From positions 34,263 to 98,262 of the forward strand of contig NZ_MKTR01000017.1 of the NCBI RefSeq assembly GCF_001898325.1: a stretch of DNA of 64,000 nt, in the 5' to 3' direction. The notes beneath the pieces were generated by a model that was given only the letters and a program-made list of their open reading frames with translations, was not told the origin of the DNA and ran no database searches. The DNA comes from Microbacterium sp. 67-17. Its GTDB lineage: Bacteria > Actinomycetota > Actinomycetes > Actinomycetales > Microbacteriaceae. Both the position numbers and the translations under genes were made by a program. This document shows, piece after piece, positions 1-64,000 of the stretch (within the stretch, counting starts at the first letter, position 1; each line of letters opens with the position of its first letter).

Positions 1-1006
1 CGAGCACACCGGGGTCGGCCGCGTCTTTCTCAAGCGCGAGGACCTGAACCACACCGGGTCCCACAAGATCAACAACGTGCTCGGACAGGCTCTGCTCACG
101 CAGCGGCTGGGCAAGACGCGCGTCATCGCTGAGACCGGAGCCGGTCAGCACGGCGTTGCAACGGCGACGGCCGCTGCGCTGTTCGGTTTCGAGTGCACCA
201 TCTACATGGGCGAAGTCGACACGCAACGCCAGGCACTGAATGTCGCCCGTATGCGCCTGCTCGGCGCCGAGGTCATCCCGGTCACGACGGGGTCGAGGAC
301 GCTCAAGGATGCCATCAACGAGGCGTACCGCGACTGGGTAGCCAGCGTCGAGACCACCAACTACATCTTCGGAACAGCTGCCGGCCCGCACCCGTTCCCT
401 GCGATGGTTCGCGATTTCCAGAAAGTCATCGGTGAAGAGGCGCGCGCTCAGCTTCTGGAGGAGATCGGACGGCTCCCCGATGCCGTCTTCGCCTGCGTTG
501 GTGGCGGATCGAACGCGATCGGCATGTTCGATGCTTTCCTCGACGACGAGGGCGTCGCCCTCTACGGCGTCGAGGCGGCCGGCGATGGCGTCGACACGCC
601 CCGGCACGCGGCATCCATCGAGCGAGGCACGCCGGGCATCTTGCACGGCGCCAAGACCTACGTTCTGCAGGACGAGGACGGCCAGACCGTCGAGTCACAC
701 TCGATCTCTGCGGGCCTGGATTATCCCGGAGTAGGGCCCGAACACGCCTGGCTTGCCGACATCGGTCGCGCGCACTACATCCCTGCCACCGACACCGAGG
801 CGATGGAGGCCCTGCGCCTGCTGTCGCGCACGGAGGGCATCATCCCGGCTATCGAGTCCGCCCATGCACTGGCTGGAGCCCTGCGCATCGGACGCGAGCT
901 CGGACCGGATGCCGTTGTTGCGATCTCACTGTCAGGTCGCGGCGATAAGGACATGGACACAGCGGCCCGGTGGTTCGAACTCTACGACGAGGGAGCGCAG
1001 CCGTGA
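1..1006 (+). CDS. trpB: tryptophan synthase beta chain, 5' end outside the window
   Basis: Condenses indole with L-serine to L-tryptophan using PLP, in the cytoplasmic alpha2beta2 complex with TrpA. The frame is open from base 2, so the first roughly 70 residues of a usual 400 lie upstream. The PLP-lysine motif [11 protein letters not shown] is encoded at about 59-91. The glycine-rich phosphate-binding loop [12 protein letters not shown] is at about 493-530, and the C-terminal SGRGDKDM motif is near 935. The stop TGA overlaps the GTG start of trpA (GTGA), which implies coupled translation of the two subunits. Confidence 0.97.
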
Positions 1007-1788
1007 GCGCCGTCGCCGCCGCGATCGACGCGGCCCGCGATGAAGGTCGCGGCGCTCTCATCGGATACCTCCCCATCGGCTATCCCGACCTGGAGACCAG
1101 CATCGAGGCCGCCGTGACGTTGGCCGAAGCCGGCGTCGACATCCTCGAACTCGGCCCGCCCTACTCAGACCCCGTTATGGACGGCCCGGTCATCCAGGAA
1201 GCCACCAACGCTGCGCTAGAAGCGGGCTTTCGGATGCGCGACACCTTCACCGCGGTCCGCGAGGTCGCTTCACGAACCGACATCCCCGTGCTCGTCATGA
1301 CGTACTGGAACCCTGTCGTGCAGTACGGGGTTTCCCGGTACGCCGACGACCTCCGCGCAGCCGGTGGCGCCGGGCTGATCACGCCCGACATCACCCCAGA
1401 CGCGGCAGCCGACTGGCTCGCCGAGAGCGCACGTACGGGCCTTGACCGGGTCTTTCTCGCCGCCCCGAGTTCGACCGACGCTCGACTCGAGATGATCGTG
1501 CGGGAAACCACCGGGTTCGTCTACACGGTCTCGACGATGGGTATCACGGGGGAGCGGGCCCAGTTGGATGCCGCAGCCCGTGCCCTTGTCGCGCGCCTCC
1601 GCGAGCACGGCGCCGAGCGCGCGTGCGTCGGAATCGGCGTCTCCAACGCCGACCACGTGCGGAGCGTCCTCGAGTACGCAGACGGAGCGATCGTCGGGAC
1701 GGCGCTCGTGCGCGCCCTGCGCGACGGGGGCCTCGACGGACTAGCTGCTGCCGCGCGCGAACTCGTCGCCGGCACCGTCCGCGAGTGA
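1003..1788 (+). CDS. trpA: tryptophan synthase alpha chain
   Basis: Cleaves indole-3-glycerol phosphate to indole, which channels to TrpB, and glyceraldehyde-3-phosphate. 261 residues, normal for the family. The catalytic glutamate lies in [11 protein letters not shown] and the catalytic aspartate in the following VMDGP. The phosphate-binding GIGVSN and GAIVGTALV segments are near the C-terminus. The GTG start overlaps the trpB stop; an upstream in-frame ATG at 970 lies inside trpB and is rejected. It is the last gene of the trp operon here, and lgt follows after 72 bp with its own promoter. Confidence 0.97.
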
Positions 1789-1805
1789 GCGCGCCCCACT
1801 CGAAC

Positions 1806-1811
1806 TAGACT
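1806..1811 (+). promoter_or_regulatory. -10 element TAGACT for lgt
   Basis: TAGACT lies in the 72-bp trpA-lgt gap and would start a transcript near 1818, giving a leader of about 43 nt. No clear -35 is visible. Same TAGNNT form as the other promoters of this window. Confidence 0.4.
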
Positions 1812-1860
1812 CACGACGTCGGCCCTCCGGCCGGCGCCCCACCAACCGAGGACGATCGAC

Positions 1861-2832
1861 ATGATCACCGCTTTCCAGAACGTCCTGACGAGCATCCCCA
1901 GTCCGAGTGTCAGCTACATCGACCTCGGGCCGCTGCGCATCCATTTCTACGCGTTGTGCATCATCGCCGGTATCATCGTCGCGGTCCTGCTCACGAACTA
2001 CCGCCTGACCAAGCGGGGTGCCGAAAACTGGATCGTCATCGACATCGCCCTGCTGGCGGTCCCGCTCGCGATCATCGTCGCCCGGATCTACCACGTCCTG
2101 ACCCACCCCGGCTTCTACTTCGGTGAAGGTGCCGACATCTGGGCCATCTTCCGCATCTGGGAGGGCGGCATCGCCATCTACGGAGCCCTCATCGGCGGAG
2201 CGATCGGTGCGTGGCTCGGATGCCGCTGGACCGGCATCCGATTCTGGTCATTCGCCGACGCATTGGCGCCAGGTCTGATCATCGCCCAGGCCATGGGACG
2301 CCTCGGCAACTGGTTCAACCACGAGCTGTTCGGTCTTCCCACAGACCTTCCCTGGGGCCTGGAGATCGAGTCCACCAACGCGGCCTTCCCTCCGGGCCTG
2401 GCCCCCGGCACACTCTTCCACCCCACGTTCCTCTACGAGATGATCTGGAACCTCCTGGGAGCTGCCGTACTGCTGTGGGCGGGCCGTCGTTTCGCGCTGC
2501 AATGGGGCCGCCTGTTCGGCCTCTACCTCATCTGGTACAGCGCGGGGCGCATCGTCTGGGAGTCCATCCGGATCGATCCGAGCGAGATCTTCCTCGGCAT
2601 CCGCGCGAACGTGTGGGCAGCGATCTTCGGCGTCATCATCGGCGCTGCGATCATGATCGTGCAGAAGCGCCGCCACCCCGGGCGGGAGCCCTCACCGTAC
2701 GTTCCCGGTCGCGAGCGCGCCGCGAAAGGCACTGTACAATCGCAGGACACTCCCGACTTCGTCGACGTCAGCGAACCACCGGCCCCCGAAGTCACCGCAG
2801 GCAGCGCCACAAGCACCCCTCGGCCGCAGTGA
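1861..2832 (+). CDS. lgt: prolipoprotein diacylglyceryl transferase
   Basis: Transfers diacylglycerol from phosphatidylglycerol to the lipobox cysteine of preprolipoproteins at the cytoplasmic membrane, the first lipoprotein maturation step. 323 residues with about seven hydrophobic segments. The Lgt signature GRLGNWFNHELFG is at about residues 145-157, and the early RIYHV segment contains the conserved histidine region. The last 50 residues are a hydrophilic tail, common in actinobacterial Lgt. The position after trpA matches trpA-lgt neighbourhoods in other actinobacteria. A substrate-type gene (FKBP lipoprotein, 34071-35033) and lnt (26754-28304) occur in the same window. Confidence 0.96.
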   Translation: MITAFQNVLTSIPSPSVSYIDLGPLRIHFYALCIIAGIIVAVLLTNYRLTKRGAENWIVIDIALLAVPLAIIVARIYHVLTHPGFYFGEGADIWAIFRIWEGGIAIYGALIGGAIGAWLGCRWTGIRFWSFADALAPGLIIAQAMGRLGNWFNHELFGLPTDLPWGLEIESTNAAFPPGLAPGTLFHPTFLYEMIWNLLGAAVLLWAGRRFALQWGRLFGLYLIWYSAGRIVWESIRIDPSEIFLGIRANVWAAIFGVIIGAAIMIVQKRRHPGREPSPYVPGRERAAKGTVQSQDTPDFVDVSEPPAPEVTAGSATSTPRPQ

Positions 2833-2841
2833 TCTGATCAC
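2829..2841. promoter_or_regulatory. 13-bp palindrome at the head of the gltB leader
   Basis: GTGATCtGATCAC is a perfect inverted repeat around one central base, overlapping the lgt stop and lying 87 bp before gltB. It could be an operator for the gltBD genes, but no known nitrogen-regulator box is matched and chance cannot be excluded. Confidence 0.2.
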
Positions 2842-2927
2842 CGGAGCAGTACCCAGATCACCGCGTACACCACACACAGCCGGGCCGACGTCGTCCCATC
2901 TTGAGCATCAACGTGAGGACGGTAGCA

Positions 2928-7500
<4,573 letters not shown>

Positions 7501-7508
<8 letters not shown>

Positions 7509-8967
7509 TCCCAAGGGCTTTCTGAAGGTTACGGAGCGGGAACTTCCCGCCCGTCGTCCGGTGCCTGTTCGCATCATGGACTGGAAAGAGGTCTACGAAC
7601 CCGGTGACAGTGCTGTGCTGCGCCGGCAGGCCGGACGCTGCATGGACTGCGGCATTCCGTTCTGCCACCAGGGATGCCCGCTCGGGAACCTCATCCCCGA
7701 GTGGAACGACCTCACGTGGCGCGGGGAGGGGCGCGCGGCGATCGATCGTCTGCATGCGACGAACAACTTCCCGGAGTTCACGGGTCGGCTCTGTCCCGCA
7801 CCGTGCGAGAGCGCCTGCGTGCTGGGCATCAACCAGCCGGCGGTGACGATCAAGCAGGTGGAGGTCTCGATCATCGATCAGGCCTTCGCGAACGGCTGGG
7901 TCGACCCCAAGCCGCCGGGGCGCTTGACCGGCAAGACCGTGGCTGTGGTCGGTTCAGGCCCCGCAGGTCTGGCAGCCGCACAGCAACTCACGCGCGCCGG
8001 TCACACCGTGGCCGTGTACGAGCGGGATGACCGCATCGGCGGTCTGCTGCGTTACGGCATCCCGGACTTCAAGATGGAAAAGCGCCACCTCGAGTCCCGG
8101 CTTCGTCAGATGCAGGACGAGGGAACCCGGTTCCGCGCCGGCGTCAATATCGGTACCGACATCACCTGGGACGCCCTGCGCGCCCGGTATGACGCTGTCG
8201 TCGTCGCGACCGGGGCAACAGTTCCGCGTGACCTCCCCATCCCCGGACGCGACCTCGCCGGGGTTCACTTCGCGATGGAGTACCTCGTCGAGTCGAACCA
8301 CGCTGTCGCAGGGGATGCCGTCGCCAATCAGATCAGTGCCGAGGGCAAGCACGTCATCGTGATCGGTGGCGGCGACACCGGTGCTGACTGCATCGGAACC
8401 GCCCACCGCCAGGGCGCGCTGAGCGTCACGAACCTCGCGATCGGACGTCGCCCTCCCGAGGCACGCCCTGACGCGCAGCCCTGGCCGATGGCCCCGACCC
8501 TGTTCGAGGTGCAGTCCGCTCACGAGGAAGGCGGGGAGCGGATGTATCTGGCCTCCACCGTCGAGTTCCTGGGCAACGACGCCGGCGAAGTTCAGTACCT
8601 TCGTGTCGCCGAGACCGAGTTCGTGGATGGCCGGCGCGTCCCGAAAAGCGGCACGGAGCGCGAGATCCCGGCAGACCTCGTTCTCATCGCCATGGGCTTC
8701 ACCGGCCCCGAGCGACTTCTCCTCGAGGACCAGCTCGGTACCAGATTCACCGATCGCGGCAACGTTGCCCGTGAGGACGATTACCAGACGACGCATCCGG
8801 GGGTGTTCGTTGCCGGTGACGCCGGCCGCGGTCAGTCCCTCATCGTCTGGGCGATCGCCGAAGGACGCGCGGCCGCTGCAGCGGTGGACCGGTATCTGAT
8901 GGGTGACACGGAGCTTCCGTCTCCTGTTCACCCCACGGATGTCGCCATCGGCGTGGCGCACGCGTAG
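7501..8967 (+). CDS. gltD: glutamate synthase small subunit
   Basis: NADPH-oxidising flavoprotein that passes electrons through Fe-S clusters to GltB. 488 residues. The N-terminal 4Fe-4S region contains [14 protein letters not shown] and [14 protein letters not shown]-binding [10 protein letters not shown] lies near residue 148 and NADPH-binding [13 protein letters not shown] near residue 290. The C-terminal [14 protein letters not shown] closes the second FAD contact. The GTG start lies inside the gltB end with GGAGG 6 nt upstream, so the pair is translationally coupled. The TAG stop doubles as the start of the TAGGCT -10 element for pyk. Confidence 0.97.
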
Positions 8968-8970
8968 GCT
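8965..8970 (+). promoter_or_regulatory. -10 element TAGGCT for pyk
   Basis: TAGGCT begins with the TAG stop codon of gltD. The transcript would start near 8977, leaving a leader of about 60 nt before the pyk ATG. Confidence 0.45.
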
Positions 8971-9037
8971 GGGCCCGGCCCCTGCCTGTACCCGCAGGCC
9001 TTCTGCCTGCATCACGCAAACAACGGAGCACACTCGG

Positions 9038-10486
9038 ATGAGACGCGCGAAGATCGTCGCAACCTTGGGCCCGGCAACCTCGACATACGAGATGGTTCGC
9101 GCCATCATCGATGCCGGCGTTGACGTTGCCCGCTTCAACCTTTCCCACGGCGACTACTCGGTACACGAGAACAATTTCGCCAATGTCCGCAAGGCCGCAG
9201 ACGACGCACAGCGCGCCGTCGCGGTCCTCGTGGATCTGCAGGGACCCAAGATCCGTCTCGGAAAGTTCGAGAACGGACCTCACGAGCTCGCGCCCGGAGA
9301 CATCTTCAAGATCACCATCGAGGACATCCTCGGCACGAAGGACATTGTCTCGACGACGTTCAAGGGTCTGCCTGCTGACGTGAAACCGGGCGACTTCCTG
9401 CTCATCGACGACGGCAAGGTTCGTGTCAAGGTCATCGAGACAGACGGAACAGTCGTCACGACCGAAGTCATCGTCGGTGGTCCGGTGTCCAACAACAAGG
9501 GCATCAACCTTCCCGGGGTCGCGGTCAACGTTCCCGCCCTCTCCGACAAGGACGAGGCAGACCTCCGCTGGGGTCTGCGTACCGGCGCCGATCTGATCGC
9601 GCTGTCGTTCGTCAGGGATGCCAAGGACGTGCAGCGTGTTCACGTGATCATGGCCGAGGAGGGCCGTCGGGTTCCGGTCATCGCCAAGATCGAGAAGCCG
9701 CAGGCCGTCGACAACCTCGAGGAGATCATCGACGCCTTCGACGGCATCATGGTCGCCCGTGGCGACCTCGGCGTGGAGCTTCCGCTGGAAGCCGTTCCGA
9801 TCGTGCAGAAGCGCGCAGTAGAGCTGTGCCGCGCGATGGCCAAGCCGGTCATCGTCGCCACGCAGATGCTCGAGTCGATGATCAACAACCCGGTTCCCAC
9901 GCGTGCCGAGACCAGTGACGTCGCCAACGCCGTTCTGGATGGTGCCGATGCCGTCATGCTCTCGGGCGAGACGAGTGTGGGGGAGTACCCCGTTGTCGTC
10001 GTACAGACGATGGCCCGCATCATCGAGTCGACGGAAGAACACGGACTCGAGCGCATCGCTCCGATTCACACGAAGCCGCGCACGCAGGGGGGCATCATCA
10101 CGCTCGCGGCCAACGAGGTCGCTGACTTCGTCGAGGCGAAGTTCCTGTGTGTGTTCACGGAGTCGGGAAACTCGGCTCGCCGTCTGTCGCGCCTGCGGCC
10201 GAAGATCCCCATGCTCGCTTTCGCCCCCGACCCGGCGATCCGCCGCCGCATGGCAGTGACGTGGGGCATCCAGTCGACCCTGGTCGAGCACGTCTCGCAC
10301 ACCGACCGGATGTTCCTCCAGGTCGATGACTACCTTCTCTCGAATGACCTGGCAAAGGTCGGTGACAAGGTCGTCGTGATCTCGGGTTCTCCTCCCGGAA
10401 TCGAGGGCACGACCAACGACATCCGCATCCACAACGTGGGCGATGCGGTTCACGGCAAGGCTCCCGCATACCAGAACGCAGGCTGA
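9038..10486 (+). CDS. pyk: pyruvate kinase
   Basis: Last step of glycolysis, phosphoenolpyruvate plus ADP to pyruvate plus ATP. 482 residues, normal. The start is the ATG at 9038 (MRRAKIVATLGPA) with GGAG 9 nt upstream; an in-frame ATG at 8903 lies within gltD and is not used. Visible motifs are RFNLSHG, DLQGPKIRLG, the active-site IAKIEKP, the metal/substrate segment MVARGDLGVELP and KPVIVATQMLESM. The C-terminal domain includes FTESGNSARRLS, which carries the regulatory-site type signature. It ends in a strong hairpin at 10500-10542. Confidence 0.97.
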   Translation: MRRAKIVATLGPATSTYEMVRAIIDAGVDVARFNLSHGDYSVHENNFANVRKAADDAQRAVAVLVDLQGPKIRLGKFENGPHELAPGDIFKITIEDILGTKDIVSTTFKGLPADVKPGDFLLIDDGKVRVKVIETDGTVVTTEVIVGGPVSNNKGINLPGVAVNVPALSDKDEADLRWGLRTGADLIALSFVRDAKDVQRVHVIMAEEGRRVPVIAKIEKPQAVDNLEEIIDAFDGIMVARGDLGVELPLEAVPIVQKRAVELCRAMAKPVIVATQMLESMINNPVPTRAETSDVANAVLDGADAVMLSGETSVGEYPVVVVQTMARIIESTEEHGLERIAPIHTKPRTQGGIITLAANEVADFVEAKFLCVFTESGNSARRLSRLRPKIPMLAFAPDPAIRRRMAVTWGIQSTLVEHVSHTDRMFLQVDDYLLSNDLAKVGDKVVVISGSPPGIEGTTNDIRIHNVGDAVHGKAPAYQNAG

Positions 10487-10499
10487 CACTCGCTTCGCA

Positions 10500-10542
10500 C
10501 GAAACGGTCGCACTCGGCACTAGGCTGAGCGCGACCGTTTCG
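10500..10542 (+). terminator. pyk terminator hairpin
   Basis: Arms CGAAACGGTCGC (10500-10511) and GCGACCGTTTCG (10531-10542) are perfect complements around a 19-nt loop. No U-tract follows. The loop contains the TAGGCT promoter element of the next gene. Confidence 0.7.
10521..10526 (+). promoter_or_regulatory. -10 element TAGGCT inside the terminator loop
   Basis: TAGGCT sits in the loop of the pyk terminator. A transcript would start at about 10533, within the descending arm, and so lack the full hairpin. Confidence 0.45.
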
Positions 10543-10557
10543 CATTCGGAGGTAGCC

Positions 10558-10947
10558 GTGCTCGGCATCTGGGACATTTTCTTGTTCGCGCTCGTGATGT
10601 TCTACATCGCCGCGTACATCTACGTCGTCGCGCTGATCATCATCGATCTGTTTCGCGACCACACGCTGGCAGGCGGCTGGAAGGCGCTCTGGATCATCTT
10701 CCTGGTCCTCGTGCCCTTCTTGACGGCTCTCGTGTACGTGATCGCCCGAGGACGCGGGATGGCAGCTCGTGCGAGCATCCGGCGCGGCGTCGTTCCCGAA
10801 ACCGACGACTACCGTCCTGCCGCTGCCGCTAACCCGACTGCCGAGATCGAGCGCGCCAAGGCCCTGCTGGATGCCGGCACCATCTCGCAGGGCGAGTTCG
10901 ACGCGCTCAAGAGCAAAGCACTCGGGAACCAGTTCTTCGGAGCCTGA
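10558..10947 (+). CDS. small membrane protein with PLDc_N and SHOCT domains
   Basis: 129 residues. Two membrane helices (about residues 5-30 and 41-64) form a phospholipase D N-terminal-type (PLDc_N) module, without any catalytic PLD domain. The C-terminal 35 residues (AEIERAKALLDAGTISQGEFDALKSK region) are a SHOCT domain, a short motif often found at protein ends and thought to mediate oligomerisation. GTG start with GGAGG about 5 nt upstream. No enzymatic role can be assigned. The same architecture is common in actinobacteria as an uncharacterised membrane protein. Confidence 0.85.
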   Translation: MLGIWDIFLFALVMFYIAAYIYVVALIIIDLFRDHTLAGGWKALWIIFLVLVPFLTALVYVIARGRGMAARASIRRGVVPETDDYRPAAAANPTAEIERAKALLDAGTISQGEFDALKSKALGNQFFGA

Positions 10948-10948
10948 G

Positions 10949-11045
10949 CCACCGTGTGCTCTTCCCAAGCCGCGCCATCGTGACGTGATGAAGGCCGCAA
11001 CCCTGACGGGTCGCGGCCTTCATCACGTGCCGGTGGTGGGAGTCG
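10949..11045. repeat. 97-bp direct repeat, copy 1 (carries a tRNA-Leu 3' end)
   Basis: Identical over 97 bp to 11108-11204, offset 159 bp. It includes the terminator-like palindrome (10984-11027) and the last 18 bases of the tRNA-Leu(CAA) gene on the - strand. Beyond the identical part a damaged T-arm can still be seen, with arms GTGGG and CCCAC but loop GACGACT instead of TTCGACT. This copy is therefore a partial, decayed tRNA duplicate. The 62 bp between copies are GC-rich, with no gene. Confidence 0.9.
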
Positions 11046-11107
11046 TCCCCACGGCCACTCCACGCGCCGCTCCGCAGCGCGCGGAGCCTCCGGCCGCGTG
11101 GGCCCAC

Positions 11108-11204
11108 CCACCGTGTGCTCTTCCCAAGCCGCGCCATCGTGACGTGATGAAGGCCGCAACCCTGACGGGTCGCGGCCTTCATCACGTGCCGGTGGTGGGA
11201 GTCG
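11108..11204. repeat. 97-bp direct repeat, copy 2 (attached to the intact tRNA-Leu)
   Basis: Second copy of the repeat at 10949-11045. It runs from upstream spacer through the hairpin at 11143-11186 into the 3' end of the complete tRNA gene, ending within its T-arm. Confidence 0.9.
11143..11186 (-). terminator. terminator-like hairpin after tRNA-Leu(CAA)
   Basis: Fifteen-bp perfect arms beginning CGTGATGAAGGCCGC, with a further ACCC/GGGT pairing inside. It lies directly downstream of the - strand tRNA, has no U-tract, and is duplicated exactly at 10984-11027, where it would also face the end of the gene at 10558-10947. Confidence 0.65.
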
Positions 11205-11269
11205 AACCCACACGCCCTTTCGGGCAACCGATTTTGAGTCGGTCGCGTCTGCCATTCCGCCACACCGGC
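11187..11269 (-). tRNA. tRNA-Leu (anticodon CAA)
   Basis: 83 nt. Acceptor GCCGGTG pairs with CACCGGC, with discriminator A and no encoded CCA. Anticodon stem ACCGA/TCGGT holds loop CTCAAAA, giving anticodon CAA (reads UUG). A long variable arm and T-arm GTGGG-TTCGACT-CCCAC fit class II leucine tRNA. Confidence 0.95.
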
Positions 11270-11295
11270 CGGGGACGTCCGCATTGACCATACCG

Positions 11296-11301
11296 TAGGA
11301 T
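11296..11301 (+). promoter_or_regulatory. leaderless -10 element TAGGAT for pdtaR
   Basis: TAGGAT is followed by 6 nt and then the GTG start, so transcription should begin at or next to the start codon. Confidence 0.6.
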
Positions 11302-11307
11302 TCAAAG

Positions 11308-11928
11308 GTGACAGAGCAAGAGCAGGCAGCAGCCTCCGCCGCCAACACCCCCCGCCGTGTCGTCGTAGCCGAAGATGAGTCCCTCATCCGACTCGACATC
11401 GTCGAAATCCTTCGCGACAACGGGTTCGATGTCGTCGGCGAAGCCGGGGACGGCGAGAGCGCGGTTCAGCTGGCCACGGAGCTGCGTCCTGACCTGGTCA
11501 TCATGGACGTCAAGATGCCCCAGCTCGATGGCATCTCCGCCGCCGAGAAGCTCAACAAGAACAACATCGCGCCGGTCGTCCTGTTGACCGCGTTCAGCCA
11601 GAAGGAACTCGTTGAGCGTGCGAGCGAGGCTGGTGCTCTCGCTTATGTGGTGAAGCCCTTCACCCCGAACGATCTGCTTCCGGCGATCGAAATCGCCCTC
11701 GCCCGCCACGAGCAGATCCTCACCCTCGAGGCAGAGGTTGCCGACATGGTGGAGCGGTTCGAGACCCGCAAGCTCGTGGATCGCGCCAAGGGACTGCTCA
11801 ACGAGAAGATGGGCCTGTCCGAACCTGAGGCGTTCCGGTGGATTCAGAAGGCATCGATGGACCGCCGGCTCACGATGCAAGACGTCGCCAAGGCGATCAT
11901 CGAGCAGCTGGCGCCGAAGAAGGCCTGA
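11308..11928 (+). CDS. pdtaR: ANTAR-domain response regulator (PdtaR-like)
   Basis: RNA-binding antitermination response regulator of a two-component pair; no partner kinase is adjacent. 206 residues. The receiver domain (about 17-135) has the acidic pocket AEDE, phospho-acceptor aspartate in VIMDVKMP, LLTAFS and the lysine of YVVKPF. The ANTAR domain at about 140-202 (RKLVDRAKGLLNEKMGLSE, then QDVAKAI) is the RNA-binding three-helix module. The position between pyk and polA matches pdtaR (Rv1626) in mycobacteria, although that gene's regulon cannot be assumed here. Confidence 0.92.
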   Translation: MTEQEQAAASAANTPRRVVVAEDESLIRLDIVEILRDNGFDVVGEAGDGESAVQLATELRPDLVIMDVKMPQLDGISAAEKLNKNNIAPVVLLTAFSQKELVERASEAGALAYVVKPFTPNDLLPAIEIALARHEQILTLEAEVADMVERFETRKLVDRAKGLLNEKMGLSEPEAFRWIQKASMDRRLTMQDVAKAIIEQLAPKKA

Positions 11929-11994
11929 GGCCTCGGCGTCGGTCGGCCGGCAGCTGCACTCCCGCGTCGCATCGGTTCACGCGCGAAAGTTGGC

Positions 11995-12450
11995 TCATCC
12001 CTCGGGGCGCGTGAGCTCCTCGGGGAGCGGAACATCCTTGATGAGGTTCGTGATGCGGATGGTGGAGCATCGTCGCCCCTCGTCGTCGGAGACGACGATC
12101 TCGTGAACTGTCATGCTTCGCCCGAGGTGCACGGGGGTGCACACGCCTGTCACCAGACCCGAGCGGGCGGATCGCGTATGGGTCGCGTTGATATCGACAC
12201 CGACAGCGAGGCGGCCCGGGCCCGCCCACAGATTCGCAGACATCGACCCCAGGGACTCGCCCAACACGACGTATGCGCCGCCGTGCATGAGGCCCACTGG
12301 CTGCGTGTTGCCCTCAACGGGCATGGTCGCAACGGAACGTTCAACCGTGAACTCGAGGAACTGCATCCCCATCTTCTCGGCGAGGGTCCCCATGCCGCGC
12401 TGCGCCGCCCACTCCATGCCATTGACGTTCACCGGATGCTGCGTGCTCAT
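11995..12450 (-). CDS. PaaI-type hotdog thioesterase
   Basis: 151 residues with the hotdog fold pattern: central helix segment MHGGAYVVLGESLGSM and the following AVGVDINATHTRSARSG strand region typical of PaaI/YbgC-like acyl-CoA thioesterases. Substrate unknown. Start taken at ATG 12450 (MSTQHP); an in-frame GTG lies two codons upstream. It is transcribed away from polA, whose leaderless promoter lies only about 40 bp from this start. It converges on pdtaR with 66 bp between stops, and no strong hairpin is seen there. Confidence 0.85.
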   Translation of the reverse strand: MSTQHPVNVNGMEWAAQRGMGTLAEKMGMQFLEFTVERSVATMPVEGNTQPVGLMHGGAYVVLGESLGSMSANLWAGPGRLAVGVDINATHTRSARSGLVTGVCTPVHLGRSMTVHEIVVSDDEGRRCSTIRITNLIKDVPLPEELTRPEG

Positions 12451-12488
12451 GACCACCCTCGGGGAGAAGTGCTGTCGGAAGCCGTGGG

Positions 12489-12494
12489 TAGGCT
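12489..12494 (+). promoter_or_regulatory. leaderless -10 element TAGGCT for polA
   Basis: TAGGCT, 6 nt, then the GTG start of polA. Confidence 0.6.
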
Positions 12495-12500
12495 GACAGA

Positions 12501-15149
12501 GTGACGGACTCCTCGAAGCCTACCCTCCTGGTCGTCGACGGCCACTCGCTGGCCTTTCGGGCGTTTTTCGCCCTCCCCGTCGAGAACTTCACCACCAAGG
12601 ACGGTCAGCACACGAACGGGATCTACGGGTTCCTGTCGATGTTTGTGAACCTGGTCAAGGCCGAGAAGCCCACGCATGTCGCTGTAGCTTTCGACACTTC
12701 GCGCCAGTCGTTCCGTACCCGTGAGTACGCGGAATACAAGGCGAACCGTGCCGAGACCCCGAAGGAGTTCCAGGGCCAGATCCCCCTGCTGCAGGACTGC
12801 CTCCGGGCCATGAACATCACGGTGCTCCAGCAAGAAGACATCGAAGCCGACGACATCCTCGCCACTCTGGCGACCCGGGGCGCGGATGCCGGGTATCACG
12901 TGCTCGTCTGCTCGGGTGACCGCGACACGATTCAGCTCGTGGATGAGCGCATCACACTGCTCTACCCAAGTGTGCAGGGGGTGTCCCAACTCAAGCGGTA
13001 CGACCCTGAAGCGGTACGCGAGCGTTACGGCGTTTCGCCTGAGCAGTACCCCGACATCGCGGCTCTGGTCGGCGAGACCAGCGACAATCTCCCCGGCGTC
13101 CCCAAGGTGGGGGAGAAGACGGCGGTGAAGTGGCTGACCCAGTTCGGCACCCTTGAAGACCTGCTCGAGAACGCCGACCGTGTCACGGGAGTGGTGGGCA
13201 ACAACCTGCGCGAGCACCTCGATGACGTCAAGCGCAACCGCGCGCTGAATCGGCTCTTGCGCGACGTCGAGCTGCCGGTCGGCCCCGACGAGCTAGCTGT
13301 CACCGGTATGGATGCACAGGGCGTTCGCGACATCTTCGCGCGGCTGGAGTTTCGTACCCTGCTGCCGCGCGTGTTCGAGGCCTTTGGCGGCGAGGAACCC
13401 GCGGATGCAGCGCGGGCGGTGCATCTGCCGGTTGCCACAGAGGCGAACTCCGATGCTGTGGCTGCGTGGCTGGCAGGCGGCGTCGGCGAGGTCGCGGTGA
13501 CTGTCGTTCCAAGCGCAGGCGCGGCGAGTTCGGCATCCCTCCCGACCCGTGTGGGGTTCGCGCGCGAAGCCGATGTTGTCGAAACCAGCTGGACGACAGA
13601 GTCGGCGGCCCACCTCTCGGGCTGGTTCGCGTCCGATAGCCCGAAAGTTTTCGCCGACGCCAAGGCCCAGATCAAGATGCTGCGTCGTGCGGGCGTCACC
13701 GTCGGGGGTGTCGCGTTCGACACTGCGTTGGCCGGGTGGCTTCTTCGTCCGAGCTTCCCCGACAAGACACTCGCAGATCTCGTCGACCGCTACCTGGGAG
13801 AGAAGCTCCCTGAGGCCGATCCGACGCAGCTGATTCCCGAAACCGAGGGCGCCACTCCCGGACAGCTGTCGTGGTTCACGCTGCGGGTCGCGAACGCGCT
13901 TCGGGCTGAACTGCCGGATGACCTCGCCGGCGTGCTCCGCGAGATCGAGCTTCCGACCCTCGACGCGCTCGTCGACATGGAGCTGGACGGGGTGGCAGTT
14001 TCGCACGAGACGCTTGCCGCGTTCTCGGCAGAACTCGGCGCCCGCGCCGATGCGATCGCCGCCGAAGCTTTCGACACAATCGGTCGCGAGGTCAACCTCG
14101 GGTCCCCGAAGCAGCTCCAGGAGGTGCTCTTCGAAGAGCTGGGACTCCCCAAGACCCGCAAGACGAAGACCGGCTACTCGACGGATGCCGCGGTTCTGGC
14201 CGACCTGCAAGAGACCAATCCGCATCCGTTCCTTGGTCTGCTCCTCCAGCATCGCGAGGCGACCAAGCTCAGGCAGATCATCGAGTCGCTGGATGCCGCG
14301 ATCGGCACCGACGGCCGAATCCACACAACCTACGTGCAGACGGGGAGCCAAACGGGGCGCCTCTCGAGCACCGACCCCAATCTGCAGAACATCCCCATCC
14401 GGACCGAAGACAGCCGCCGTATCCGTTCGGCATTCGTTGTCGGCGCCGGGTATGAAACCCTCCTGACCGCCGACTACTCGCAAATCGAAATGCGCATCAT
14501 GGCGCACCTGTCGGAGGACCCCGGGCTCATCGAGGCCTTCAATTCGGGTGAGGATCTGCATCGCTTCGTCGGCGCGCGCGTGTTCGGTGTGGACCCCGCC
14601 GATGTCACCCCGCAGATGCGCACGAAGGTCAAAGCCATGTCGTACGGCCTCGTCTACGGCCTCTCTGCCTTCGGGCTGTCCAAGCAGCTGCGCATCGAAC
14701 AAGCCGAGGCCAAGCAGCTCATGATGGAGTACTTCGCGCGATTCGGCGCGGTGCGCGACTACCTGCGCGCTTCTGTCGAGAAGGCTCGGATAGACGGGTA
14801 CACCGAGACGATCTTCGGTCGCCGCCGCCCCTTCCCAGACCTCACCAGCCCGAACCGCGTTCTGCGCGAGAATGCCGAACGCGCTGCGCTCAACGCACCC
14901 ATCCAGGGCAGCGCTGCCGACATCATGAAGATCGCGCTGTTCCGCATCCACCAAGACCTCCGCGACAGCGATCTGCGTTCGCGGGTGTTGCTGCAGATCC
15001 ACGACGAGCTCGTTGTCGAAGTCGCGCCGGGGGAGTGGGACCGGGTCGAAGAGATCGTCAGGCAGAGGATGGCTGACGCGGCGACCCTGTCCGTGCCGTT
15101 GGATGTCGAAGTGGGCCGCGGCGGCGATTGGAATCTCGCCGGGCACTGA
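12501..15149 (+). CDS. polA: DNA polymerase I
   Basis: Gap-filling and primer-removal polymerase. 882 residues. The N-terminal 5'-nuclease domain (about 1-290) shows VVDGHSLAFRAFF, VAFD and VGETSDNLPGVPKVG. The middle domain (about 310-490) lacks the DxE and other carboxylates of a proofreading 3'-5' exonuclease, as is usual for actinobacterial PolA. The polymerase domain carries motif A DYSQIEMRIMAH, motif B RTKVKAMSYGLVYGLS and motif C QIHDELVVE. No intein. GTG start directly at the predicted transcript end. Confidence 0.97.
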   Translation: MTDSSKPTLLVVDGHSLAFRAFFALPVENFTTKDGQHTNGIYGFLSMFVNLVKAEKPTHVAVAFDTSRQSFRTREYAEYKANRAETPKEFQGQIPLLQDCLRAMNITVLQQEDIEADDILATLATRGADAGYHVLVCSGDRDTIQLVDERITLLYPSVQGVSQLKRYDPEAVRERYGVSPEQYPDIAALVGETSDNLPGVPKVGEKTAVKWLTQFGTLEDLLENADRVTGVVGNNLREHLDDVKRNRALNRLLRDVELPVGPDELAVTGMDAQGVRDIFARLEFRTLLPRVFEAFGGEEPADAARAVHLPVATEANSDAVAAWLAGGVGEVAVTVVPSAGAASSASLPTRVGFAREADVVETSWTTESAAHLSGWFASDSPKVFADAKAQIKMLRRAGVTVGGVAFDTALAGWLLRPSFPDKTLADLVDRYLGEKLPEADPTQLIPETEGATPGQLSWFTLRVANALRAELPDDLAGVLREIELPTLDALVDMELDGVAVSHETLAAFSAELGARADAIAAEAFDTIGREVNLGSPKQLQEVLFEELGLPKTRKTKTGYSTDAAVLADLQETNPHPFLGLLLQHREATKLRQIIESLDAAIGTDGRIHTTYVQTGSQTGRLSSTDPNLQNIPIRTEDSRRIRSAFVVGAGYETLLTADYSQIEMRIMAHLSEDPGLIEAFNSGEDLHRFVGARVFGVDPADVTPQMRTKVKAMSYGLVYGLSAFGLSKQLRIEQAEAKQLMMEYFARFGAVRDYLRASVEKARIDGYTETIFGRRRPFPDLTSPNRVLRENAERAALNAPIQGSAADIMKIALFRIHQDLRDSDLRSRVLLQIHDELVVEVAPGEWDRVEEIVRQRMADAATLSVPLDVEVGRGGDWNLAGH

Positions 15150-15163
15150 CCGCTCGTTCTGGT

Positions 15164-15169
15164 TAGGCT
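15164..15169 (+). promoter_or_regulatory. leaderless -10 element TAGGCT for the DUF885 gene
   Basis: TAGGCT, 7 nt, then ATG at 15177. Confidence 0.6.
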
Positions 15170-15176
15170 CGAACGC

Positions 15177-16850
15177 ATGACTGAAGCTCCTCGATCTGCC
15201 ACGCCCATCGACGCGATCGCAGATGCGTGGGTCGACACGCTCGCGGAGCGTGTCCCCACCCTCGCCACCTACATCGGTCGCTCCGAGCACAATGCACGCT
15301 ACGGCGACTATTCTCCAGCTGGCGTTGACGCACTCGCCGACGAAGCCCGCACGACGCTCGCTGCGCTGCGCACCACCGAGCCCGTGGACGACATCGATCG
15401 CGTCACGAAAGCAGACCTTACCCGCGAGCTGGAACTCGACCTCGAACTCCACGACGCCCAGTGGCATCTTCGCGACCTGAACGTGATCGCCTCGCCGCCG
15501 CAGGACATCCGCGCGGTCTTCGACCTCATGCCCACCGACACGGCGGAGGACTGGTCTGTCATCGCGACGCGACTGGGAGCGGTCCCAGAGGCGGTACGCG
15601 GCTACATCGAAACCCTCCGAGCCGGAGTCTCAGCTGGGGTCGTACCCGCCAGGCGGCAGGTGCGCGAAGTCGTGACCCAGATCGGGCGCTACACGAGCGA
15701 CCGCGGCTTCTTCGCGGAGTTCGCCGCCGAGGCCGCACCCAACGACGGGCAGCTTCCGGCATCCCTCGCCCGTGAGCTCGCCGACGCAGCGGGCGCTGCC
15801 CGCGTGGCGTACGAAGAGCTCGCCGATGTTCTCTCCGCCGAGGTCGGCCCTGCCGCTTCCGAGCAGGACGGCGTCGGCCGGGACCTGTACGCGCTGCACT
15901 CACGGCGCTTCCTCGGTGCGACCATCGACCTCGATGAAACCTACGAGTGGGGCATCGAAGAGCTCGCGCGCATGGTCGCCGAGCAGGAACAGATCGCCGA
16001 CGAGATCCTTTCCGGCGCGAGCGTCGAGGCGGCTGTCGCGTTCCTCGAGAGAGATACCTCGCGAAAGCTTCACGGTACCGAGGCGCTGCAAACGTGGATG
16101 CAGCAGACGAGCGATCATGCCGTGGCAGAGCTCGGGAAGACGCACTTCGACATCCCCGAACCGATCCGCACGCTCGAGTGCATGATCGCGCCCACCAAGG
16201 AGGGCGGGATCTACTACACCGGCCCGACCGATGACTTCTCGCGCCCCGGGCGCATGTGGTGGTCGGTTCCGGAGGGCGTCGAGGACTTCGACACGTGGCG
16301 AGAACTGACGACCGTGTATCACGAGGGCGTTCCCGGTCACCACCTGCAGATCGCTCAGGCCGTCTACAACCGCGCACAACTCAACTCGTGGCGGCGTCTG
16401 CTGGCCGGTACGTCGGGCCACGCGGAGGGGTGGGCGCTGTACGCGGAGCGCCTCATGGAGCAGCTCGGCTACCTGGATGACCCCGCGGACCGGCTCGGCA
16501 TGCTCGACGGGCAGCGGATGCGGGCAGCGCGCGTCGTGTTGGATATCGGCGTCCACCTCGGCAAGCCCCGCTTGGACGGCGAAGGCGTATGGGACCACGA
16601 CTACGCCCTCGCCTTCATGCGCCGCAACGTCAACATGTCGGACGAGTTCATTCAATTCGAGGTCAACCGCTACCTCGGCTGGCCCGGGCAGGCTCCGTCC
16701 TACAAGGTGGGTCAGCGCATCTGGGAACAGTTGCGAGACACCGTTGCCGAGCAACAGGGCGACGCGTTCGACATCAAGGCGTTTCACAAGCGCGCGCTCG
16801 ACATCGGCGGAGTTGGGCTCGACACGCTACGTGCGGCGTTGCTGATCTGA
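15177..16850 (+). CDS. DUF885 family protein, probable metallopeptidase
   Basis: 557 residues, the usual length of DUF885 proteins. The signature VYHEGVPGHHLQIAQ at about residues 380-394 resembles a zinc-peptidase HExxH-like active site, with a downstream glutamate in SGHAEGWALYAERL as third ligand candidate. No signal peptide, so cytoplasmic. Substrate unknown. It follows polA by 27 bp, but its own leaderless promoter suggests independent transcription. Annotated relatives are only loosely characterised, so the peptidase role is inference from motif. Confidence 0.85.
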   Translation: MTEAPRSATPIDAIADAWVDTLAERVPTLATYIGRSEHNARYGDYSPAGVDALADEARTTLAALRTTEPVDDIDRVTKADLTRELELDLELHDAQWHLRDLNVIASPPQDIRAVFDLMPTDTAEDWSVIATRLGAVPEAVRGYIETLRAGVSAGVVPARRQVREVVTQIGRYTSDRGFFAEFAAEAAPNDGQLPASLARELADAAGAARVAYEELADVLSAEVGPAASEQDGVGRDLYALHSRRFLGATIDLDETYEWGIEELARMVAEQEQIADEILSGASVEAAVAFLERDTSRKLHGTEALQTWMQQTSDHAVAELGKTHFDIPEPIRTLECMIAPTKEGGIYYTGPTDDFSRPGRMWWSVPEGVEDFDTWRELTTVYHEGVPGHHLQIAQAVYNRAQLNSWRRLLAGTSGHAEGWALYAERLMEQLGYLDDPADRLGMLDGQRMRAARVVLDIGVHLGKPRLDGEGVWDHDYALAFMRRNVNMSDEFIQFEVNRYLGWPGQAPSYKVGQRIWEQLRDTVAEQQGDAFDIKAFHKRALDIGGVGLDTLRAALLI

Positions 16851-16910
16851 GGAATGGAATAGGGACCGGACCCGTATGGTTCTATGCACATGCATGGAAA
16901 GGATGCCGTC

Positions 16911-17975
16911 ATGATTCAGTTCGGTCTCGATACCTTCGGTGATGTCACGGTCGATGAGAGCGGAGCGCCCCTCTCTGACGCACAGACGCTGCGCAATCTT
17001 GTCGACCAGGCTGTGCTCGCCGACGAACTCGGCATCTCGTTCATCGGCGTCGGCGAGCACCATCGGCCCGACTTCGCGGTGTCGAGCCCCGAGATCGTGC
17101 TCGCGGCCATCGCCGGGCGGACCCGCGACATCCACCTCGGCACTGCCGTGACGGTTCTCTCGTCAGACGATCCGGTGCGGGTCTACGAGCGGTTCGCGAC
17201 CCTGGATGCCGTCTCGAACGCTCGCGCCGAGGTGGTACTGGGCCGCGGGAGCTTCATCGAGTCCTTCCCCCTGTTCGGGTACGACCTGAAGGATTACGAG
17301 GCCCTGTTCGAGGAGAAGCTCGAACTGTTCTCCCTCTTGCGCCAGGAGCGCCCGGTCACCTGGTCCGGAACCACCCGCGCCGCGCTCACTAGTGCTGACG
17401 TGTACCCGAAGACCGAGGGATCCGGCCTCATGACCTGGGTGGGCGTCGGAGGGTCACCCGAATCCGTCGTCCGGACAGCGCGGTACGGCTTCGGCCTCAT
17501 GCTCGCGATCATCGGCGGACCCGCTGAGCGCTTCGCACCCTATGTTGAGCTCTTCCATCGTTCGCTGGCCTCCTTTGGACACGATCGCAAGCCGGTCGGC
17601 GTCCACTCGCCGGGTCACATCGCCGATACCGATGAGCAGGCGTGGGAACAGGCGTATCCTGCGTTTGAAGCGATGAACAACCGTATCGGAGCCGAACGCG
17701 GGTGGCCGCCCTACAGTCGGATGCGGTTCCAGCACGACGTCGGAGCCGGGGGAGCGGTTTACTCGGGGTCACCCGACCGGGTTGCTCGCAAGATCGCCGA
17801 CACCGTGTTGACGCTGGGGATCGACCGTTTCGATCTGAAGTACTCGAACGGCACGCTCGGACACGAGCAGCTGATGCGCTCGATCGAGCTCTACGGCACC
17901 AGGGTGATCCCGATGGCGCGCGAGATGATCGCGGAAGGCGCAGACCGGCAGCGCGATGAGGCACCCGTAGGCTAG
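16911..17975 (+). CDS. LLM-class flavin-dependent oxidoreductase
   Basis: 354 residues of the luciferase-like monooxygenase fold, e.g. VGEHHRPDFAVSSPE near the N-terminus and ARAEVVLGRGSF. It probably uses reduced FMN or F420; substrate unknown. ATG at 16911 is preferred over 16884 because GAAAGGA is correctly placed upstream of it. The last codons contain the TAGGCT promoter element of the SGNH gene that follows 4 bp later. Confidence 0.88.
   Translation: MIQFGLDTFGDVTVDESGAPLSDAQTLRNLVDQAVLADELGISFIGVGEHHRPDFAVSSPEIVLAAIAGRTRDIHLGTAVTVLSSDDPVRVYERFATLDAVSNARAEVVLGRGSFIESFPLFGYDLKDYEALFEEKLELFSLLRQERPVTWSGTTRAALTSADVYPKTEGSGLMTWVGVGGSPESVVRTARYGFGLMLAIIGGPAERFAPYVELFHRSLASFGHDRKPVGVHSPGHIADTDEQAWEQAYPAFEAMNNRIGAERGWPPYSRMRFQHDVGAGGAVYSGSPDRVARKIADTVLTLGIDRFDLKYSNGTLGHEQLMRSIELYGTRVIPMAREMIAEGADRQRDEAPVG
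17968..17973 (+). promoter_or_regulatory. leaderless -10 element TAGGCT for the first SGNH hydrolase
   Basis: TAGGCT inside the end of the oxidoreductase gene, 6 nt before the GTG at 17980. Confidence 0.55.
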
Positions 17976-17979
17976 GGGA

Positions 17980-18744
17980 GTGCAGGAGATCCGCTACGTT
18001 GCCATCGGTGATTCCTTCTCCGAAGGCGTCGGCGACGAGCTGCCTGACGGCACCGTCCGGGGGTGGGCAGACCTCACCGCTCTCGGCTGGGCCAACGCAC
18101 TCGGTGCTCCGATCGCGTATGCGAACTTCGCCATCCGCGGCAAGCTTGCGTGGCCCATCGTGGAAGAGCAACTGGAGCCGGCCCTCGCTCTCCGTCCGAC
18201 CCACCTCTCGTTCAACGGGGGAGGCAACGACATGCTGCGACCCCGCACGACGATCGAGAGCATCGCGGACGCCTTCAGCACCGTCCTGCGCCGGTGCGAT
18301 GAGGAAGGGGTCCGTCTGGTTCTGCTCTCGGGCGCCAACCCCTCAGCCCAGCTGCCGTTCCGGTCGCTGATCCAACGCCGCGGAGACGACCTCTCGCGAG
18401 CAGTAGTGGCACGAGTCACCGACCGTCCCGATGTTGTCCGGGCCCTCAACTGGCCGGATCGCGAGCTGTCGCATCCGTCGTTCTGGTCTGCCGACAGGCT
18501 GCACATGAACTCGCGCGGGCACCACCGGGTGGCTGCGCGCCTCCTCGGCGCCCTGGGCCACCCCGCACCAGGGGAGTGGTGGTCGATGCCCGAGCAGTCC
18601 ACCGCCGACGCGGTGCGTGGTTTGGCCTACTATCGCGCGCACGTCGGCCCATGGGTTCGTCGACGACTGACAGGCACGTCGTCGGGTGACGGCCGGATGC
18701 CGAAGTTCGGGAATTGGGTGACGATCGAGCCCGCTGGAGCCTGA
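17980..18744 (+). CDS. SGNH/GDSL family hydrolase
   Basis: 254 residues. Catalytic blocks are AIGDSFSEGVGD (nucleophile serine), the oxyanion glycine region, FNGGGNDMLRP (asparagine block) and SADRLHMNSRGHH (Asp-His). Cytoplasmic, no signal peptide. Likely an esterase or lipase, substrate unknown. It is a paralogue of the gene at 47182-48030; both share the GDSF start, the GGND block, the RLHxNxxGHH end and a basic WV-RRRL type tail. GTG start. Confidence 0.88.
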   Translation: MQEIRYVAIGDSFSEGVGDELPDGTVRGWADLTALGWANALGAPIAYANFAIRGKLAWPIVEEQLEPALALRPTHLSFNGGGNDMLRPRTTIESIADAFSTVLRRCDEEGVRLVLLSGANPSAQLPFRSLIQRRGDDLSRAVVARVTDRPDVVRALNWPDRELSHPSFWSADRLHMNSRGHHRVAARLLGALGHPAPGEWWSMPEQSTADAVRGLAYYRAHVGPWVRRRLTGTSSGDGRMPKFGNWVTIEPAGA

Positions 18745-18776
18745 GCTGGTCTATCGTGGGGCACAAGGGGGTGGCG

Positions 18777-18944
18777 ATGATGACGTTCTGGAACCGGGTG
18801 ACTCGCCTCTTCGTTCGCAAGCCCGTCTCGTTCTCCGAGGCGAAAGAAGGCCGCGAAGCGCAGGAAGCTGTTGATCGAGCGCGGGCTGCCGCTCAGCATC
18901 AGTTCCAAGACAGAACCGTGCGCAACAGCGGCTGGTTCACGTGA
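18777..18944 (+). CDS. small basic/amphipathic protein, function unknown
   Basis: 55 residues starting MMTFWNRVTRLF, followed by a charged helix rich in Glu, Ala and Arg (about 18-42). No known domain recognised. A TATCGT -10-like hexamer lies about 20 bp upstream and AAGGGGG precedes the ATG pair at 18777/18780, so expression is plausible. It sits between the SGNH gene and the convergent D,D-carboxypeptidase. The 93 bp after it hold nothing recognisable. Confidence 0.5.
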   Translation: MMTFWNRVTRLFVRKPVSFSEAKEGREAQEAVDRARAAAQHQFQDRTVRNSGWFT

Positions 18945-19037
18945 CTCCGCCCGGATGAGGCCATATGCCAGATCCGGAATCTAGTGTCAAGGCGCTCTGG
19001 GTGACCACGGTGAGCTGCGCGCCGACTGGTGCCGAGT

Positions 19038-20384
19038 TCAGCCCGCGACGAGCTCCGTAGGGTGTGTCAGTCGCCACCAGTCGGTCGGCGGATCGATTGA
19101 CTCGGTCACGATGAGCTCAGCGCTCTCGCTGTGCGGACCGGCTGTCCAGGTGATCAGACCCACGACGTCGCCGGTCGCGAACTCGATCGGGTTGTCCATC
19201 GTAACCTCGACCGCGATCGGCGTGTCAGACCACGTGAAGATGTCGACGTCGCGCGCGATCACAACCTCCGTGGTTCCACCCCACGGTGCCGTGACGGTGC
19301 CGATGTGGTCGCCTGCCAGTCCGACAGGGACGTCGTGGAACCCGCGGCGGATGCTGTCGAGCATGCGAAGCACATCAGCATTGGCTGACTCCCGCGTCGC
19401 GCCGCCCTGGATTGCGCCTGTGACATCCAGGTGCATGCCTGCGATGTCCAAGCCCGCTGTGAACACCAACGCGTAGGTCCCGTACCCGAGGTTGCCGGTC
19501 TTCATCCCCGTTACTCCGTCGACGCCCAGCAAGGCGTTGGTGTTCTGCAGCGATCCAGGCCCCGGGATCGTGAGCGAGGCTGTTCCGACGATCGACGCGA
19601 GGGTCGGGTTTGCGGCGGCAAGCTTTGCGATAGCGACCAGATCAGTGGGCGTGCTGACATTCGCGGAGTCGAGCCCCGTGGGTTCGACGACCGTCGTGCC
19701 GGCCAGACCATGGGCCTGGAGCCAGTCGCTGGCCGCCGCGCGGAAGCTGGATACCGAGCCGAACGCCCACCGACTGATGGCCTCGGCGTAGTTGCTCGCC
19801 GAGGGGATCAACATCGTGGCCAGCGCATCGTGCAGCGACATCCGTGTGCCCGTGGGCATTGCCGCGATCGTCGCTCCACGAACGTAGTACTGATCGTAGA
19901 GATCGTGGTCGGCTTTCGAGAACGTGATCGTCGGGCCGGGATCGGATGCGTCCGCGAGCGGGTACTTCTCAAGTACGACGAGTGCCGTGATGATCTTGCT
20001 GACGCTCGCCATGACCTGCGGATCCTGGGGACCGGACGTCTGCCAGATTCCACTCGCGCCCTCGCCGAGATACACGTCCCCGCCTGACACGCTCAGTGCT
20101 GAAGAGCCGAAAGACGGAAGCGAGATCTGAGCTGCAACGGGAGACTCGACGGTCGGCGTCTGCCACTCCAGCGTCGCGGCAGGCAGGGGAGTGTTCAGCG
20201 CCCAGGCGACGTACCCGCCCGTCGCCACCATCCCGACAACCATCACGATGGCGATCACGAGACCCGTGATGCGCAGCGCCCGCGAGGGACCGTTGGTGGC
20301 GACAAACGCGTCGTCGTCCGAGTCCGGGGTCATGAGGTCAGCGATCGTGACCTGTTCGTCGGCGTCCGGGGGAGGAGTGGTCAT
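19038..20384 (-). CDS. membrane-anchored D-alanyl-D-alanine carboxypeptidase (peptidase S11)
   Basis: Trims the terminal D-Ala from peptidoglycan stem peptides outside the membrane. 448 residues from ATG 20384 (MTTPPP). An acidic cytoplasmic head of about 40 residues is followed by one membrane segment (about 36-60). The penicillin-binding domain has SxxK as SVSK, SxN as SASN and KTG as MKTGNLG. A C-terminal beta domain follows. The upstream in-frame ATG at 20414 is less likely. Its promoter region faces the dif site. Confidence 0.92.
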   Translation of the reverse strand: MTTPPPDADEQVTIADLMTPDSDDDAFVATNGPSRALRITGLVIAIVMVVGMVATGGYVAWALNTPLPAATLEWQTPTVESPVAAQISLPSFGSSALSVSGGDVYLGEGASGIWQTSGPQDPQVMASVSKIITALVVLEKYPLADASDPGPTITFSKADHDLYDQYYVRGATIAAMPTGTRMSLHDALATMLIPSASNYAEAISRWAFGSVSSFRAAASDWLQAHGLAGTTVVEPTGLDSANVSTPTDLVAIAKLAAANPTLASIVGTASLTIPGPGSLQNTNALLGVDGVTGMKTGNLGYGTYALVFTAGLDIAGMHLDVTGAIQGGATRESANADVLRMLDSIRRGFHDVPVGLAGDHIGTVTAPWGGTTEVVIARDVDIFTWSDTPIAVEVTMDNPIEFATGDVVGLITWTAGPHSESAELIVTESIDPPTDWWRLTHPTELVAG

Positions 20385-20582
20385 GACAGCCGACCCTTGG
20401 CGCTCACCGCGCAACCAGGCCAGGCACGATCATCTGAACCGACACGTCCCCGCATCCGACACGCCCTCCGCGTCACGCACCACACCCGATAGAACGAGGC
20501 TAACCCGGGAGCCCAGCGAGCACGAGCGCTGCCAGGCCAGGAGAGCGGGCTTAGTCTCGAGCGGCATGGTCAGTTCAGACCG

Positions 20583-20610
20583 AGCTGACATAATGTGCAT
20601 TATCGGCGAC
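20583..20610. other. dif: candidate chromosome dimer resolution site dif
   Basis: In the 285-bp gap 20385-20669. Read on the - strand it has an 11-bp XerC-like arm GTCGCCGATAA, a 6-bp centre TGCACA and an 11-bp XerD-like arm TTATGTCAGCT. This is the same 11-6-11 layout as E. coli dif (arms GGTGCGCATAA and TTATGTTAAAT) and carries the GATAA/TTATGTCA core expected for actinobacterial dif. It is an AT-rich island in GC-rich DNA, not inside a gene, at a place where the dominant coding strand changes. No other gene-like content is seen in this gap. Confidence 0.85.
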
Positions 20611-20657
20611 TATCCACGATGGCTCGGTTGTAACCGAGCCGACGCAGTCTGGCTCGT

Positions 20658-20663
20658 TAGGCT
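20658..20663 (+). promoter_or_regulatory. leaderless -10 element TAGGCT for the gene at 20670
   Basis: TAGGCT, 6 nt, then ATG at 20670. Confidence 0.6.
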
Positions 20664-20669
20664 CGAAGG

Positions 20670-21311
20670 ATGCGGCGGCGAAACCTGACGTGGACGATCG
20701 GTGGCAGCGCACTGATCCTGGCCGGTATCGTCGCGATGCTGGACGCCGTCATGCTCGGCTCTTCTCTACGTCCGGTTCTCACTGTGATCGCCGAGCTTGC
20801 TTGGGCCGTCGGCGTCACCGTGTTCGCCGTTGGACGAACGAGGTACGAAAGCATCGTCGCGCGCAGACCTATGGGTCTCGTCACGATGCTGATCGTGGCG
20901 TGGTGGCATGTCGTCGCCCGCATCGTCTTCGACGTGATGACACCGAACGGCGGCTTCGCCACACCAGATTCGATTCCGCCAATGTACGTCGTCCTGGGTT
21001 ACCTCGACCTGTTGATACCGCTCGCTGCCGGGACCATCGCGACCGTCCAGATCGCGCGGACCCGCATCGTTCCGTCTCCGTGGCGGTGGGCGCCGCTCTG
21101 GGTTCTCGGACTGAGCGTCCTCGTGGGCGTCATGACCCAGGGCATGTACGCGACCATGGCACTCCCGCAGCAGGCCGTCGCCGACGTTGCAACACTCGTC
21201 GGCGCACTGTCGAGCCTTGCGAGCACAATAGGACTCGGCGTCCTCGCGCTCATCCTCAGCGAACGCGGCCGCGCCGAAAGCGTCCACATCTTCCGCTCCG
21301 GCCACCCGTAG
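20670..21311 (+). CDS. six-helix integral membrane protein, function unknown
   Basis: 213 residues with about six hydrophobic segments (roughly 8-30, 33-52, 68-90, 106-124, 137-158, 170-200). No catalytic or transport motif recognised. The first gene to the right of dif, on its own leaderless promoter. The 76 bp to the next start hold that gene's promoter. Confidence 0.75.
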   Translation: MRRRNLTWTIGGSALILAGIVAMLDAVMLGSSLRPVLTVIAELAWAVGVTVFAVGRTRYESIVARRPMGLVTMLIVAWWHVVARIVFDVMTPNGGFATPDSIPPMYVVLGYLDLLIPLAAGTIATVQIARTRIVPSPWRWAPLWVLGLSVLVGVMTQGMYATMALPQQAVADVATLVGALSSLASTIGLGVLALILSERGRAESVHIFRSGHP

Positions 21312-21355
21312 CTCAAGCACCACGGTGGCGTGATTCGTGCGTCTGGCACCGGCGG

Positions 21356-21361
21356 TAGCGT
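21356..21361 (+). promoter_or_regulatory. leaderless -10 element TAGCGT
   Basis: TAGCGT followed by 6 nt and an ATG at 21368. That ATG opens an 8-codon ORF, not the transporter itself. Confidence 0.5.
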
Positions 21362-21367
21362 GGAAGG

Positions 21368-21394
21368 ATGCGAGTTCCGGACCTCCCGTGCTGA
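21368..21394 (+). CDS. 8-codon leaderless upstream ORF
   Basis: Reads MRVPDLPC then TGA. The stop lies 4-6 bases past the first base of the transporter's GTG start (21388), so ribosomes finishing it could restart on the transporter, which has no obvious ribosome binding site of its own. Alternatively the transporter once began here and a frameshift intervened. Confidence 0.35.
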   Translation: MRVPDLPC

Positions 21395-22308
21395 ACGTTG
21401 CGACGGGGTTCGCGGTCATCGGCCTCGCGATCGCGGTCGGGTACGTCATCGGACGCATCAACCTCCTCGGCCCGCAAGCCGGCCCGGTTCTCGGGCGTCT
21501 GGTGTTCTTCGTCCTCTCCCCTGTGCTGCTGTTCGTCGTGTTGTCCGAGGCCGACATCGCCACCCTCTTTTCCGCACTCCTGCCGGTCTCGGCGATCACT
21601 GCGGTCATCATCATCGGTCTGTACGCGGCGATTTCACGCCTGTTCTGGCGGCGTACCGTGGGAGATTCGCTGATCGGCGCACTCGCCGCGGGTCAGGTGA
21701 ACTCCAACAACATCGGCATCCCCCTCTCGCTCTATCTGCTGGGCTCGGCCGCCTACCCCGCACCCGTCATCCTGTTCCAGCTCCTTGTGCTCGTCCCGAT
21801 CTCGATGGCGATCCTCGAGAGCGTCACCGCGACGACACGGAACGTCGGGAAGATCGTGGTGCGTACTGTCACGAATCCGGTCGTGATCGGATCGGTCGCG
21901 GGAACGCTCGTCGCGGCGACGGGGCTTCAGCTTCCCTCGCTCGTGACCGAGCCCCTGCACTTCCTTGCCGCTGCCTGCGTCCCCGTGTTGCTGCTGAGTT
22001 ACGGGATGTCGCTCCACGGACAGCGGGTTCTCGCGGCCGGTGGGCACCGACGCGAGGTCATCCTGGCCACAGCGTTCAAGCTGATTCTGATGCCCCTGCT
22101 GGCGTGGGTGCTCGCGAGCGTCGTCTTCGGGCTTCCGAAGGCGGAAGCGCTCACCGTCGTCGTCCTGGCGAGCCTCCCAACCGCTCAGAACGTCTTCAAC
22201 TTCGCCCAGCGCTTCGGCGTTGGCGAAACTATCGCGCGCGACACAGTCTTTCTCACCACGATCGGGTGCATCCCCGTTCTGGTTGGTGTCCTCGTCCTTT
22301 TCGGGTGA
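21388..22308 (+). CDS. AEC-family transporter (auxin efflux carrier-like)
   Basis: 306 residues, about ten membrane helices in two five-helix halves. The conserved NSNNIGIPL stretch is at about residue 105 and the ASLPTAQNVFNFAQ stretch at about 270, both AEC (membrane transport protein) hallmarks. Probably exports or imports a small organic anion; substrate unknown. GTG at 21388 (MLNVATGFAVIGLAI) begins the first helix. An in-frame GTG at 21337 adds 17 unlike residues and would lie upstream of the promoter. Confidence 0.85.
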   Translation: MLNVATGFAVIGLAIAVGYVIGRINLLGPQAGPVLGRLVFFVLSPVLLFVVLSEADIATLFSALLPVSAITAVIIIGLYAAISRLFWRRTVGDSLIGALAAGQVNSNNIGIPLSLYLLGSAAYPAPVILFQLLVLVPISMAILESVTATTRNVGKIVVRTVTNPVVIGSVAGTLVAATGLQLPSLVTEPLHFLAAACVPVLLLSYGMSLHGQRVLAAGGHRREVILATAFKLILMPLLAWVLASVVFGLPKAEALTVVVLASLPTAQNVFNFAQRFGVGETIARDTVFLTTIGCIPVLVGVLVLFG

Positions 22309-22404
22309 TCTCAGGCCGACATACCCCTCCCACTCCCCCGAAGCCGGGTCGGAACGCTACGCTGAGAACGCAAGCTCTCAGCTAACTCCCAGAAAGGGAA
22401 TGCC

Positions 22405-22965
22405 ATGTCAACCGAAAGCTCCGTCGCCAAGGAGGCCATCAACGGCGTCCGCACGGCGCTCGGCATCGCCGGTGTCCTCTCGCTCATCGTCGGAATCCTG
22501 ATTCTCGTCTGGCCGGGCCGCACGGCCATGGTCGTCACGGCGATCATCGCGATCTATGCGATCGTGGGTGGGCTCGTCTACGGCGGCCTCGGCATTTTCT
22601 CGAAGTCGATGGGCGGATGGTCGCGTGTCGGCCACATCATCCTCGGCGTCATTTTCATCGCCGCGGGTATCTTCGCCTTCTTCAACCTCGCAGCAACCAC
22701 GGGATGGTTCGCCGTCTTCCTCGGGATCCTCGTCGGAATCATGTGGATCGTCGAAGGTGTCGTTTCACTGACCACGCTCAGCGACGCAGCTTCCAGGGGC
22801 TGGACAATCTTCTTCGCGATCATCAGCATCGTCGCCGGTGTCGTTCTGCTGTTCTCGCCGCTCTGGGGCGCAGTCGTGCTCTGGTGGCTGCTGGGGATCT
22901 CACTCGTCGTGCTCGGCATCATCCAGATCGTGCGTGCCTTCACGTTCGGCAAGAAGAGCGTCTGA
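22405..22965 (+). CDS. HdeD/DUF308 family membrane protein
   Basis: 186 residues with six hydrophobic segments in three hairpin pairs, the pattern of HdeD-like proteins (DUF308). HdeD is linked to acid resistance in E. coli; that role is not demonstrated here. ATG with AAAGGGA 6 nt upstream and a TACGCT -10-like hexamer about 45 bp upstream. It ends before a strong bidirectional terminator. Confidence 0.85.
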   Translation: MSTESSVAKEAINGVRTALGIAGVLSLIVGILILVWPGRTAMVVTAIIAIYAIVGGLVYGGLGIFSKSMGGWSRVGHIILGVIFIAAGIFAFFNLAATTGWFAVFLGILVGIMWIVEGVVSLTTLSDAASRGWTIFFAIISIVAGVVLLFSPLWGAVVLWWLLGISLVVLGIIQIVRAFTFGKKSV

Positions 22966-22976
22966 CCACTCACGTC

Positions 22977-23016
22977 ATAGCAGAAGGCCCCGGGGATGCC
23001 CGGGGCCTTCTGCTAT
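22977..23016. terminator. bidirectional terminator
   Basis: Eighteen-bp perfect arms beginning ATAGCAGAAGGCCCCGGG with loop GATG, lying between convergent genes. Either strand could use it. Confidence 0.85.
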
Positions 23017-23036
23017 GAACGGATGCAGTGACGAGG

Positions 23037-23810
23037 TCACTCCCCCACGAAAGAGCTTGTGTCGCCGACGAGCCGCGTGTTGTCGGCGGGGATCGGGTCC
23101 ACAGCGGCCTGTGCGACCTCCGCAGCGAACTCCGAAACGTTGTAGAGCTTGCCGGCCGATTCGCGCCGCGAAGCAATGGCTCCGGGGTTCGCCCGCTCCA
23201 GCAGCGTCGCCGTGATGGTTCCCTCGATCATGTCACCGGAGACGACGACGAAACCGATCCCGCGTTCGAGCAGTGCAGGCACACGCTCGCGAAGCGCATC
23301 TTCACCGGCACGCTTGGAAAGGGCGACCGGCTCGTATTCGGGCATCGTCGGGGTCGTACGGATGAAGTGGGCCTGGTGGCTGGTCACGAAAACCACTCGT
23401 GCGTCGCCGCGAAGAAGCGGCACGGCCGCCTCGAGCACGGTGACCTGGGCGTCCCGGTTCAGGAGCAACGCGTAGTCATCGGCCATTCCGGCTTCCATGC
23501 CACCGGATGCGTTCAGGACGAGGATGTCGAGGCCCCCGAACTCCTCCTCGACGGCAGCGAACATCGCCGCGACCGACTCGGGATCGGTCAGGTCCGCTCC
23601 CACGACGAGAGCATCGACGCCCAACTCCCGCACTTCGGCGGCAAGCTTCTCGGCGCGGGGAGCCTTGTTGCGGAAGTTGATGACGACGTTCGCTCCCGCT
23701 GCTGCGAGATAGCGGACGGTGTCGGCACCGATTCCGCGCGACGAACCGGTGACGAGCGCGGTCTTTCCGCGCAGGGTTCCGGGGGCGATCGGGGTGGAAA
23801 TGTCGCTCAC
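23037..23810 (-). CDS. short-chain dehydrogenase/reductase, atypical active site
   Basis: 257 residues, Rossmann fold. TGSSRGIG binds the cofactor and LNASGG replaces the usual NAG. The catalytic Tyr and Lys are spaced as YEPVALSK, i.e. Tyr-x6-Lys instead of Tyr-x3-Lys, after the serine of VTSHQ. The gene is intact, so this looks like a subfamily trait rather than decay, but dehydrogenase activity is less certain. Converges on the HdeD gene across the terminator. Confidence 0.85.
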   Translation of the reverse strand: MSDISTPIAPGTLRGKTALVTGSSRGIGADTVRYLAAAGANVVINFRNKAPRAEKLAAEVRELGVDALVVGADLTDPESVAAMFAAVEEEFGGLDILVLNASGGMEAGMADDYALLLNRDAQVTVLEAAVPLLRGDARVVFVTSHQAHFIRTTPTMPEYEPVALSKRAGEDALRERVPALLERGIGFVVVSGDMIEGTITATLLERANPGAIASRRESAGKLYNVSEFAAEVAQAAVDPIPADNTRLVGDTSSFVGE

Positions 23811-23939
23811 AATTGCTCCTGTTGCAGGTCGGCGCTTCAGCCGCGGGGCAGCACCGGAATGGCGCGCGTACCGACCCTACCAACCGGTCCGCGCCGGGCC
23901 CTGCGTTGATAGGGTCGGACCAAGAGGAAGGAGATTCGG

Positions 23940-24437
23940 ATGTTGCCCGATCTCACGCAGTATCTGTGGATCCTCTGGCTCGCTCTGGCAGTCCTGTTTG
24001 TGATCATCGAGCTCCTCACCCTCGAGTTCACGTTTCTGATGCTGGCTGCCGGAACACTGATCGGCGGCCTCGGGACGAACCTGTTGGGCGGCCCGTGGTG
24101 GCTTCAGATCGGGCTCGCCGCAATCGCCTCAGCACTTCTCCTGTTCACGATTCGCCCCCTCCTGCTGCGCGCGCTCCATCGAAGTTCGCCGGTCGTCCTC
24201 ACGAACGTCGATGCGCTCGTTGGGATGCCGGCCCGTGTGACCCGCGCGTTCACGCAGGGGGCAGGTGAGGTGAAGCTCGACAACGGCGAGACATGGACGG
24301 CACGACTGAGCGCCGGTCTGACGGATGCTGAGGCGAACGTCGGACAGCCGGTCAGCGTCATCGCGGTACGGGGCGCCGCCGTCGAAGTGGCTCCGCAGCC
24401 CCGGCCATCGACAGAAAGGACCATGGAACATGATTGA
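23940..24437 (+). CDS. NfeD-like membrane protein
   Basis: 165 residues. Two or three membrane helices (about 6-70) are followed by a soluble OB-fold domain (about 88-150, with GMPARVTRAF and GETWTARL). NfeD proteins partner with SPFH/stomatin proteins in membrane microdomains. GAGGAAGGAG precedes the ATG. It overlaps the SPFH gene by 8 bp, which matches the usual NfeD-stomatin operon. Confidence 0.9.
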   Translation: MLPDLTQYLWILWLALAVLFVIIELLTLEFTFLMLAAGTLIGGLGTNLLGGPWWLQIGLAAIASALLLFTIRPLLLRALHRSSPVVLTNVDALVGMPARVTRAFTQGAGEVKLDNGETWTARLSAGLTDAEANVGQPVSVIAVRGAAVEVAPQPRPSTERTMEHD

Positions 24438-25359
24438 CATCGGCGCGTTCGCGGGTCAGATCTTCGTCATCGTCCTGCTGCTCGTCATTGCGATCTTCGT
24501 GGTCGTGGTGATCTTTCGATCTATTCGGATCATTCCGCAGGCCACGGCCGGCGTCGTGGAGCGCCTCGGTCGCTACCACAAGACCCTCTCCCCCGGCTTG
24601 AACCTCCTCGTCCCGTTCATCGACCGGGTACGGCCGCTGATCGACATGCGCGAGCAGGTTGTCTCATTCCCCCCGCAGCCAGTCATCACCGAGGACAACC
24701 TCGTCGTCTCGATCGACACTGTCGTGTACTTCCAGGTGACGGATGCCCGCGCAGCCACCTACGAGATCGCGAACTATCTGGGTGCGGTTGAGCAGCTCAC
24801 GACGACGACGCTGCGAAACGTCGTCGGTGGCCTGAACCTCGAAGAAGCACTGACCAGCCGCGACGAGATCAACACGAAGCTGCGGGTGGTGCTGGATGAA
24901 GCGACGGGCAAGTGGGGCATCCGTGTCTCGCGTGTGGAGCTGAAGGCGATCGATCCCCCGGTGTCCATCCAGGACTCGATGGAAAAGCAGATGCGCGCCG
25001 AGCGTGACCGTCGTGCGGCGATCCTGACCGCAGAGGGAACAAAGCAGTCGGCCATCTTGCAGGCAGAGGGTGCACGCCAAGCCGAGATCCTGCGTGCGGA
25101 GGGCGAAAAGCAGGGTCAGATCCTGCGTGCGCAAGGTGAGGCCGAGGCCATCGCTACAGTCTTCAACGCCATCCACGAAGGCAATCCGGATGACAAGCTC
25201 CTCGCCTATCAGTACCTGCAGACGCTTCCGAAGATCAGCGACAGCGCGTCCAGCAAGCTGTGGATCATCCCGAGCGAGTTCACCGAGGCACTCAAGGGCG
25301 TATCCGGTGCGTTCGGGGCTCGAGAAGCCACAAAGACGGCACCTGACGAGCAGGCGTGA
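24430..25359 (+). CDS. SPFH/Band 7 (stomatin-prohibitin) protein
   Basis: 309 residues from ATG 24430. One N-terminal membrane segment (about 10-32). The Band 7 domain (IIPQATAGVVERLGRYH onward) contains GLNLLVPFIDRV. A coiled-coil tail has repeated AEG units (about 200-240). Forms oligomeric membrane scaffolds and probably works with the overlapping NfeD gene. The stop overlaps the GTG of the next gene (GTGA). Confidence 0.92.
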   Translation: MIDIGAFAGQIFVIVLLLVIAIFVVVVIFRSIRIIPQATAGVVERLGRYHKTLSPGLNLLVPFIDRVRPLIDMREQVVSFPPQPVITEDNLVVSIDTVVYFQVTDARAATYEIANYLGAVEQLTTTTLRNVVGGLNLEEALTSRDEINTKLRVVLDEATGKWGIRVSRVELKAIDPPVSIQDSMEKQMRAERDRRAAILTAEGTKQSAILQAEGARQAEILRAEGEKQGQILRAQGEAEAIATVFNAIHEGNPDDKLLAYQYLQTLPKISDSASSKLWIIPSEFTEALKGVSGAFGAREATKTAPDEQA

Positions 25360-26144
25360 CCCACCCGTACTTCGTCGATGCCCCGTATCCGCGCGTCCTT
25401 GCGCACCGGGGCTTGACGGTTGACGACGCGATAGCGGAGAACTCCTACGCGTCGGTCGCTGCCGCGCAGCGGGCCGGCGTGACCTACGTCGAGTCCGACT
25501 GCCATCTCACCCGGGACGGCGAGGTCGTGCTGTTCCATGACGCGGATCTTCGCCGGGTCACCGGCGATCCTCGACGTATCGTCGACGTCGAGCTTGCGGA
25601 GTTGACGGCCCTGATGGAGGATCGGGGCGGACTGATCACGCTGCGCACCGCACTCGAGGCCTTCCCGGCCCTGAGGTTCAACCTCGACGTGAAAGCGCCC
25701 GGGGCCGCCGACGCAGTGGGTGTCCTGGTCGCCGGTCATGGTGAGCGCGTCCTTGTCACGAGCTTCGCGGATGCGCGACGCCGAGCGGCAGTGGAATCCG
25801 CCGCGCGTCACGCACCGCCCGGCGCCGTTCCTCCTGCAACATCGGCGGGACGGGAGACGATTGCTCGGGTGATCTGGGGGCTGATCGCACGGTCCCCGCG
25901 GCTGGTCGCATCCTCGCTCGCGGGCATCGACGCGCTGCAGGTCCCGGAGCGTCAGGGACCGGTTCGGGTGGTGACGCCCCGACTGATTGAGGCAGCTCAC
26001 GCGCACGGGGTCGAGGTTCATGTCTGGACCGTGAACGATCCCGCAGATATGAGGCGCCTGGTGGGCATGGGTGTCGACGGCGTCGTCACGGATCGCGCAG
26101 ACGTGGCGCTCGACACTCTCGGACCGGCCTCGAACCAGCCCTGA
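25356..26144 (+). CDS. glycerophosphodiester phosphodiesterase
   Basis: Hydrolyses glycerophosphodiesters to glycerol-3-phosphate and an alcohol. 262 residues, TIM barrel. N-terminal VLAHRG and AENS match the HRGxxxxxPEN region. The metal/acid-base stretch VESDCHLTRDGEVVLFHD and the late VWTVND and GVDGVVTDR complete the family signature. No signal peptide, so cytoplasmic. Third gene of the NfeD-SPFH operon by overlap. Confidence 0.92.
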   Translation: MTHPYFVDAPYPRVLAHRGLTVDDAIAENSYASVAAAQRAGVTYVESDCHLTRDGEVVLFHDADLRRVTGDPRRIVDVELAELTALMEDRGGLITLRTALEAFPALRFNLDVKAPGAADAVGVLVAGHGERVLVTSFADARRRAAVESAARHAPPGAVPPATSAGRETIARVIWGLIARSPRLVASSLAGIDALQVPERQGPVRVVTPRLIEAAHAHGVEVHVWTVNDPADMRRLVGMGVDGVVTDRADVALDTLGPASNQP

Positions 26145-26241
26145 TACAGCGGCGCCGACGGCGGCACGCCCCGCCTCGGCCTTGCGCGGACTCCTCCCCG
26201 CTGAAGATCGCCTGAGAATGCTCTCATCTGCGGGTCGGCAT

Positions 26242-26272
26242 GGATGATCTGCCCAGGTGAGCGCGTTATACC
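26242..26272 (+). promoter_or_regulatory. candidate rbpA promoter(s)
   Basis: The 153-bp gap before rbpA contains TATACC (26267-26272), a normal -10, and a GGATG (26242) N18 GTT (26265) pair. The pair resembles the GGAAT-N18-GTT promoters of the thiol-stress factor SigR, which is known to drive rbpA in Streptomyces. The GGAAT match is imperfect. Nothing else is seen in the gap. Confidence 0.35.
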
Positions 26273-26297
26273 TGTACAGCGACGAGAGGACCACACA

Positions 26298-26681
26298 ATG
26301 GCAGACCGCAGCCTCCGCGGCATGAGACTCGGCGCCTCCAGCCTACAGAGCGAGGACGGCGTCGTATTTCATGAGCGGGCACAATTCACCTACTCCTGCA
26401 CGTCTTGTGGGCGTGACACCACCATGACCTTCGCGGCAGATGCCGAGGTCCCTGAGACCTGGGAATGCCGCACCTGTGGCGCCGAGGCTTTGCTCCGCGT
26501 CGATGGTGAGACTGTCACCGTTGACCACGGCGACGTCAAAGCCCCCCGCTCGCACTGGGACATGCTTCTGGAGCGTCGTACGATTCCCGAGCTCGAGGAG
26601 CTCCTTGAAGAGCGCCTCGCTTTCGTCCGCTCGCGCCGCGGCGCCGGCGACGACGTCACGGTCGACAAGCTGAGCGCCTGA
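26298..26681 (+). CDS. rbpA: RNA polymerase-binding protein RbpA
   Basis: Actinobacterial transcription factor that binds the RNA polymerase beta' subunit region and sigma and stabilises the open complex. 127 residues from ATG 26298 (MADRSLRGMRLG) with GAGAGG upstream. The core has paired cysteines CTSCG and CRTCG of the zinc/core domain. The basic linker and C-terminal sigma-interaction helix (HWDMLLERRTIPELEELLEERL region) follow. Convergent with lnt across a terminator, as rbpA and the lnt-type gene also face each other in mycobacteria. Confidence 0.97.
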   Translation: MADRSLRGMRLGASSLQSEDGVVFHERAQFTYSCTSCGRDTTMTFAADAEVPETWECRTCGAEALLRVDGETVTVDHGDVKAPRSHWDMLLERRTIPELEELLEERLAFVRSRRGAGDDVTVDKLSA

Positions 26682-26717
26682 CAGACGCCCACCGCAGCCT
26701 CCACCGATGCGGTGCGT

Positions 26718-26755
26718 GAAACGGGACCGATCCGATCACGGGTCGGTCCCGTTTC
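26718..26755. terminator. rbpA/lnt terminator hairpin
   Basis: Arms GAAACGGGACCGA (26718-26730) and TCGGTCCCGTTTC (26743-26755). Lies between the convergent rbpA and lnt stops. Confidence 0.8.
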
Positions 26756-28304
26756 ATGTCCGGCGGCGGCTCGCGACGATGCCGCTGGCAACCAGGCCGA
26801 TGATGCTGAGGATTGCGATTGCGATGCCCAGCGAGCCGCCGATCACGATGCTCGGCGTCAGACCGGTTCGCAGCGGAACGTCGGTGAGCATCGCACCAGC
26901 CTCATCGGCGGGCAGTGAATCGATCGTCGTACCGTCGGGGCCGATGACCTGGCTTGTCCCGACGGTGGAGATGTTCACCACGGAACGACCGGTCTCGATC
27001 GCGCGCGTGCGTGCGAAGGCGAGCTGCTGCAGGTTCTCATCGGTGTTGCGGAAGTCGGCGTTGTTGGTCTGGAACATGTAGACCTCCGCACCGTCGCGCG
27101 CGCCGTCGTGGATGACGTCGTCGTAGATGACGTCGAAGCAGATCGCGAGCCCCACCCCGGTGCCGTCGATGTCGACGAAGGGAGGGTTAGATCCCGGGGT
27201 GTATTCACGCCCGATGAGCCCGATCAGGTCGGGCACGATCATCTCGTAGAACCACCTGTCGGGCACGTACTCGCCGAACGGAACCGGGTGGGTCTTGTCG
27301 TGATACTGCACGGCGCCCGCTCCCGCTTCCCACAGTATCGAGGTGTTGTAGGTCAGGTCGCCGCGCGTTGTCGCGGCGTTGACAAGAAGCGGAGCATCCA
27401 CCGCCTCCGATAGTCCGTCCAGAACCGCCGCGGTGGTCGCGTTGGTCATCGGGTCCGAATCGATCCCACCTTCGGGCCACAGCAGCACATCCATGTCCTG
27501 ACCGATCAGGTCGGTGGATGCCGACAGCTGCGCGTTCAGAATGTCGTTGCGTTGACGGGCATCGAAGTAGCCGGACGGGCCGTTTCCCTGCACGCTCCCC
27601 ACGGTCATCGTGCCCGCCGGAGTGGTGGGGAACTGCGGCGTGATGAGCAAGACGACCCCGAGGCCCGCGACCGGCAGCGCAGTGCGCACATCCGACCACT
27701 GGCGCAGACGCAGCCACTCGATAATCCCGGCGGTGAAGGCGACCATCAGGAACGACAGGCCCGTCACCCCGATCCACGAGGTCAGGTGTGAGAGAGGGCT
27801 CTCGGATTGGCTCATCCCGATCCGCGCCCACGGGAAGCCGGTGTAGGGCCAAGACCCGGTGACAAGTTCCCGCAGTACCCACAGACCCGCGATCAGCAGC
27901 GGCGTGAGGACGAGCTGAGCCCACCGGCCAGGGACGGCTCTCGGCATCCATCGGTAGGCCAACGCGATGAGCACCGACCCCAGAGCGACGTAGATCGTGG
28001 CAGCGACCGCCAGGGCGAACCACGGGATCACGCCCAGGTAGCGGTTTAGCCACACGATGTGGACGAGATAGAACGTGATCCCGAAGATGAACCCGACAAG
28101 CAAGGCGCCCCAGGCGCTGCGCCCGATGAGTGTCACCAGAGACAGTCCGACCCCGACGAAGGCGAGCGGCCACCAGCCCACCGACGGGTATGCCACATCC
28201 AGAATGAGCCCGGCGGCAACTGCCACCAGCACGGCCGCCCACAAGGGCAACAGCGGACGCACGTCAGTGGCGCGACTCTGCGTGGCGCTCGAGGCTTCGG
28301 GCAT
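26754..28304 (-). CDS. lnt: apolipoprotein N-acyltransferase
   Basis: Adds the third acyl chain to mature lipoproteins in the membrane. 516 residues. About six N-terminal membrane helices precede a nitrilase-like domain (about 225-480) with the catalytic triad Glu in LLWPEGG, Lys in YHDKTHPVPFGEYVP and Cys in AICFDVIY; a final helix follows. No fused polyprenol-monophosphomannose synthase domain is present, unlike some actinobacterial Lnt. Last gene of the long - strand run from trmI. Confidence 0.93.
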   Translation of the reverse strand: MPEASSATQSRATDVRPLLPLWAAVLVAVAAGLILDVAYPSVGWWPLAFVGVGLSLVTLIGRSAWGALLVGFIFGITFYLVHIVWLNRYLGVIPWFALAVAATIYVALGSVLIALAYRWMPRAVPGRWAQLVLTPLLIAGLWVLRELVTGSWPYTGFPWARIGMSQSESPLSHLTSWIGVTGLSFLMVAFTAGIIEWLRLRQWSDVRTALPVAGLGVVLLITPQFPTTPAGTMTVGSVQGNGPSGYFDARQRNDILNAQLSASTDLIGQDMDVLLWPEGGIDSDPMTNATTAAVLDGLSEAVDAPLLVNAATTRGDLTYNTSILWEAGAGAVQYHDKTHPVPFGEYVPDRWFYEMIVPDLIGLIGREYTPGSNPPFVDIDGTGVGLAICFDVIYDDVIHDGARDGAEVYMFQTNNADFRNTDENLQQLAFARTRAIETGRSVVNISTVGTSQVIGPDGTTIDSLPADEAGAMLTDVPLRTGLTPSIVIGGSLGIAIAILSIIGLVASGIVASRRRT

Positions 28305-28311
28305 AACGTCC

Positions 28312-28317
28312 AGCCTA
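28312..28317 (-). promoter_or_regulatory. leaderless -10 element TAGGCT for lnt
   Basis: TAGGCT on the - strand, 7 nt before the lnt ATG at 28304. Confidence 0.6.
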
Positions 28318-28354
28318 GATTCGGACGGCTATGGCGCGGCTGAAGGTTCGGCGA

Positions 28355-30844
28355 TCACACCGACGAGTACGCCACGATTCCGCGCCGAACGCCATCGAGC
28401 GCGCGGCGCGCGACCGCGGCGAGACCGGGCTCGGCCACCAACGACATCTGGTCGAGAAGGTCGATCGTTTGCTTGGCCCACCGTACGAAATCGCCCGCCG
28501 CGAGGTCAGCCTCGCGCAGCACGCGGTCCAGCGGCATCCCCTTCGCCCACGAGTGCATGGCGAGCGCGAGTCCCGCAGCGGGCGGCTCCGACCCGGGCAG
28601 GCGTGAATCGCGTTCGAGATCGTCGAGGCGTTGCCAGAGGTCCAGGGTCTGCGCGAGAGCCTCGCGGAACGCACCGCGGGGAAGCGCTCGCTCCCCCGGC
28701 TCGTCACGGCGTGGCTCGTAGACCAGCGCGCAGGCCAGGGCCGCCAACGACGGCGCGTCCAGCGAGTCCCAGAGACCGAGGCGCAGTGACTCGGCCACGA
28801 GCAGATCCCGCTCGCCGTAGATCCGCCGCATCGTCCGACCAGCGGCCGTGAGCCTGGCCGCACTCTCTGCATCCACGCGCACGTAATCAAGGGACGCCAG
28901 AACGTCGACAATACGGTCGAAGACCCGGGCGACAGTTCCCGTGCGCGCATCGATCTGGCCACGAAGGCGCTCGACCGTGCGGTTCAGCTTCCAGTACCGC
29001 TCTGCCCAGCGGGCGTGATGCTCACGGTCCGGGCACTGGTGGCACGGATGCCGCTGCATGCGCCGGCGCAGCTCACTGATCTCCCGCTGACGCTTGTCTC
29101 GCGTCTGGCGGGAGGCATTGGCATCCTTGCGAGTGAGCTTTTCGAGATCACTCAACTCGCGACGGATGCCCGAATACTCGGCGAAGTCGCCCTTGTCGCA
29201 GCTCATCGCCTTGGCGTAGCCCGCGAGCGACTCCTCGGCATCCTTCACCTGCCGGGCAAGGCCCACCACAGCCCTGTCGGCCTGGAACTGCGCGAACGAG
29301 GACTCGAGAATCTCCCTCGCGCGGGCCCTGCCGAACTGGTCGATGAGGTTGACTGCCATGTTGTACGTCGGCCGGAAACTGGAGTTCAGTGGATACGTAC
29401 GGCGGGACGCCAATGCTGCCACTGCCTGCGGGTCAAGTCCCTCGGTCCACTGGACGACGGCGTGGCCCTCGACGTCGATCCCCCGGCGTCCGGCGCGGCC
29501 CGTGAGCTGCGTGTACTCCCCCGACGTGATCGCGACCCGCGCTTCGCCGTTGAACTTCTCGAGCTTTTCGAGCACAACCGTTCGCGCCGGCATGTTGATC
29601 CCCAGGGCGAGGGTCTCGGTCGCGAAGACGACCTTCACGAGCTTGCGCTGGAAGAGCTCTTCGACGACCTCTTTGAACGCCGGAAGAAGACCCGCATGAT
29701 GTGCAGCGACACCCCGCTCCAGGTTTTCACGCCACTCCCAGAATCCAAGGACGGCGAGGTCTTCCTCGAGCAGCGTCCGCGTGCGTTCCTCGACGATCGC
29801 TCGGATCTCCGCCCGCTCTTCGGGGGTTGTGAAGCGTGCTCCGGAGCGACGCACCTGCTGCACAGCAGCGTCGCATCCGGCACGGCTGAAGATGAAGAAG
29901 ATCGCGGGAAGCAGATTGGATCGCGCGAGCAGTTCGATCACGTCGGGGCGATCGAGCCGTTCGATCCGTTGTGCGTTCGCGGACCGCACGGGACGGTGAC
30001 CGCCCTTGTGCGGCCGGCGATGCTGGCCGTCGCGCCCGCGGCTTCCCGACATGGCGGCGCTGCGACTGGCCTGCACGCGGCGGTTGCTCTCGTAGGTCGG
30101 ACCCTTGAACGAACGGATACGCATGAGTTCTTGGTTCACCTGCGCCGTCGCGATGCCGGCACGGTCGTCGAACAGTGGCAGGAGGTCCCCGCGCACCAGA
30201 ACGTGTTGCTCGAGCGGGACGGGTCGGGTCTCCGACACGATGACGTCGGTGTCTCCGCGCACGGTGTCGAGCCAGTCACCGAATTCCTCAGCGTTCGACA
30301 CCGTTGCCGAGAGCGAGACCAGACGAACCGCGGGCGGCAGATGGATGATGACCTCTTCCCACACGGCACCGCGGAACCTGTCGGCGAGGTAGTGGACTTC
30401 GTCCATGACGACATAGCGCAGGTCGCGCAGCGCCGGCGAGCCCGCGTAGAGCATGTTGCGCAACACTTCGGTCGTCATGACGACGACGCGGGCATTTCCG
30501 TTGATGTTGGTATCGCCCGTCAGAAGCCCCACATCATCGGGGCCATAAACTTCCACGAGCTCACGGAACTTCTGGTTGGAGAGCGCCTTCATCGGCGTCG
30601 TGTAGAACGCCTTGTCGGCGGGCTCCCGCATCGCCAGATGAATCGCGAACTCGCCGACAATGGTCTTTCCCGCGCCCGTGGGGGCGGCGACGAGCACGCT
30701 TCGACCCGACTCGAGCGCGTGGCATCCGGCGATCTGGAACGGATCGAGATCGAACCGCTGATCGTCAGCAAACGCCGCCGTGACCGGATACACGCGAGCT
30801 GCCTCGGCCCGCGCAAATCGCTCCGCTGGGCTCGGAACGCTCAC
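28355..30844 (-). CDS. helY: Ski2/Mtr4-like DEAD/DEAH-box RNA helicase (HelY)
   Basis: ATP-driven RNA helicase of the superfamily 2 Ski2-like group. 829 residues. Walker A is APTGAGKT and motif II DEVH (VVMDEVHYLADRFRG); motif III is SLSATVSN. Motif VI region GRAGRRGID is followed by a helical C-terminal domain of about 300 residues. GTG start overlapping the tatC stop (GTGA). The tatA-tatC-helY order is the standard actinobacterial one. Confidence 0.93.
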   Translation of the reverse strand: MSVPSPAERFARAEAARVYPVTAAFADDQRFDLDPFQIAGCHALESGRSVLVAAPTGAGKTIVGEFAIHLAMREPADKAFYTTPMKALSNQKFRELVEVYGPDDVGLLTGDTNINGNARVVVMTTEVLRNMLYAGSPALRDLRYVVMDEVHYLADRFRGAVWEEVIIHLPPAVRLVSLSATVSNAEEFGDWLDTVRGDTDVIVSETRPVPLEQHVLVRGDLLPLFDDRAGIATAQVNQELMRIRSFKGPTYESNRRVQASRSAAMSGSRGRDGQHRRPHKGGHRPVRSANAQRIERLDRPDVIELLARSNLLPAIFFIFSRAGCDAAVQQVRRSGARFTTPEERAEIRAIVEERTRTLLEEDLAVLGFWEWRENLERGVAAHHAGLLPAFKEVVEELFQRKLVKVVFATETLALGINMPARTVVLEKLEKFNGEARVAITSGEYTQLTGRAGRRGIDVEGHAVVQWTEGLDPQAVAALASRRTYPLNSSFRPTYNMAVNLIDQFGRARAREILESSFAQFQADRAVVGLARQVKDAEESLAGYAKAMSCDKGDFAEYSGIRRELSDLEKLTRKDANASRQTRDKRQREISELRRRMQRHPCHQCPDREHHARWAERYWKLNRTVERLRGQIDARTGTVARVFDRIVDVLASLDYVRVDAESAARLTAAGRTMRRIYGERDLLVAESLRLGLWDSLDAPSLAALACALVYEPRRDEPGERALPRGAFREALAQTLDLWQRLDDLERDSRLPGSEPPAAGLALAMHSWAKGMPLDRVLREADLAAGDFVRWAKQTIDLLDQMSLVAEPGLAAVARRALDGVRRGIVAYSSV

Positions 30845-31662
30845 CCCGCAGCCTCAGGCGGCAGCAGGGATGCTTGGCGCTTGGACTTGCGTCGATCGAA
30901 CAGCATCGAGACACCGGCCGCCGCAAAGAAGAGCACGATCAGGATCCCCGCGAGCATCACCATCGACACGGCATCAGCGGCAGGCGTTGCGACCGCGGCG
31001 AACAGCGTTGCGACGAGTACCGCCACCCGCCAGCCCTTGAGAATGCCGCGACCCGACATGACCCCCGCGACGTTCAGGGCGACGAGGAAGACGGGAAGGA
31101 CGAAAGAGACCCCGACAACGAGGAGGAACTTGAACACGAAGTCGTAGTAATACGTCGCATCGTAGAACAACGACGTTCCTGTGGGCGCGAACGTCGCCAT
31201 GATCTCCACGACGTGCGGGAGCACCAGCCACCCCACGACGGTCCCGGCGAAGAACAGCGGCACGGCTGCACCGACAAAACCAGCCGTGTAGCCGACTTCC
31301 TTCCGGGTGAGTCCCGGCATGATGAAAGCCCAGATCTGCCAGAGCCAGATCGGCGCCGAGATCAGGATGCCGATCGCGAAAGCGATCCGGATGCGAAGGT
31401 CGAACGGTCCCGTAACCGTCGTGAACATGACCTCGACATTGAGATCCTCCCCCCGCGAAGCCGCGACATCAACGATGGGGACCGTGATCAGCCGAATGAT
31501 CGGATCGGTGATGATGAACGCCACGACCATGCCGACGACCAGAGCGAGGGCAGAAATCATGAGCCGCTTGCGCAACTCGATCAGATGCTGCCCGAGAGAC
31601 ATCCTCCGGTCACGGCGCGGCCGGTTGGGCTCTCCCACCTGCGGCAGGGAACTGGTCGCCAC
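30841..31662 (-). CDS. tatC: twin-arginine translocase subunit TatC
   Basis: Receptor core for folded proteins carrying RR signal peptides. 273 residues, six membrane helices. N-terminal MSLGQHLIELRKRL is the conserved TatC start and ISAPIWLWQIWAFIMPGL the conserved periplasmic/second-helix segment. The basic tail (RRKSKRQ) is cytoplasmic. It lies 8 bp after tatA; no tatB is in the window. Confidence 0.96.
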   Translation of the reverse strand: MATSSLPQVGEPNRPRRDRRMSLGQHLIELRKRLMISALALVVGMVVAFIITDPIIRLITVPIVDVAASRGEDLNVEVMFTTVTGPFDLRIRIAFAIGILISAPIWLWQIWAFIMPGLTRKEVGYTAGFVGAAVPLFFAGTVVGWLVLPHVVEIMATFAPTGTSLFYDATYYYDFVFKFLLVVGVSFVLPVFLVALNVAGVMSGRGILKGWRVAVLVATLFAAVATPAADAVSMVMLAGILIVLFFAAAGVSMLFDRRKSKRQASLLPPEAAG

Positions 31663-31670
31663 GCGGCAGA

Positions 31671-31940
31671 TCAGGCTGTGGAATCTCGGCCGCTGGATGA
31701 CGCGGCCTGCGACGAGCCGGCAGAACCCGTCGAGGACGGGTCAGCAGCCTCGGACGCGGCGACGTCGGGCTTCGCGGCATCCTTGGAGTCGTCGTCCTTC
31801 ATGGCCTTCATCTCGCCCTTGAAGACGCGGGCTGACTGGCCGAGGCTCTTTGCCAGCGCGGGCAGCTTCGCCGCGCCGAACAGCAACAGGATCACCGCGA
31901 GAATGATCAGCAGGTGCGGCCACCCGAATGCGTTCCCCAT
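31671..31940 (-). CDS. tatA: twin-arginine translocase subunit TatA
   Basis: Pore-forming Tat component. 89 residues: membrane helix ([19 protein letters not shown]), hinge, amphipathic helix ([20 protein letters not shown]) and a polar Ser/Ala/Asp tail. ATG with GAGGAGA upstream and a TAGACT element about 30 nt upstream, so tatA-tatC-helY can be transcribed on their own as well as from pafB. Confidence 0.95.
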
Positions 31941-31968
31941 GGGGTCTCCTCACGATTGCGGTGTGTGC

Positions 31969-31974
31969 AGTCTA
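31969..31974 (-). promoter_or_regulatory. -10 element TAGACT for tatA
   Basis: In the 100-bp pafC-tatA gap. Predicts a leader of about 22 nt carrying the GAGGAGA ribosome binding site. Confidence 0.4.
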
Positions 31975-32040
31975 CCCCGGCGCCGCTCACGGGTGCCGGA
32001 ACCTGGCCTGAGGGCCGTCGACGTCGTTCGTTTGGTCTGC

Positions 32041-33018
32041 CTATGTCTGCTCGGGATATTGAGCCAGGCCCGCCTCAGCCCACTCCCGCGCCGCCTCGCG
32101 GGCGCCGATCGGCGCGAGAATCCGAACCGCTCCCCCGCGCCGTGCTGCCAGCCGCCGAAGGCTCACCTCGTCGGCTACTCGCATTCGTGCGGTACTGACT
32201 CCCGCGGTCGTCGTGACGGTCGCCCGATCGAGGTAGTCACCAAGAAGAGGCGCAACGGATGCCGGGAACTCCAACGTCACGATCACCTCGTCACCCGCGT
32301 TCTCCCCGGTTGCATCAAACCACTCCGGCGCCGGTTCCTGCCCGTGCGCGATCGGGATCTCGGTCAGGACCAGATCGCTGACGCGGTCAAGGTGGAAGGT
32401 CCGCATCGCCTCGCGCAAATGACACCATCCCTGGAGGTACCACTGCCCCTGAGCGATCAGGACCTTCACGGGGTCGACAGTCCGGGTTGTGGGAGCACGT
32501 TCGGGTGTCTTGTAGGTGAAGCTCACCGCGACGCGCCGCCCCAGGGCATCCGTCACCAGGCGCCTGACGGCATCGACCGGTTCTGAGGCAACGACCACGG
32601 CCGCGGGGGTACGGGAGGCGCCGCGGCCGAGCTTGGACAGCAATCCGGCATACAACTGCGAGTCCCCGACGCCGGGGATCGTGGCGGCAAGCTGAAGGCC
32701 CGCGAGCAGAGCCGCCGCTTCCCTCGCCGTGAGGCGCGGTGCGCGCTCAAGGCCCACCGAGTTGGTGATGACGATGAGGTCGCGCTCCTCGAGGAGGTCC
32801 CAGTCGATGTCGAACAGCTCGTTTGCCATCTGCCAGTAGCCAGAGTCACCCGGCAGGCCGATCACGGTAAGCCCGCGCACCATGGTGCGCATCTGGTCGG
32901 CGGTGACATCGAACTCGTCTGCTGCCTCGGCGACAGACACTTCTCCCTTGGAGATGAGGTACGGAACGAGCTGTAACAGCAACGCCGCGCGGTCCGTGGC
33001 GACGGATGCCCCGCTCAC
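32041..33018 (-). CDS. pafC: WYL-domain transcription regulator PafC
   Basis: 325 residues. N-terminal winged helix (about 10-70), WYL domain (GQWYLQGWCHLREAMRTFHLDRV at about 190-215) and WCX C-terminal extension. PafB and PafC together activate DNA-repair genes independently of LexA/RecA in mycobacteria, in response to single-stranded DNA. The start overlaps the pafB stop (ATGA). The Pup-proteasome genes after which it was named are not in this locus. Confidence 0.92.
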   Translation of the reverse strand: MSGASVATDRAALLLQLVPYLISKGEVSVAEAADEFDVTADQMRTMVRGLTVIGLPGDSGYWQMANELFDIDWDLLEERDLIVITNSVGLERAPRLTAREAAALLAGLQLAATIPGVGDSQLYAGLLSKLGRGASRTPAAVVVASEPVDAVRRLVTDALGRRVAVSFTYKTPERAPTTRTVDPVKVLIAQGQWYLQGWCHLREAMRTFHLDRVSDLVLTEIPIAHGQEPAPEWFDATGENAGDEVIVTLEFPASVAPLLGDYLDRATVTTTAGVSTARMRVADEVSLRRLAARRGGAVRILAPIGAREAAREWAEAGLAQYPEQT

Positions 33019-34013
33019 TGGACCGCTCCGGCATGTGCGTTGCGCACGGCTCGAAGCCGGCTAATGACCTCAGACCTGACCTCATCCGGTTCGACGACAC
33101 GGACTTCCGGTCCGTACGACGCCAACTCATCGGCGAAAACGTGAAGGTCAACGTAGGGCACCCAGTACCCCTGGGCCGCGGGCTCGGCTCGACGCGACAA
33201 ACGCAGCCAGGCTTCGGTGCCGGGGTCGATCTCCAGGAGCGCCCGCTGCCGTGCCGCGAGTTCTCGCAAACCTGCGAGAGCTCGCTCGCCCGCGCCCTCG
33301 CGCAGTGCTGGATCTCCGGCAGTGCGAGTGATCACCACATCGTCGATGATCCGCGTGAGCAGGAAGGTGCGCGGCGCGTCCAGGTCGAGATCCAGGCCGT
33401 ACACGTGCCACCGAGCCTCGAACTCGACGAGCGCGAGCGGCTGGAGTCGCCGCACTCGCGGCGCGGCGCTTCCCGGCCGCATATAGCGAAAGCTCACGAT
33501 GCGCGAGTCCTCGATCGCCCGCTGCAGGGGCGCAAACGACGGTTCGCGCAGGCTGATCCTCGGCGAGTATCCGAGGATCGGGTCCTCGACCGGGATGCCG
33601 AGTGCCCGGATCTTGCGGAGGCCGCTGCGCGCGTCGGCCGACAGAGAGCTCTCGCTCCATACGCCCCCTGCGAGATTCAGCAGGGCGAGCTCGGCGGGGG
33701 TGAACTCGATGTCGGCAGGCAGCTCGTACTCCGCGGTAGGAACGCGGTACCGCGCCTCCCGGAGATCGTCCGGATCAGCGCGATCGCCGATCGTCTCGAT
33801 CGGCACACCCAGGCCCCGGAGGCTCTCTTTGTCGCGCTCGAACATCTTCTCAAGCGCGTCTTTCGACGTGCCGGATTCCGACTGCTCACGGTAGCCCGAA
33901 ACAGACGACAGAATCGTGTCCTTGGTGAGTCCCTGCTCGGTCGCCATCAGGGCCACCACCAGGTTGACGAGCCGCTCCTCGGGCGGGATGCGCGCAGCTG
34001 ACTTCGAGGACAC
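33015..34013 (-). CDS. pafB: WYL-domain transcription regulator PafB
   Basis: 332 residues. Winged helix at about 10-75, WYL domain with RWHVYGLDLDLDAPRTFLLTRI and a C-terminal WCX part. Forms the DNA-damage activator with PafC. GTG at 34013 is chosen because the ATG at 34022 lies within the TAGGAT -10 element and could not be in the transcript. Confidence 0.92.
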   Translation of the reverse strand: MSSKSAARIPPEERLVNLVVALMATEQGLTKDTILSSVSGYREQSESGTSKDALEKMFERDKESLRGLGVPIETIGDRADPDDLREARYRVPTAEYELPADIEFTPAELALLNLAGGVWSESSLSADARSGLRKIRALGIPVEDPILGYSPRISLREPSFAPLQRAIEDSRIVSFRYMRPGSAAPRVRRLQPLALVEFEARWHVYGLDLDLDAPRTFLLTRIIDDVVITRTAGDPALREGAGERALAGLRELAARQRALLEIDPGTEAWLRLSRRAEPAAQGYWVPYVDLHVFADELASYGPEVRVVEPDEVRSEVISRLRAVRNAHAGAVQ

Positions 34014-34020
34014 GCCCCTC

Positions 34021-34026
34021 ATCCTA
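34021..34026 (-). promoter_or_regulatory. leaderless -10 element TAGGAT for pafB
   Basis: TAGGAT on the - strand, 7 nt before GTG 34013. It overlaps the upstream ATG 34022, ruling that codon out as start. Confidence 0.55.
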
Positions 34027-34070
34027 GGTGTGCAGCGCGCGGCATCCCCGCTTGCCGAGGGTGATTTGGA

Positions 34071-35033
34071 CTACGAGGCGGGTTGCGGATCGAGGCCAAG
34101 GATGTCGATCACGAACACAAGCGTTGCTCCGCCAGGAATTGCTCCCTGACCCGCGTCGCCGTAGCCCTGATCGGGCGGCACGACGACGAGCACCTGCGAA
34201 CCGACGGTCTGGCCCTCGAGAGCCGCAGCGAAGCCTGGAACCACCGCGTTCAGATCGAAGGAGACCGGATCGCCATCCCAGCTGGTGTCGAAGACCTCGC
34301 GCGTGTCCCACAGCAGGCCCGTGTAGTGGGCGCGGACCGGCTGGTCACCCGTGACGACCTCGCCATCGCCCTTCTTGATGGTCTGGATCGAAAGTTCAGT
34401 CGGTGCAGGGGCGTCAGGGATGATGACCCCGGGCCGGCCGTTCGGGGCGCGAACCACAGAGGGAAGACCGTTGCTGTCGGTGAACTGGTCCGCGCCATCC
34501 GCCTTCGGCAGATAGACCTTGCGCACGTCGACAACCGCAACGGCGGAGCTGCCCTCCTCGAGACCGATCTGCGTGGCAGCTGCCGGATTGATGGCCTCGG
34601 ACGGGAGCGCAATGACAACGCGGTCCCCCTCCTGCGCGCACTGCAGTGATTCCTGGAGGCCGGGCAGCGTGTCGATCCACCGCGACATTGAGAAGACGCT
34701 CGAGAGCGTCTCGTCGTACGACGTGGCGACAGCCGGCTCGCCGGTCTTTCCGTCCAGGACCACCATGTCGAGCACGACCATCTGGTTGGGCGTGGTGATC
34801 GGCGTGCCCTCGCCCTCGGTGAGGTCGGCCCATGCCAGCTCATCCACCTGGAACGGCGTGTACACCTCGACGTCGGGGGCCGCGCCGAACTCCCCGGTGA
34901 CGCTGACGAGATCGGTCACGGCGGGATCGGTGTCGGTGACCCGCGCACACCCGTCAGACGGGCTTGCCGAGCAGCCGACGAGCGCGGCAGCTGTCAGTCC
35001 GAGGATCGCGAGGAAGGCGGGTGTCTTTCGCAC
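34071..35033 (-). CDS. FKBP-type peptidyl-prolyl isomerase lipoprotein
   Basis: 320 residues. Lipobox signal MRKTPAFLAILGLTAAALVGC, with Cys21 the lipidated residue. Of two FKBP-like halves, the C-terminal one (about 205-315: VRAHYTGLLWDT, FDTSWDGDP, VPGFAAALEGQTVGSQVLVVVPP, YGDAGQG) is canonical. The N-terminal one is degenerate, though it keeps VLDMVVLDGKTGE. Likely an extracytoplasmic folding helper processed by Lgt and Lnt. In other actinobacteria an FKBP gene lies between pafA and pafB; here it abuts trmI. Confidence 0.92.
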   Translation of the reverse strand: MRKTPAFLAILGLTAAALVGCSASPSDGCARVTDTDPAVTDLVSVTGEFGAAPDVEVYTPFQVDELAWADLTEGEGTPITTPNQMVVLDMVVLDGKTGEPAVATSYDETLSSVFSMSRWIDTLPGLQESLQCAQEGDRVVIALPSEAINPAAATQIGLEEGSSAVAVVDVRKVYLPKADGADQFTDSNGLPSVVRAPNGRPGVIIPDAPAPTELSIQTIKKGDGEVVTGDQPVRAHYTGLLWDTREVFDTSWDGDPVSFDLNAVVPGFAAALEGQTVGSQVLVVVPPDQGYGDAGQGAIPGGATLVFVIDILGLDPQPAS

Positions 35034-35037
35034 CGGA

Positions 35038-36075
35038 TCAGTCTAGGCGGTCGGGCTCTGCCGTTTCGGCAGCCGTCGCAGGGGCCGCGCCGGCAGCAGC
35101 GTGGCGCGCACCGTCGGCAGCGCGTTGGGCCTCGCGAACTCGCTTCCGCAGGTTCTTGTCGGTGATCTGACGGTCCCCCACGGCGCCGGGAGTCCACAGT
35201 TCGACATCCTCGTCGCCGTAGCTGCTCTTGGAGGCGCGCCGCTTCTGCTCGGGTGCGACAGCGCCCGGCGCAAGGCGGCGCGCCCACAGCAGAAAGCCCG
35301 TGTGAGCGACCATTCGGTGATCGGGGCGCACGGCGAGACCCTCGACGTGCCAGCCGCGGACCATCGTCTCGTTCGCGTCGGGTTCGGTGAACAGACCGGT
35401 GTTGCGGATGTATTCGGCTACGCGACTGAGCTGTGTCGCGGTCGCGATGTAGCACAGGACCACCCCGCCCGGGGTCAGTGCCTCGGCTACCGCGTCGATG
35501 CACTCCCAGGGCGCGAGCATGTCCAGGATGACGCGGTCGACGGTTCCGGGTTCGACAGCCGTTGGAAGCTCGGTCGCAAGGTCGCCGACGCGCACCTCCC
35601 AGGAGGCCGGGCGGTGACCGAGGAACGTCTCGACGTTGGCCTGCGCGACCTCGGCAAACTCCGGGCGTCTTTCGAACGAGACGAGACGGCCAGCGTCACC
35701 GATCGCGCGCAGCAGCCAGAGGGAGAGCGCGCCAGAGCCCACGCCCGCTTCCACCACAACAGCTCCCGGGAACACGTCAGCCTCGGAGAGGATCTGCGCG
35801 GCATCCTTCGGATACACGATCGCTGCCCCCCGCGGCATCGACATGACGAAGTCACGCAGCAGCGGGCGAAGTGCCAGATACTCGTGACCGGCGCTATTGA
35901 CCACGACCGACCCGTCGGGGATGCCGATCAGGGTCGCATGCGGCAGCACGCCATGGTGTGTGTGTAGTTCCCCGCCTTCGCGAAGCGTGATCGTGTGAAG
36001 CCGGTTCTTCGGGCCGGTCAGTTGGACGCGATCACCGACCCGGAAGGGACCTGACAGACGGGGTGTCGTGCTCAT
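35038..36075 (-). CDS. trmI: tRNA (adenine-N1)-methyltransferase TrmI
   Basis: Makes m1A58 in the tRNA T-loop using S-adenosylmethionine. 345 residues. N-terminal beta domain (about 8-70), IVYPKDAAQIL, SAM motif VVEAGVGSGALSLWLLRA, acidic FERRPEFAEVAQANVE and catalytic-loop DRVILDMLAPWE. The C-terminal 60 residues are an Ala/Arg-rich tail. In many actinobacteria the Pup-proteasome genes follow directly; here the FKBP gene follows after 4 bp. The start overlaps the HAD stop (ATGA). Confidence 0.95.
   Translation of the reverse strand: MSTTPRLSGPFRVGDRVQLTGPKNRLHTITLREGGELHTHHGVLPHATLIGIPDGSVVVNSAGHEYLALRPLLRDFVMSMPRGAAIVYPKDAAQILSEADVFPGAVVVEAGVGSGALSLWLLRAIGDAGRLVSFERRPEFAEVAQANVETFLGHRPASWEVRVGDLATELPTAVEPGTVDRVILDMLAPWECIDAVAEALTPGGVVLCYIATATQLSRVAEYIRNTGLFTEPDANETMVRGWHVEGLAVRPDHRMVAHTGFLLWARRLAPGAVAPEQKRRASKSSYGDEDVELWTPGAVGDRQITDKNLRKRVREAQRAADGARHAAAGAAPATAAETAEPDRLD
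35040..35045 (-). promoter_or_regulatory. leaderless -10 element TAGACT for the FKBP gene
   Basis: Inside the last codons of trmI, 6 nt before the GTG at 35033. Confidence 0.55.
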
Positions 36076-36755
36076 GCAGCGCCGACCTTTCGATGTGCCC
36101 GGTGAAGCTCACCGAGGTCGGAAGCTGTCACGCCGTGAAGCGTGGGCCAGACGGCGTGCGCACCTGCTCCCTCGAGCGAGACCATGGCTGGAACGCCCAG
36201 GACGACCGACCCCGCCGCCACCGCAGAGCGCAACCCGTTCGGCGAATCCTCAATGGCCAGGGTGTCGACGGGGTCTACGCCGAGCGACGTGCACGCCTGA
36301 AGATACGGATCCGGATACGGCTTCGGACGAGTGACGTCATCGCCCGCGACCACGATGTCGAAGGCGTCGAAGTCGATGAGCTCGGCAATGTGGGTTGCCA
36401 TCCGTCGCATGGACATCGTCACCAGGGCGGTCTTCACACCGGCATTCTTGAGGTCGGCGAGAAGCTCTCTCGCGCCCGGGCGAAACGGAACCCCGTCCTG
36501 AGAGATGCTGCGCATCACCTCGGTGGTGAGGTGGTCGATGATGTCGCGGGTCGACATTCGCACGCCCTCCCCCTGCAGGATCCGTGCGGAATCCTCCAGG
36601 GCAAGCCCGACGAGCGACAAGGCCTTCTCGTGGGTCCAGGTGCCGCCATAGCTTTCGACGAGGGGGGTCTCCGCCGCAATCCAGTACGGCTCCGTGTCGA
36701 CGAGCGTGCCGTCCATGTCCCAGAGCACAGCGGAGAGGGCGGATGGGGCAGTCAC
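36072..36755 (-). CDS. HAD-superfamily phosphatase/phosphoglucomutase-like hydrolase
   Basis: 227 residues. Motif I DMDGTLVDTEPYW with nucleophile and acid aspartates; helical cap (about 20-90); motif II TMS; lysine in RPKPYPDPYLQA; motif IV IEDSPNG. The subfamily dephosphorylates small sugar phosphates or similar compounds; substrate not predictable. GTG start. First gene of the operon with trmI. Confidence 0.9.
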   Translation of the reverse strand: MTAPSALSAVLWDMDGTLVDTEPYWIAAETPLVESYGGTWTHEKALSLVGLALEDSARILQGEGVRMSTRDIIDHLTTEVMRSISQDGVPFRPGARELLADLKNAGVKTALVTMSMRRMATHIAELIDFDAFDIVVAGDDVTRPKPYPDPYLQACTSLGVDPVDTLAIEDSPNGLRSAVAAGSVVLGVPAMVSLEGAGAHAVWPTLHGVTASDLGELHRAHRKVGAA

Positions 36756-36761
36756 CGAACC

Positions 36762-36767
36762 ATGCTA
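36762..36767 (-). promoter_or_regulatory. leaderless -10 element TAGCAT for the HAD-trmI operon
   Basis: TAGCAT on the - strand, 6 nt before the GTG at 36755. Confidence 0.55.
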
Positions 36768-36879
36768 CCGACGGCCCCGCTGACGATCGGCCACTCGCGG
36801 TCCTCGCGACCTCGACGTTTCGCGCACCCGACTGACGGCAGCGTCCTATTCTGGATGGATCGCCACCTGAGGAGGTCAC

Positions 36880-37746
36880 GTGGAGGGACTGGGACGCAGG
36901 GTTCTCGTCGCCGCATTCGACGGCTGGAACGACGCGGGTGAGGCAGCGTCCTCGGCGGTAGCTCACCTCCGCGACTCCGGCGGCTACGAGACTGTCTACT
37001 CGGTCGACCCCGAACTGTACTTCGACTACCAGTACACGCGTCCGCAGATTCGTACGACGGCGGATGGCGCGCGGGAGCTGACGTGGCCCGAGACGACCAT
37101 CCTCAGGCCGACCCGAGCAACACGTGGCACGCAACTCTGGCTCCTCACCGGAGTCGAGCCTGCGCGAGCATGGCAGGCTTTCGCCTCCGAACTCGTCGAT
37201 GTGGCCCTGCGCGAAGACATCACCGGCTTTGTGTCGATGGGGTCGATGATGTCGGATGTTCCGCACACGCGCCCGATCTCCGTCTTCGCGGGTAGCGAGA
37301 GTGAGCCGGTGAGGGCAGCCCTCGGACTTGAGCGCAGCTCCTACGAAGGACCCGTCGGCATTCTGAGCGTCATCTCGCACGTTGCCACTGCCGCCGGTAT
37401 CCCGTCCGCGCAGCTGTGGGCAAGCGTGCCGCACTACGTCGCCGGGCACACTCCCTCACCGAAGGCGAGCCTGGCGCTGCTCGATCGGCTCGAAGACATC
37501 ACCGGCGCGAAGGTCGATCGGGGAGACTTGCCGACGCAGGCACGCACGTGGGAAGCCTCGATCGATGCGGCGGCAGCCGATGACGAAGAAATGACGGAGT
37601 ACATCCACCAGCTCGAGCGCACCCGAGACACCTGGGACTCACCGGAGGCATCCGGAGACGCGATCGCGCAGGAGTTCGAGAAGTACCTGCGTCGCCGCGG
37701 CGATGGACCCGGTCGCGGTGGACGCGACGAGCCTCGCAAACCCTGA
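36880..37746 (+). CDS. PAC2 family protein (proteasome assembly chaperone-like)
   Basis: 288 residues. PAC2 fold: VLVAAFDGWNDAGEAAS at the N-terminus, MGSMMSDVPHTRP in the middle and HYVAGHTPSPKASLALL. Found across actinobacteria, including near the proteasome locus in mycobacteria. This window lacks the proteasome, so its partner is unknown. The tail is basic and Gly-rich. GTG with GGAGGT 4 nt upstream and a TATTCT -10-like hexamer at 36847. Divergent from the HAD-trmI operon. Confidence 0.9.
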   Translation: MEGLGRRVLVAAFDGWNDAGEAASSAVAHLRDSGGYETVYSVDPELYFDYQYTRPQIRTTADGARELTWPETTILRPTRATRGTQLWLLTGVEPARAWQAFASELVDVALREDITGFVSMGSMMSDVPHTRPISVFAGSESEPVRAALGLERSSYEGPVGILSVISHVATAAGIPSAQLWASVPHYVAGHTPSPKASLALLDRLEDITGAKVDRGDLPTQARTWEASIDAAAADDEEMTEYIHQLERTRDTWDSPEASGDAIAQEFEKYLRRRGDGPGRGGRDEPRKP

Positions 37747-37770
37747 CATCTTTCAGCTGGAGCCGTCGAC

Positions 37771-38595
37771 TCAGTAGGGCTGGATGATGCCCATGCTCAG
37801 CAGCACGAGCAGGACCGCACCGAGAGCTACCCGGTAGACCACGAACGGCAGGAAGCTGCGCTTGGAGATCCAGCTCATGAAGAACGCGATGACACCGAGT
37901 GCGACAACGAACGCCACACCGGTGGCGGCGGCGGTCTCGATCGGGGTGAACGGCCCCTGCTCGTCCCAGCTCTTGGCGACCTGATAGAAGCCGCTTCCGA
38001 AGACCGCGGGAATCGCCAGGAGGAACGCGTAGCGGGCTGCTGCCGCGCGCTCATAGCCGAGGAACAGTCCCGCCGTTATCGTGCCGCCCGAACGCGAGAC
38101 CCCGGGAATCAGCGCAAGGGCCTGCGCGAACCCGAAGATGATGCCGTGCCCCAGGGTGAGCTGGTCGAGCTTTCGTCGCTTCGCACCCACGAGATCGGCA
38201 ATTCCCAGCAGCACACCGAAGAAGATCAGCATCCCGGCAACGAGCCACAGCGATCGCAGGGTGGTCTCGATCTGATCCTGGAAGAGCAGACCGAGCACGA
38301 CGATCGGCACCGATCCGATGATGATCAACCACCCCATGCGGGCGTCGGGATCATTCCGCGGTGCCTTGCCGACGAGGGCGAGCGACCATCGCGAGACGAT
38401 CCGGACGATGTCGCGCCAGAAGAACACCACGACAGCGGCCTCTGTGCCGATCTGGGTGATCGCCGTGAAGGCTGCTCCAGGGTCCTGCGCACTGGGCAGA
38501 AACTCTCCCAGGATGCGCAAGTGAGCGCTCGATGAGACCGGGAGGAATTCCGTGAGCCCCTGTACGAGACCGAGGATGATTGCTTCCAGCAGCAT
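37771..38595 (-). CDS. uppP: undecaprenyl-diphosphatase
   Basis: Recycles undecaprenyl diphosphate to the monophosphate lipid carrier for cell-wall synthesis (BacA family; high dosage gives bacitracin resistance). 274 residues, about eight membrane helices. Both signature blocks are present: [14 protein letters not shown] with the catalytic Glu/Ser region, and [17 protein letters not shown] with the arginine. It follows the M20 peptidase gene by 14 bp, probably cotranscribed. Confidence 0.96.
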
Positions 38596-38609
38596 GGATG
38601 CCTTCCGAG

Positions 38610-39911
38610 TCAGTACGACAGCAGCAGATCGGTCAACACGCGCTGACCGAAGACGAGCGAGTCGAGCGGGACCCGCTCGTCGACGCCGTGGAACATACCG
38701 GTGAAGTCGAGGTCCGCAGGCAACCGTAGCGGCGCGAATCCATAACCTCGGATGCCGAGAGCCGCCAGTGCCTTGTTGTCGGTGCCACCGCTCATCAAGT
38801 ACGGGAGGACGGGGACACCCGGGTCATGTCGCCCGAGGGCCGCGACCATCGCATTGACGAGTTCGCCCTCGAAGGGAACTTCGAGGCCAATGTCCCGGTG
38901 GACGACCTCGATCTCGATGTCTGGCCCGACGATGTCCTGGATGGCACGAAGGGCGCCGTCTTCGCCGTCTGGAAGCGTGCGCACGTCAATCAGCGCTTCG
39001 GCGCGGTCGGGAATGACATTGTGCTTGTATCCGGCCGTGAGCGCCGTCGGGTTGGCCGTCGTGCGGATGGTTGAGCGTAGGAATCGCGAAGCCGGTCCGG
39101 CCGCCGCAGCGACCGCATCCGGGTCATCGGACGGCTGCCCGGTGAGCTCGGCGATCCGCTCGGTCAGGCGCTTCGTCGTTGCGGTCAGCTCCACCGGCCA
39201 TGCCGTGCGCCCCAGCGCGGCGACGGCCTCAGCGAGGCGGGTGACAGCGTTGTCTTCGTGGAATGCGCTGCCGTGTGCCGCCCGGCCTCGGGCGACGAGG
39301 CGAATCCAGACCAGAGCCTTCTCCCCCACCTGAAGGAGGTAGGCGCGTCGTCCAGCGAGGTCGATCGAGTAGCCGCCGACCTCGCTGATGGCTTCGGTCG
39401 CGCCAGCAAACCATTCAGGGCGGTCACGGACAACGAGCGCCGAGCCTTCACCGCCCCCGTTCTCTTCGTCGGCGAAGAAGGTCACCACGAGGTCACGAGC
39501 CGGCCGGCGTCCGCTGCGCAGGATGTCGGCAACGGAGGTCAGGATCATGGCGTCCATGTCCTTCATGTCGACCGCACCGCGTCCCCACAGCATGCCGTCG
39601 CGAATCTCTCCTGCGAACGGATCGACCGACCAGTCCTCCGCTACCGCTGGCACGACGTCGAGATGGCCGTGCACCACAAGTGCGGGCTTGCCGCGGTCGA
39701 CACCCGGGATTCGCACGCCGACGTTCGTTCGCCGTTCAATCGGCTCGTAGATCTCGGGCGTCAGATCGAGGTTGCGAAGATAGTCGGCCACATATTCCGC
39801 CGCTTCCCGTTCGCCTCGGGCATGTCCGCCACCCCAATTCGTGGTGTCGAAACGGATGAGGTCCCGGGCGACGACGACAACTTCGGGAAGCTCGGACTCG
39901 GTATGTGACAC
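38610..39911 (-). CDS. M20-family metallopeptidase
   Basis: 433 residues; zinc-dependent peptidase/deacylase related to DapE and ArgE. Metal-site motifs are [21 protein letters not shown] (bridging Asp) and ADEENGG (catalytic and bridging Glu), with the last ligand His in [10 protein letters not shown]. The lid domain lies at about 190-310. Exact substrate unknown. GTG 39911 is preferred over 39917 because the TAGGTT -10 element is 7 nt from the former and only 1 nt from the latter. Confidence 0.92.
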
Positions 39912-39918
39912 GGCCACA

Positions 39919-39924
39919 AACCTA
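39919..39924 (-). promoter_or_regulatory. leaderless -10 element TAGGTT for the M20 peptidase
   Basis: TAGGTT on the - strand, 7 nt before GTG 39911. Confidence 0.5.
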
Positions 39925-40030
39925 CCGCGCTCAGACGACGCGAATGTTTCGGGTCAGGACCCTGAGCGATTATCGGCGGCGCCGTTGTCGTGATAATGTC
40001 GATCTTCGGTTGCAAGACCGAAACCACTCT

Positions 40031-40115
40031 GCGCGGGTGGCGGAATAGGTAGACGCGCTAGCTTGAGGTGCTAGTGCCCGTATAGGGCGTGGGGGTTCAA
40101 GTCCCCCCTCGCGCA
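40031..40115 (+). tRNA. tRNA-Leu (anticodon GAG)
   Basis: 85 nt. Acceptor GCGCGGG pairs with CTCGCGC (one G-U), discriminator A, no encoded CCA. Anticodon stem CTAGC/GCTAG with loop TTGAGGT gives anticodon GAG (reads CUC). Long variable arm and T-arm GGGGG-TTCAAGT-CCCCC. Its 3' end is the integration target of the adjacent island and remains intact. Confidence 0.96.
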
Positions 40116-40116
40116 C
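40095..40116 (+). repeat. left attachment repeat (tRNA side)
   Basis: The 3' part of the tRNA-Leu T-arm and acceptor stem, from GTTCAAGT to CTCGCGCAC. Repeated at 43153-43174 with C replaced by G at the ninth base. Confidence 0.85.
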
Positions 40117-40129
40117 GCGAATGAAATGG

Positions 40130-40170
40130 CCCCTGACCTGGGATTTTATATCTCAGGTTGGGGGTCTTTT
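40130..40170 (+). terminator. terminator just inside the island
   Basis: Stem CCCC..ACCTGGGA with TCTCAGGT..GGGG (two G-U pairs and an 8-bp core), followed by TCTTTT. Would end the tRNA-Leu transcript. Confidence 0.7.
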
Positions 40171-40179
40171 GCGTCGGAA

Positions 40180-40200
40180 GTGCTAGAAAAAGTGCTAAGC
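40180..40200. repeat. paired GTGCTA motif, left end of island
   Basis: GTGCTA, 6 nt, GTGCTAAGC. The same 21-nt layout recurs at 43017-43037 near the other end in the same orientation, with 15 of the 21 positions fixed by the shared GTGCTA and GTGCTAAGC blocks. It may be arm-type integrase binding sites. Confidence 0.45.
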
Positions 40201-40380
40201 CTTGCCGAGATGGGCGGCGAAGCGGTCAACTGCCGACCTCTTCATGGTCGGGGTGACGTGGGAGTAGATGTTCATCGTCGTCGTGATCGTTGAGTGACCC
40301 AATCGCTCCTGCACGACCTTGGAGTGCTCGCCGAGTTCGAGCAGCAGGGTCCCGTGGGTGTGACGCAGCCCCTGACTGAC
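40195..40380 (-). pseudogene. tyrosine-recombinase (phage-type integrase) C-terminal fragment
   Basis: About 60 codons encode the end of an integrase: catalytic Arg in LRHTHGTLLLELGEHS, the second His in ERLGHSTITTT and the nucleophile Tyr in MNIYSHV, then a normal C-terminus. Upstream the homology stops abruptly: the usual HDLRH is QGLRH, and the catalytic and core-binding domains are gone, replaced by the start of the sulfatase gene. A whole protein would be near 380 residues, so it cannot be active. Confidence 0.85.
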
Positions 40381-40415
40381 GCGGAAATCGACAACTGAGA
40401 TTAGGAGACGCACTC

Positions 40416-42785
40416 ATGGCTGAGGCACACGACGAGCCGGCAACACGGACGATTCTTCCCATCCCCGACCGGCCGACAAGCGGATACGTCGCGTACGATG
40501 CGAAGGACCCTGAGTACACGGCACCACCGATCACGCGGCTGCGCCCGCCGCAAGGAGCTCCCAACATCATCGTCGCCCTGCTCGACGACGTCGGATTTGG
40601 GGCATCGTCAGCGTTCGGCGGCCCCGTAAGCATGCCGACAGCCGAGAAGCTGGCCGGCCGCGGGCTGCGTTACACGCGTTTTCACACGACTGCGTTGTGC
40701 GCCCCCACCCGTGCTGCGCTCCTCTCCGGGCGCAACCATCACTCCGTGGGGATGGGCAACATCACCGAGATGGCCTCGGGTGCGCCCGGCTACAACGCCA
40801 TCCGTTCCAACAGTAAGGCGACCTTCCCCGAGACACTTCGTCTCAACGGATATGCGACGGCGCAGTTCGGCAAGTGCCACGAGGTGCCGCCGTGGGAGAC
40901 GAGCGCGGTGGGACCGTTCGACCGCTGGCCCATCAACTCCGGCTTCGAGCACTTCTACGGCTTCGTGGCAGGAGAGACCCACCAGTACTATCCGGCGCTC
41001 TACGATGGCACGACGCCCGTTGATCCTCCGAAGACGCCCGAAGAGGGGTACCACCTCACGGAGGACCTTGCAGACCGAGCGATCACGTGGATCCGACAGT
41101 CTGCGGCCCTGCAGGGTGACCGTCCCTTCTTTGTGTACTGGGCACCGGGGGCAACGCACGCCCCGCACCACGCGCCTAAGGAATGGGCCGACAAGTACAA
41201 GGGTGCGTTCGACCAGGGCTGGGACGTGCTGCGCGAGCAGATGCTTCGTCGCCAGATCGACCTGGGCGTCGTAGCCCCCGAGACGGCGCTCACCGAGCGG
41301 CCCGAGGAGATTCCCGCGTGGGAGGAGATGAATGAGGCGTTGCGCCCCGTCTTGACCCGGCAGATGGAGGTCTATGCAGGCTTCCTCGAGCACACCGACT
41401 ACCACTTCGGGCGTGTGATCGACTCACTAGAGGAGCTCGGTCTGCTCGAGAACACGATCGTGCTCTACATCGTCGGCGACAATGGAGCCTCCGCCGAGGG
41501 CACCCTCCGCGGCTCGTTCAACGAGGGCATGAACTTCAACGGCATGGGGCATCTTGAGACCGATGAGTTCCTCCTCGCACACCTGGACGATTTCGGCTCT
41601 CCTGCGGCATACAACCACTACGCCGTCGGCTGGGCGCACGCGATGTCAACGCCGTATCAGTGGACCAAACAGGTCGCGTCGCACTTCGGCGGAACACGCA
41701 ACGCCACGATCGTGCACTGGCCCGAGGGAATCGCAGCACGCGGCGAAGTGCGCAATCAATTCACACACGTGATTGACGTGGCAGCCACGCTCCTCGACGT
41801 CGCAGGCATTCCCGAGCCCGTGCAGGTGCACGGTGTGACGCAGGCACCCATCGAGGGACGCAGCTTCGCGGCGAGCTTCAACGATCCGGATGCGCCCGAG
41901 CATCGGGAGACGCAGTACTTCGAGATGTTCGGGAACCGCGGCATCTACCACAAAGGCTGGACCGCAGTCACGAAGCACCGCACGCCCTGGGAGCTCACGG
42001 GCGCGCAGACTATCCCGTTCGATGACGACCAATGGGAGCTGTATGACACCACAACCGATTGGAGCCAGGCGAAAGATCTCTCGGCGCAGCGCCCTGACAA
42101 ACTGCACGAGCTGCAGCGGCTCTGGCTCATCGAGGCGACCCGGTACAACGTGCTTCCACTCGATGACCGGGGCACCGAGCGCATGGACGCCGTGGTCGCT
42201 GGAAGGCCGCAGCTGATCGAGGGCGACACGCAGATCCTGTTTCCGGGAATGGGGCACCTCACCGAGAACACCATGATCAACCTGAAGAACCGTTCCTTCA
42301 GTGTCACCGCGCAGATCGCCGTCGACGACTCCAACGTTCGCGGTGTTCTCCTCAGCCAGGGAGGCTACCTCGGGGGTTGGTCATTCTACGCCGACGGCGG
42401 CGCGCTGAAATACGCATACAACTTCCTCGGGCTTGAAAAGACGGTGATCGCGTCGGAGGGCTTCATCCCCCTTGGCAACCACCAACTGCGGGTGGAGTTC
42501 GCATACGACGGCGGTGGCTACGCCAAGGGTGGTGGCGTATCGCTGTTCGTCGACGGTGAGCTGGTCGGGTCGGGCCGCCTGGAAACGACGCAGCCGATCG
42601 TGTACTCGGCGGATGAGACGAGTGATGTCGGGCGCAGCACGGGAACGCCCGTCACGACAGATCCCGGCGCCGCTACCGACTTCACCGGCTCGATCGCGTG
42701 GATCCGTATCGACCGCGGGGATGACGACCACGGTCACCTCATCCCCGTCGAGCAGGCCGTGCGCTCCGCCCTGGGGAGGCAGTGA
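40416..42785 (+). CDS. arylsulfatase (Cys-type, type I sulfatase)
   Basis: Hydrolyses sulfate esters. 789 residues. Metal-binding LLDDVGFGASSAFGG at about 56-70. The sulfatase signature CAPTRAALLSGRN has Cys at about position 93, to be converted to formylglycine by a separate FGE, not encoded here. GKCHEVPPWE and HAPHHAPKEW contribute active-site residues, and the late metal site is VGDNGASAEG. The final 190 residues form a lectin/beta-sandwich-like domain. No signal peptide, so cytoplasmic like the long mycobacterial AtsA/AtsD group. AGGAGA precedes the ATG. The only intact gene of the island, probably foreign. Confidence 0.93.
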   Translation: MAEAHDEPATRTILPIPDRPTSGYVAYDAKDPEYTAPPITRLRPPQGAPNIIVALLDDVGFGASSAFGGPVSMPTAEKLAGRGLRYTRFHTTALCAPTRAALLSGRNHHSVGMGNITEMASGAPGYNAIRSNSKATFPETLRLNGYATAQFGKCHEVPPWETSAVGPFDRWPINSGFEHFYGFVAGETHQYYPALYDGTTPVDPPKTPEEGYHLTEDLADRAITWIRQSAALQGDRPFFVYWAPGATHAPHHAPKEWADKYKGAFDQGWDVLREQMLRRQIDLGVVAPETALTERPEEIPAWEEMNEALRPVLTRQMEVYAGFLEHTDYHFGRVIDSLEELGLLENTIVLYIVGDNGASAEGTLRGSFNEGMNFNGMGHLETDEFLLAHLDDFGSPAAYNHYAVGWAHAMSTPYQWTKQVASHFGGTRNATIVHWPEGIAARGEVRNQFTHVIDVAATLLDVAGIPEPVQVHGVTQAPIEGRSFAASFNDPDAPEHRETQYFEMFGNRGIYHKGWTAVTKHRTPWELTGAQTIPFDDDQWELYDTTTDWSQAKDLSAQRPDKLHELQRLWLIEATRYNVLPLDDRGTERMDAVVAGRPQLIEGDTQILFPGMGHLTENTMINLKNRSFSVTAQIAVDDSNVRGVLLSQGGYLGGWSFYADGGALKYAYNFLGLEKTVIASEGFIPLGNHQLRVEFAYDGGGYAKGGGVSLFVDGELVGSGRLETTQPIVYSADETSDVGRSTGTPVTTDPGAATDFTGSIAWIRIDRGDDDHGHLIPVEQAVRSALGRQ

Positions 42786-42985
42786 AGCATCGCCGGTTCT
42801 CTGCCGCTTCTATGCGGCTCTGCTGAGGGCCGTTCAGCAGGGTCGCCTCGAACTCGTCGGGCTGACCATTCCGAGGAGCCTGCGGTGGTTGCAACAGTCG
42901 ACCCAGTCGGCGGTCGCGTACTCGACGTCGGCGATGGTCTTGTGCCGACCTTCATGCAAGACCGCTTTGTGCAGGCATTGAGCCC
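42786..42985 (-). pseudogene. IS3-family transposase (OrfB) C-terminal remnant
   Basis: Two - strand frames together read like the end of an IS3 OrfB. The first is KTIADVEYATADWVD.. NHRRLLGMVSP. After one missing base near 42862 it continues as DEFEATLLNG. The DDE domain's last part is degraded (CCNHRR for the usual WYNxRR). No inverted repeats or intact frame. With the rest of 42786-43152 this stretch has no functional gene. Confidence 0.75.
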
Positions 42986-43016
42986 GAGATTCCAGCCGAT
43001 TCGGCAATCTCCAAGA

Positions 43017-43037
43017 GTGCTAACGAAGGTGCTAAGC
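43017..43037. repeat. paired GTGCTA motif, right end of island
   Basis: Counterpart of 40180-40200: GTGCTA, 6 different nt, GTGCTAAGC. Confidence 0.45.
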
Positions 43038-43152
43038 ATCCTGTAGGTCGGGGTATCGCGGTGGAGTTATCCACCGGACACATGCCGTAGATCGTTGATC
43101 TTGTGCGGCAGAACGCCCTACACGGTTTCGCGGCGCGAGGGGATCGAGGTCA

Positions 43153-43174
43153 GTTCAAGTGCCCCCTCGCGCAC
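43153..43174 (+). repeat. right attachment repeat
   Basis: Matches 21 of 22 bases of the tRNA-Leu 3' end at 40095-40116. No other part of a tRNA precedes it, so it is an att copy and not a second tRNA gene. Confidence 0.85.
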
Positions 43175-43176
43175 AG

Positions 43177-43208
43177 ACGAAAAGGGTCCCGAAAGGGGCC
43201 CTTTTCGT
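43177..43208. terminator. hairpin just outside the island
   Basis: ACGAAAAGGG and CCCTTTTCGT arms with inner CCC-GAAA-GGG, followed by TTGTCT. It starts 3 bp beyond the right att, where the original terminator of tRNA-Leu would have lain before the island inserted. It also closes the - strand DsbA operon. Confidence 0.75.
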
Positions 43209-43221
43209 TTGTCTGGCGTCG

Positions 43222-43353
43222 CTAGCTCGTCGATGCGTCGTCGGCGACGGAACCGGGGATGAGGCACGAGTCGCCTTCGCAGACGACACCGCCGCCGCCG
43301 AGCATTGTGAACGGCTGGGCGGCGGCCTGCGGTGTCGGGGAAGCGCCGGTCAT
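43222..43353 (-). CDS. 43-residue ORF coupled to the DsbA-like gene
   Basis: Begins with an ATG that overlaps the DsbA-like stop (ATGA) and runs to TAG at 43222, followed by the hairpin at 43177-43208. Ala/Pro/Gly-rich head, then MLGGGGVVCEGDSCLIPG with two cysteines spaced C-x4-C, then an acidic end. The overlap with a thiol-oxidoreductase gene suggests a small cysteine-containing partner or product. Not recognised as a known family; function inferred only from context. Confidence 0.55.
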   Translation of the reverse strand: MTGASPTPQAAAQPFTMLGGGGVVCEGDSCLIPGSVADDASTS

Positions 43354-44012
43354 GCGGGAGTCCGCTCCGATGCCACCTGCGCAAGCACCTGGGCGAAGGT
43401 CTCACTCTCCTGCGCTCCGGAGACACCGTACTTGCCGTCGAAGACGTAGAAGGGTACGCCCTGGATGCCGTACGCAGCGGCCTGCGCGACATCCGCCTTC
43501 ACCGCTGCGGTGTACTGGCCCGACTCGAGCGCCCGGACCACGTCGTCATGGTCGAGCCCGACGGTTGCGGCGAGATCGGCGAGATCCTCGATCCGGCCGA
43601 CATGCCCGCCGTCGACGAAGTAGGCCTTCAGGAGGGCTTCCTTCATCTCTGCCTGCACACCACGCTCCTTCGCGTAGTGCAGCAGTTCATGAGCTTTGAT
43701 CGTGTTCGTCTGGTGGATGTGGTCGTAGTCGTATGCGAGACCCTCACCCGCAGCGAGTGTCGTCACGCGCTCGACCATCTGAGCGGCTTGCTCGGGCGAT
43801 ACTCCCTTGCGCTCGGAGAGGTACTGCACCGGTGATCCGTCGTAATCGACCGGCGTGTCAGGGGCGAGCTCGAAGGAGTGGTACTCGATCTCCACAGGAA
43901 CTCCGGACGCTGCCACGCCCTTCTCGAAACGCCGCTTCCCGATGTAGCACCAGGGGCATTGGACATCCGACCAGACGTCTACCTTGATCGGGGCAGAAAC
44001 AGACTCACTCAT
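43350..44012 (-). CDS. DsbA-family (FrnE-like) thiol oxidoreductase
   Basis: 220 residues from ATG 44012 (MSESVSAPIKVDVWSD). Thioredoxin fold with a long helical insertion. The active-site CPWC is in SDVQCPWCYIGKRRFE, and the cis-proline is in GVPFYVFDGKYGVSGAQ. No signal peptide, so cytoplasmic like FrnE proteins, which catalyse disulfide exchange or isomerase-like reactions. Followed by the overlapping 43-residue ORF and preceded by a 7-codon mini-ORF whose stop overlaps this start. Confidence 0.92.
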   Translation of the reverse strand: MSESVSAPIKVDVWSDVQCPWCYIGKRRFEKGVAASGVPVEIEYHSFELAPDTPVDYDGSPVQYLSERKGVSPEQAAQMVERVTTLAAGEGLAYDYDHIHQTNTIKAHELLHYAKERGVQAEMKEALLKAYFVDGGHVGRIEDLADLAATVGLDHDDVVRALESGQYTAAVKADVAQAAAYGIQGVPFYVFDGKYGVSGAQESETFAQVLAQVASERTPA

Positions 44013-44032
44013 GTCACACCGAACCGCGACAT
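44009..44032 (-). CDS. 7-codon leaderless upstream ORF
   Basis: Reads MSRFGVT then TGA, the stop overlapping the DsbA-like ATG (ATGA). Its ATG is 5 nt from a TAGTGT element, so it would be the first codon of the transcript and would feed ribosomes to the DsbA-like gene. Confidence 0.35.
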   Translation of the reverse strand: MSRFGVT

Positions 44033-44037
44033 CGCCG

Positions 44038-44043
44038 ACACTA
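44038..44043 (-). promoter_or_regulatory. -10 element TAGTGT upstream of the DsbA-like gene
   Basis: Lies 5 nt before the mini-ORF ATG (44032) and 25 nt before the DsbA-like ATG. Confidence 0.45.
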
Positions 44044-44082
44044 TTCCCGCTGCGCCTGCCGCCGCAGGTTCGGATGCCGCGG

Positions 44083-45165
44083 TCAACCAACCGACACGCC
44101 GAAGAGCAGTCCCAGGACGTACGTCACCGCTGCGGCTCCGAAGCCGATCGCGAGCTGCCGTAGCGCGCGCTTCAACGGCGGACCACCGGACAGCAGCCCG
44201 ACGGTCGCGCCCGTCGCCAGGAGCGCCACGCCGACGAGCGCCAGCGCTGTCACAACTGCCGCGAGTCCCGACAGTCCGAAGATCCACGGCAACACCGGAA
44301 TGATCGCTCCCGAAGCGAAGAACAGGAAGCTCGAAAGCGCTGCGCCCCACGCGCTTCCGACGACGTCATCCTCGCCCTCGCCGCCGATGCCACCGCGAGC
44401 AAGCGCACCGGGGCCCGCCGCTTGCGCGTCGCCGATGATTGCGCGCGCCGCCGCAAGGGCCTCGTCTTCCGGCATCCCTCGTGTTCGGAACACCAGCGCC
44501 AGCTCGTTCGCATCGAGATCGAGGAACGACAAGACGTCGTCCGCGTAATCGTTCGGCTGCGTCGCCGCCAGCAGCTCACGCTGGGATCGCACCGACACGA
44601 ACTCACCGGCGCCCATCGACAGCGCACCGGCGAGCAGACCCGCGATACCGCTGAACAGCACGAACTGCGGGGCGACTCCGGTCGCACCGATTCCCATGAC
44701 GAGGGCGAGGTTCGAGACCAGGCCGTCGTTCGCGCCGAAGACCGCGGCCCGGAACGTCCCCGACAGCCGCCGTCGTCCGCGGGCGGCAAGCCCACGCACG
44801 ACCTCGTGGTGGATCTTCTCATCGGCAGCCATCTGCGAGGTCGCGTGCGGATCGCTGTCGTAGGGAGAACGGGCCTCGGCGTTCTGAGCGAGCGCGAGCA
44901 CAAAGATCGATCCGAAGTGCCGCGCCATCCACGCGAGAGTTCGCGTCGACAGTCGTGGCCGGGGCAGCGTTTCCGGCTCACCGCCGAGCAACTGGAGCCA
45001 GTGGGACTCGTGCCGACGTTCGGCATCCGCGAGGGCTTCCAGGATCGCCCGCTCCTCGCCGGTGCGGCGGGCAGCCAGCTCACGGTATACGCGCGCTTCG
45101 GCGCGCTCGTCCACAAGGTACTGAGCCCACCTCCGCCGCTCGCCAGCCGTCGATTCGGCGTTCAT
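44083..45165 (-). CDS. ferritin-like/VIT1 fusion, iron or manganese transporter
   Basis: 360 residues from ATG 45165 (MNAEST) with AGAAGGAG upstream. The N-terminal 140 residues are a rubrerythrin-like ferritin domain with the carboxylate pattern ERAEARVYRELAARR and AERRHESHW. The C-terminal VIT1/CCC1 domain has five membrane helices, with FGANDGLVSNLALVMGI and GALSMGAGEFVSVRSQRE. The fusion type moves Fe2+ or Mn2+ across the membrane, with the ferritin part probably binding the metal. The direction is not established here. Confidence 0.9.
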   Translation of the reverse strand: MNAESTAGERRRWAQYLVDERAEARVYRELAARRTGEERAILEALADAERRHESHWLQLLGGEPETLPRPRLSTRTLAWMARHFGSIFVLALAQNAEARSPYDSDPHATSQMAADEKIHHEVVRGLAARGRRRLSGTFRAAVFGANDGLVSNLALVMGIGATGVAPQFVLFSGIAGLLAGALSMGAGEFVSVRSQRELLAATQPNDYADDVLSFLDLDANELALVFRTRGMPEDEALAAARAIIGDAQAAGPGALARGGIGGEGEDDVVGSAWGAALSSFLFFASGAIIPVLPWIFGLSGLAAVVTALALVGVALLATGATVGLLSGGPPLKRALRQLAIGFGAAAVTYVLGLLFGVSVG

Positions 45166-45262
45166 CGGGCTCCTTCTGGGGTCCTCCCCAGGGTAGGAGA
45201 CACGGCGAGGGCCGCCCGCTCGAATCCGAGGATTCGCAGCATTTTGGAGCACCGAATCCCGG

Positions 45263-47110
45263 CTACGACCTCACGCGGACGCGCAGCACATCAATACGCG
45301 CCTGAAGCTGCGCGACCGTCGCGTGCGAGACTGCCGGGCCCCCGCAGATACGGCGAAGCTCGGCATGGACATGGCCGTGCTGTTCGCCAGACTGCCTCGC
45401 GTACAGCCCCACGAGGCTGTTGAGCAGTTGCCGCTGTTCCTTCAGCGTGCGGTGCAGCGCAGGAGGCGGCGCGGGCGGCGCGTCATCCGTCGCCCCCGCT
45501 TCACGCTCTCGCGCTTCGCGCGCCTGCCGGTGGCGGCTTTGCCGTGCCTGCCGCTGCATCAGCAGATCGTGTACGTGTTCGGGTTCGAGGAGCCCGGGAA
45601 GGCCGAGGAACTCCTCCTCTTCGGGCGTTCCCGGCGTGGCGAGCTGTCCGAACTCCCTACCGTCGAACAGCACACGGTCAAAGTGTGCGATGGCGCCGAG
45701 AGCCGCGTACTCGAACTCGTCGGTCAACGCGTCGGATGCGGCATCCTCGCGCTCAGCAGCCGCGAGCAGGTCGTCTTCAGCCGACCATTCGCCGTCCTCG
45801 TCCGAGGGGCGGTCGAGCGCGTGATCGCGCTGGCGTTCGAGCTCTCCGGCCAAGACGAGCAGCGGTGGCACGTGCGGCAGGAAGATGCTGGCCGTCTCGC
45901 CGCGGCGCCGCGCCCGCACGAACCGGCCGATCGCCTGCGCGAAGAACAGCGGCGTCGACGCCGAGGTCGCGTACACCCCGACCGAGAGCCGCGGCACATC
46001 AACGCCCTCGGACACCATTCGCACGGCGACCATCCAGCGGCTCGTATCGGCGGCGAACGACTCGATGCGGGCGGATGCCTCGGGCTCGTCAGAGAGCACG
46101 ACCGTCGGCTCTTCGCCGGCCACCGTCTGCAGGATCTGTGCGTACGCCCGCGCGGCAGTCTGATCCGTGGCGATCACCAGGCCGCCGGCATCCGGAACGT
46201 GCTCTCGCACTTCGGTGAGCCGGCGATCGGCCGATCGCAGCACTGCAGGAATCCACTCGCCGCCCGGATCAAGAGCTGTGCGCCAGGCCTGCGCCGTGAT
46301 GTCTTTCGTGTTGTCTTGCCCGAGCTGCGCTTCCATCTCGTCGCCGGTGCGGGTTCGCCACCGCATGTGGCCGGCGTAGACGAGAAAAAGCACGGGACGC
46401 ACGACCCCGTCTTCGAGGGCGCGCCGATACCCGTAGTCGTAATCGGTACGAGACACGCGGATGCCTTCGGCCGTGGGGTGGTACTCCACGAACGGGATGG
46501 GCGCCGTGTCACTGCGGAAGGGAGTGCCTGACAGCAGCAGGCGTCGTGTCGCGCGTCCGAAAGCCTCGCGGAGCGCGTCTCCCCAGCTGAGGGCATCACC
46601 GCCGTGGTGCACCTCGTCGAGGATCACGAGCGTCCGTGCCGTCTCCGTGACACCCTGGTGCACTGACGCCTTCGTGGCTACCTGCGCGTAGGTGACCGCG
46701 ACCCCGTGGTAATGGCGGGCGGGACGGGTGTGACGGTTCGTGAAATGGGGGTCCAGGCGCAGCGATACCCTCGCCGCGGCATCCGCCCACTGGGTCTTCA
46801 GGTGCTCGGTCGGGGCAACGACGACGACCCGGTCGATGATCCCGCGCCGCAGCAACTCGGTTGCCAGGCGCAGAGCGAACGTCGTCTTGCCGGCACCGGG
46901 CGTCGCGGCGGCCAGGAAGTCGCGAGGTCCACCGCCCGGGCCATCAGGCCCGTCCATGTCGAAGTACTGATCGAGCGCCTCTGCCTGCCACGCGCGCAAG
47001 CGCCCGGCAGTTCCCCACGGGGCGCGCTGCGGATAGGACGGCGACAGGTGTTCGGCGGCGAAGCTCCCCCGCGGGTGATCGGATGCCGGGACCGGCGCTG
47101 TCTCGTGCAC
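45263..47110 (-). CDS. superfamily 2 DEAD/DEAH-type helicase
   Basis: 615 residues. Q-like LRAWQAEALDQY, Walker A TPGAGKTT, motif Ia VVVVAPTEHL, motif II ILDEVHH and motif III LLLSGTPFRSD. The C-terminal RecA domain has VRMVSEGVDVPRLSVGVYAT and AQAIGRFVRARR. The last 150 residues are charged and helical. Resembles conserved actinobacterial ATP-dependent helicases of unknown role. GTG with GGGAGGGGGAG upstream; divergent from the SGNH gene. Confidence 0.9.
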   Translation of the reverse strand: MHETAPVPASDHPRGSFAAEHLSPSYPQRAPWGTAGRLRAWQAEALDQYFDMDGPDGPGGGPRDFLAAATPGAGKTTFALRLATELLRRGIIDRVVVVAPTEHLKTQWADAAARVSLRLDPHFTNRHTRPARHYHGVAVTYAQVATKASVHQGVTETARTLVILDEVHHGGDALSWGDALREAFGRATRRLLLSGTPFRSDTAPIPFVEYHPTAEGIRVSRTDYDYGYRRALEDGVVRPVLFLVYAGHMRWRTRTGDEMEAQLGQDNTKDITAQAWRTALDPGGEWIPAVLRSADRRLTEVREHVPDAGGLVIATDQTAARAYAQILQTVAGEEPTVVLSDEPEASARIESFAADTSRWMVAVRMVSEGVDVPRLSVGVYATSASTPLFFAQAIGRFVRARRRGETASIFLPHVPPLLVLAGELERQRDHALDRPSDEDGEWSAEDDLLAAAEREDAASDALTDEFEYAALGAIAHFDRVLFDGREFGQLATPGTPEEEEFLGLPGLLEPEHVHDLLMQRQARQSRHRQAREAREREAGATDDAPPAPPPALHRTLKEQRQLLNSLVGLYARQSGEQHGHVHAELRRICGGPAVSHATVAQLQARIDVLRVRVRS

Positions 47111-47181
47111 GCTCCCCCTCCCACAGACATCGGTCGCTCGTCGGACCGCCCGACTACGATAGACGACCAGGAGGACAGAGC

Positions 47182-48030
47182 ATGGCCGCCACCGACGAAC
47201 ACCGAACTCCGTTCATCGAGAACAGCGAACCTCACCCCTGGCGACGGTTCGTGGCGCTCGGCGACTCCTTCACGGAGGGCATCGGAGATCCCGATCCGAC
47301 GCACCCCGGGTCACACCTGGGCTGGGCCGACCGTGTCGCCGATGTACTGGGGTCCCAGTCCGAAAACTTCGCCTATGCGAATCTTGCCGTGCGCGGCAAG
47401 CTCATCGCTCAGATCGTCGACGAGCAGGTCGAACCGGCGCTCGAGCTTTCTCCTGACCTCATCACGTTCTGCGCCGGCGGCAACGATGTCATCCGTCCCG
47501 GAACAGATCCCGACGAGATCTCCCAACTTTTCGAGGATGCCGTCGTGCGCCTGAGCAGCACCGGCGCGACAGTCGTGATCTTCACCGGTATCGACACGAG
47601 CTTCACCCCGGTCTTCCGCGCGTTTCGCGGAAAGATCGCCATCTACAACGAGAACCTCCGCGCGATCGCTGACCGCTACGACTGCATCGTCGCCGACCAG
47701 TGGTCTCTCAAAGAGATTCAAGATCCGCGCTTCTTCGATGACGACAGACTCCATCTGAACGCGCTGGGTCACCACGAAGTGGCACGGATGGTCTTGCGCG
47801 CGTTGAACGTGTCGAACGATCTCGTGCCGATGCAGCCAGATCCCTTCCCTTCCCGCACGTGGCGCGAAGCGCGTGCCGGCGATCTGGTCTGGGCACGCAC
47901 GCACCTCGTGCCGTGGGTCCTGCGGCGCCTGCGTCATCAGTCGTCCGGAGACAACCTGACAGCCAAACGTCCGCAGCCGCTTCCGGTAGCGACTACTGGT
48001 GCGATCACTCTGCCGCGTGAGGATGCCTGA
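47182..48030 (+). CDS. SGNH/GDSL family hydrolase (second copy)
   Basis: 282 residues from ATG 47182 with GGAGGAC upstream. Blocks: ALGDSFTEGIGD, LGWADRVAD, FCAGGNDVIRP and DDDRLHLNALGHHEVA. The C-terminal tail WARTHLVPWVLRRLR resembles that of the paralogue at 17980-18744. Cytoplasmic esterase or lipase, substrate unknown. A long upstream extension of the frame lies under the helicase gene and is not coding. Its 3' end overlaps the convergent methylase gene by 26 bp. Confidence 0.88.
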   Translation: MAATDEHRTPFIENSEPHPWRRFVALGDSFTEGIGDPDPTHPGSHLGWADRVADVLGSQSENFAYANLAVRGKLIAQIVDEQVEPALELSPDLITFCAGGNDVIRPGTDPDEISQLFEDAVVRLSSTGATVVIFTGIDTSFTPVFRAFRGKIAIYNENLRAIADRYDCIVADQWSLKEIQDPRFFDDDRLHLNALGHHEVARMVLRALNVSNDLVPMQPDPFPSRTWREARAGDLVWARTHLVPWVLRRLRHQSSGDNLTAKRPQPLPVATTGAITLPREDA

Positions 48031-48817
48031 GCGCCCACAGCGCGACGGCGCTGGCCGCGGCGACGTTCAGTGAGTCGACACCTCCAGCCATCGGGATGGT
48101 CACGACGGTGTCGGCAGCGGCGAGAGCTTTCGGGGTGAGCCCGTCACCCTCGGCGCCGAGCATGAGCGCCACGCGGGAGGCCGGCTCGAAGTCATCGAGC
48201 GAAACAGCGTCCTCGCGCAGCGCGAGTGCCGCGATCTGGAACCCTTCCTCGTGCAGGATGCTGCGCGTCTGGTCCCAGTCGGGCAGTCGCGTCCACGGGA
48301 CTTGGAAGACGGTTCCCATGCTGACCCTGACGCTGCGCCGGTAGAGCGGGTCGGCACAGCGCGGCGAGACGAGCACCGCATCGGCCCCGAGGCCTGCGCA
48401 GGCACGGAAGATCGCACCGACGTTGGTGTGATCCACGATGTCTTCGAGGATGACGACGAGCCTCGCCTCCCGCAGCACGTCCCGAAGCGGTGGCGTCTTT
48501 GGCCGGTGCATCGCCGCGAGGGCGCCACGGTGCACGGCGTAGCCCGTGAGGTGCTCCGCGAGATCGGCCTCGACAACGTAGACCGGCACCTCAGGGTGCT
48601 GCACCAGCAACGGAGCGAGGTCATCGATCCACTTCTCCTGCACGAGGACCGAACGCGGCCGATGACCCGCGGCCAGAGCGCGCGCGATCACCTTCGCGGA
48701 TTCGGCGATATACAGCCCTCCGGCCGGTTCGATACGCCGCCGCAGGGTGACATCGGTGAGATCCCGGTAATCCTCGAGCCGTGGGTCCGTCGCATCTCGG
48801 ACATCGATGCGCTGCAT
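48005..48817 (-). CDS. TrmH/SpoU-family RNA 2'-O-methyltransferase
   Basis: 270 residues. N-terminal substrate domain (YIAESAKVIARAL) and SPOUT knot domain with motif 1 EDIVDHTNVGAIFRACAGLGADAVL, motif 2 LMLGAEGDGLTPKAL and motif 3 IPMAGGVDSLNVAAASAVALW. Methylates a ribose in rRNA or tRNA; target not predictable from sequence. Convergent 26-bp overlap with the SGNH gene. Confidence 0.92.
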   Translation of the reverse strand: MQRIDVRDATDPRLEDYRDLTDVTLRRRIEPAGGLYIAESAKVIARALAAGHRPRSVLVQEKWIDDLAPLLVQHPEVPVYVVEADLAEHLTGYAVHRGALAAMHRPKTPPLRDVLREARLVVILEDIVDHTNVGAIFRACAGLGADAVLVSPRCADPLYRRSVRVSMGTVFQVPWTRLPDWDQTRSILHEEGFQIAALALREDAVSLDDFEPASRVALMLGAEGDGLTPKALAAADTVVTIPMAGGVDSLNVAAASAVALWALRHPHAAE

Positions 48818-48884
48818 CCCTTGATCCTCTCATTCATGCGGTGCCGACCCAGCAGCACGAAACATCCCCGAAAACCTGGATGCC

Positions 48885-48890
48885 TAGACT
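48885..48890 (+). promoter_or_regulatory. -10 element TAGACT for the Sir2 gene
   Basis: Predicts transcription from about 48897, downstream of the ATG at 48894, which supports the ATG at 48918 as the true start. Confidence 0.45.
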
Positions 48891-48917
48891 GGAATGAGGC
48901 AAGCAGAGGAGGCGGGC

Positions 48918-49799
48918 ATGTCGCTCATCGACGGCGCTGCCGCGGACGTTCCCGAAGCCCTCTCCCGTGCGCTCCGCGTTCTTGACGGGCGCACCCTGAC
49001 GATCCTGACCGGGGCCGGGGTGTCAACCGACTCCGGCATCCCCGACTACCGTGGCAAAGGGGCGCCCGTACGACGCCCGATGACCGCCGAGCAGTTTCTC
49101 GGACGCGATGAGGCGCGTCGACGCTACTGGGTCGGCTCGCATCTCGGCTGGCGCAGATTCGCCTCGGCGGAACCCAACGCCGGGCACCGCGCCATCGCCG
49201 CGCTCGAAGAGCACGGGATCGCAACCGGGGTCATCACGCAGAACGTCGACGGTCTTCATGTGCGCGCCGGAAGCCGTCGCGTCGTTGAGCTGCACGGCAC
49301 GATGCGCCGCGTCTTCTGCACCCGCTGCGGTCAGGTCTTCGACCGCCGAGACCTCTCGTCGCGGGTGGAGAGCGACAACCCGTGGCTGGTCACCACCCAC
49401 GAGCTGCCCCTCGGACCCGACGGAGACGTGACGCCCGAGACGACCGAAGGGTTCGTCGTGCCGGATTGCTCCGTGTGTGCGGGAACCCTCAAGCCCGACG
49501 TCGTCTTCTTCGGCGAGTACATCCCATCCGAGAAATTCCGCGAAGCCGAGCAGCTCGTCCTGGGTAGTGACGCGCTGGTCATTGCCGGATCGTCGCTCGT
49601 CGTGAACTCGGGGATCCGCCTGCTCGAACGAGCACGACGACGCCGCATCCCCATCGTGATCATCAACCGCGGCCAGACGCGGGCCGATGCTCGCGCAACC
49701 GTGAAGATCGACGGCGGAACCTCCGAGGCCCTCACCGCGCTGCTGGAGGGGCTGGCGCCCACCGGGCACCGGGAGCTGGCAAGTAGTCTCGAGAGGTGA
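48918..49799 (+). CDS. Sir2-family NAD-dependent deacylase
   Basis: Removes acyl groups from lysines using NAD+. 293 residues from ATG 48918 with GAGGAGG upstream. NAD site GAGVSTDSGIPDYRG, TQNVDGLH and the catalytic His in VELHGT. The zinc site has CTRCG and CSVCAG pairs, with KPDVVFFGE next to it. Loop AGSSLVVNSG near the C-terminus. Overlaps the next gene by 4 bp (GTGA). Confidence 0.93.
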   Translation: MSLIDGAAADVPEALSRALRVLDGRTLTILTGAGVSTDSGIPDYRGKGAPVRRPMTAEQFLGRDEARRRYWVGSHLGWRRFASAEPNAGHRAIAALEEHGIATGVITQNVDGLHVRAGSRRVVELHGTMRRVFCTRCGQVFDRRDLSSRVESDNPWLVTTHELPLGPDGDVTPETTEGFVVPDCSVCAGTLKPDVVFFGEYIPSEKFREAEQLVLGSDALVIAGSSLVVNSGIRLLERARRRRIPIVIINRGQTRADARATVKIDGGTSEALTALLEGLAPTGHRELASSLER

Positions 49800-50404
49800 T
49801 CCACCTCACGCTCATCCGCCATGGCGAGACCGACTGGAATCGCGCTCGGCTCATCCAGGGCAGTACCGACATACCCCTCAACGACACGGGTCGGGAGCAA
49901 GCCCGGCAGACCGCCGACCGGCTGAGCGGCGTGCTCGATGACCCGGCCGCTGCGCGCATCGTCAGCAGCGACCTCTCCCGTGCCCGTGAGACAGCGCAGA
50001 TCATCGCTGACCAGTGGGGCTCGCCAGCCCCACTGGCGTATCCCGCACTGCGTGAGCGCGCGTACGGCGACGCTGAGGGGGTCACCATCGAGGACTTCGC
50101 CGCACGGTGGGGCGATTGGTACACCTCCGAGGTCCCCGGCGCCGAGTCACGCGAACTGCTGCGCCTCCGGGCCTTCGAAGGCTTTGACACCGTTGTCACC
50201 GATGCGCTCCGGTCTCAGCCCGATGTCACGCACATCTTCGTGGTCACCCACGGCGCACTCATCCGCTCTGTCATCCATCACGTGAGCGACGGCAGGTTGC
50301 CGGCGCGCCAAGAGCGGCTGGCAAACGGATCCGACTACACCTTCCACTACTCACCCGACGGGCTGACGCTGATCGACTACGCCGGCACCACGGTTTCGCT
50401 CTGA
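49796..50404 (+). CDS. histidine phosphatase superfamily protein
   Basis: 202 residues of the phosphoglycerate mutase-like fold. RHGE at LIRHGETDWNR (phospho-acceptor His), SSDLSRARETAQI, catalytic Glu in LRERAYGDAEG and second His in VVTHGALIRSVIHH. Likely a small-molecule phosphatase; substrate unknown. Coupled to the Sir2 gene. Confidence 0.9.
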   Translation: MIHLTLIRHGETDWNRARLIQGSTDIPLNDTGREQARQTADRLSGVLDDPAAARIVSSDLSRARETAQIIADQWGSPAPLAYPALRERAYGDAEGVTIEDFAARWGDWYTSEVPGAESRELLRLRAFEGFDTVVTDALRSQPDVTHIFVVTHGALIRSVIHHVSDGRLPARQERLANGSDYTFHYSPDGLTLIDYAGTTVSL

Positions 50405-50505
50405 GCTGGGCACACCGATCCATACACCGGAAAGCACTACGCAGCTCGCTCAGTTTCGTAATGACATTGTGAGCAACATGAGCAATCCGCGATTCGGCAG
50501 CATGC

Positions 50506-50511
50506 TAGCCT
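50506..50511 (+). promoter_or_regulatory. leaderless -10 element TAGCCT for the Lrp-like gene
   Basis: TAGCCT, 8 nt, then ATG 50520. Supports that start over the GTG at 50469. Confidence 0.45.
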
Positions 50512-50519
50512 TCCGCGAT

Positions 50520-50993
50520 ATGACAGCTCTTGACCATGTCGACCTCGAGCTCTTGGCCGCGCTCGCGGAAGATCCGCGCGCGACGGTGGTGGCACTGTCA
50601 GATCGCCTCGGTCTGTCCCGGAACACCGTGCAGGCGCGGATGTCACGGCTCGACAAGGCCGGCGTCTTTCTCTCGTACGAGCGAGCCCTCTCCCCCGCGG
50701 CGCTGGGCTTTCCCATCGAAGCATTCCTCAACGTCACGGTCCGTCAGGCTGAGTTGCCGCGCATCACGGCAGAGTTCGAGCGAATTCCCGAGATCGTTCA
50801 GGTGCATGGCCTGAGCGGAACCGTGGATCTGCTCGTGAGGGTCGCGTGCCGCGATACGCAGCATCTGTTCGACACCGACGCCCGCATCCTCGCGATCGAG
50901 GGCGTGGAGCGCACCGAGACCTCGCTCGCGATGGGTGAGGTGATCGGTTACCGCGTGCGCCCGCTCATGGAGCTGGCACGAGGGGAACGCTAG
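50520..50993 (+). CDS. Lrp/AsnC-family transcription regulator
   Basis: 157 residues from ATG 50520 (MTALDHVDLELLAAL); the GTG at 50469 would add 17 residues. N-terminal helix-turn-helix (DRLGLSRNTVQARMSRLDKAG) and C-terminal RAM ligand domain (about 70-150, GLSGTVDLLVRVACRDTQHL). Its stop region overlaps the convergent EamA gene by 29 bp. That adjacency makes the exporter a candidate target, as Lrp proteins often control amino-acid exporters. Confidence 0.9.
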   Translation: MTALDHVDLELLAALAEDPRATVVALSDRLGLSRNTVQARMSRLDKAGVFLSYERALSPAALGFPIEAFLNVTVRQAELPRITAEFERIPEIVQVHGLSGTVDLLVRVACRDTQHLFDTDARILAIEGVERTETSLAMGEVIGYRVRPLMELARGER

Positions 50994-51957
50994 CCGCCTC
51001 CTCCTTGGCGGCCTCACCAGGGTCGGACCGCACCAGGATCACGCCTGCCAAGATCATCGCTCCCCCGACAGCTTGCATGACGGTCGGGACTTCGGCGATC
51101 ACAAGCCACGCGATCAGCAGGGCGAACAGCACTTCGGTGAGCCCGACGAACGATGCGACGCGGGATCCGAGCATCGATCCCGCTCGCACTCCGAACGCGT
51201 AGCCTCCGGCGGTTGCCACGACGATCACCCATACGATCGGGATGTACCAGGGAACGCTCACGCCGGCCAACACAACGTCGACGGCCGGTGCGGTGAACGC
51301 AAAGAGGCCGGTGCCGACCAGCACACCCATGAGAAGAGCGCCGGTAATGAGGCCGCCCGAGGCCAGCGCGAGGGGCGGGATGTCGTCGCCGGTCTTCTCG
51401 GCGATGAGAAAGTACGCGGCGGTGCAGGCAGCAGCAGCCAGTGCCAGCAGGGTGCCGATCAGGTCGAAGCTTGCACCAGCGATGTCGACGACGAGCACGA
51501 GGCCGACGATCGCAAGAACAGAGCCCGCCAGAATGCGACGCGATGGTGCCCGTCGAGTGCGAACCCACGCGAGCCCGACCAAAAGGACCGGGGCGAGGTA
51601 CTGAATGAGAAGGGCCATCGCCACCGGCATCCGTTGCAGCGCGGCGAAGTAGAAGATTTGACACCCGGCCACTCCCGTGAGCCCGAACGCAATGATCAGC
51701 AGTCCATGCTTGCGAAGAAAGCCGGGCCGGCGACGGATCGTGACGATCAGAACGGGCGCGAGAATCAGTGCCGCGCCACCCATGCGCAGCAACAGGGTCG
51801 CACCCAGGCTCCAGCCCGCCTCCATGAGCGGCTTCATGAAGCTCCCCGAGGATGCGAAGCTCAGGGCAGAGAGCAGCCCGATCGCAAGCCCAGCCATCGA
51901 TGAGTGCCGGCCCGCGGGGGCAACAAGCACAGGGACCGGAGTGGTCGGAGCGGACAT
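50965..51957 (-). CDS. EamA/DMT-family transporter
   Basis: 330 residues with ten membrane helices in two EamA repeats (about 22-150 and 160-310). LLIQYLAPVLLVGLAW and GLTEVLFALLIAWLVIAE are the repeated helix-4/5 segments of drug/metabolite exporters. Possible amino-acid or metabolite efflux. Lies between the Lrp-like gene (convergent) and the CGNR gene (divergent), either of which could regulate it. Confidence 0.9.
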   Translation of the reverse strand: MSAPTTPVPVLVAPAGRHSSMAGLAIGLLSALSFASSGSFMKPLMEAGWSLGATLLLRMGGAALILAPVLIVTIRRRPGFLRKHGLLIIAFGLTGVAGCQIFYFAALQRMPVAMALLIQYLAPVLLVGLAWVRTRRAPSRRILAGSVLAIVGLVLVVDIAGASFDLIGTLLALAAAACTAAYFLIAEKTGDDIPPLALASGGLITGALLMGVLVGTGLFAFTAPAVDVVLAGVSVPWYIPIVWVIVVATAGGYAFGVRAGSMLGSRVASFVGLTEVLFALLIAWLVIAEVPTVMQAVGGAMILAGVILVRSDPGEAAKEEAASVPLVPAP

Positions 51958-51990
51958 GGCAGCCTGTCAGGAGTGAAAGGGTTTGACACT

Positions 51991-52008
51991 CGTGACACAC
52001 TGGTCACG
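51991..52008. promoter_or_regulatory. inverted repeat in the EamA/CGNR divergent gap
   Basis: CGTGAC, 6 nt, GTCACG: perfect 6-bp arms in the 87-bp gap between the two divergent genes, just downstream of a TTGACA at 51983. A likely binding site for the CGNR regulator, unproven. Confidence 0.4.
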
Positions 52009-52044
52009 AACGAAACAGTAGCCCTCGGAATGTCAGGAGTCAAC

Positions 52045-52599
52045 ATGGTCTTTATCCATGACACCGAGATGGCCCTGCGCGCGGCCGTCGACCTGGTCAA
52101 CACGCTGCCACTCAATGGCGACGAAGACACCCTGACGACCGCGGACGAGTATGACGCCTTCCTTGGGCGGTACCCGTACAGCGGCAAGATCTCACGCACG
52201 AGGCAGGAGCGAGAGGCGGTACGCAGCATCCGCGCTCGCCTACGCGCTCTGTGGGATGCCGACCGCGAAAGCGCCGTGCCGCTGGTCAATGCGATGCTTC
52301 GCGATGGCGAAGCTCTCCCCCAACTCGTGATCCACGACGACTACGACTGGCATGTGCACGCGTCGGATGACGACGCGCCCCTGGCCACCCGCATCCTTGT
52401 CGAGACCGCCATGGCGTTCGTGGAGGTCATTCGCATGGATGAGTATGACCGGGTGCTCGTCTGCGAAGCCGATGACTGCGAGGGCGTTCTGGTCGATTTC
52501 TCTCGCAACCGCTCAAAGCGCTACTGCGACACCGGCAACTGTGGCAATCGTATGAACGTCATCGCTTATCGAGCTCGTCGAGCCCAAGAAACGTCGTGA
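52045..52599 (+). CDS. CGNR zinc-finger domain regulator
   Basis: 184 residues from ATG 52045 (MVFIHDTEMAL), with AGGAG 5 nt upstream; an in-frame ATG at 52030 is the alternative. The N-terminal ABATE-like stress domain covers about 1-130. The C-terminal zinc finger has CEADDCEGVLVDFSRNRSKRYC and NCGNRMNV, i.e. the CGNR motif with four zinc cysteines. The family are probable transcription regulators. Overlaps the convergent hydrolase gene by 41 bp. Confidence 0.88.
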   Translation: MVFIHDTEMALRAAVDLVNTLPLNGDEDTLTTADEYDAFLGRYPYSGKISRTRQEREAVRSIRARLRALWDADRESAVPLVNAMLRDGEALPQLVIHDDYDWHVHASDDDAPLATRILVETAMAFVEVIRMDEYDRVLVCEADDCEGVLVDFSRNRSKRYCDTGNCGNRMNVIAYRARRAQETS

Positions 52600-53458
52600 T
52601 CGCGGCGGCCGCCGGCGCCGGCGTCTCGTAGTGGATGAGATGTCCGACATCCGCAATCTCCACGAGCGTGGCGTCGGCGAACCGGCGCGCAAGCTCGCGC
52701 TCGGCCTCGATCGGGGTGATGTCGTCCCGCTCGGCAGCGATGAGCAACGTCGGCTGCGCGATACGCGGCGCGAACTCCCTCACGTCGTGGGAGACCGACG
52801 CCAGAAACGCATCGTGCAGCACATCGCGGTCGGCGAACCGCGAGAAGTATGTGTCGTGCTGGTCGTGGATGAACCGGCGCAGGCCAGGATCCTTCGTCTT
52901 GGCCATCGACACGCTCATGATCCGAACCACAGCACCGTTTCGCAGAAGCGCCGTACCAACGCGGCTCGGTAGCCGCGCGCCGGTCCAGTAGTAAAAGACC
53001 GCCAAGCGAGTAAGGACGCCGCGAGGCCCTTCCAGAGCCGGCGCACCGATCGGATTCACCAGGATGACGCGGGGCGTATCGAGCCCGCCGGCCACGGCAG
53101 CAGCCACGACGATCGAGCCGAAGGAGTGACCGAGGATGACGGCCCCTGGTGCGACGCGGCCGACGAACTCGGCGAGCCACTCGGCATACAGCGACAGATC
53201 GTGTCGGCGGCCTGCGATCGGCGCCGTCTCACCGAAGCCGGGAAGATCCGGCGAGATGATACGGATGCCTGGGAGGAAAGCGATGACCGGCTCCAGCCCG
53301 TGGTGCTCGCCGCGGAAGCCATGAACGGCGACGACGGTGACGGGCGCATCATCCGGCCCGTAGTCCCAATAGGCTGTCGTACCGCCGAGCACCGTGACCT
53401 CACGAGCGGTCACCGGGATCTCGTCCAGGAGCGCGGCGTACGGGTGCGGGGCGGGCAT
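52559..53458 (-). CDS. alpha/beta hydrolase
   Basis: 299 residues. Oxyanion region VHGFRGEHHG, nucleophile elbow LGHSFGS, acid in AERDDITP and catalytic His in VGHLIHYETP. No signal peptide. Substrate unknown. Confidence 0.9.
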   Translation of the reverse strand: MPAPHPYAALLDEIPVTAREVTVLGGTTAYWDYGPDDAPVTVVAVHGFRGEHHGLEPVIAFLPGIRIISPDLPGFGETAPIAGRRHDLSLYAEWLAEFVGRVAPGAVILGHSFGSIVVAAAVAGGLDTPRVILVNPIGAPALEGPRGVLTRLAVFYYWTGARLPSRVGTALLRNGAVVRIMSVSMAKTKDPGLRRFIHDQHDTYFSRFADRDVLHDAFLASVSHDVREFAPRIAQPTLLIAAERDDITPIEAERELARRFADATLVEIADVGHLIHYETPAPAAAAITTFLGLDELDKR

Positions 53459-53464
53459 CCGTCG

Positions 53465-53470
53465 AGTCTA
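53465..53470 (-). promoter_or_regulatory. leaderless -10 element TAGACT for the alpha/beta hydrolase
   Basis: TAGACT on the - strand, 6 nt before ATG 53458. Confidence 0.55.
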
Positions 53471-53516
53471 GTGAGGGTACCTGTCGGCTCGCCGCCGCTA
53501 CGAACGACGCGATACA

Positions 53517-53554
53517 ACGACGAAGACCCCGCTCGAAAGCGAGGTCTTCGTCGT
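53517..53554 (-). terminator. rpmE2 terminator hairpin
   Basis: Stem ACGACGAAGACC with GGTCTTCGTCGT, an inner CGCT-CGAA-AGCG, one mismatch. Directly after rpmE2. Confidence 0.75.
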
Positions 53555-53566
53555 GTGCGGTCGGGC

Positions 53567-53824
53567 TTACTTGCTCGCGCCGCCGAAGTTCTTGAAGCGC
53601 TGGTTGAACTTCTCGACGCGACCCGCCGAGTCCATGATGCGCTGCTTGCCCGTGTAGAACGGGTGCGATGCCGAGGAGATTTCGACGTCGATGACGGGGT
53701 ACTCCACGCCGTCGAGTTCGATCGTCTTGTCGCTGCTCACCGTCGAACGCGTGAGGAAGGTCTCGCCCGAACCGAGGTCGCGGAACACGACAGCCTGGTA
53801 GTCGGGGTGAATGTCAGTCTTCAT
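53567..53824 (-). CDS. rpmE2: 50S ribosomal protein L31 type B
   Basis: 85 residues from ATG 53824 ([16 protein letters not shown]) with AAGGA upstream. Has [27 protein letters not shown] but lacks the CxxC zinc-binding cysteines of type A L31, so it is the zinc-independent paralogue. This form is often induced under zinc limitation by Zur. No Zur box was identified upstream. A TAGACT element lies near 53880. Confidence 0.96.
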
Positions 53825-53910
53825 GGGGTTCCTTGCCGAGATGGGGAAAGAAAGTCTGCGGTGCGCTGGCACCAAAGGACGAGTCTACCAGGTTCGCGTG
53901 CGGATGCCGA

Positions 53911-54699
53911 TCACGAGGTCCGCGCCCGCGCAGCGTAGCGGCCGGCCTCCTGATGCAGAGCGATCGGGACCCCGAACGCCGTGCTGAGCGCATCCTCCGT
54001 AAGGGTCTCGCGCAGTGGCCCCGCTGCTACGACGGCGCCGTCGCGGAGCAACAGCACGTGAGTGAAGCCCACCGGGATCTCTTCCACATGATGGGTGACC
54101 ATGACCATGGCAGGAGTGGTCGGCTCCGCAGCGTAACCGCTGAGGAGTGTGAGAAGCTCCTCACGCGAGCCCAGGTCCAGGCTCGCGGTTGGCTCATCCA
54201 ACAGCAGCAGCTCAGGGTCTGTCATGACGGACCGAGCGATCTGCACACGCTTCTGCTCGCCGTCCGAGAGCGTGCCGAACGTGCGCGTCGCGAGATCGTC
54301 GAGTTGCCACTCGGCGAGGACCCGCATCGCGCGACGGATGTCGACCTGGTCGTACTCTTCACGCCAGCGACCCATCACCGCATAGGCGGCGGTCATCACG
54401 ACATCCAGCACTGTCTCATCCGGCGGGATCCGACGCGCCATGGATGTGGAGGCAAACCCCACACGGGGGCGAAGTTCGAAGACGTCGGTCCGCCCGATCC
54501 GCTCCCCGAGGATGTTCACGCGACCGGAGGTCGGGTGGAGGAGCGATGCACACAGCTCGAGCAGAGTCGTCTTGCCCGCCCCATTGGGGCCGAGGACGAC
54601 CCATCGCTCATCGTCGGACACGGTCCAGTCGATGTGATCGATGATGTCTCGGGCGTTTCTGCGGACGACGACGTCGGAGAATTCGAGCACCTGAGCCAT
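53911..54699 (-). CDS. ABC transporter ATP-binding protein
   Basis: 262 residues. Walker A GPNGAGKTTL, Q-loop region, signature LSDGEQKRVQIARS (Gly-to-Asp variant of LSGGQ), Walker B LLLLDEP and H-loop VTHHVEE. No permease gene is adjacent, so its membrane partner is elsewhere or it is an orphan ATPase, a common arrangement for this actinobacterial gene next to glgA. Confidence 0.9.
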   Translation of the reverse strand: MAQVLEFSDVVVRRNARDIIDHIDWTVSDDERWVVLGPNGAGKTTLLELCASLLHPTSGRVNILGERIGRTDVFELRPRVGFASTSMARRIPPDETVLDVVMTAAYAVMGRWREEYDQVDIRRAMRVLAEWQLDDLATRTFGTLSDGEQKRVQIARSVMTDPELLLLDEPTASLDLGSREELLTLLSGYAAEPTTPAMVMVTHHVEEIPVGFTHVLLLRDGAVVAAGPLRETLTEDALSTAFGVPIALHQEAGRYAARARTS

Positions 54700-54706
54700 A
54701 CGTTCA

Positions 54707-54712
54707 AGCCTA
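54707..54712 (-). promoter_or_regulatory. leaderless -10 element TAGGCT for the ABC ATPase
   Basis: TAGGCT whose first three bases are the TAG stop of glgA, 7 nt before ATG 54699. Confidence 0.55.
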
Positions 54713-55933
54713 TCGGGCGCCGCGGATCACCTCTGCGTACAGCGCGGCGGTTTGCTCCGCGATGCGCTGCCAACTGAAGGCGGTCGTCGCGCGCTCCCGA
54801 CCCGCCCGCCCGTACGCCTTCGCCGCCTCGCGATCGCTGACGACCTCGCTCAGAACCCGAGCCAAGTCCGCAACGAACGCCTCGGGATCCAGGGGCGTGC
54901 CGGTGCCGTCCGAGACCTGCTCGATGGGCACAAGCCTGCCCGTCACACCGTCCACCACGACTTCGGGGATGCCGCCGGTAGCGGTGCCGACGACGGCTGC
55001 CCCACACGCCATCGCCTCGAGGTTCACGATGCCGAGGGGCTCGTAGATCGAGGGGCATACGAAAGTTGTCGCCGCTGTCAGTGCTACGCACAGCTCGTGC
55101 CGGCTGAGGTGTCGGTCGATCCAGACGACCCCGTCCCGAGTCTCCTGCAGACCGCGGACAAGACCTTCGACCTCGGCGAGGATCTCGGGGGTATCCGGAG
55201 CACCGGCACACAGGATCAGTTGCACCTCCGGGTCCAACCGCTCGGCAGCGCGAAGCAGGTACGGCAGACCCTTCTGACGGGTGATACGCCCGACGAAGAC
55301 GACGGAGGGCCGGGTCGGATCGATGCCGAGGGCAGCGAGCGTTTCGGCATCCTCAATCGGATGCCACTGCTCGGTGTCGATGCCGTTGTAGATGACCCGG
55401 ACGGTCGCGGGGTCGAGGCCGGGGTAGCTGCGCAGGATGTCGGCACGCATGCCTTCACTGACCGCCACAATCGCCGCGGCGCCGTGGTACGCGGTGCGTT
55501 CGATTTCACTCGAGACCGCATACCCGCCACCGAGCTGTTCGGCCTTCCAGGGACGAAGCGGCTCGAGACTGTGCGCGGTGACGATGTGCGGAATGTCGTT
55601 GAGGAGCCCGGCGATGTGCCCGGCGAAGTTGGCATACCAGGTGTGAGAGTGAACGACGGCGGCACCAGCGACATCATCGACGATGAGCAAATCAGTCCCC
55701 ATCGTCTGAATCGCCGCGTTGGCACCACGCAGTTCAGCGGGCGTGGAGTACGACGTCGTGTCAGTTTCATCGCGGTCGACGCCGAACGCACGCACCTGAA
55801 CCTCGAGCGGCTCATCGCCCGGCGCCGCGGTCGCGGGAAGCGCGCGAAGAGCTTTGACCAGCTCCGCGACGTGGACACCCGCGCCCCCATAGATTTCGGG
55901 CGGATACTCCTTGGTGACGATGTCGACGCGCAT
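54710..55933 (-). CDS. glgA: glycogen synthase / maltose-1-phosphate synthase (GT4 type)
   Basis: 407 residues, GT-B fold of glycosyltransferase family 4. N-terminal KEYPPEIYGGAGVHVAEL, linker HSLEPLRPWKAEQLGGGY, donor-site FVGRITRQKGLPYLLRA and the late YEPLGIVNLEAMACGAAVVGT carrying the nucleotide-sugar Glu. Actinobacterial members of this group next to glgC (GlgM in mycobacteria) make alpha-maltose-1-phosphate from ADP-glucose; which activity applies here cannot be told from sequence. Divergent from glgC. Confidence 0.92.
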   Translation of the reverse strand: MRVDIVTKEYPPEIYGGAGVHVAELVKALRALPATAAPGDEPLEVQVRAFGVDRDETDTTSYSTPAELRGANAAIQTMGTDLLIVDDVAGAAVVHSHTWYANFAGHIAGLLNDIPHIVTAHSLEPLRPWKAEQLGGGYAVSSEIERTAYHGAAAIVAVSEGMRADILRSYPGLDPATVRVIYNGIDTEQWHPIEDAETLAALGIDPTRPSVVFVGRITRQKGLPYLLRAAERLDPEVQLILCAGAPDTPEILAEVEGLVRGLQETRDGVVWIDRHLSRHELCVALTAATTFVCPSIYEPLGIVNLEAMACGAAVVGTATGGIPEVVVDGVTGRLVPIEQVSDGTGTPLDPEAFVADLARVLSEVVSDREAAKAYGRAGRERATTAFSWQRIAEQTAALYAEVIRGAR

Positions 55934-55940
55934 GTGTCGA

Positions 55941-55946
55941 ACGCTA
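55941..55946 (-). promoter_or_regulatory. leaderless -10 element TAGCGT for glgA
   Basis: TAGCGT on the - strand, 7 nt before ATG 55933. The glgC start lies only 47 bp from that ATG on the other strand, so the two promoters overlap. Confidence 0.55.
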
Positions 55947-55980
55947 GTACAGGGTCGTGGGGCGGCATAGTGTTGGGGGT

Positions 55981-57222
55981 ATGGCTACGTCGCCCAAGAT
56001 CTTTGGAATCGTCCTCGCCGGTGGAGAGGGCAAGCGGCTAATGCCGCTGACCGCCGACCGAGCCAAACCCGCTGTTCCCTTCGGCGGTCAGTACCGTTTG
56101 ATCGACTTCGCTATCTCGAACCTGATCAACTCGGGGCTTCGGCAGATCGTTGTGCTCACGCAGTACAAGTCGCACAGCCTCGACCGACACATCTCCCAGA
56201 CCTGGCGGATGTCCCCGATGCTGAGCTCCTACGTCACGTCGGTGCCTGCCCAACAGCGGCTGGGCAAGCGCTGGTTCTCGGGGTCTGCCGATGCGATCTT
56301 GCAGTCGATGAACCTCATCATCGACGAACAACCCGACATCGTCATCGTCATCGGCGCCGACCACGTCTACCGCATGGACTTCCGCCAGATGCTCGACGCC
56401 CACATCGCCTCGGGCGCGCGGGCGACTGTTGCCGGCATCCGCCAACCGATCGGTCTGGCGAACCAGTTCGGCGTCATCGATGTCGAGCCCGGTTCGACGC
56501 GGATCCGCGAGTTCCTCGAGAAGCCGCAGAATCCGAGCGGGCTGGCGGATGCTCCGCACGAGGTGCTGGCATCGATGGGCAACTACATCTTCGACACGGA
56601 TGCCCTCATCGAGGCCGTCGAGGCCGATGGCGAGATCCCGACATCGAACCATGACATGGGTGGCGACATCGTGCCGTACTTCGTCGACCGCGGCGAAGCG
56701 AGCGTGTACGACATGAAGCTCAACGACGTTCCGGGCTCTACGGATCGCGATCGGTCGTACTGGCGCGACGTCGGAACCATCGACTCGTTCTTCGACGCGC
56801 ACATGGATCTGATCTCGACGCTCCCGGTCTTCAATCTCTACAACACCGACTGGCCGATCCACTCGCAGACCGTCAACTCTCCGCCTGCGAAGTTCGTGCG
56901 CGACTCGGTCGGAAGGATCGGGACCGCCATCGATTCGGTGGTTTCGCTCGGTTCAGTGCTCTCCGGGACGCACTTGGAGCGCAGCGTCGTCGGGCCGTGG
57001 ACTCTGGCAGCTGGCGGGTCGACCATCACGGATGCCGTGCTGTTCGACTATGTGCGCGTGGGCCCGGGTGCGCGCGTGCATCGCGCAATCCTGGACAAGA
57101 ACGTCGTGGTAGCCGACGGAGCCACGATCGGGGTCGACCGCGCCCACGACCTCGAGCGTGGGTTCACCGTCACCGACTCCGGGATCACGGTGGTCGGCAA
57201 GGGCGTCGTCGTCGAGCGCTGA
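55981..57222 (+). CDS. glgC: glucose-1-phosphate adenylyltransferase
   Basis: Makes ADP-glucose from ATP and glucose-1-phosphate, the donor for GlgA. 413 residues from ATG 55981. Nucleotide loop [50 protein letters not shown] (catalytic Asp), FLEKPQNP and [21 protein letters not shown]. The C-terminal left-handed beta-helix covers about 300-413. A CATAGT hexamer lies 9 nt before the ATG. Confidence 0.96.
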
Positions 57223-57255
57223 TCGTCCTGCACCGGCTCAGCACGGCCGGGCCGG

Positions 57256-57261
57256 TAGCGT
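57256..57261 (+). promoter_or_regulatory. leaderless -10 element TAGCGT for serB
   Basis: TAGCGT, 6 nt, then GTG 57268. Confidence 0.6.
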
Positions 57262-57267
57262 AGTCGG

Positions 57268-57906
57268 GTGATCCCAGCCCGCTTCCTTGTCGTCCTCGAT
57301 GCCGATTCGACGCTGCTGCGTAACGAGGTGATCGAGCTGATCGCTGATGAGGCGGGTCGCGGTGCCGAGGTCGCTGCCGCGACAGAGGCCGCGATGCGCG
57401 GCGAGGTGGACTTCGCCGCGAGCCTGCGAACCCGCGTGGCTGCTCTGACAGGAGTTCCGCTGGCCGCATTCGAGCGCGTGTTGGCGCGCGTCGAGCCGAC
57501 GCTCGGGGCATCCGAGTTCATCTCGGGCGTCCACGAGCGCGGCGGTGTGGTCGGCGTCGTGTCCGGCGGTTTCCACGAGGTGCTCGACCACATCGCACCA
57601 GCACTCGGGGTTGACCGCTGGCGGGCGAATCGCCTTGCCGCCTCCGATGGTGCTCTGACAGGAGCCGTGGACGGTGAGATCGTCGACGCCGAGGGCAAGG
57701 CAGCAACCCTGCGCGAGTGGGCGCGTGCGCTCGAGCTGCCCCTCTCGCGGACGATCGCGGTGGGCGACGGTGCCAATGATCTCCGGATGATGGCGGCGGC
57801 GGGGTTAGGTGTGGCATTCAACGCGAAGCCTGCGGTCCGCGAGCGTGCGAACGTCGTGATCGATCCGGTCGACCTGCGCGAAATCCTCCCCCTCCTCCCC
57901 CGCTGA
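57268..57906 (+). CDS. serB: phosphoserine phosphatase
   Basis: Last step of serine synthesis. 212 residues, HAD fold: motif I VLDADSTLLRNE (DxDST type of SerB), motif II VVSGGFHEVLD, lysine EGKAATLREW and motif IV VGDGANDLRMMAAAGLGVAFNAKP. It lacks the N-terminal ACT domains of larger SerB forms. GTG start. Confidence 0.94.
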   Translation: MIPARFLVVLDADSTLLRNEVIELIADEAGRGAEVAAATEAAMRGEVDFAASLRTRVAALTGVPLAAFERVLARVEPTLGASEFISGVHERGGVVGVVSGGFHEVLDHIAPALGVDRWRANRLAASDGALTGAVDGEIVDAEGKAATLREWARALELPLSRTIAVGDGANDLRMMAAAGLGVAFNAKPAVRERANVVIDPVDLREILPLLPR

Positions 57907-57962
57907 GCGCCACCGTGGACGACGGGCTACGTGTGATCCTGGTCGCTGTCGGATGCCGGGAT

Positions 57963-57968
57963 TAGCGT
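57963..57968 (+). promoter_or_regulatory. leaderless -10 element TAGCGT for the gene at 57975
   Basis: TAGCGT, 6 nt, then ATG 57975. Confidence 0.6.
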
Positions 57969-57974
57969 TACGAC

Positions 57975-58673
57975 ATGCACATCATCCTGATCCCCGGCCT
58001 CTGGCTGGATGCGTCATCGTGGGACGACGTAGTTCCGGCGCTTCGCGACGCCGGCCACGATCCGCATCCCGTGACGCTTCCGGGTGTGGGAGAACCGGCT
58101 GATACATCCGGTGAGGTCGGTATCGCCGACTGGGTGGATGCCGTCGTCGAGATGATCGACAGACTCGAAGGCGCCGTCGTGCTCGTCGGCCATAGCGGCG
58201 GGGGCAACGTCGCGTGGGGCGCCGCAGACCGTCGCGTGGACCGGGTGTCGCGCATGATCCTGGTCGACACGCTTCCGCCGAACCCCGGCGGGATGATCTG
58301 GGAGTTTCCCGTCGTCGACGGCGTGGTGCCGTTCCCCGGGTGGGACACCTTCGAGAACCCCGAGATCCGAGACCTCTCCGAGGCGGTGCGGGCCGAGGTC
58401 GCGCAGCGGGCGCTCTCGGTGCCGTCACGAGTGCCGACCGATGCGATCACACTCGCCGACGAGCGACGTCACCGGGTGCCGATGACCATCCTCATGGGCA
58501 CTGCCAGCGCCGACGAGATCAGTGGTCTGCTCGAGGAGCCGCCGGCGTGGGCAGCAGAACTCGCCGCCAGCCAGCACCTCTCGATCGTGGAGATCGATTC
58601 GGGTCACTGGCCGCAGTTCTCGGTTCCCGATGAGCTCGCTAAGCACCTCGTCGCCGCCATCAGGGAGACCTGA
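57975..58673 (+). CDS. alpha/beta hydrolase, RsbQ/esterase type
   Basis: 232 residues. N-terminal ILIPGLWLDASSWDDVVPALRDAG, nucleophile elbow VGHSGGGNVAWGAA and catalytic His in SGHWPQFS. Resembles small actinobacterial esterases; substrate unknown. Convergent with fabG, 6 bp between stops. Confidence 0.9.
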   Translation: MHIILIPGLWLDASSWDDVVPALRDAGHDPHPVTLPGVGEPADTSGEVGIADWVDAVVEMIDRLEGAVVLVGHSGGGNVAWGAADRRVDRVSRMILVDTLPPNPGGMIWEFPVVDGVVPFPGWDTFENPEIRDLSEAVRAEVAQRALSVPSRVPTDAITLADERRHRVPMTILMGTASADEISGLLEEPPAWAAELAASQHLSIVEIDSGHWPQFSVPDELAKHLVAAIRET

Positions 58674-58679
58674 GCGGTG

Positions 58680-59390
58680 TCAGTGCCCCATGCCCAGTCC
58701 GCCATCGACCGGGATGACCGCTCCCGAGATGTAGGCGGCATCGTCTGAGGCGAGCCAGGTGACAACGCCGGCTACCTCGTCGGGGGTCGCAAATCGGCCC
58801 GCAGGGATCGTTGCCTTGTACTGAGCCTGCGTCTCCTCCGGGAGCTCGGCGGTCATGTCGGTCTCGATGAAGCCCGGCGCAACCACGTTCGCGGTGATGG
58901 CGCGGCCGCCGAGCTCGCGCGTCAGCGATCGCGCGAATCCTACGAGCCCACTCTTCGATGACGCGTAGTTGATCTGTCCTGGCGAGCCATAGAGGCCGAC
59001 GACGCTGGAGATCAGGATGACCCGCCCCCACTTGGCGCGCAGCATCCCCTTTGCTGCCCGCTTGACGACACGGAATGCGCCGCCGAGATTCGTGGCCACG
59101 ACCGAATCGAAGTCGTCTTCACTCATCCGCAGCAGCAGAGTGTCCTTCGTGACGCCGGCGTTGGCGACGACGATCGTCACGGGCCCAAGCTTCTCCTCAA
59201 CCTCCGTGAAGGCCGCGTCGACGGCCGCGGCATCCGTCACATCGGCACGCACCGTCAGCGTGCCCGCGGGGCCCTCTCCAGACCGGGCGGTCACGGCGAC
59301 GGGATACCCCTCCGCGACGAACCGCTCAGCGATCGCGCGGCCGATGCCGCGGTTGCCTCCGGTGACGAGAACGACGTGGTCGGTGGACAT
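58680..59390 (-). CDS. fabG: 3-oxoacyl-ACP reductase (SDR)
   Basis: Reduces beta-ketoacyl-ACP with NADPH in fatty-acid synthesis. 236 residues. TGGNRGIGRAIA cofactor loop, VANAGVTKD, catalytic SSVVGLYGSPGQINYASSK (Ser-Tyr-Lys) and VAPGFIETDM. ATG with AGGAG upstream. Other SDR roles are possible, but the length and motifs are canonical FabG. Confidence 0.92.
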   Translation of the reverse strand: MSTDHVVLVTGGNRGIGRAIAERFVAEGYPVAVTARSGEGPAGTLTVRADVTDAAAVDAAFTEVEEKLGPVTIVVANAGVTKDTLLLRMSEDDFDSVVATNLGGAFRVVKRAAKGMLRAKWGRVILISSVVGLYGSPGQINYASSKSGLVGFARSLTRELGGRAITANVVAPGFIETDMTAELPEETQAQYKATIPAGRFATPDEVAGVVTWLASDDAAYISGAVIPVDGGLGMGH

Positions 59391-59455
59391 GAAGCATCTC
59401 CTGCTGTCGGTTCGACCCGCGGTGTGAGCGGGACCGACCCAGACTACCGTTCACG

Positions 59456-59484
59456 TTGACACGCCCGGGGGCGACTGGAACGCT
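59456..59484 (+). promoter_or_regulatory. consensus-like promoter for the DUF4190 gene
   Basis: TTGACA (59456-59461), 17-nt spacer, AACGCT (59479-59484): the most -35-like promoter in the window, about 49 nt before the GTG at 59533. Confidence 0.5.
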
Positions 59485-59532
59485 GGTGGCAGCACGAATG
59501 ATCGTGCGGATGCGTGTCAGAAAGGCCGAACT

Positions 59533-59988
59533 GTGAGCGACCAGAACTCCCCCGCGACCCCCGAGGAGCAGCCGTCCGCGGCAGCTCCAGTACCGCCGGC
59601 GCCGGCCGCCCCCGCCGCATACCCGCCGCCGGCCCCGCCCGCACCTCCGGCCTACAGTGCGCCGGCGGCTCCGCCCGCCTACGGTGCGGCTCCGGCGTAT
59701 GCCGCGTACCCGCAGGGCCCCAAGACCAACACGCTGGCGATCGTGTCGCTCGTCTCATCGCTCGTCGGCGTGTTCGTGATCCCGATCATCGGCCAGATCG
59801 TCGGGATCATCACCGGACACATGTCGCTGAGCCAGATCAAACAGACAGGTGAGGGCGGCCGCGGGCTGGGGCTCGCCGGCGTCATCATCGGCTGGGTCTC
59901 GCTCGGCCTGTGGATCCTGGGCATCATCGCACTCGTGCTCTTCTTCGTCGCTGTCGGCACCGCGGGGGTGACGAGCTACCGCTCCTGA
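59533..59988 (+). CDS. DUF4190 membrane protein with Pro/Ala-rich head
   Basis: 151 residues. The first 60 are Pro/Ala/Tyr-rich and disordered (repeated PPAP/APPAY units). A DUF4190 domain follows (about 64-145): two membrane helices flanking GHMSLSQIKQTGEGGRGLGLAGVIIGW. Function unknown; the family is common in actinobacteria. Terminated by the hairpin at 60003-60035. Confidence 0.88.
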   Translation: MSDQNSPATPEEQPSAAAPVPPAPAAPAAYPPPAPPAPPAYSAPAAPPAYGAAPAYAAYPQGPKTNTLAIVSLVSSLVGVFVIPIIGQIVGIITGHMSLSQIKQTGEGGRGLGLAGVIIGWVSLGLWILGIIALVLFFVAVGTAGVTSYRS

Positions 59989-60002
59989 GACGCACGACAT
60001 CA

Positions 60003-60035
60003 GCGCCGCCCCGACGGATCCCGTCGGGGCGGCGC
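60003..60035 (+). terminator. terminator hairpin after the DUF4190 gene
   Basis: Perfect 15-bp arms GCGCCGCCCCGACGG and CCGTCGGGGCGGCGC around ATC. No U-tract. Confidence 0.75.
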
Positions 60036-60054
60036 GGCGTACTCTGGTAGCACC

Positions 60055-60420
60055 GTGAAATCATCAGCAAAGCCGCAACCGGCGACGTCCCTTCCCCGGG
60101 CACCGAAAGAGGACGCCGGCAAGCGGTCGACGACGTATCTCGTGATGATGGCGATCCGTCTCGTCTGCTTCGCCCTCGTCCTGTTCGTCACGCCCTACAG
60201 CTGGTACACCTGGGTCTTTGCGGCCATGGCGATCTTCCTGCCGTACCTCGCCGTCGTCATCGCCAACGTCAGCGCCGACATGACGGCACCCACGGCGCTC
60301 GGACCGGAGCGCATGATCGAGGCTCCCGCGCCCAGCGCGGCACCGTCCCCCGCTGCTGCGCAAGCGCCGCAAGTGATCCGGATCGACGAGAGTCCGCAGG
60401 AGCGCGCGGGTGAGAGCTGA
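60055..60420 (+). CDS. DUF3099 membrane protein
   Basis: 121 residues. Two membrane helices (about 28-48 and 50-72, with PYSWYTWVFAAMAIFLPYLAVVIAN) define DUF3099; the C-terminal 40 residues are Ala/Pro-rich. Function unknown. First gene of a three-gene coupled cluster leading to SURF1. GTG start 9 nt after a TACTCT hexamer. Confidence 0.88.
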   Translation: MKSSAKPQPATSLPRAPKEDAGKRSTTYLVMMAIRLVCFALVLFVTPYSWYTWVFAAMAIFLPYLAVVIANVSADMTAPTALGPERMIEAPAPSAAPSPAAAQAPQVIRIDESPQERAGES

Positions 60421-60634
60421 ATCCGCGTCACCGGGCTCCGAGACGATCTGTTCGCGCGCCGGATGCCGAGAGTCCGCGCGCTGGAGCATCCGGTGGCGAA
60501 ACCCGCGAATCCACACGGGAGATCGCAGCAAGACCTGGCTCGCGTGCGATGAGCATGTCGGTTACCTGCGCGAGTTCCTCACTGCCCGCTCGTTCCCGGT
60601 GAGCGTTGACGCATTCGCGGCGGAACAGGCGTGA
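60410..60634 (+). CDS. small conserved cysteine-containing protein, function unknown
   Basis: 74 residues. CSRAGCRESARWSIRWRNP then ACDEHVGYLREFL: two cysteines, then Cys-x2-His, spaced like a small zinc site. It overlaps the DUF3099 gene by 11 bp and the SURF1 gene by 4 bp. The context suggests a role in cytochrome oxidase or membrane assembly, but this is inference. Confidence 0.75.
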   Translation: MRAESASPGSETICSRAGCRESARWSIRWRNPRIHTGDRSKTWLACDEHVGYLREFLTARSFPVSVDAFAAEQA

Positions 60635-61512
60635 GTGAGCACGAGGCGCCCGCGGCAGAGCACGAGGCGCCGGCGGCAGGGTACAGGGCGCCCGCGGCGG
60701 TGCGGTGGACGGCGTACGTCGCCGTCGCGGTGCTGTTCGCGATAGCGTGCGGATTTCTGTCGAACTGGCAGTTCACGCGCAACGCTGAGCGCTCGCAGCA
60801 GCTTGCGCTCGTCGAGGCCAACTACGACGCCGAACCGGCGACGCTTGATGATCTGGTTCCCGCGACCGGGGAGCTACCGGTCGACAACGAGTGGCACCCG
60901 GTGGCGCTCGAGGGAACCTATCTCGTCGATGACACGGTGCTGGTGAGGAACCGCCCGCACGGCGGTACTGCCGCCTTCGAAGTCCTGGTGCCGTTCCAGA
61001 CCACGGATGGTCGAATCCTGCTCATCAACCGCGGTTGGGTACCGCCCGCCGAAGACAGTGATCCGAGTGCGATCCCCGCGCCCCCGGCGGGGACCGTCGA
61101 GGTGATCGCACGGCTGCGGACGGGCGAGTCACTCCCCCGATCAGGACGTACCGACGCACCCGAGGGTCAAGTGCCGACGATCCACCTGCCCCTCATTGCC
61201 GAGGACCTCGGAGGCGACCCTGCCTTCATCACAAGCGCCTACGGTGTGATGGTCTCGGAGACGCCTGCGCCGGCATCCCACCCGAATCCGCTGGAGTCCC
61301 CCTCTGACGACCCAGGGCCCTACCTGTCGTATGCGATCCAGTGGATCCTGTTCGCCGTCATGGGGTTCTTCTTCATCGGTTACGTCATCCGCACCGAGAT
61401 CCGTCACCGTCGGGAGGAAGCCGCCGACTCCCCGCGTCCCCCACGCGGCCAGCGACGGCGCGACCGCGACATGGCCGAGGAAGACGAGATCCTCGACCGG
61501 CTCCCGCAGTAA
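60631..61512 (+). CDS. SURF1-family cytochrome oxidase assembly protein
   Basis: 293 residues. Three near-identical heptads (EHEAPAA, EHEAPAA, GYRAPAA) open the protein. Helix 1 (about 25-47) leads to NWQFTRNAERSQQ. The SURF1 extracytoplasmic domain shows GTYLVDDTVLVRNRP and LLINRGWVP. Helix 2 is at about 230-252, followed by a basic tail. Helps insert haem into cytochrome c oxidase in relatives. Confidence 0.9.
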   Translation: MSEHEAPAAEHEAPAAGYRAPAAVRWTAYVAVAVLFAIACGFLSNWQFTRNAERSQQLALVEANYDAEPATLDDLVPATGELPVDNEWHPVALEGTYLVDDTVLVRNRPHGGTAAFEVLVPFQTTDGRILLINRGWVPPAEDSDPSAIPAPPAGTVEVIARLRTGESLPRSGRTDAPEGQVPTIHLPLIAEDLGGDPAFITSAYGVMVSETPAPASHPNPLESPSDDPGPYLSYAIQWILFAVMGFFFIGYVIRTEIRHRREEAADSPRPPRGQRRRDRDMAEEDEILDRLPQ

Positions 61513-61528
61513 GCGCGAGGATGCCGCG

Positions 61529-63127
61529 CTAGGCGAGCGTGATGAGGTCGATGTAATCGCGACCCCAGATGTCCTCGACGCCGTCGGGCAGGATGAGGAC
61601 CCGCTCGGGGTTGAGCGCCTCGACAGCACCCTCGTCGTGCGAGACCAGGATGACGGCACCCTCGTAGTGAGCAAGCGCGCCCAGGATCTCGTCGCGGGAT
61701 GCCGGGTCGAGGTTGTTGGTCGGCTCATCCAGCAGCAGCACGTTGGCGCTCGAGACCACCAGTGTCGCGAGCGACAGCCGGGTCTTCTCCCCACCGGAGA
61801 GCACGCCGGCGGGCTTGAGCACGTCGTCCCCTGTGAACAGGAACGACCCGAGAACCCTGCGCGCTTCGGTCGCGGTGATGTCGGGCGCCGCGGACATCAT
61901 GTTGTCGAGTACGGAGCGGCCCACATCGAGGTTCTCATGCTCCTGCGCGTAGTACCCGATCTTCAGACCGTGCCCGGGCTCGATCTGCCCGGTGTCGGGA
62001 CGATCGACTCCGGCGAGGATGCGCAGCAGTGTCGTCTTCCCGGCGCCGTTGAGGCCCAGCACGACAACCTTGGATCCGCGGTCGATCGCGAGGTCGACAT
62101 CCGTGAAGATCTCCAGCGATCCGTACGACTTCGACAAGCCGGATGCCATGAGCGGCGTCTTGCCGCACGCTGCGGGCTTCGGGAAGCGGAGCTTGGCGAC
62201 GCGGTCCTCTTGCCGCACCTCGTCGAGCCCCGAAAGAAGCTTCTCGGCTCGGGCAAGCATCTGGTGAGCAGCCGCGGCCTTCGTCGCCTTGGCCCCGAAC
62301 TTCGCTGCCTGCTGCTGGAGGGCTGTCGCCTTCTTCTCGGCGTTCGCGCGCTCCTTCTTGCGGCGTTCCTCGTCGGCCACACGCTGGCGCAGGTAGTTCT
62401 TCCACGACATGTTGTAGATGTCGATGACCTGGCGATTCGCATCGAGATAGAAGACCCGGTTGACGGTTTCGCCGACGAGCTCGACATCGTGCGAGATGAC
62501 GATGAGGCCGCCCTTGTAGTTCTTCAGGAACTCCCGCAGCCACACCACACTGTCGGCATCCAGGTGGTTCGTCGGCTCATCGAGGATCATCGTCTGCGCG
62601 TCCGAGAAGAGGATGCGCGCGAGTTCGATGCGACGGCGCTGACCGCCCGAAAGCGTGCTGAGCGGCTGGTCGAGGATGCGGTCGGGCAGCGCCAGGTTGT
62701 GGGCGATCGAGGCCGCCTCGGCTTCGGCGGCGTACCCGCCGAGCGCCTCGAAGCGCTCGGTGAGCGATCCATACCTTCGCATGGCGCGCGCCGCCACATC
62801 GGCGTCGTCGTCGGCCATCGCGAGGCTTGCCTCGTGCATCCCGATCGCAAGCTGGCCGAGGCCCCGCGCATCCAGGATGCGGGTGCGGGCCAGGTCTTCG
62901 GGATTACCAGAGCGCGGATCCTGGGGCAGGTACCCGAGCTCCCCGCTGCGATCGACGCGTCCGGCAGCTGGCAAAAGGTCGCCCGAGAGCACCTTTGTGA
63001 GTGTCGTCTTGCCTGCACCATTGCGGCCTACGAGCCCGACCTTGTCGCCCGCGCCCACACGGAAGGTGACGTCCGACATGAGCACCCGGGCGCCCACGCG
63101 AATCTCGAGGTCGTGCACGGAGAGCAC
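61529..63127 (-). CDS. ABC-F family ATPase
   Basis: 532 residues from GTG 63127 with GGAG upstream; ATG 63145 is the alternative. Two ABC domains without membrane segments: Walker A GRNGAGKTTL and GLNGAGKTTL, signatures LSGGQRRR and LSGGEKTR, Walker B LDEPTNHLD and LDEPTNNLD. The inter-domain linker (about 245-315) is long and Lys/Ala-rich. ABC-F proteins act on ribosomes (EttA-like translation factors) or protect them from antibiotics. Which applies is not determinable, though the genomic setting suggests a housekeeping role. Confidence 0.92.
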   Translation of the reverse strand: MLSVHDLEIRVGARVLMSDVTFRVGAGDKVGLVGRNGAGKTTLTKVLSGDLLPAAGRVDRSGELGYLPQDPRSGNPEDLARTRILDARGLGQLAIGMHEASLAMADDDADVAARAMRRYGSLTERFEALGGYAAEAEAASIAHNLALPDRILDQPLSTLSGGQRRRIELARILFSDAQTMILDEPTNHLDADSVVWLREFLKNYKGGLIVISHDVELVGETVNRVFYLDANRQVIDIYNMSWKNYLRQRVADEERRKKERANAEKKATALQQQAAKFGAKATKAAAAHQMLARAEKLLSGLDEVRQEDRVAKLRFPKPAACGKTPLMASGLSKSYGSLEIFTDVDLAIDRGSKVVVLGLNGAGKTTLLRILAGVDRPDTGQIEPGHGLKIGYYAQEHENLDVGRSVLDNMMSAAPDITATEARRVLGSFLFTGDDVLKPAGVLSGGEKTRLSLATLVVSSANVLLLDEPTNNLDPASRDEILGALAHYEGAVILVSHDEGAVEALNPERVLILPDGVEDIWGRDYIDLITLA

Positions 63128-63237
63128 AGCAAAGCTCCGTTTCATTCGGTGAGAAGGGTACAAGGGGGCCGATGGCCAGCCCCCTAGTATAAGTCGCAAT
63201 ACCTCCCCGCCTGGCTTCCCACCGACCAAGGAGCACC

Positions 63238-63876
63238 ATGACGACTGCCGCAGCACCGGCCACGAACACTCGGGTTCTCGCCGACATCATCGCCCGGCCC
63301 TCCTCGCGGGCGCGGGCGTTCGCCATCGACGCCGGACTCGTGCTGGCGGGAGTCGCCGTCGTGGCGCTGCTGGCGAAGGTGTCGTTCTTCATCGGGCCGA
63401 TCCCGATCACGGGGCAGACTCTCGGCGTCATCCTCGTAGGCGCAGCGCTCGGGTCTGCTCGAGGCGCTGCTGCGATGACGACCTACATGTTCGTCGGTCT
63501 GCTCGGCCTGCCCGTCTTCGCGGGGCCGGTCGCAGGTCCCGCCTATCTGCTCGCGCCCTCGTTCGGGTTCATCCTGGGCTTCATTCCCGCGGCTTTCGTC
63601 GCCGGATGGTTCGCTGAGCGCGCCTGGGATCGCAAGCCCCTGCTCGCCTTCGCGGGCTTCGTGATCGCCAGCGTCATCCCGTTCGTCATCGGCATCCCGT
63701 ACATGGCCTTCATCCTGTCGACCGTGATGGGTCAGGACATCTCGCCCGCCGGTGTGCTCAACGCAGGTCTGTTGCCGTTCATCGTTCCCGGCCTGATCAA
63801 GGCGGGCTTCGCCGCGCTGCTGATCCCCGGCGCATGGGCCCTCGTGCGGCGGATCGACACCGCCAAGAAGCACTGA
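63238..63876 (+). CDS. bioY: biotin transporter BioY
   Basis: Substrate-binding membrane component (S-component) of an ECF biotin importer. 212 residues, six helices. GPIPITGQTLGVILVGAALGSARGAAAMTTYMFVGLLGLPVF covers the BioY core, and the GPVAGPAYLLAPSFGFILGF segment follows. No EcfA/EcfT (BioM/BioN) genes follow within the window. ATG with AAGGAG upstream. Confidence 0.94.
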   Translation: MTTAAAPATNTRVLADIIARPSSRARAFAIDAGLVLAGVAVVALLAKVSFFIGPIPITGQTLGVILVGAALGSARGAAAMTTYMFVGLLGLPVFAGPVAGPAYLLAPSFGFILGFIPAAFVAGWFAERAWDRKPLLAFAGFVIASVIPFVIGIPYMAFILSTVMGQDISPAGVLNAGLLPFIVPGLIKAGFAALLIPGAWALVRRIDTAKKH

Positions 63877-63895
63877 CGGTCAGCGCCACAGCGCC

Positions 63896-64000
63896 CTAGG
63901 TGTAGCGACCCGTGAGGTTGTGAAGGCGGCAGGTGGGGGTGTGGCCTCCGAGGGCGGTGTGGGGTCGTCGGTGATTGTATTCCTCGAGCCAGTCGGCGTA
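63896..64000 (-). mobile_element. IS481-type transposase, C-terminal end, continues beyond the window
   Basis: The - strand frame from the window edge reads YADWLEEYNHRRPHTALGG.. HNLTGRYT and stops at TAG 63896. This is the conserved end of IS481/IS3-like DDE transposases, with the catalytic Glu region upstream, outside the window. Whether the element is intact cannot be judged. Confidence 0.85.

Follow-up and report, generated by a model that had tools for sequence, protein, structure and literature searches.

Joined copies of a circular chromosome are separated before cell division at dif, a site that also marks the endpoint of segregation. The DNA analyzed here, a stretch of 64,000 nucleotides from a Microbacterium genome that we refer to as the window, contains a 28-bp sequence in an intergenic gap at 20583–20610 (minus strand), and we asked whether this sequence is the chromosomal dif or a site with another function. 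The initial annotation had called it a probable dif site. Its single copy in the genome, its conservation, its position opposite dnaA in closed relatives, the presence of Xer and FtsK genes, and a polar motif, GGGGGAG, whose orientation reverses at the site all support this call, and we conclude that the 28-mer is almost certainly the dif of this Microbacterium chromosome, where XerCD would bind and recombine. As a type of feature, dif is ordinary and well known.

Sequence, layout, and conservation of the 28-mer

Read on the minus strand, the 28-mer (GTCGCCGATAATGCACATTATGTCAGCT) consists of GTCGCCGATAA TGCACA TTATGTCAGCT, which are the letters previously assigned to it; on the plus strand the sequence is AGCTGACATAATGTGCATTATCGGCGAC. 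We take the left arm, GTCGCCGATAA (20600–20610, minus strand), to be, by analogy with E. coli, a putative XerC half-site and the right arm, TTATGTCAGCT (20583–20593, minus strand), to be a putative XerD half-site, placed on either side of the central region TGCACA (20594–20599, minus strand). When folded on each other, the arms agree at just 5 of 11 positions, so the 11-6-11 layout, which had been described as exact, rests on the conserved inner arm bases, the 6-bp center, and the E. coli analogy, and not on symmetry. The 28-mer had also been described as AT-rich, and with a G+C content of 13/28 (46%, counted by hand) vs ∼65% in the surrounding DNA, this is true relative to its surroundings but not in absolute terms. 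The site falls within a 255-bp gap between an ORF at 19038–20414 (minus strand), which matched Pfam Peptidase_S11 (E 1e-15) and is the D-Ala-D-Ala carboxypeptidase that the initial annotation had named, and an ORF at 20670–21311 (plus strand), labeled there as a membrane protein, for which a Pfam search returned no match.

The 28-mer was the sole match at ≤3 mismatches in the window, and none of 100 shuffles had any. Across the entire draft (3,139,230 bases on 35 contigs) there was again one match at ≤3 mismatches, in agreement with the single copy that had been predicted, and the core, CGATAATNNACATTATGTCA, searched at the same tolerance, was found at this place alone. This core has 18 specified bases, among them CGATAA in the left arm and TTATGTCA in the right arm, while the two middle bases of the central region were left free in the search pattern. 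An exact match, one per genome, was present in 56 of 59 genus genomes (the present genome counted), and as a control, the reversed pattern gave 0 matches across the same 59 genomes. Three genus genomes did not have the exact core: G014 carried one copy with one mismatch, the final A of the central region being replaced by C, and no core was found at ≤3 mismatches in G023 (83% complete) or G030 (77% complete). At ≤2 mismatches, the core was present in 112/120 family genomes, 51/59 order genomes, 97/118 class genomes (with one extra free base), and 28/100 phylum genomes; the reversed control at ≤2 mismatches matched 0, 1, 1, and 2 genomes, respectively. The class genomes without a site numbered 21, and 7 of these belong to one family (f21), with genomes of 7 to 10 Mb.

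We compared 40 genus sites column by column, namely the window and 39 of the 56 other site-bearing genus genomes (G014 included). Because the picking script demanded the core, most of the invariant columns among these sites are invariant by selection. At the free columns, column 5, the C that precedes CGATAA in the left arm, was C in 40/40 sites, column 13 was G in 40/40, and column 14 was C in 35 and T in 5. The outer four bases of the left arm (columns 1–4) and the three final bases of the right arm (columns 26–28) varied. Among the 56 exact genus matches, the middle bases of the central region were GC or GT in 55, and CC only in G019, a genome outside the 40 sites, which therefore has C at column 13. 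The flanks of the genus sites were mutually dissimilar as judged by eye, and in M. schleiferi (locus L232) the dif core is unchanged while the sequence to one side of it aligns at 71%. Thus, dif is conserved across relatives regardless of the neighboring genes. On the other side of the M. schleiferi dif lies a stretch of ∼1.1 kb (∼2813–3930 of L232) that is missing from the window; it holds ORFs at 3543–3917 and 2884–3558 (both minus strand), which by eye look like an ArsR-type regulator and a cation-diffusion transporter.

The E. coli dif/XerCD/FtsK system shares with this genome the site layout, the inner arm bases, and genes for XerC, XerD, and an FtsK gamma domain, and the E. coli dif has 19/28 bases in common with the Microbacterium dif. 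The resemblance to actinobacterial dif sites, which the initial annotation had suggested, was borne out by the Frankia alni dif: 24/28 bases are the same, positions 3 to 25 (23 bases) being identical and all four differences lying at the ends, and the actinobacterial site is likewise 28 bp long, present once per chromosome and near the antipode of the origin (PMC3025954). A Corynebacterium genome paper (PMC2830990) also cites an actinobacterial dif consensus, that of Hendrickson and Lawrence 2007.

Chromosomal position and GC skew

We located DnaA in 21 genomes, counting the present one. In 17 relatives, comprising 15 single-contig assemblies and two near-complete ones whose main contig holds both loci (G001 and G005), dif lies at 0.375–0.540 of the chromosome from dnaA, with a mean of 0.473. 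A third such draft, G022, which is outside the 17, gave a fraction of 0.508, and in G018 and G050 dif and dnaA fell on separate contigs. In the genome under study, dif is on contig 17 and dnaA is on contig 34. The strand of dif was that of dnaA in 13/17 relatives and the opposite one in 4 (G004, G015, G034, and G052), a mixed pattern of the kind that inversions spanning the terminus would give.

A turn in GC skew near dif is usual and not strictly needed. In the 40 genus genomes, mean GC skew went from +0.027 in the 9.9 kb before dif to −0.014 in the 9.9 kb after it, and skew fell across dif in 39/40; the sole exception was the window (10.6–30.6 kb). Here, skew was negative on both sides (−0.028 to the left and −0.013 to the right) and the cumulative curve dropped straight through dif, with none of the extreme that had been expected at this position. 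Along the closed chromosome of G034, which we sampled in 20 stretches of 20 kb plus a separate stretch centered on dif, skew was positive in 6/10 left-arm stretches and negative in 8/9 right-arm stretches. We rejected GC skew as a terminus locator, as it fails in the window and is weak along G034. Since skew in the window has no turn at dif, GC skew alone leaves the terminus unplaced, and it is GGGGGAG that places it. The site fixes the segregation terminus of this Microbacterium genome; a marker-frequency study reports that dif and the point of replication termination sometimes differ (PMC13342612).

Polarity of GGGGGAG and its candidate reader

A word scan of the 40 genus regions, taken within 9.9 kb of dif, gave the 7-mer GGGGGAG as the top dif-pointing word, with 465 copies directed toward dif and 6 directed away. 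The best z was 17.2 with a sign reversal at dif vs 7.3 (for an 8-mer) in a control with no reversal. Copies directed toward dif outnumbered those directed away in 40/40 genomes, 34 of which had no misoriented copy at all, and in the pooled data misoriented copies were fewest (6) when the switch was set between −400 and 0 bp relative to dif. Density was 0.85–1.05 per kb at 0.5–3 kb from dif vs 0.33–0.45 per kb at 6–9.9 kb, and the motif was almost missing from the 0.5 kb next to dif on its XerC side.

All 26 copies in the window aim at dif. The left array (1548–20374, plus strand) comprises 8 copies, starting at 1548, 3215, 9979, 13109, 15029, 17748, 18217, and 20368, with no minus-strand copy among them. 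The right array (22333–61138, minus strand; CTCCCCC on the plus strand) comprises 18 copies, the first at 22333 and the last at 61132, with no plus-strand copy, and the switch in orientation thus lies between 20374 and 22333. Farther left on this contig, 20.8 to 26.0 kb before the window start, lie three additional copies, all dif-directed. In the sampled stretches of G034, the left arm (10 stretches) had 51 copies with the expected direction and 3 against it, and the right arm (9 stretches) had 43 and 2; the stretch starting at dnaA showed the reverse trend (1 with, 3 against), and the separate dif-centered stretch had 6 and 6. We also sampled 20 kb from the interval separating dif from the antipode of dnaA in three genomes where dif is off-center; the copies there (0/6, 6/0, and 0/5 on the plus/minus strand) pointed to dif.

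Architecture imparting sequences (AIMS) are oligomers that favor one strand, switch strands at the terminus, and grow denser toward it, and by its strand bias, its reversal, and its density GGGGGAG is an AIMS. In being G-rich, dif-directed, denser near dif, and reversing there, it resembles the E. coli KOPS and the B. subtilis SRS but differs from both in sequence. We tried each of these as the polar motif and rejected them: the KOPS, GGGNAGGG, whose consensus the Microbacterium motif does not match, was weakly polar (95 toward and 45 away in 40 genomes), and the SRS, GAGAAGGG, had 40 toward and 10 away. Ribosome-binding sites were likewise rejected as the cause of GGGGGAG, as just 3 copies precede a called start on their own strand by ≤15 nt.

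The bias could also reflect leading-strand mutation or coding bias with no protein reading the motif. GGGGGAG is indeed rich in G, as, slightly, are leading strands in the pooled genus data; dif-ward genes cover 393 kb vs 261 kb for opposite genes; and several words sharing just part of the motif are also skewed (e.g., TGGGGG, 269/73). However, the polarity held irrespective of gene direction, with 237/4 copies toward/away in dif-ward genes, 131/1 in opposite genes, and 97/1 in intergenic DNA (genes were called by a simple script, covering 83% of bases). Most single-letter changes to the motif lost the majority of the bias, those that best kept it being AGGGGAG (123/3), GGGAGAG (145/22), GGGGGAT (76/13), and GGGGGAC (51/10). 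Moreover, GGGGGAG was present on both strands of the 39 relatives' regions 465 times, a count separate from the 465 copies directed toward dif, vs 172.5 expected from dinucleotides. We therefore consider it improbable that GGGGGAG is polar for want of any reader, an alternative that concerns the motif only.

Beyond the genus, GGGGGAG was directed toward dif in the family (all 224 copies across 20 of 112 site-bearing genomes; lowest 3/0), in the order (189 toward and 3 away in 16 of 51 site-bearing genomes), and in 24 genomes of the class and phylum (170 toward and 8 away; 20 of these genomes came from searching the class and 4 from searching the phylum), where 4 of the 24 regions had one side shortened by a contig end. 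The weaker cases were three genomes of family f70 (13/1, 6/3, and 7/2), G336 (7/1), and G412 (9/1). The six f22 genomes had merely 2 to 5 copies each, with 0 away, and G243, the only genome from outside the class, had zero.

We do not present this polarity as a novelty. Corynebacterium genome papers find dif by way of the AIMS G(A/T/C)GGGGGA and (T/C)GGGGGAG, citing Hendrickson and Lawrence 2006 (PMC2830990; PMC3164646; PMC3219685), and since published Corynebacterium octamers contain the 7-mer, GGGGGAG is known as an AIMS. The Corynebacterium sequence is the same G-rich leading-strand motif put to the same use; C. aurimucosum is reported to have 856 copies on the leading strand and 61 on the lagging strand (PMC2830990), or 856/917 octamers over a whole chromosome, which is not an equivalent measure to the 465/471 found here for the 7-mer near dif. 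What our analysis adds is a close landmark for the terminus and a measure of the strictness and reach of the actinobacterial motif. As a landmark, GGGGGAG is sharper than GC skew, a signal that is weak across the genus and misleads in the window, and the polarity of the motif can be used to orient contigs and to check actinomycete assemblies.

A KOPS is a sequence that is bound by the FtsK gamma domain and that orients FtsK, and FtsK likely reads GGGGGAG as its KOPS. The FtsK gamma model PF09397 scored above its cut-off in the present genome, and in 11/11 and then 30/30 genomes searched. One helix of this domain, which is presumably among the KOPS-binding parts, reads GFAKAGRLMD in 40/41 genomes and GFARAGRLMD in 1/41; in the FtsK chains of known structure from Pseudomonas (2j5o and 2ve8), the aligned helix is GYNRAARMIE. 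KOPS is bound by the ends of helices 2 and 3 plus their loop, according to PMC5052618. On balance, we favor the reading that GGGGGAG, and more weakly AGGGGAG, is the FtsK-orienting sequence in most of the actinomycete class, that its reader is a gamma domain with a near-frozen DNA-facing helix unlike that of the solved chains, and that its polarity is near-absolute along whole chromosome arms. Among the literature matches listed, none tied GGGGGAG to FtsK, and we make no claim that such a link is unpublished. The reader of the actinobacterial AIMS is now directly testable with purified FtsK gamma.

The present genome also encodes XerD, which scored 338 bits against TIGR02225 and so passes the curated cut-off. 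Another recombinase matched the XerC model best (TIGR02224, 294.5 bits, below the curated cut-off of 335 bits) and is, to judge by this match, probably XerC. In the mechanism that we propose, XerC and XerD would bind the two arms of dif, and FtsK at the division septum would take its orientation from GGGGGAG, aimed at dif on both chromosome arms and read by its gamma domain. FtsK would then pump DNA up to XerCD-dif and activate XerD, which would resolve chromosome dimers to monomers by recombination.

Neighboring sequences and other readings of the site

We also considered that the 28-mer might not be the chromosomal dif but belong to an integrated element or a plasmid, as a Xer site for IMEX-type attachment or plasmid resolution. 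Sites of this general type do exist in the family: some family genomes have extra, weaker dif-like sites, and identical ones, CGATAATGTACCTTATGTCA, are found on secondary contigs in two family genera (G166:C2:38789–38808 and G084:C4:51897–51916), where they are possibly plasmid Xer sites. In addition, a short remnant of a tyrosine recombinase lies ∼20 kb off in the window. Against such an origin, the 28-mer is single-copy in its genome, the same core is found once in 56/59 genus genomes amid varying flanks, and the polarity of GGGGGAG flips at the 28-mer, and we regard an element or plasmid site as very unlikely. Still less credible is the idea that divergent promoters here share an operator for a transcription factor or a near-palindrome that arose by chance. 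Although the ORFs on either side are divergent and a perfect inverted repeat lies 10 bp away, the core is conserved without these neighbors. The repeat is missing in M. schleiferi, which keeps the dif core, and none of the 39 genus genomes compared with the window has it within 150 bp of dif in either direction, L040 having just one of its arms. We therefore retain the reading of the 28-mer as chromosomal dif.

The inverted repeat, a perfect 9-bp repeat of the form GGCTCGGTT-GT-AACCGAGCC at 20621–20640, is perhaps the operator of the ORF at 20670. There is also a direct repeat, in which 20624–20643 is related to 20570–20589, the latter overlapping dif by 7 bases. We rejected these flanking repeats as Xer accessory sites because, among the 40 genus genomes, none but the window has the inverted repeat intact, and M. 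schleiferi does not keep it.

The recombinase remnant (40243–40371) is a 72-aa frame that corresponds to positions 237–278 of the XerD model and lies on the opposite strand just past a tRNA-Leu (gag) at 40031–40116; together, the two look like the scar of a tRNA-integrated element.

Relatives of the carboxypeptidase were found at 11 loci (9 Microbacterium and 2 Frigoribacterium), in keeping with the Microbacterium origin of the window; the best relative, at 98% identity, is from a Microbacterium metagenome bin, followed by that of M. schleiferi, 91% identical over residues 85–456. Gene neighborhood was rejected as a guide to dif, the dif pattern being present at 1 of these 11 loci (L232) in the DNA examined, where the sequence of L231 stops short of the expected dif place. 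On the carboxypeptidase side of dif, the window also carries the gene for DNA polymerase I (polA, 12501–15149), ∼5 kb from the site.
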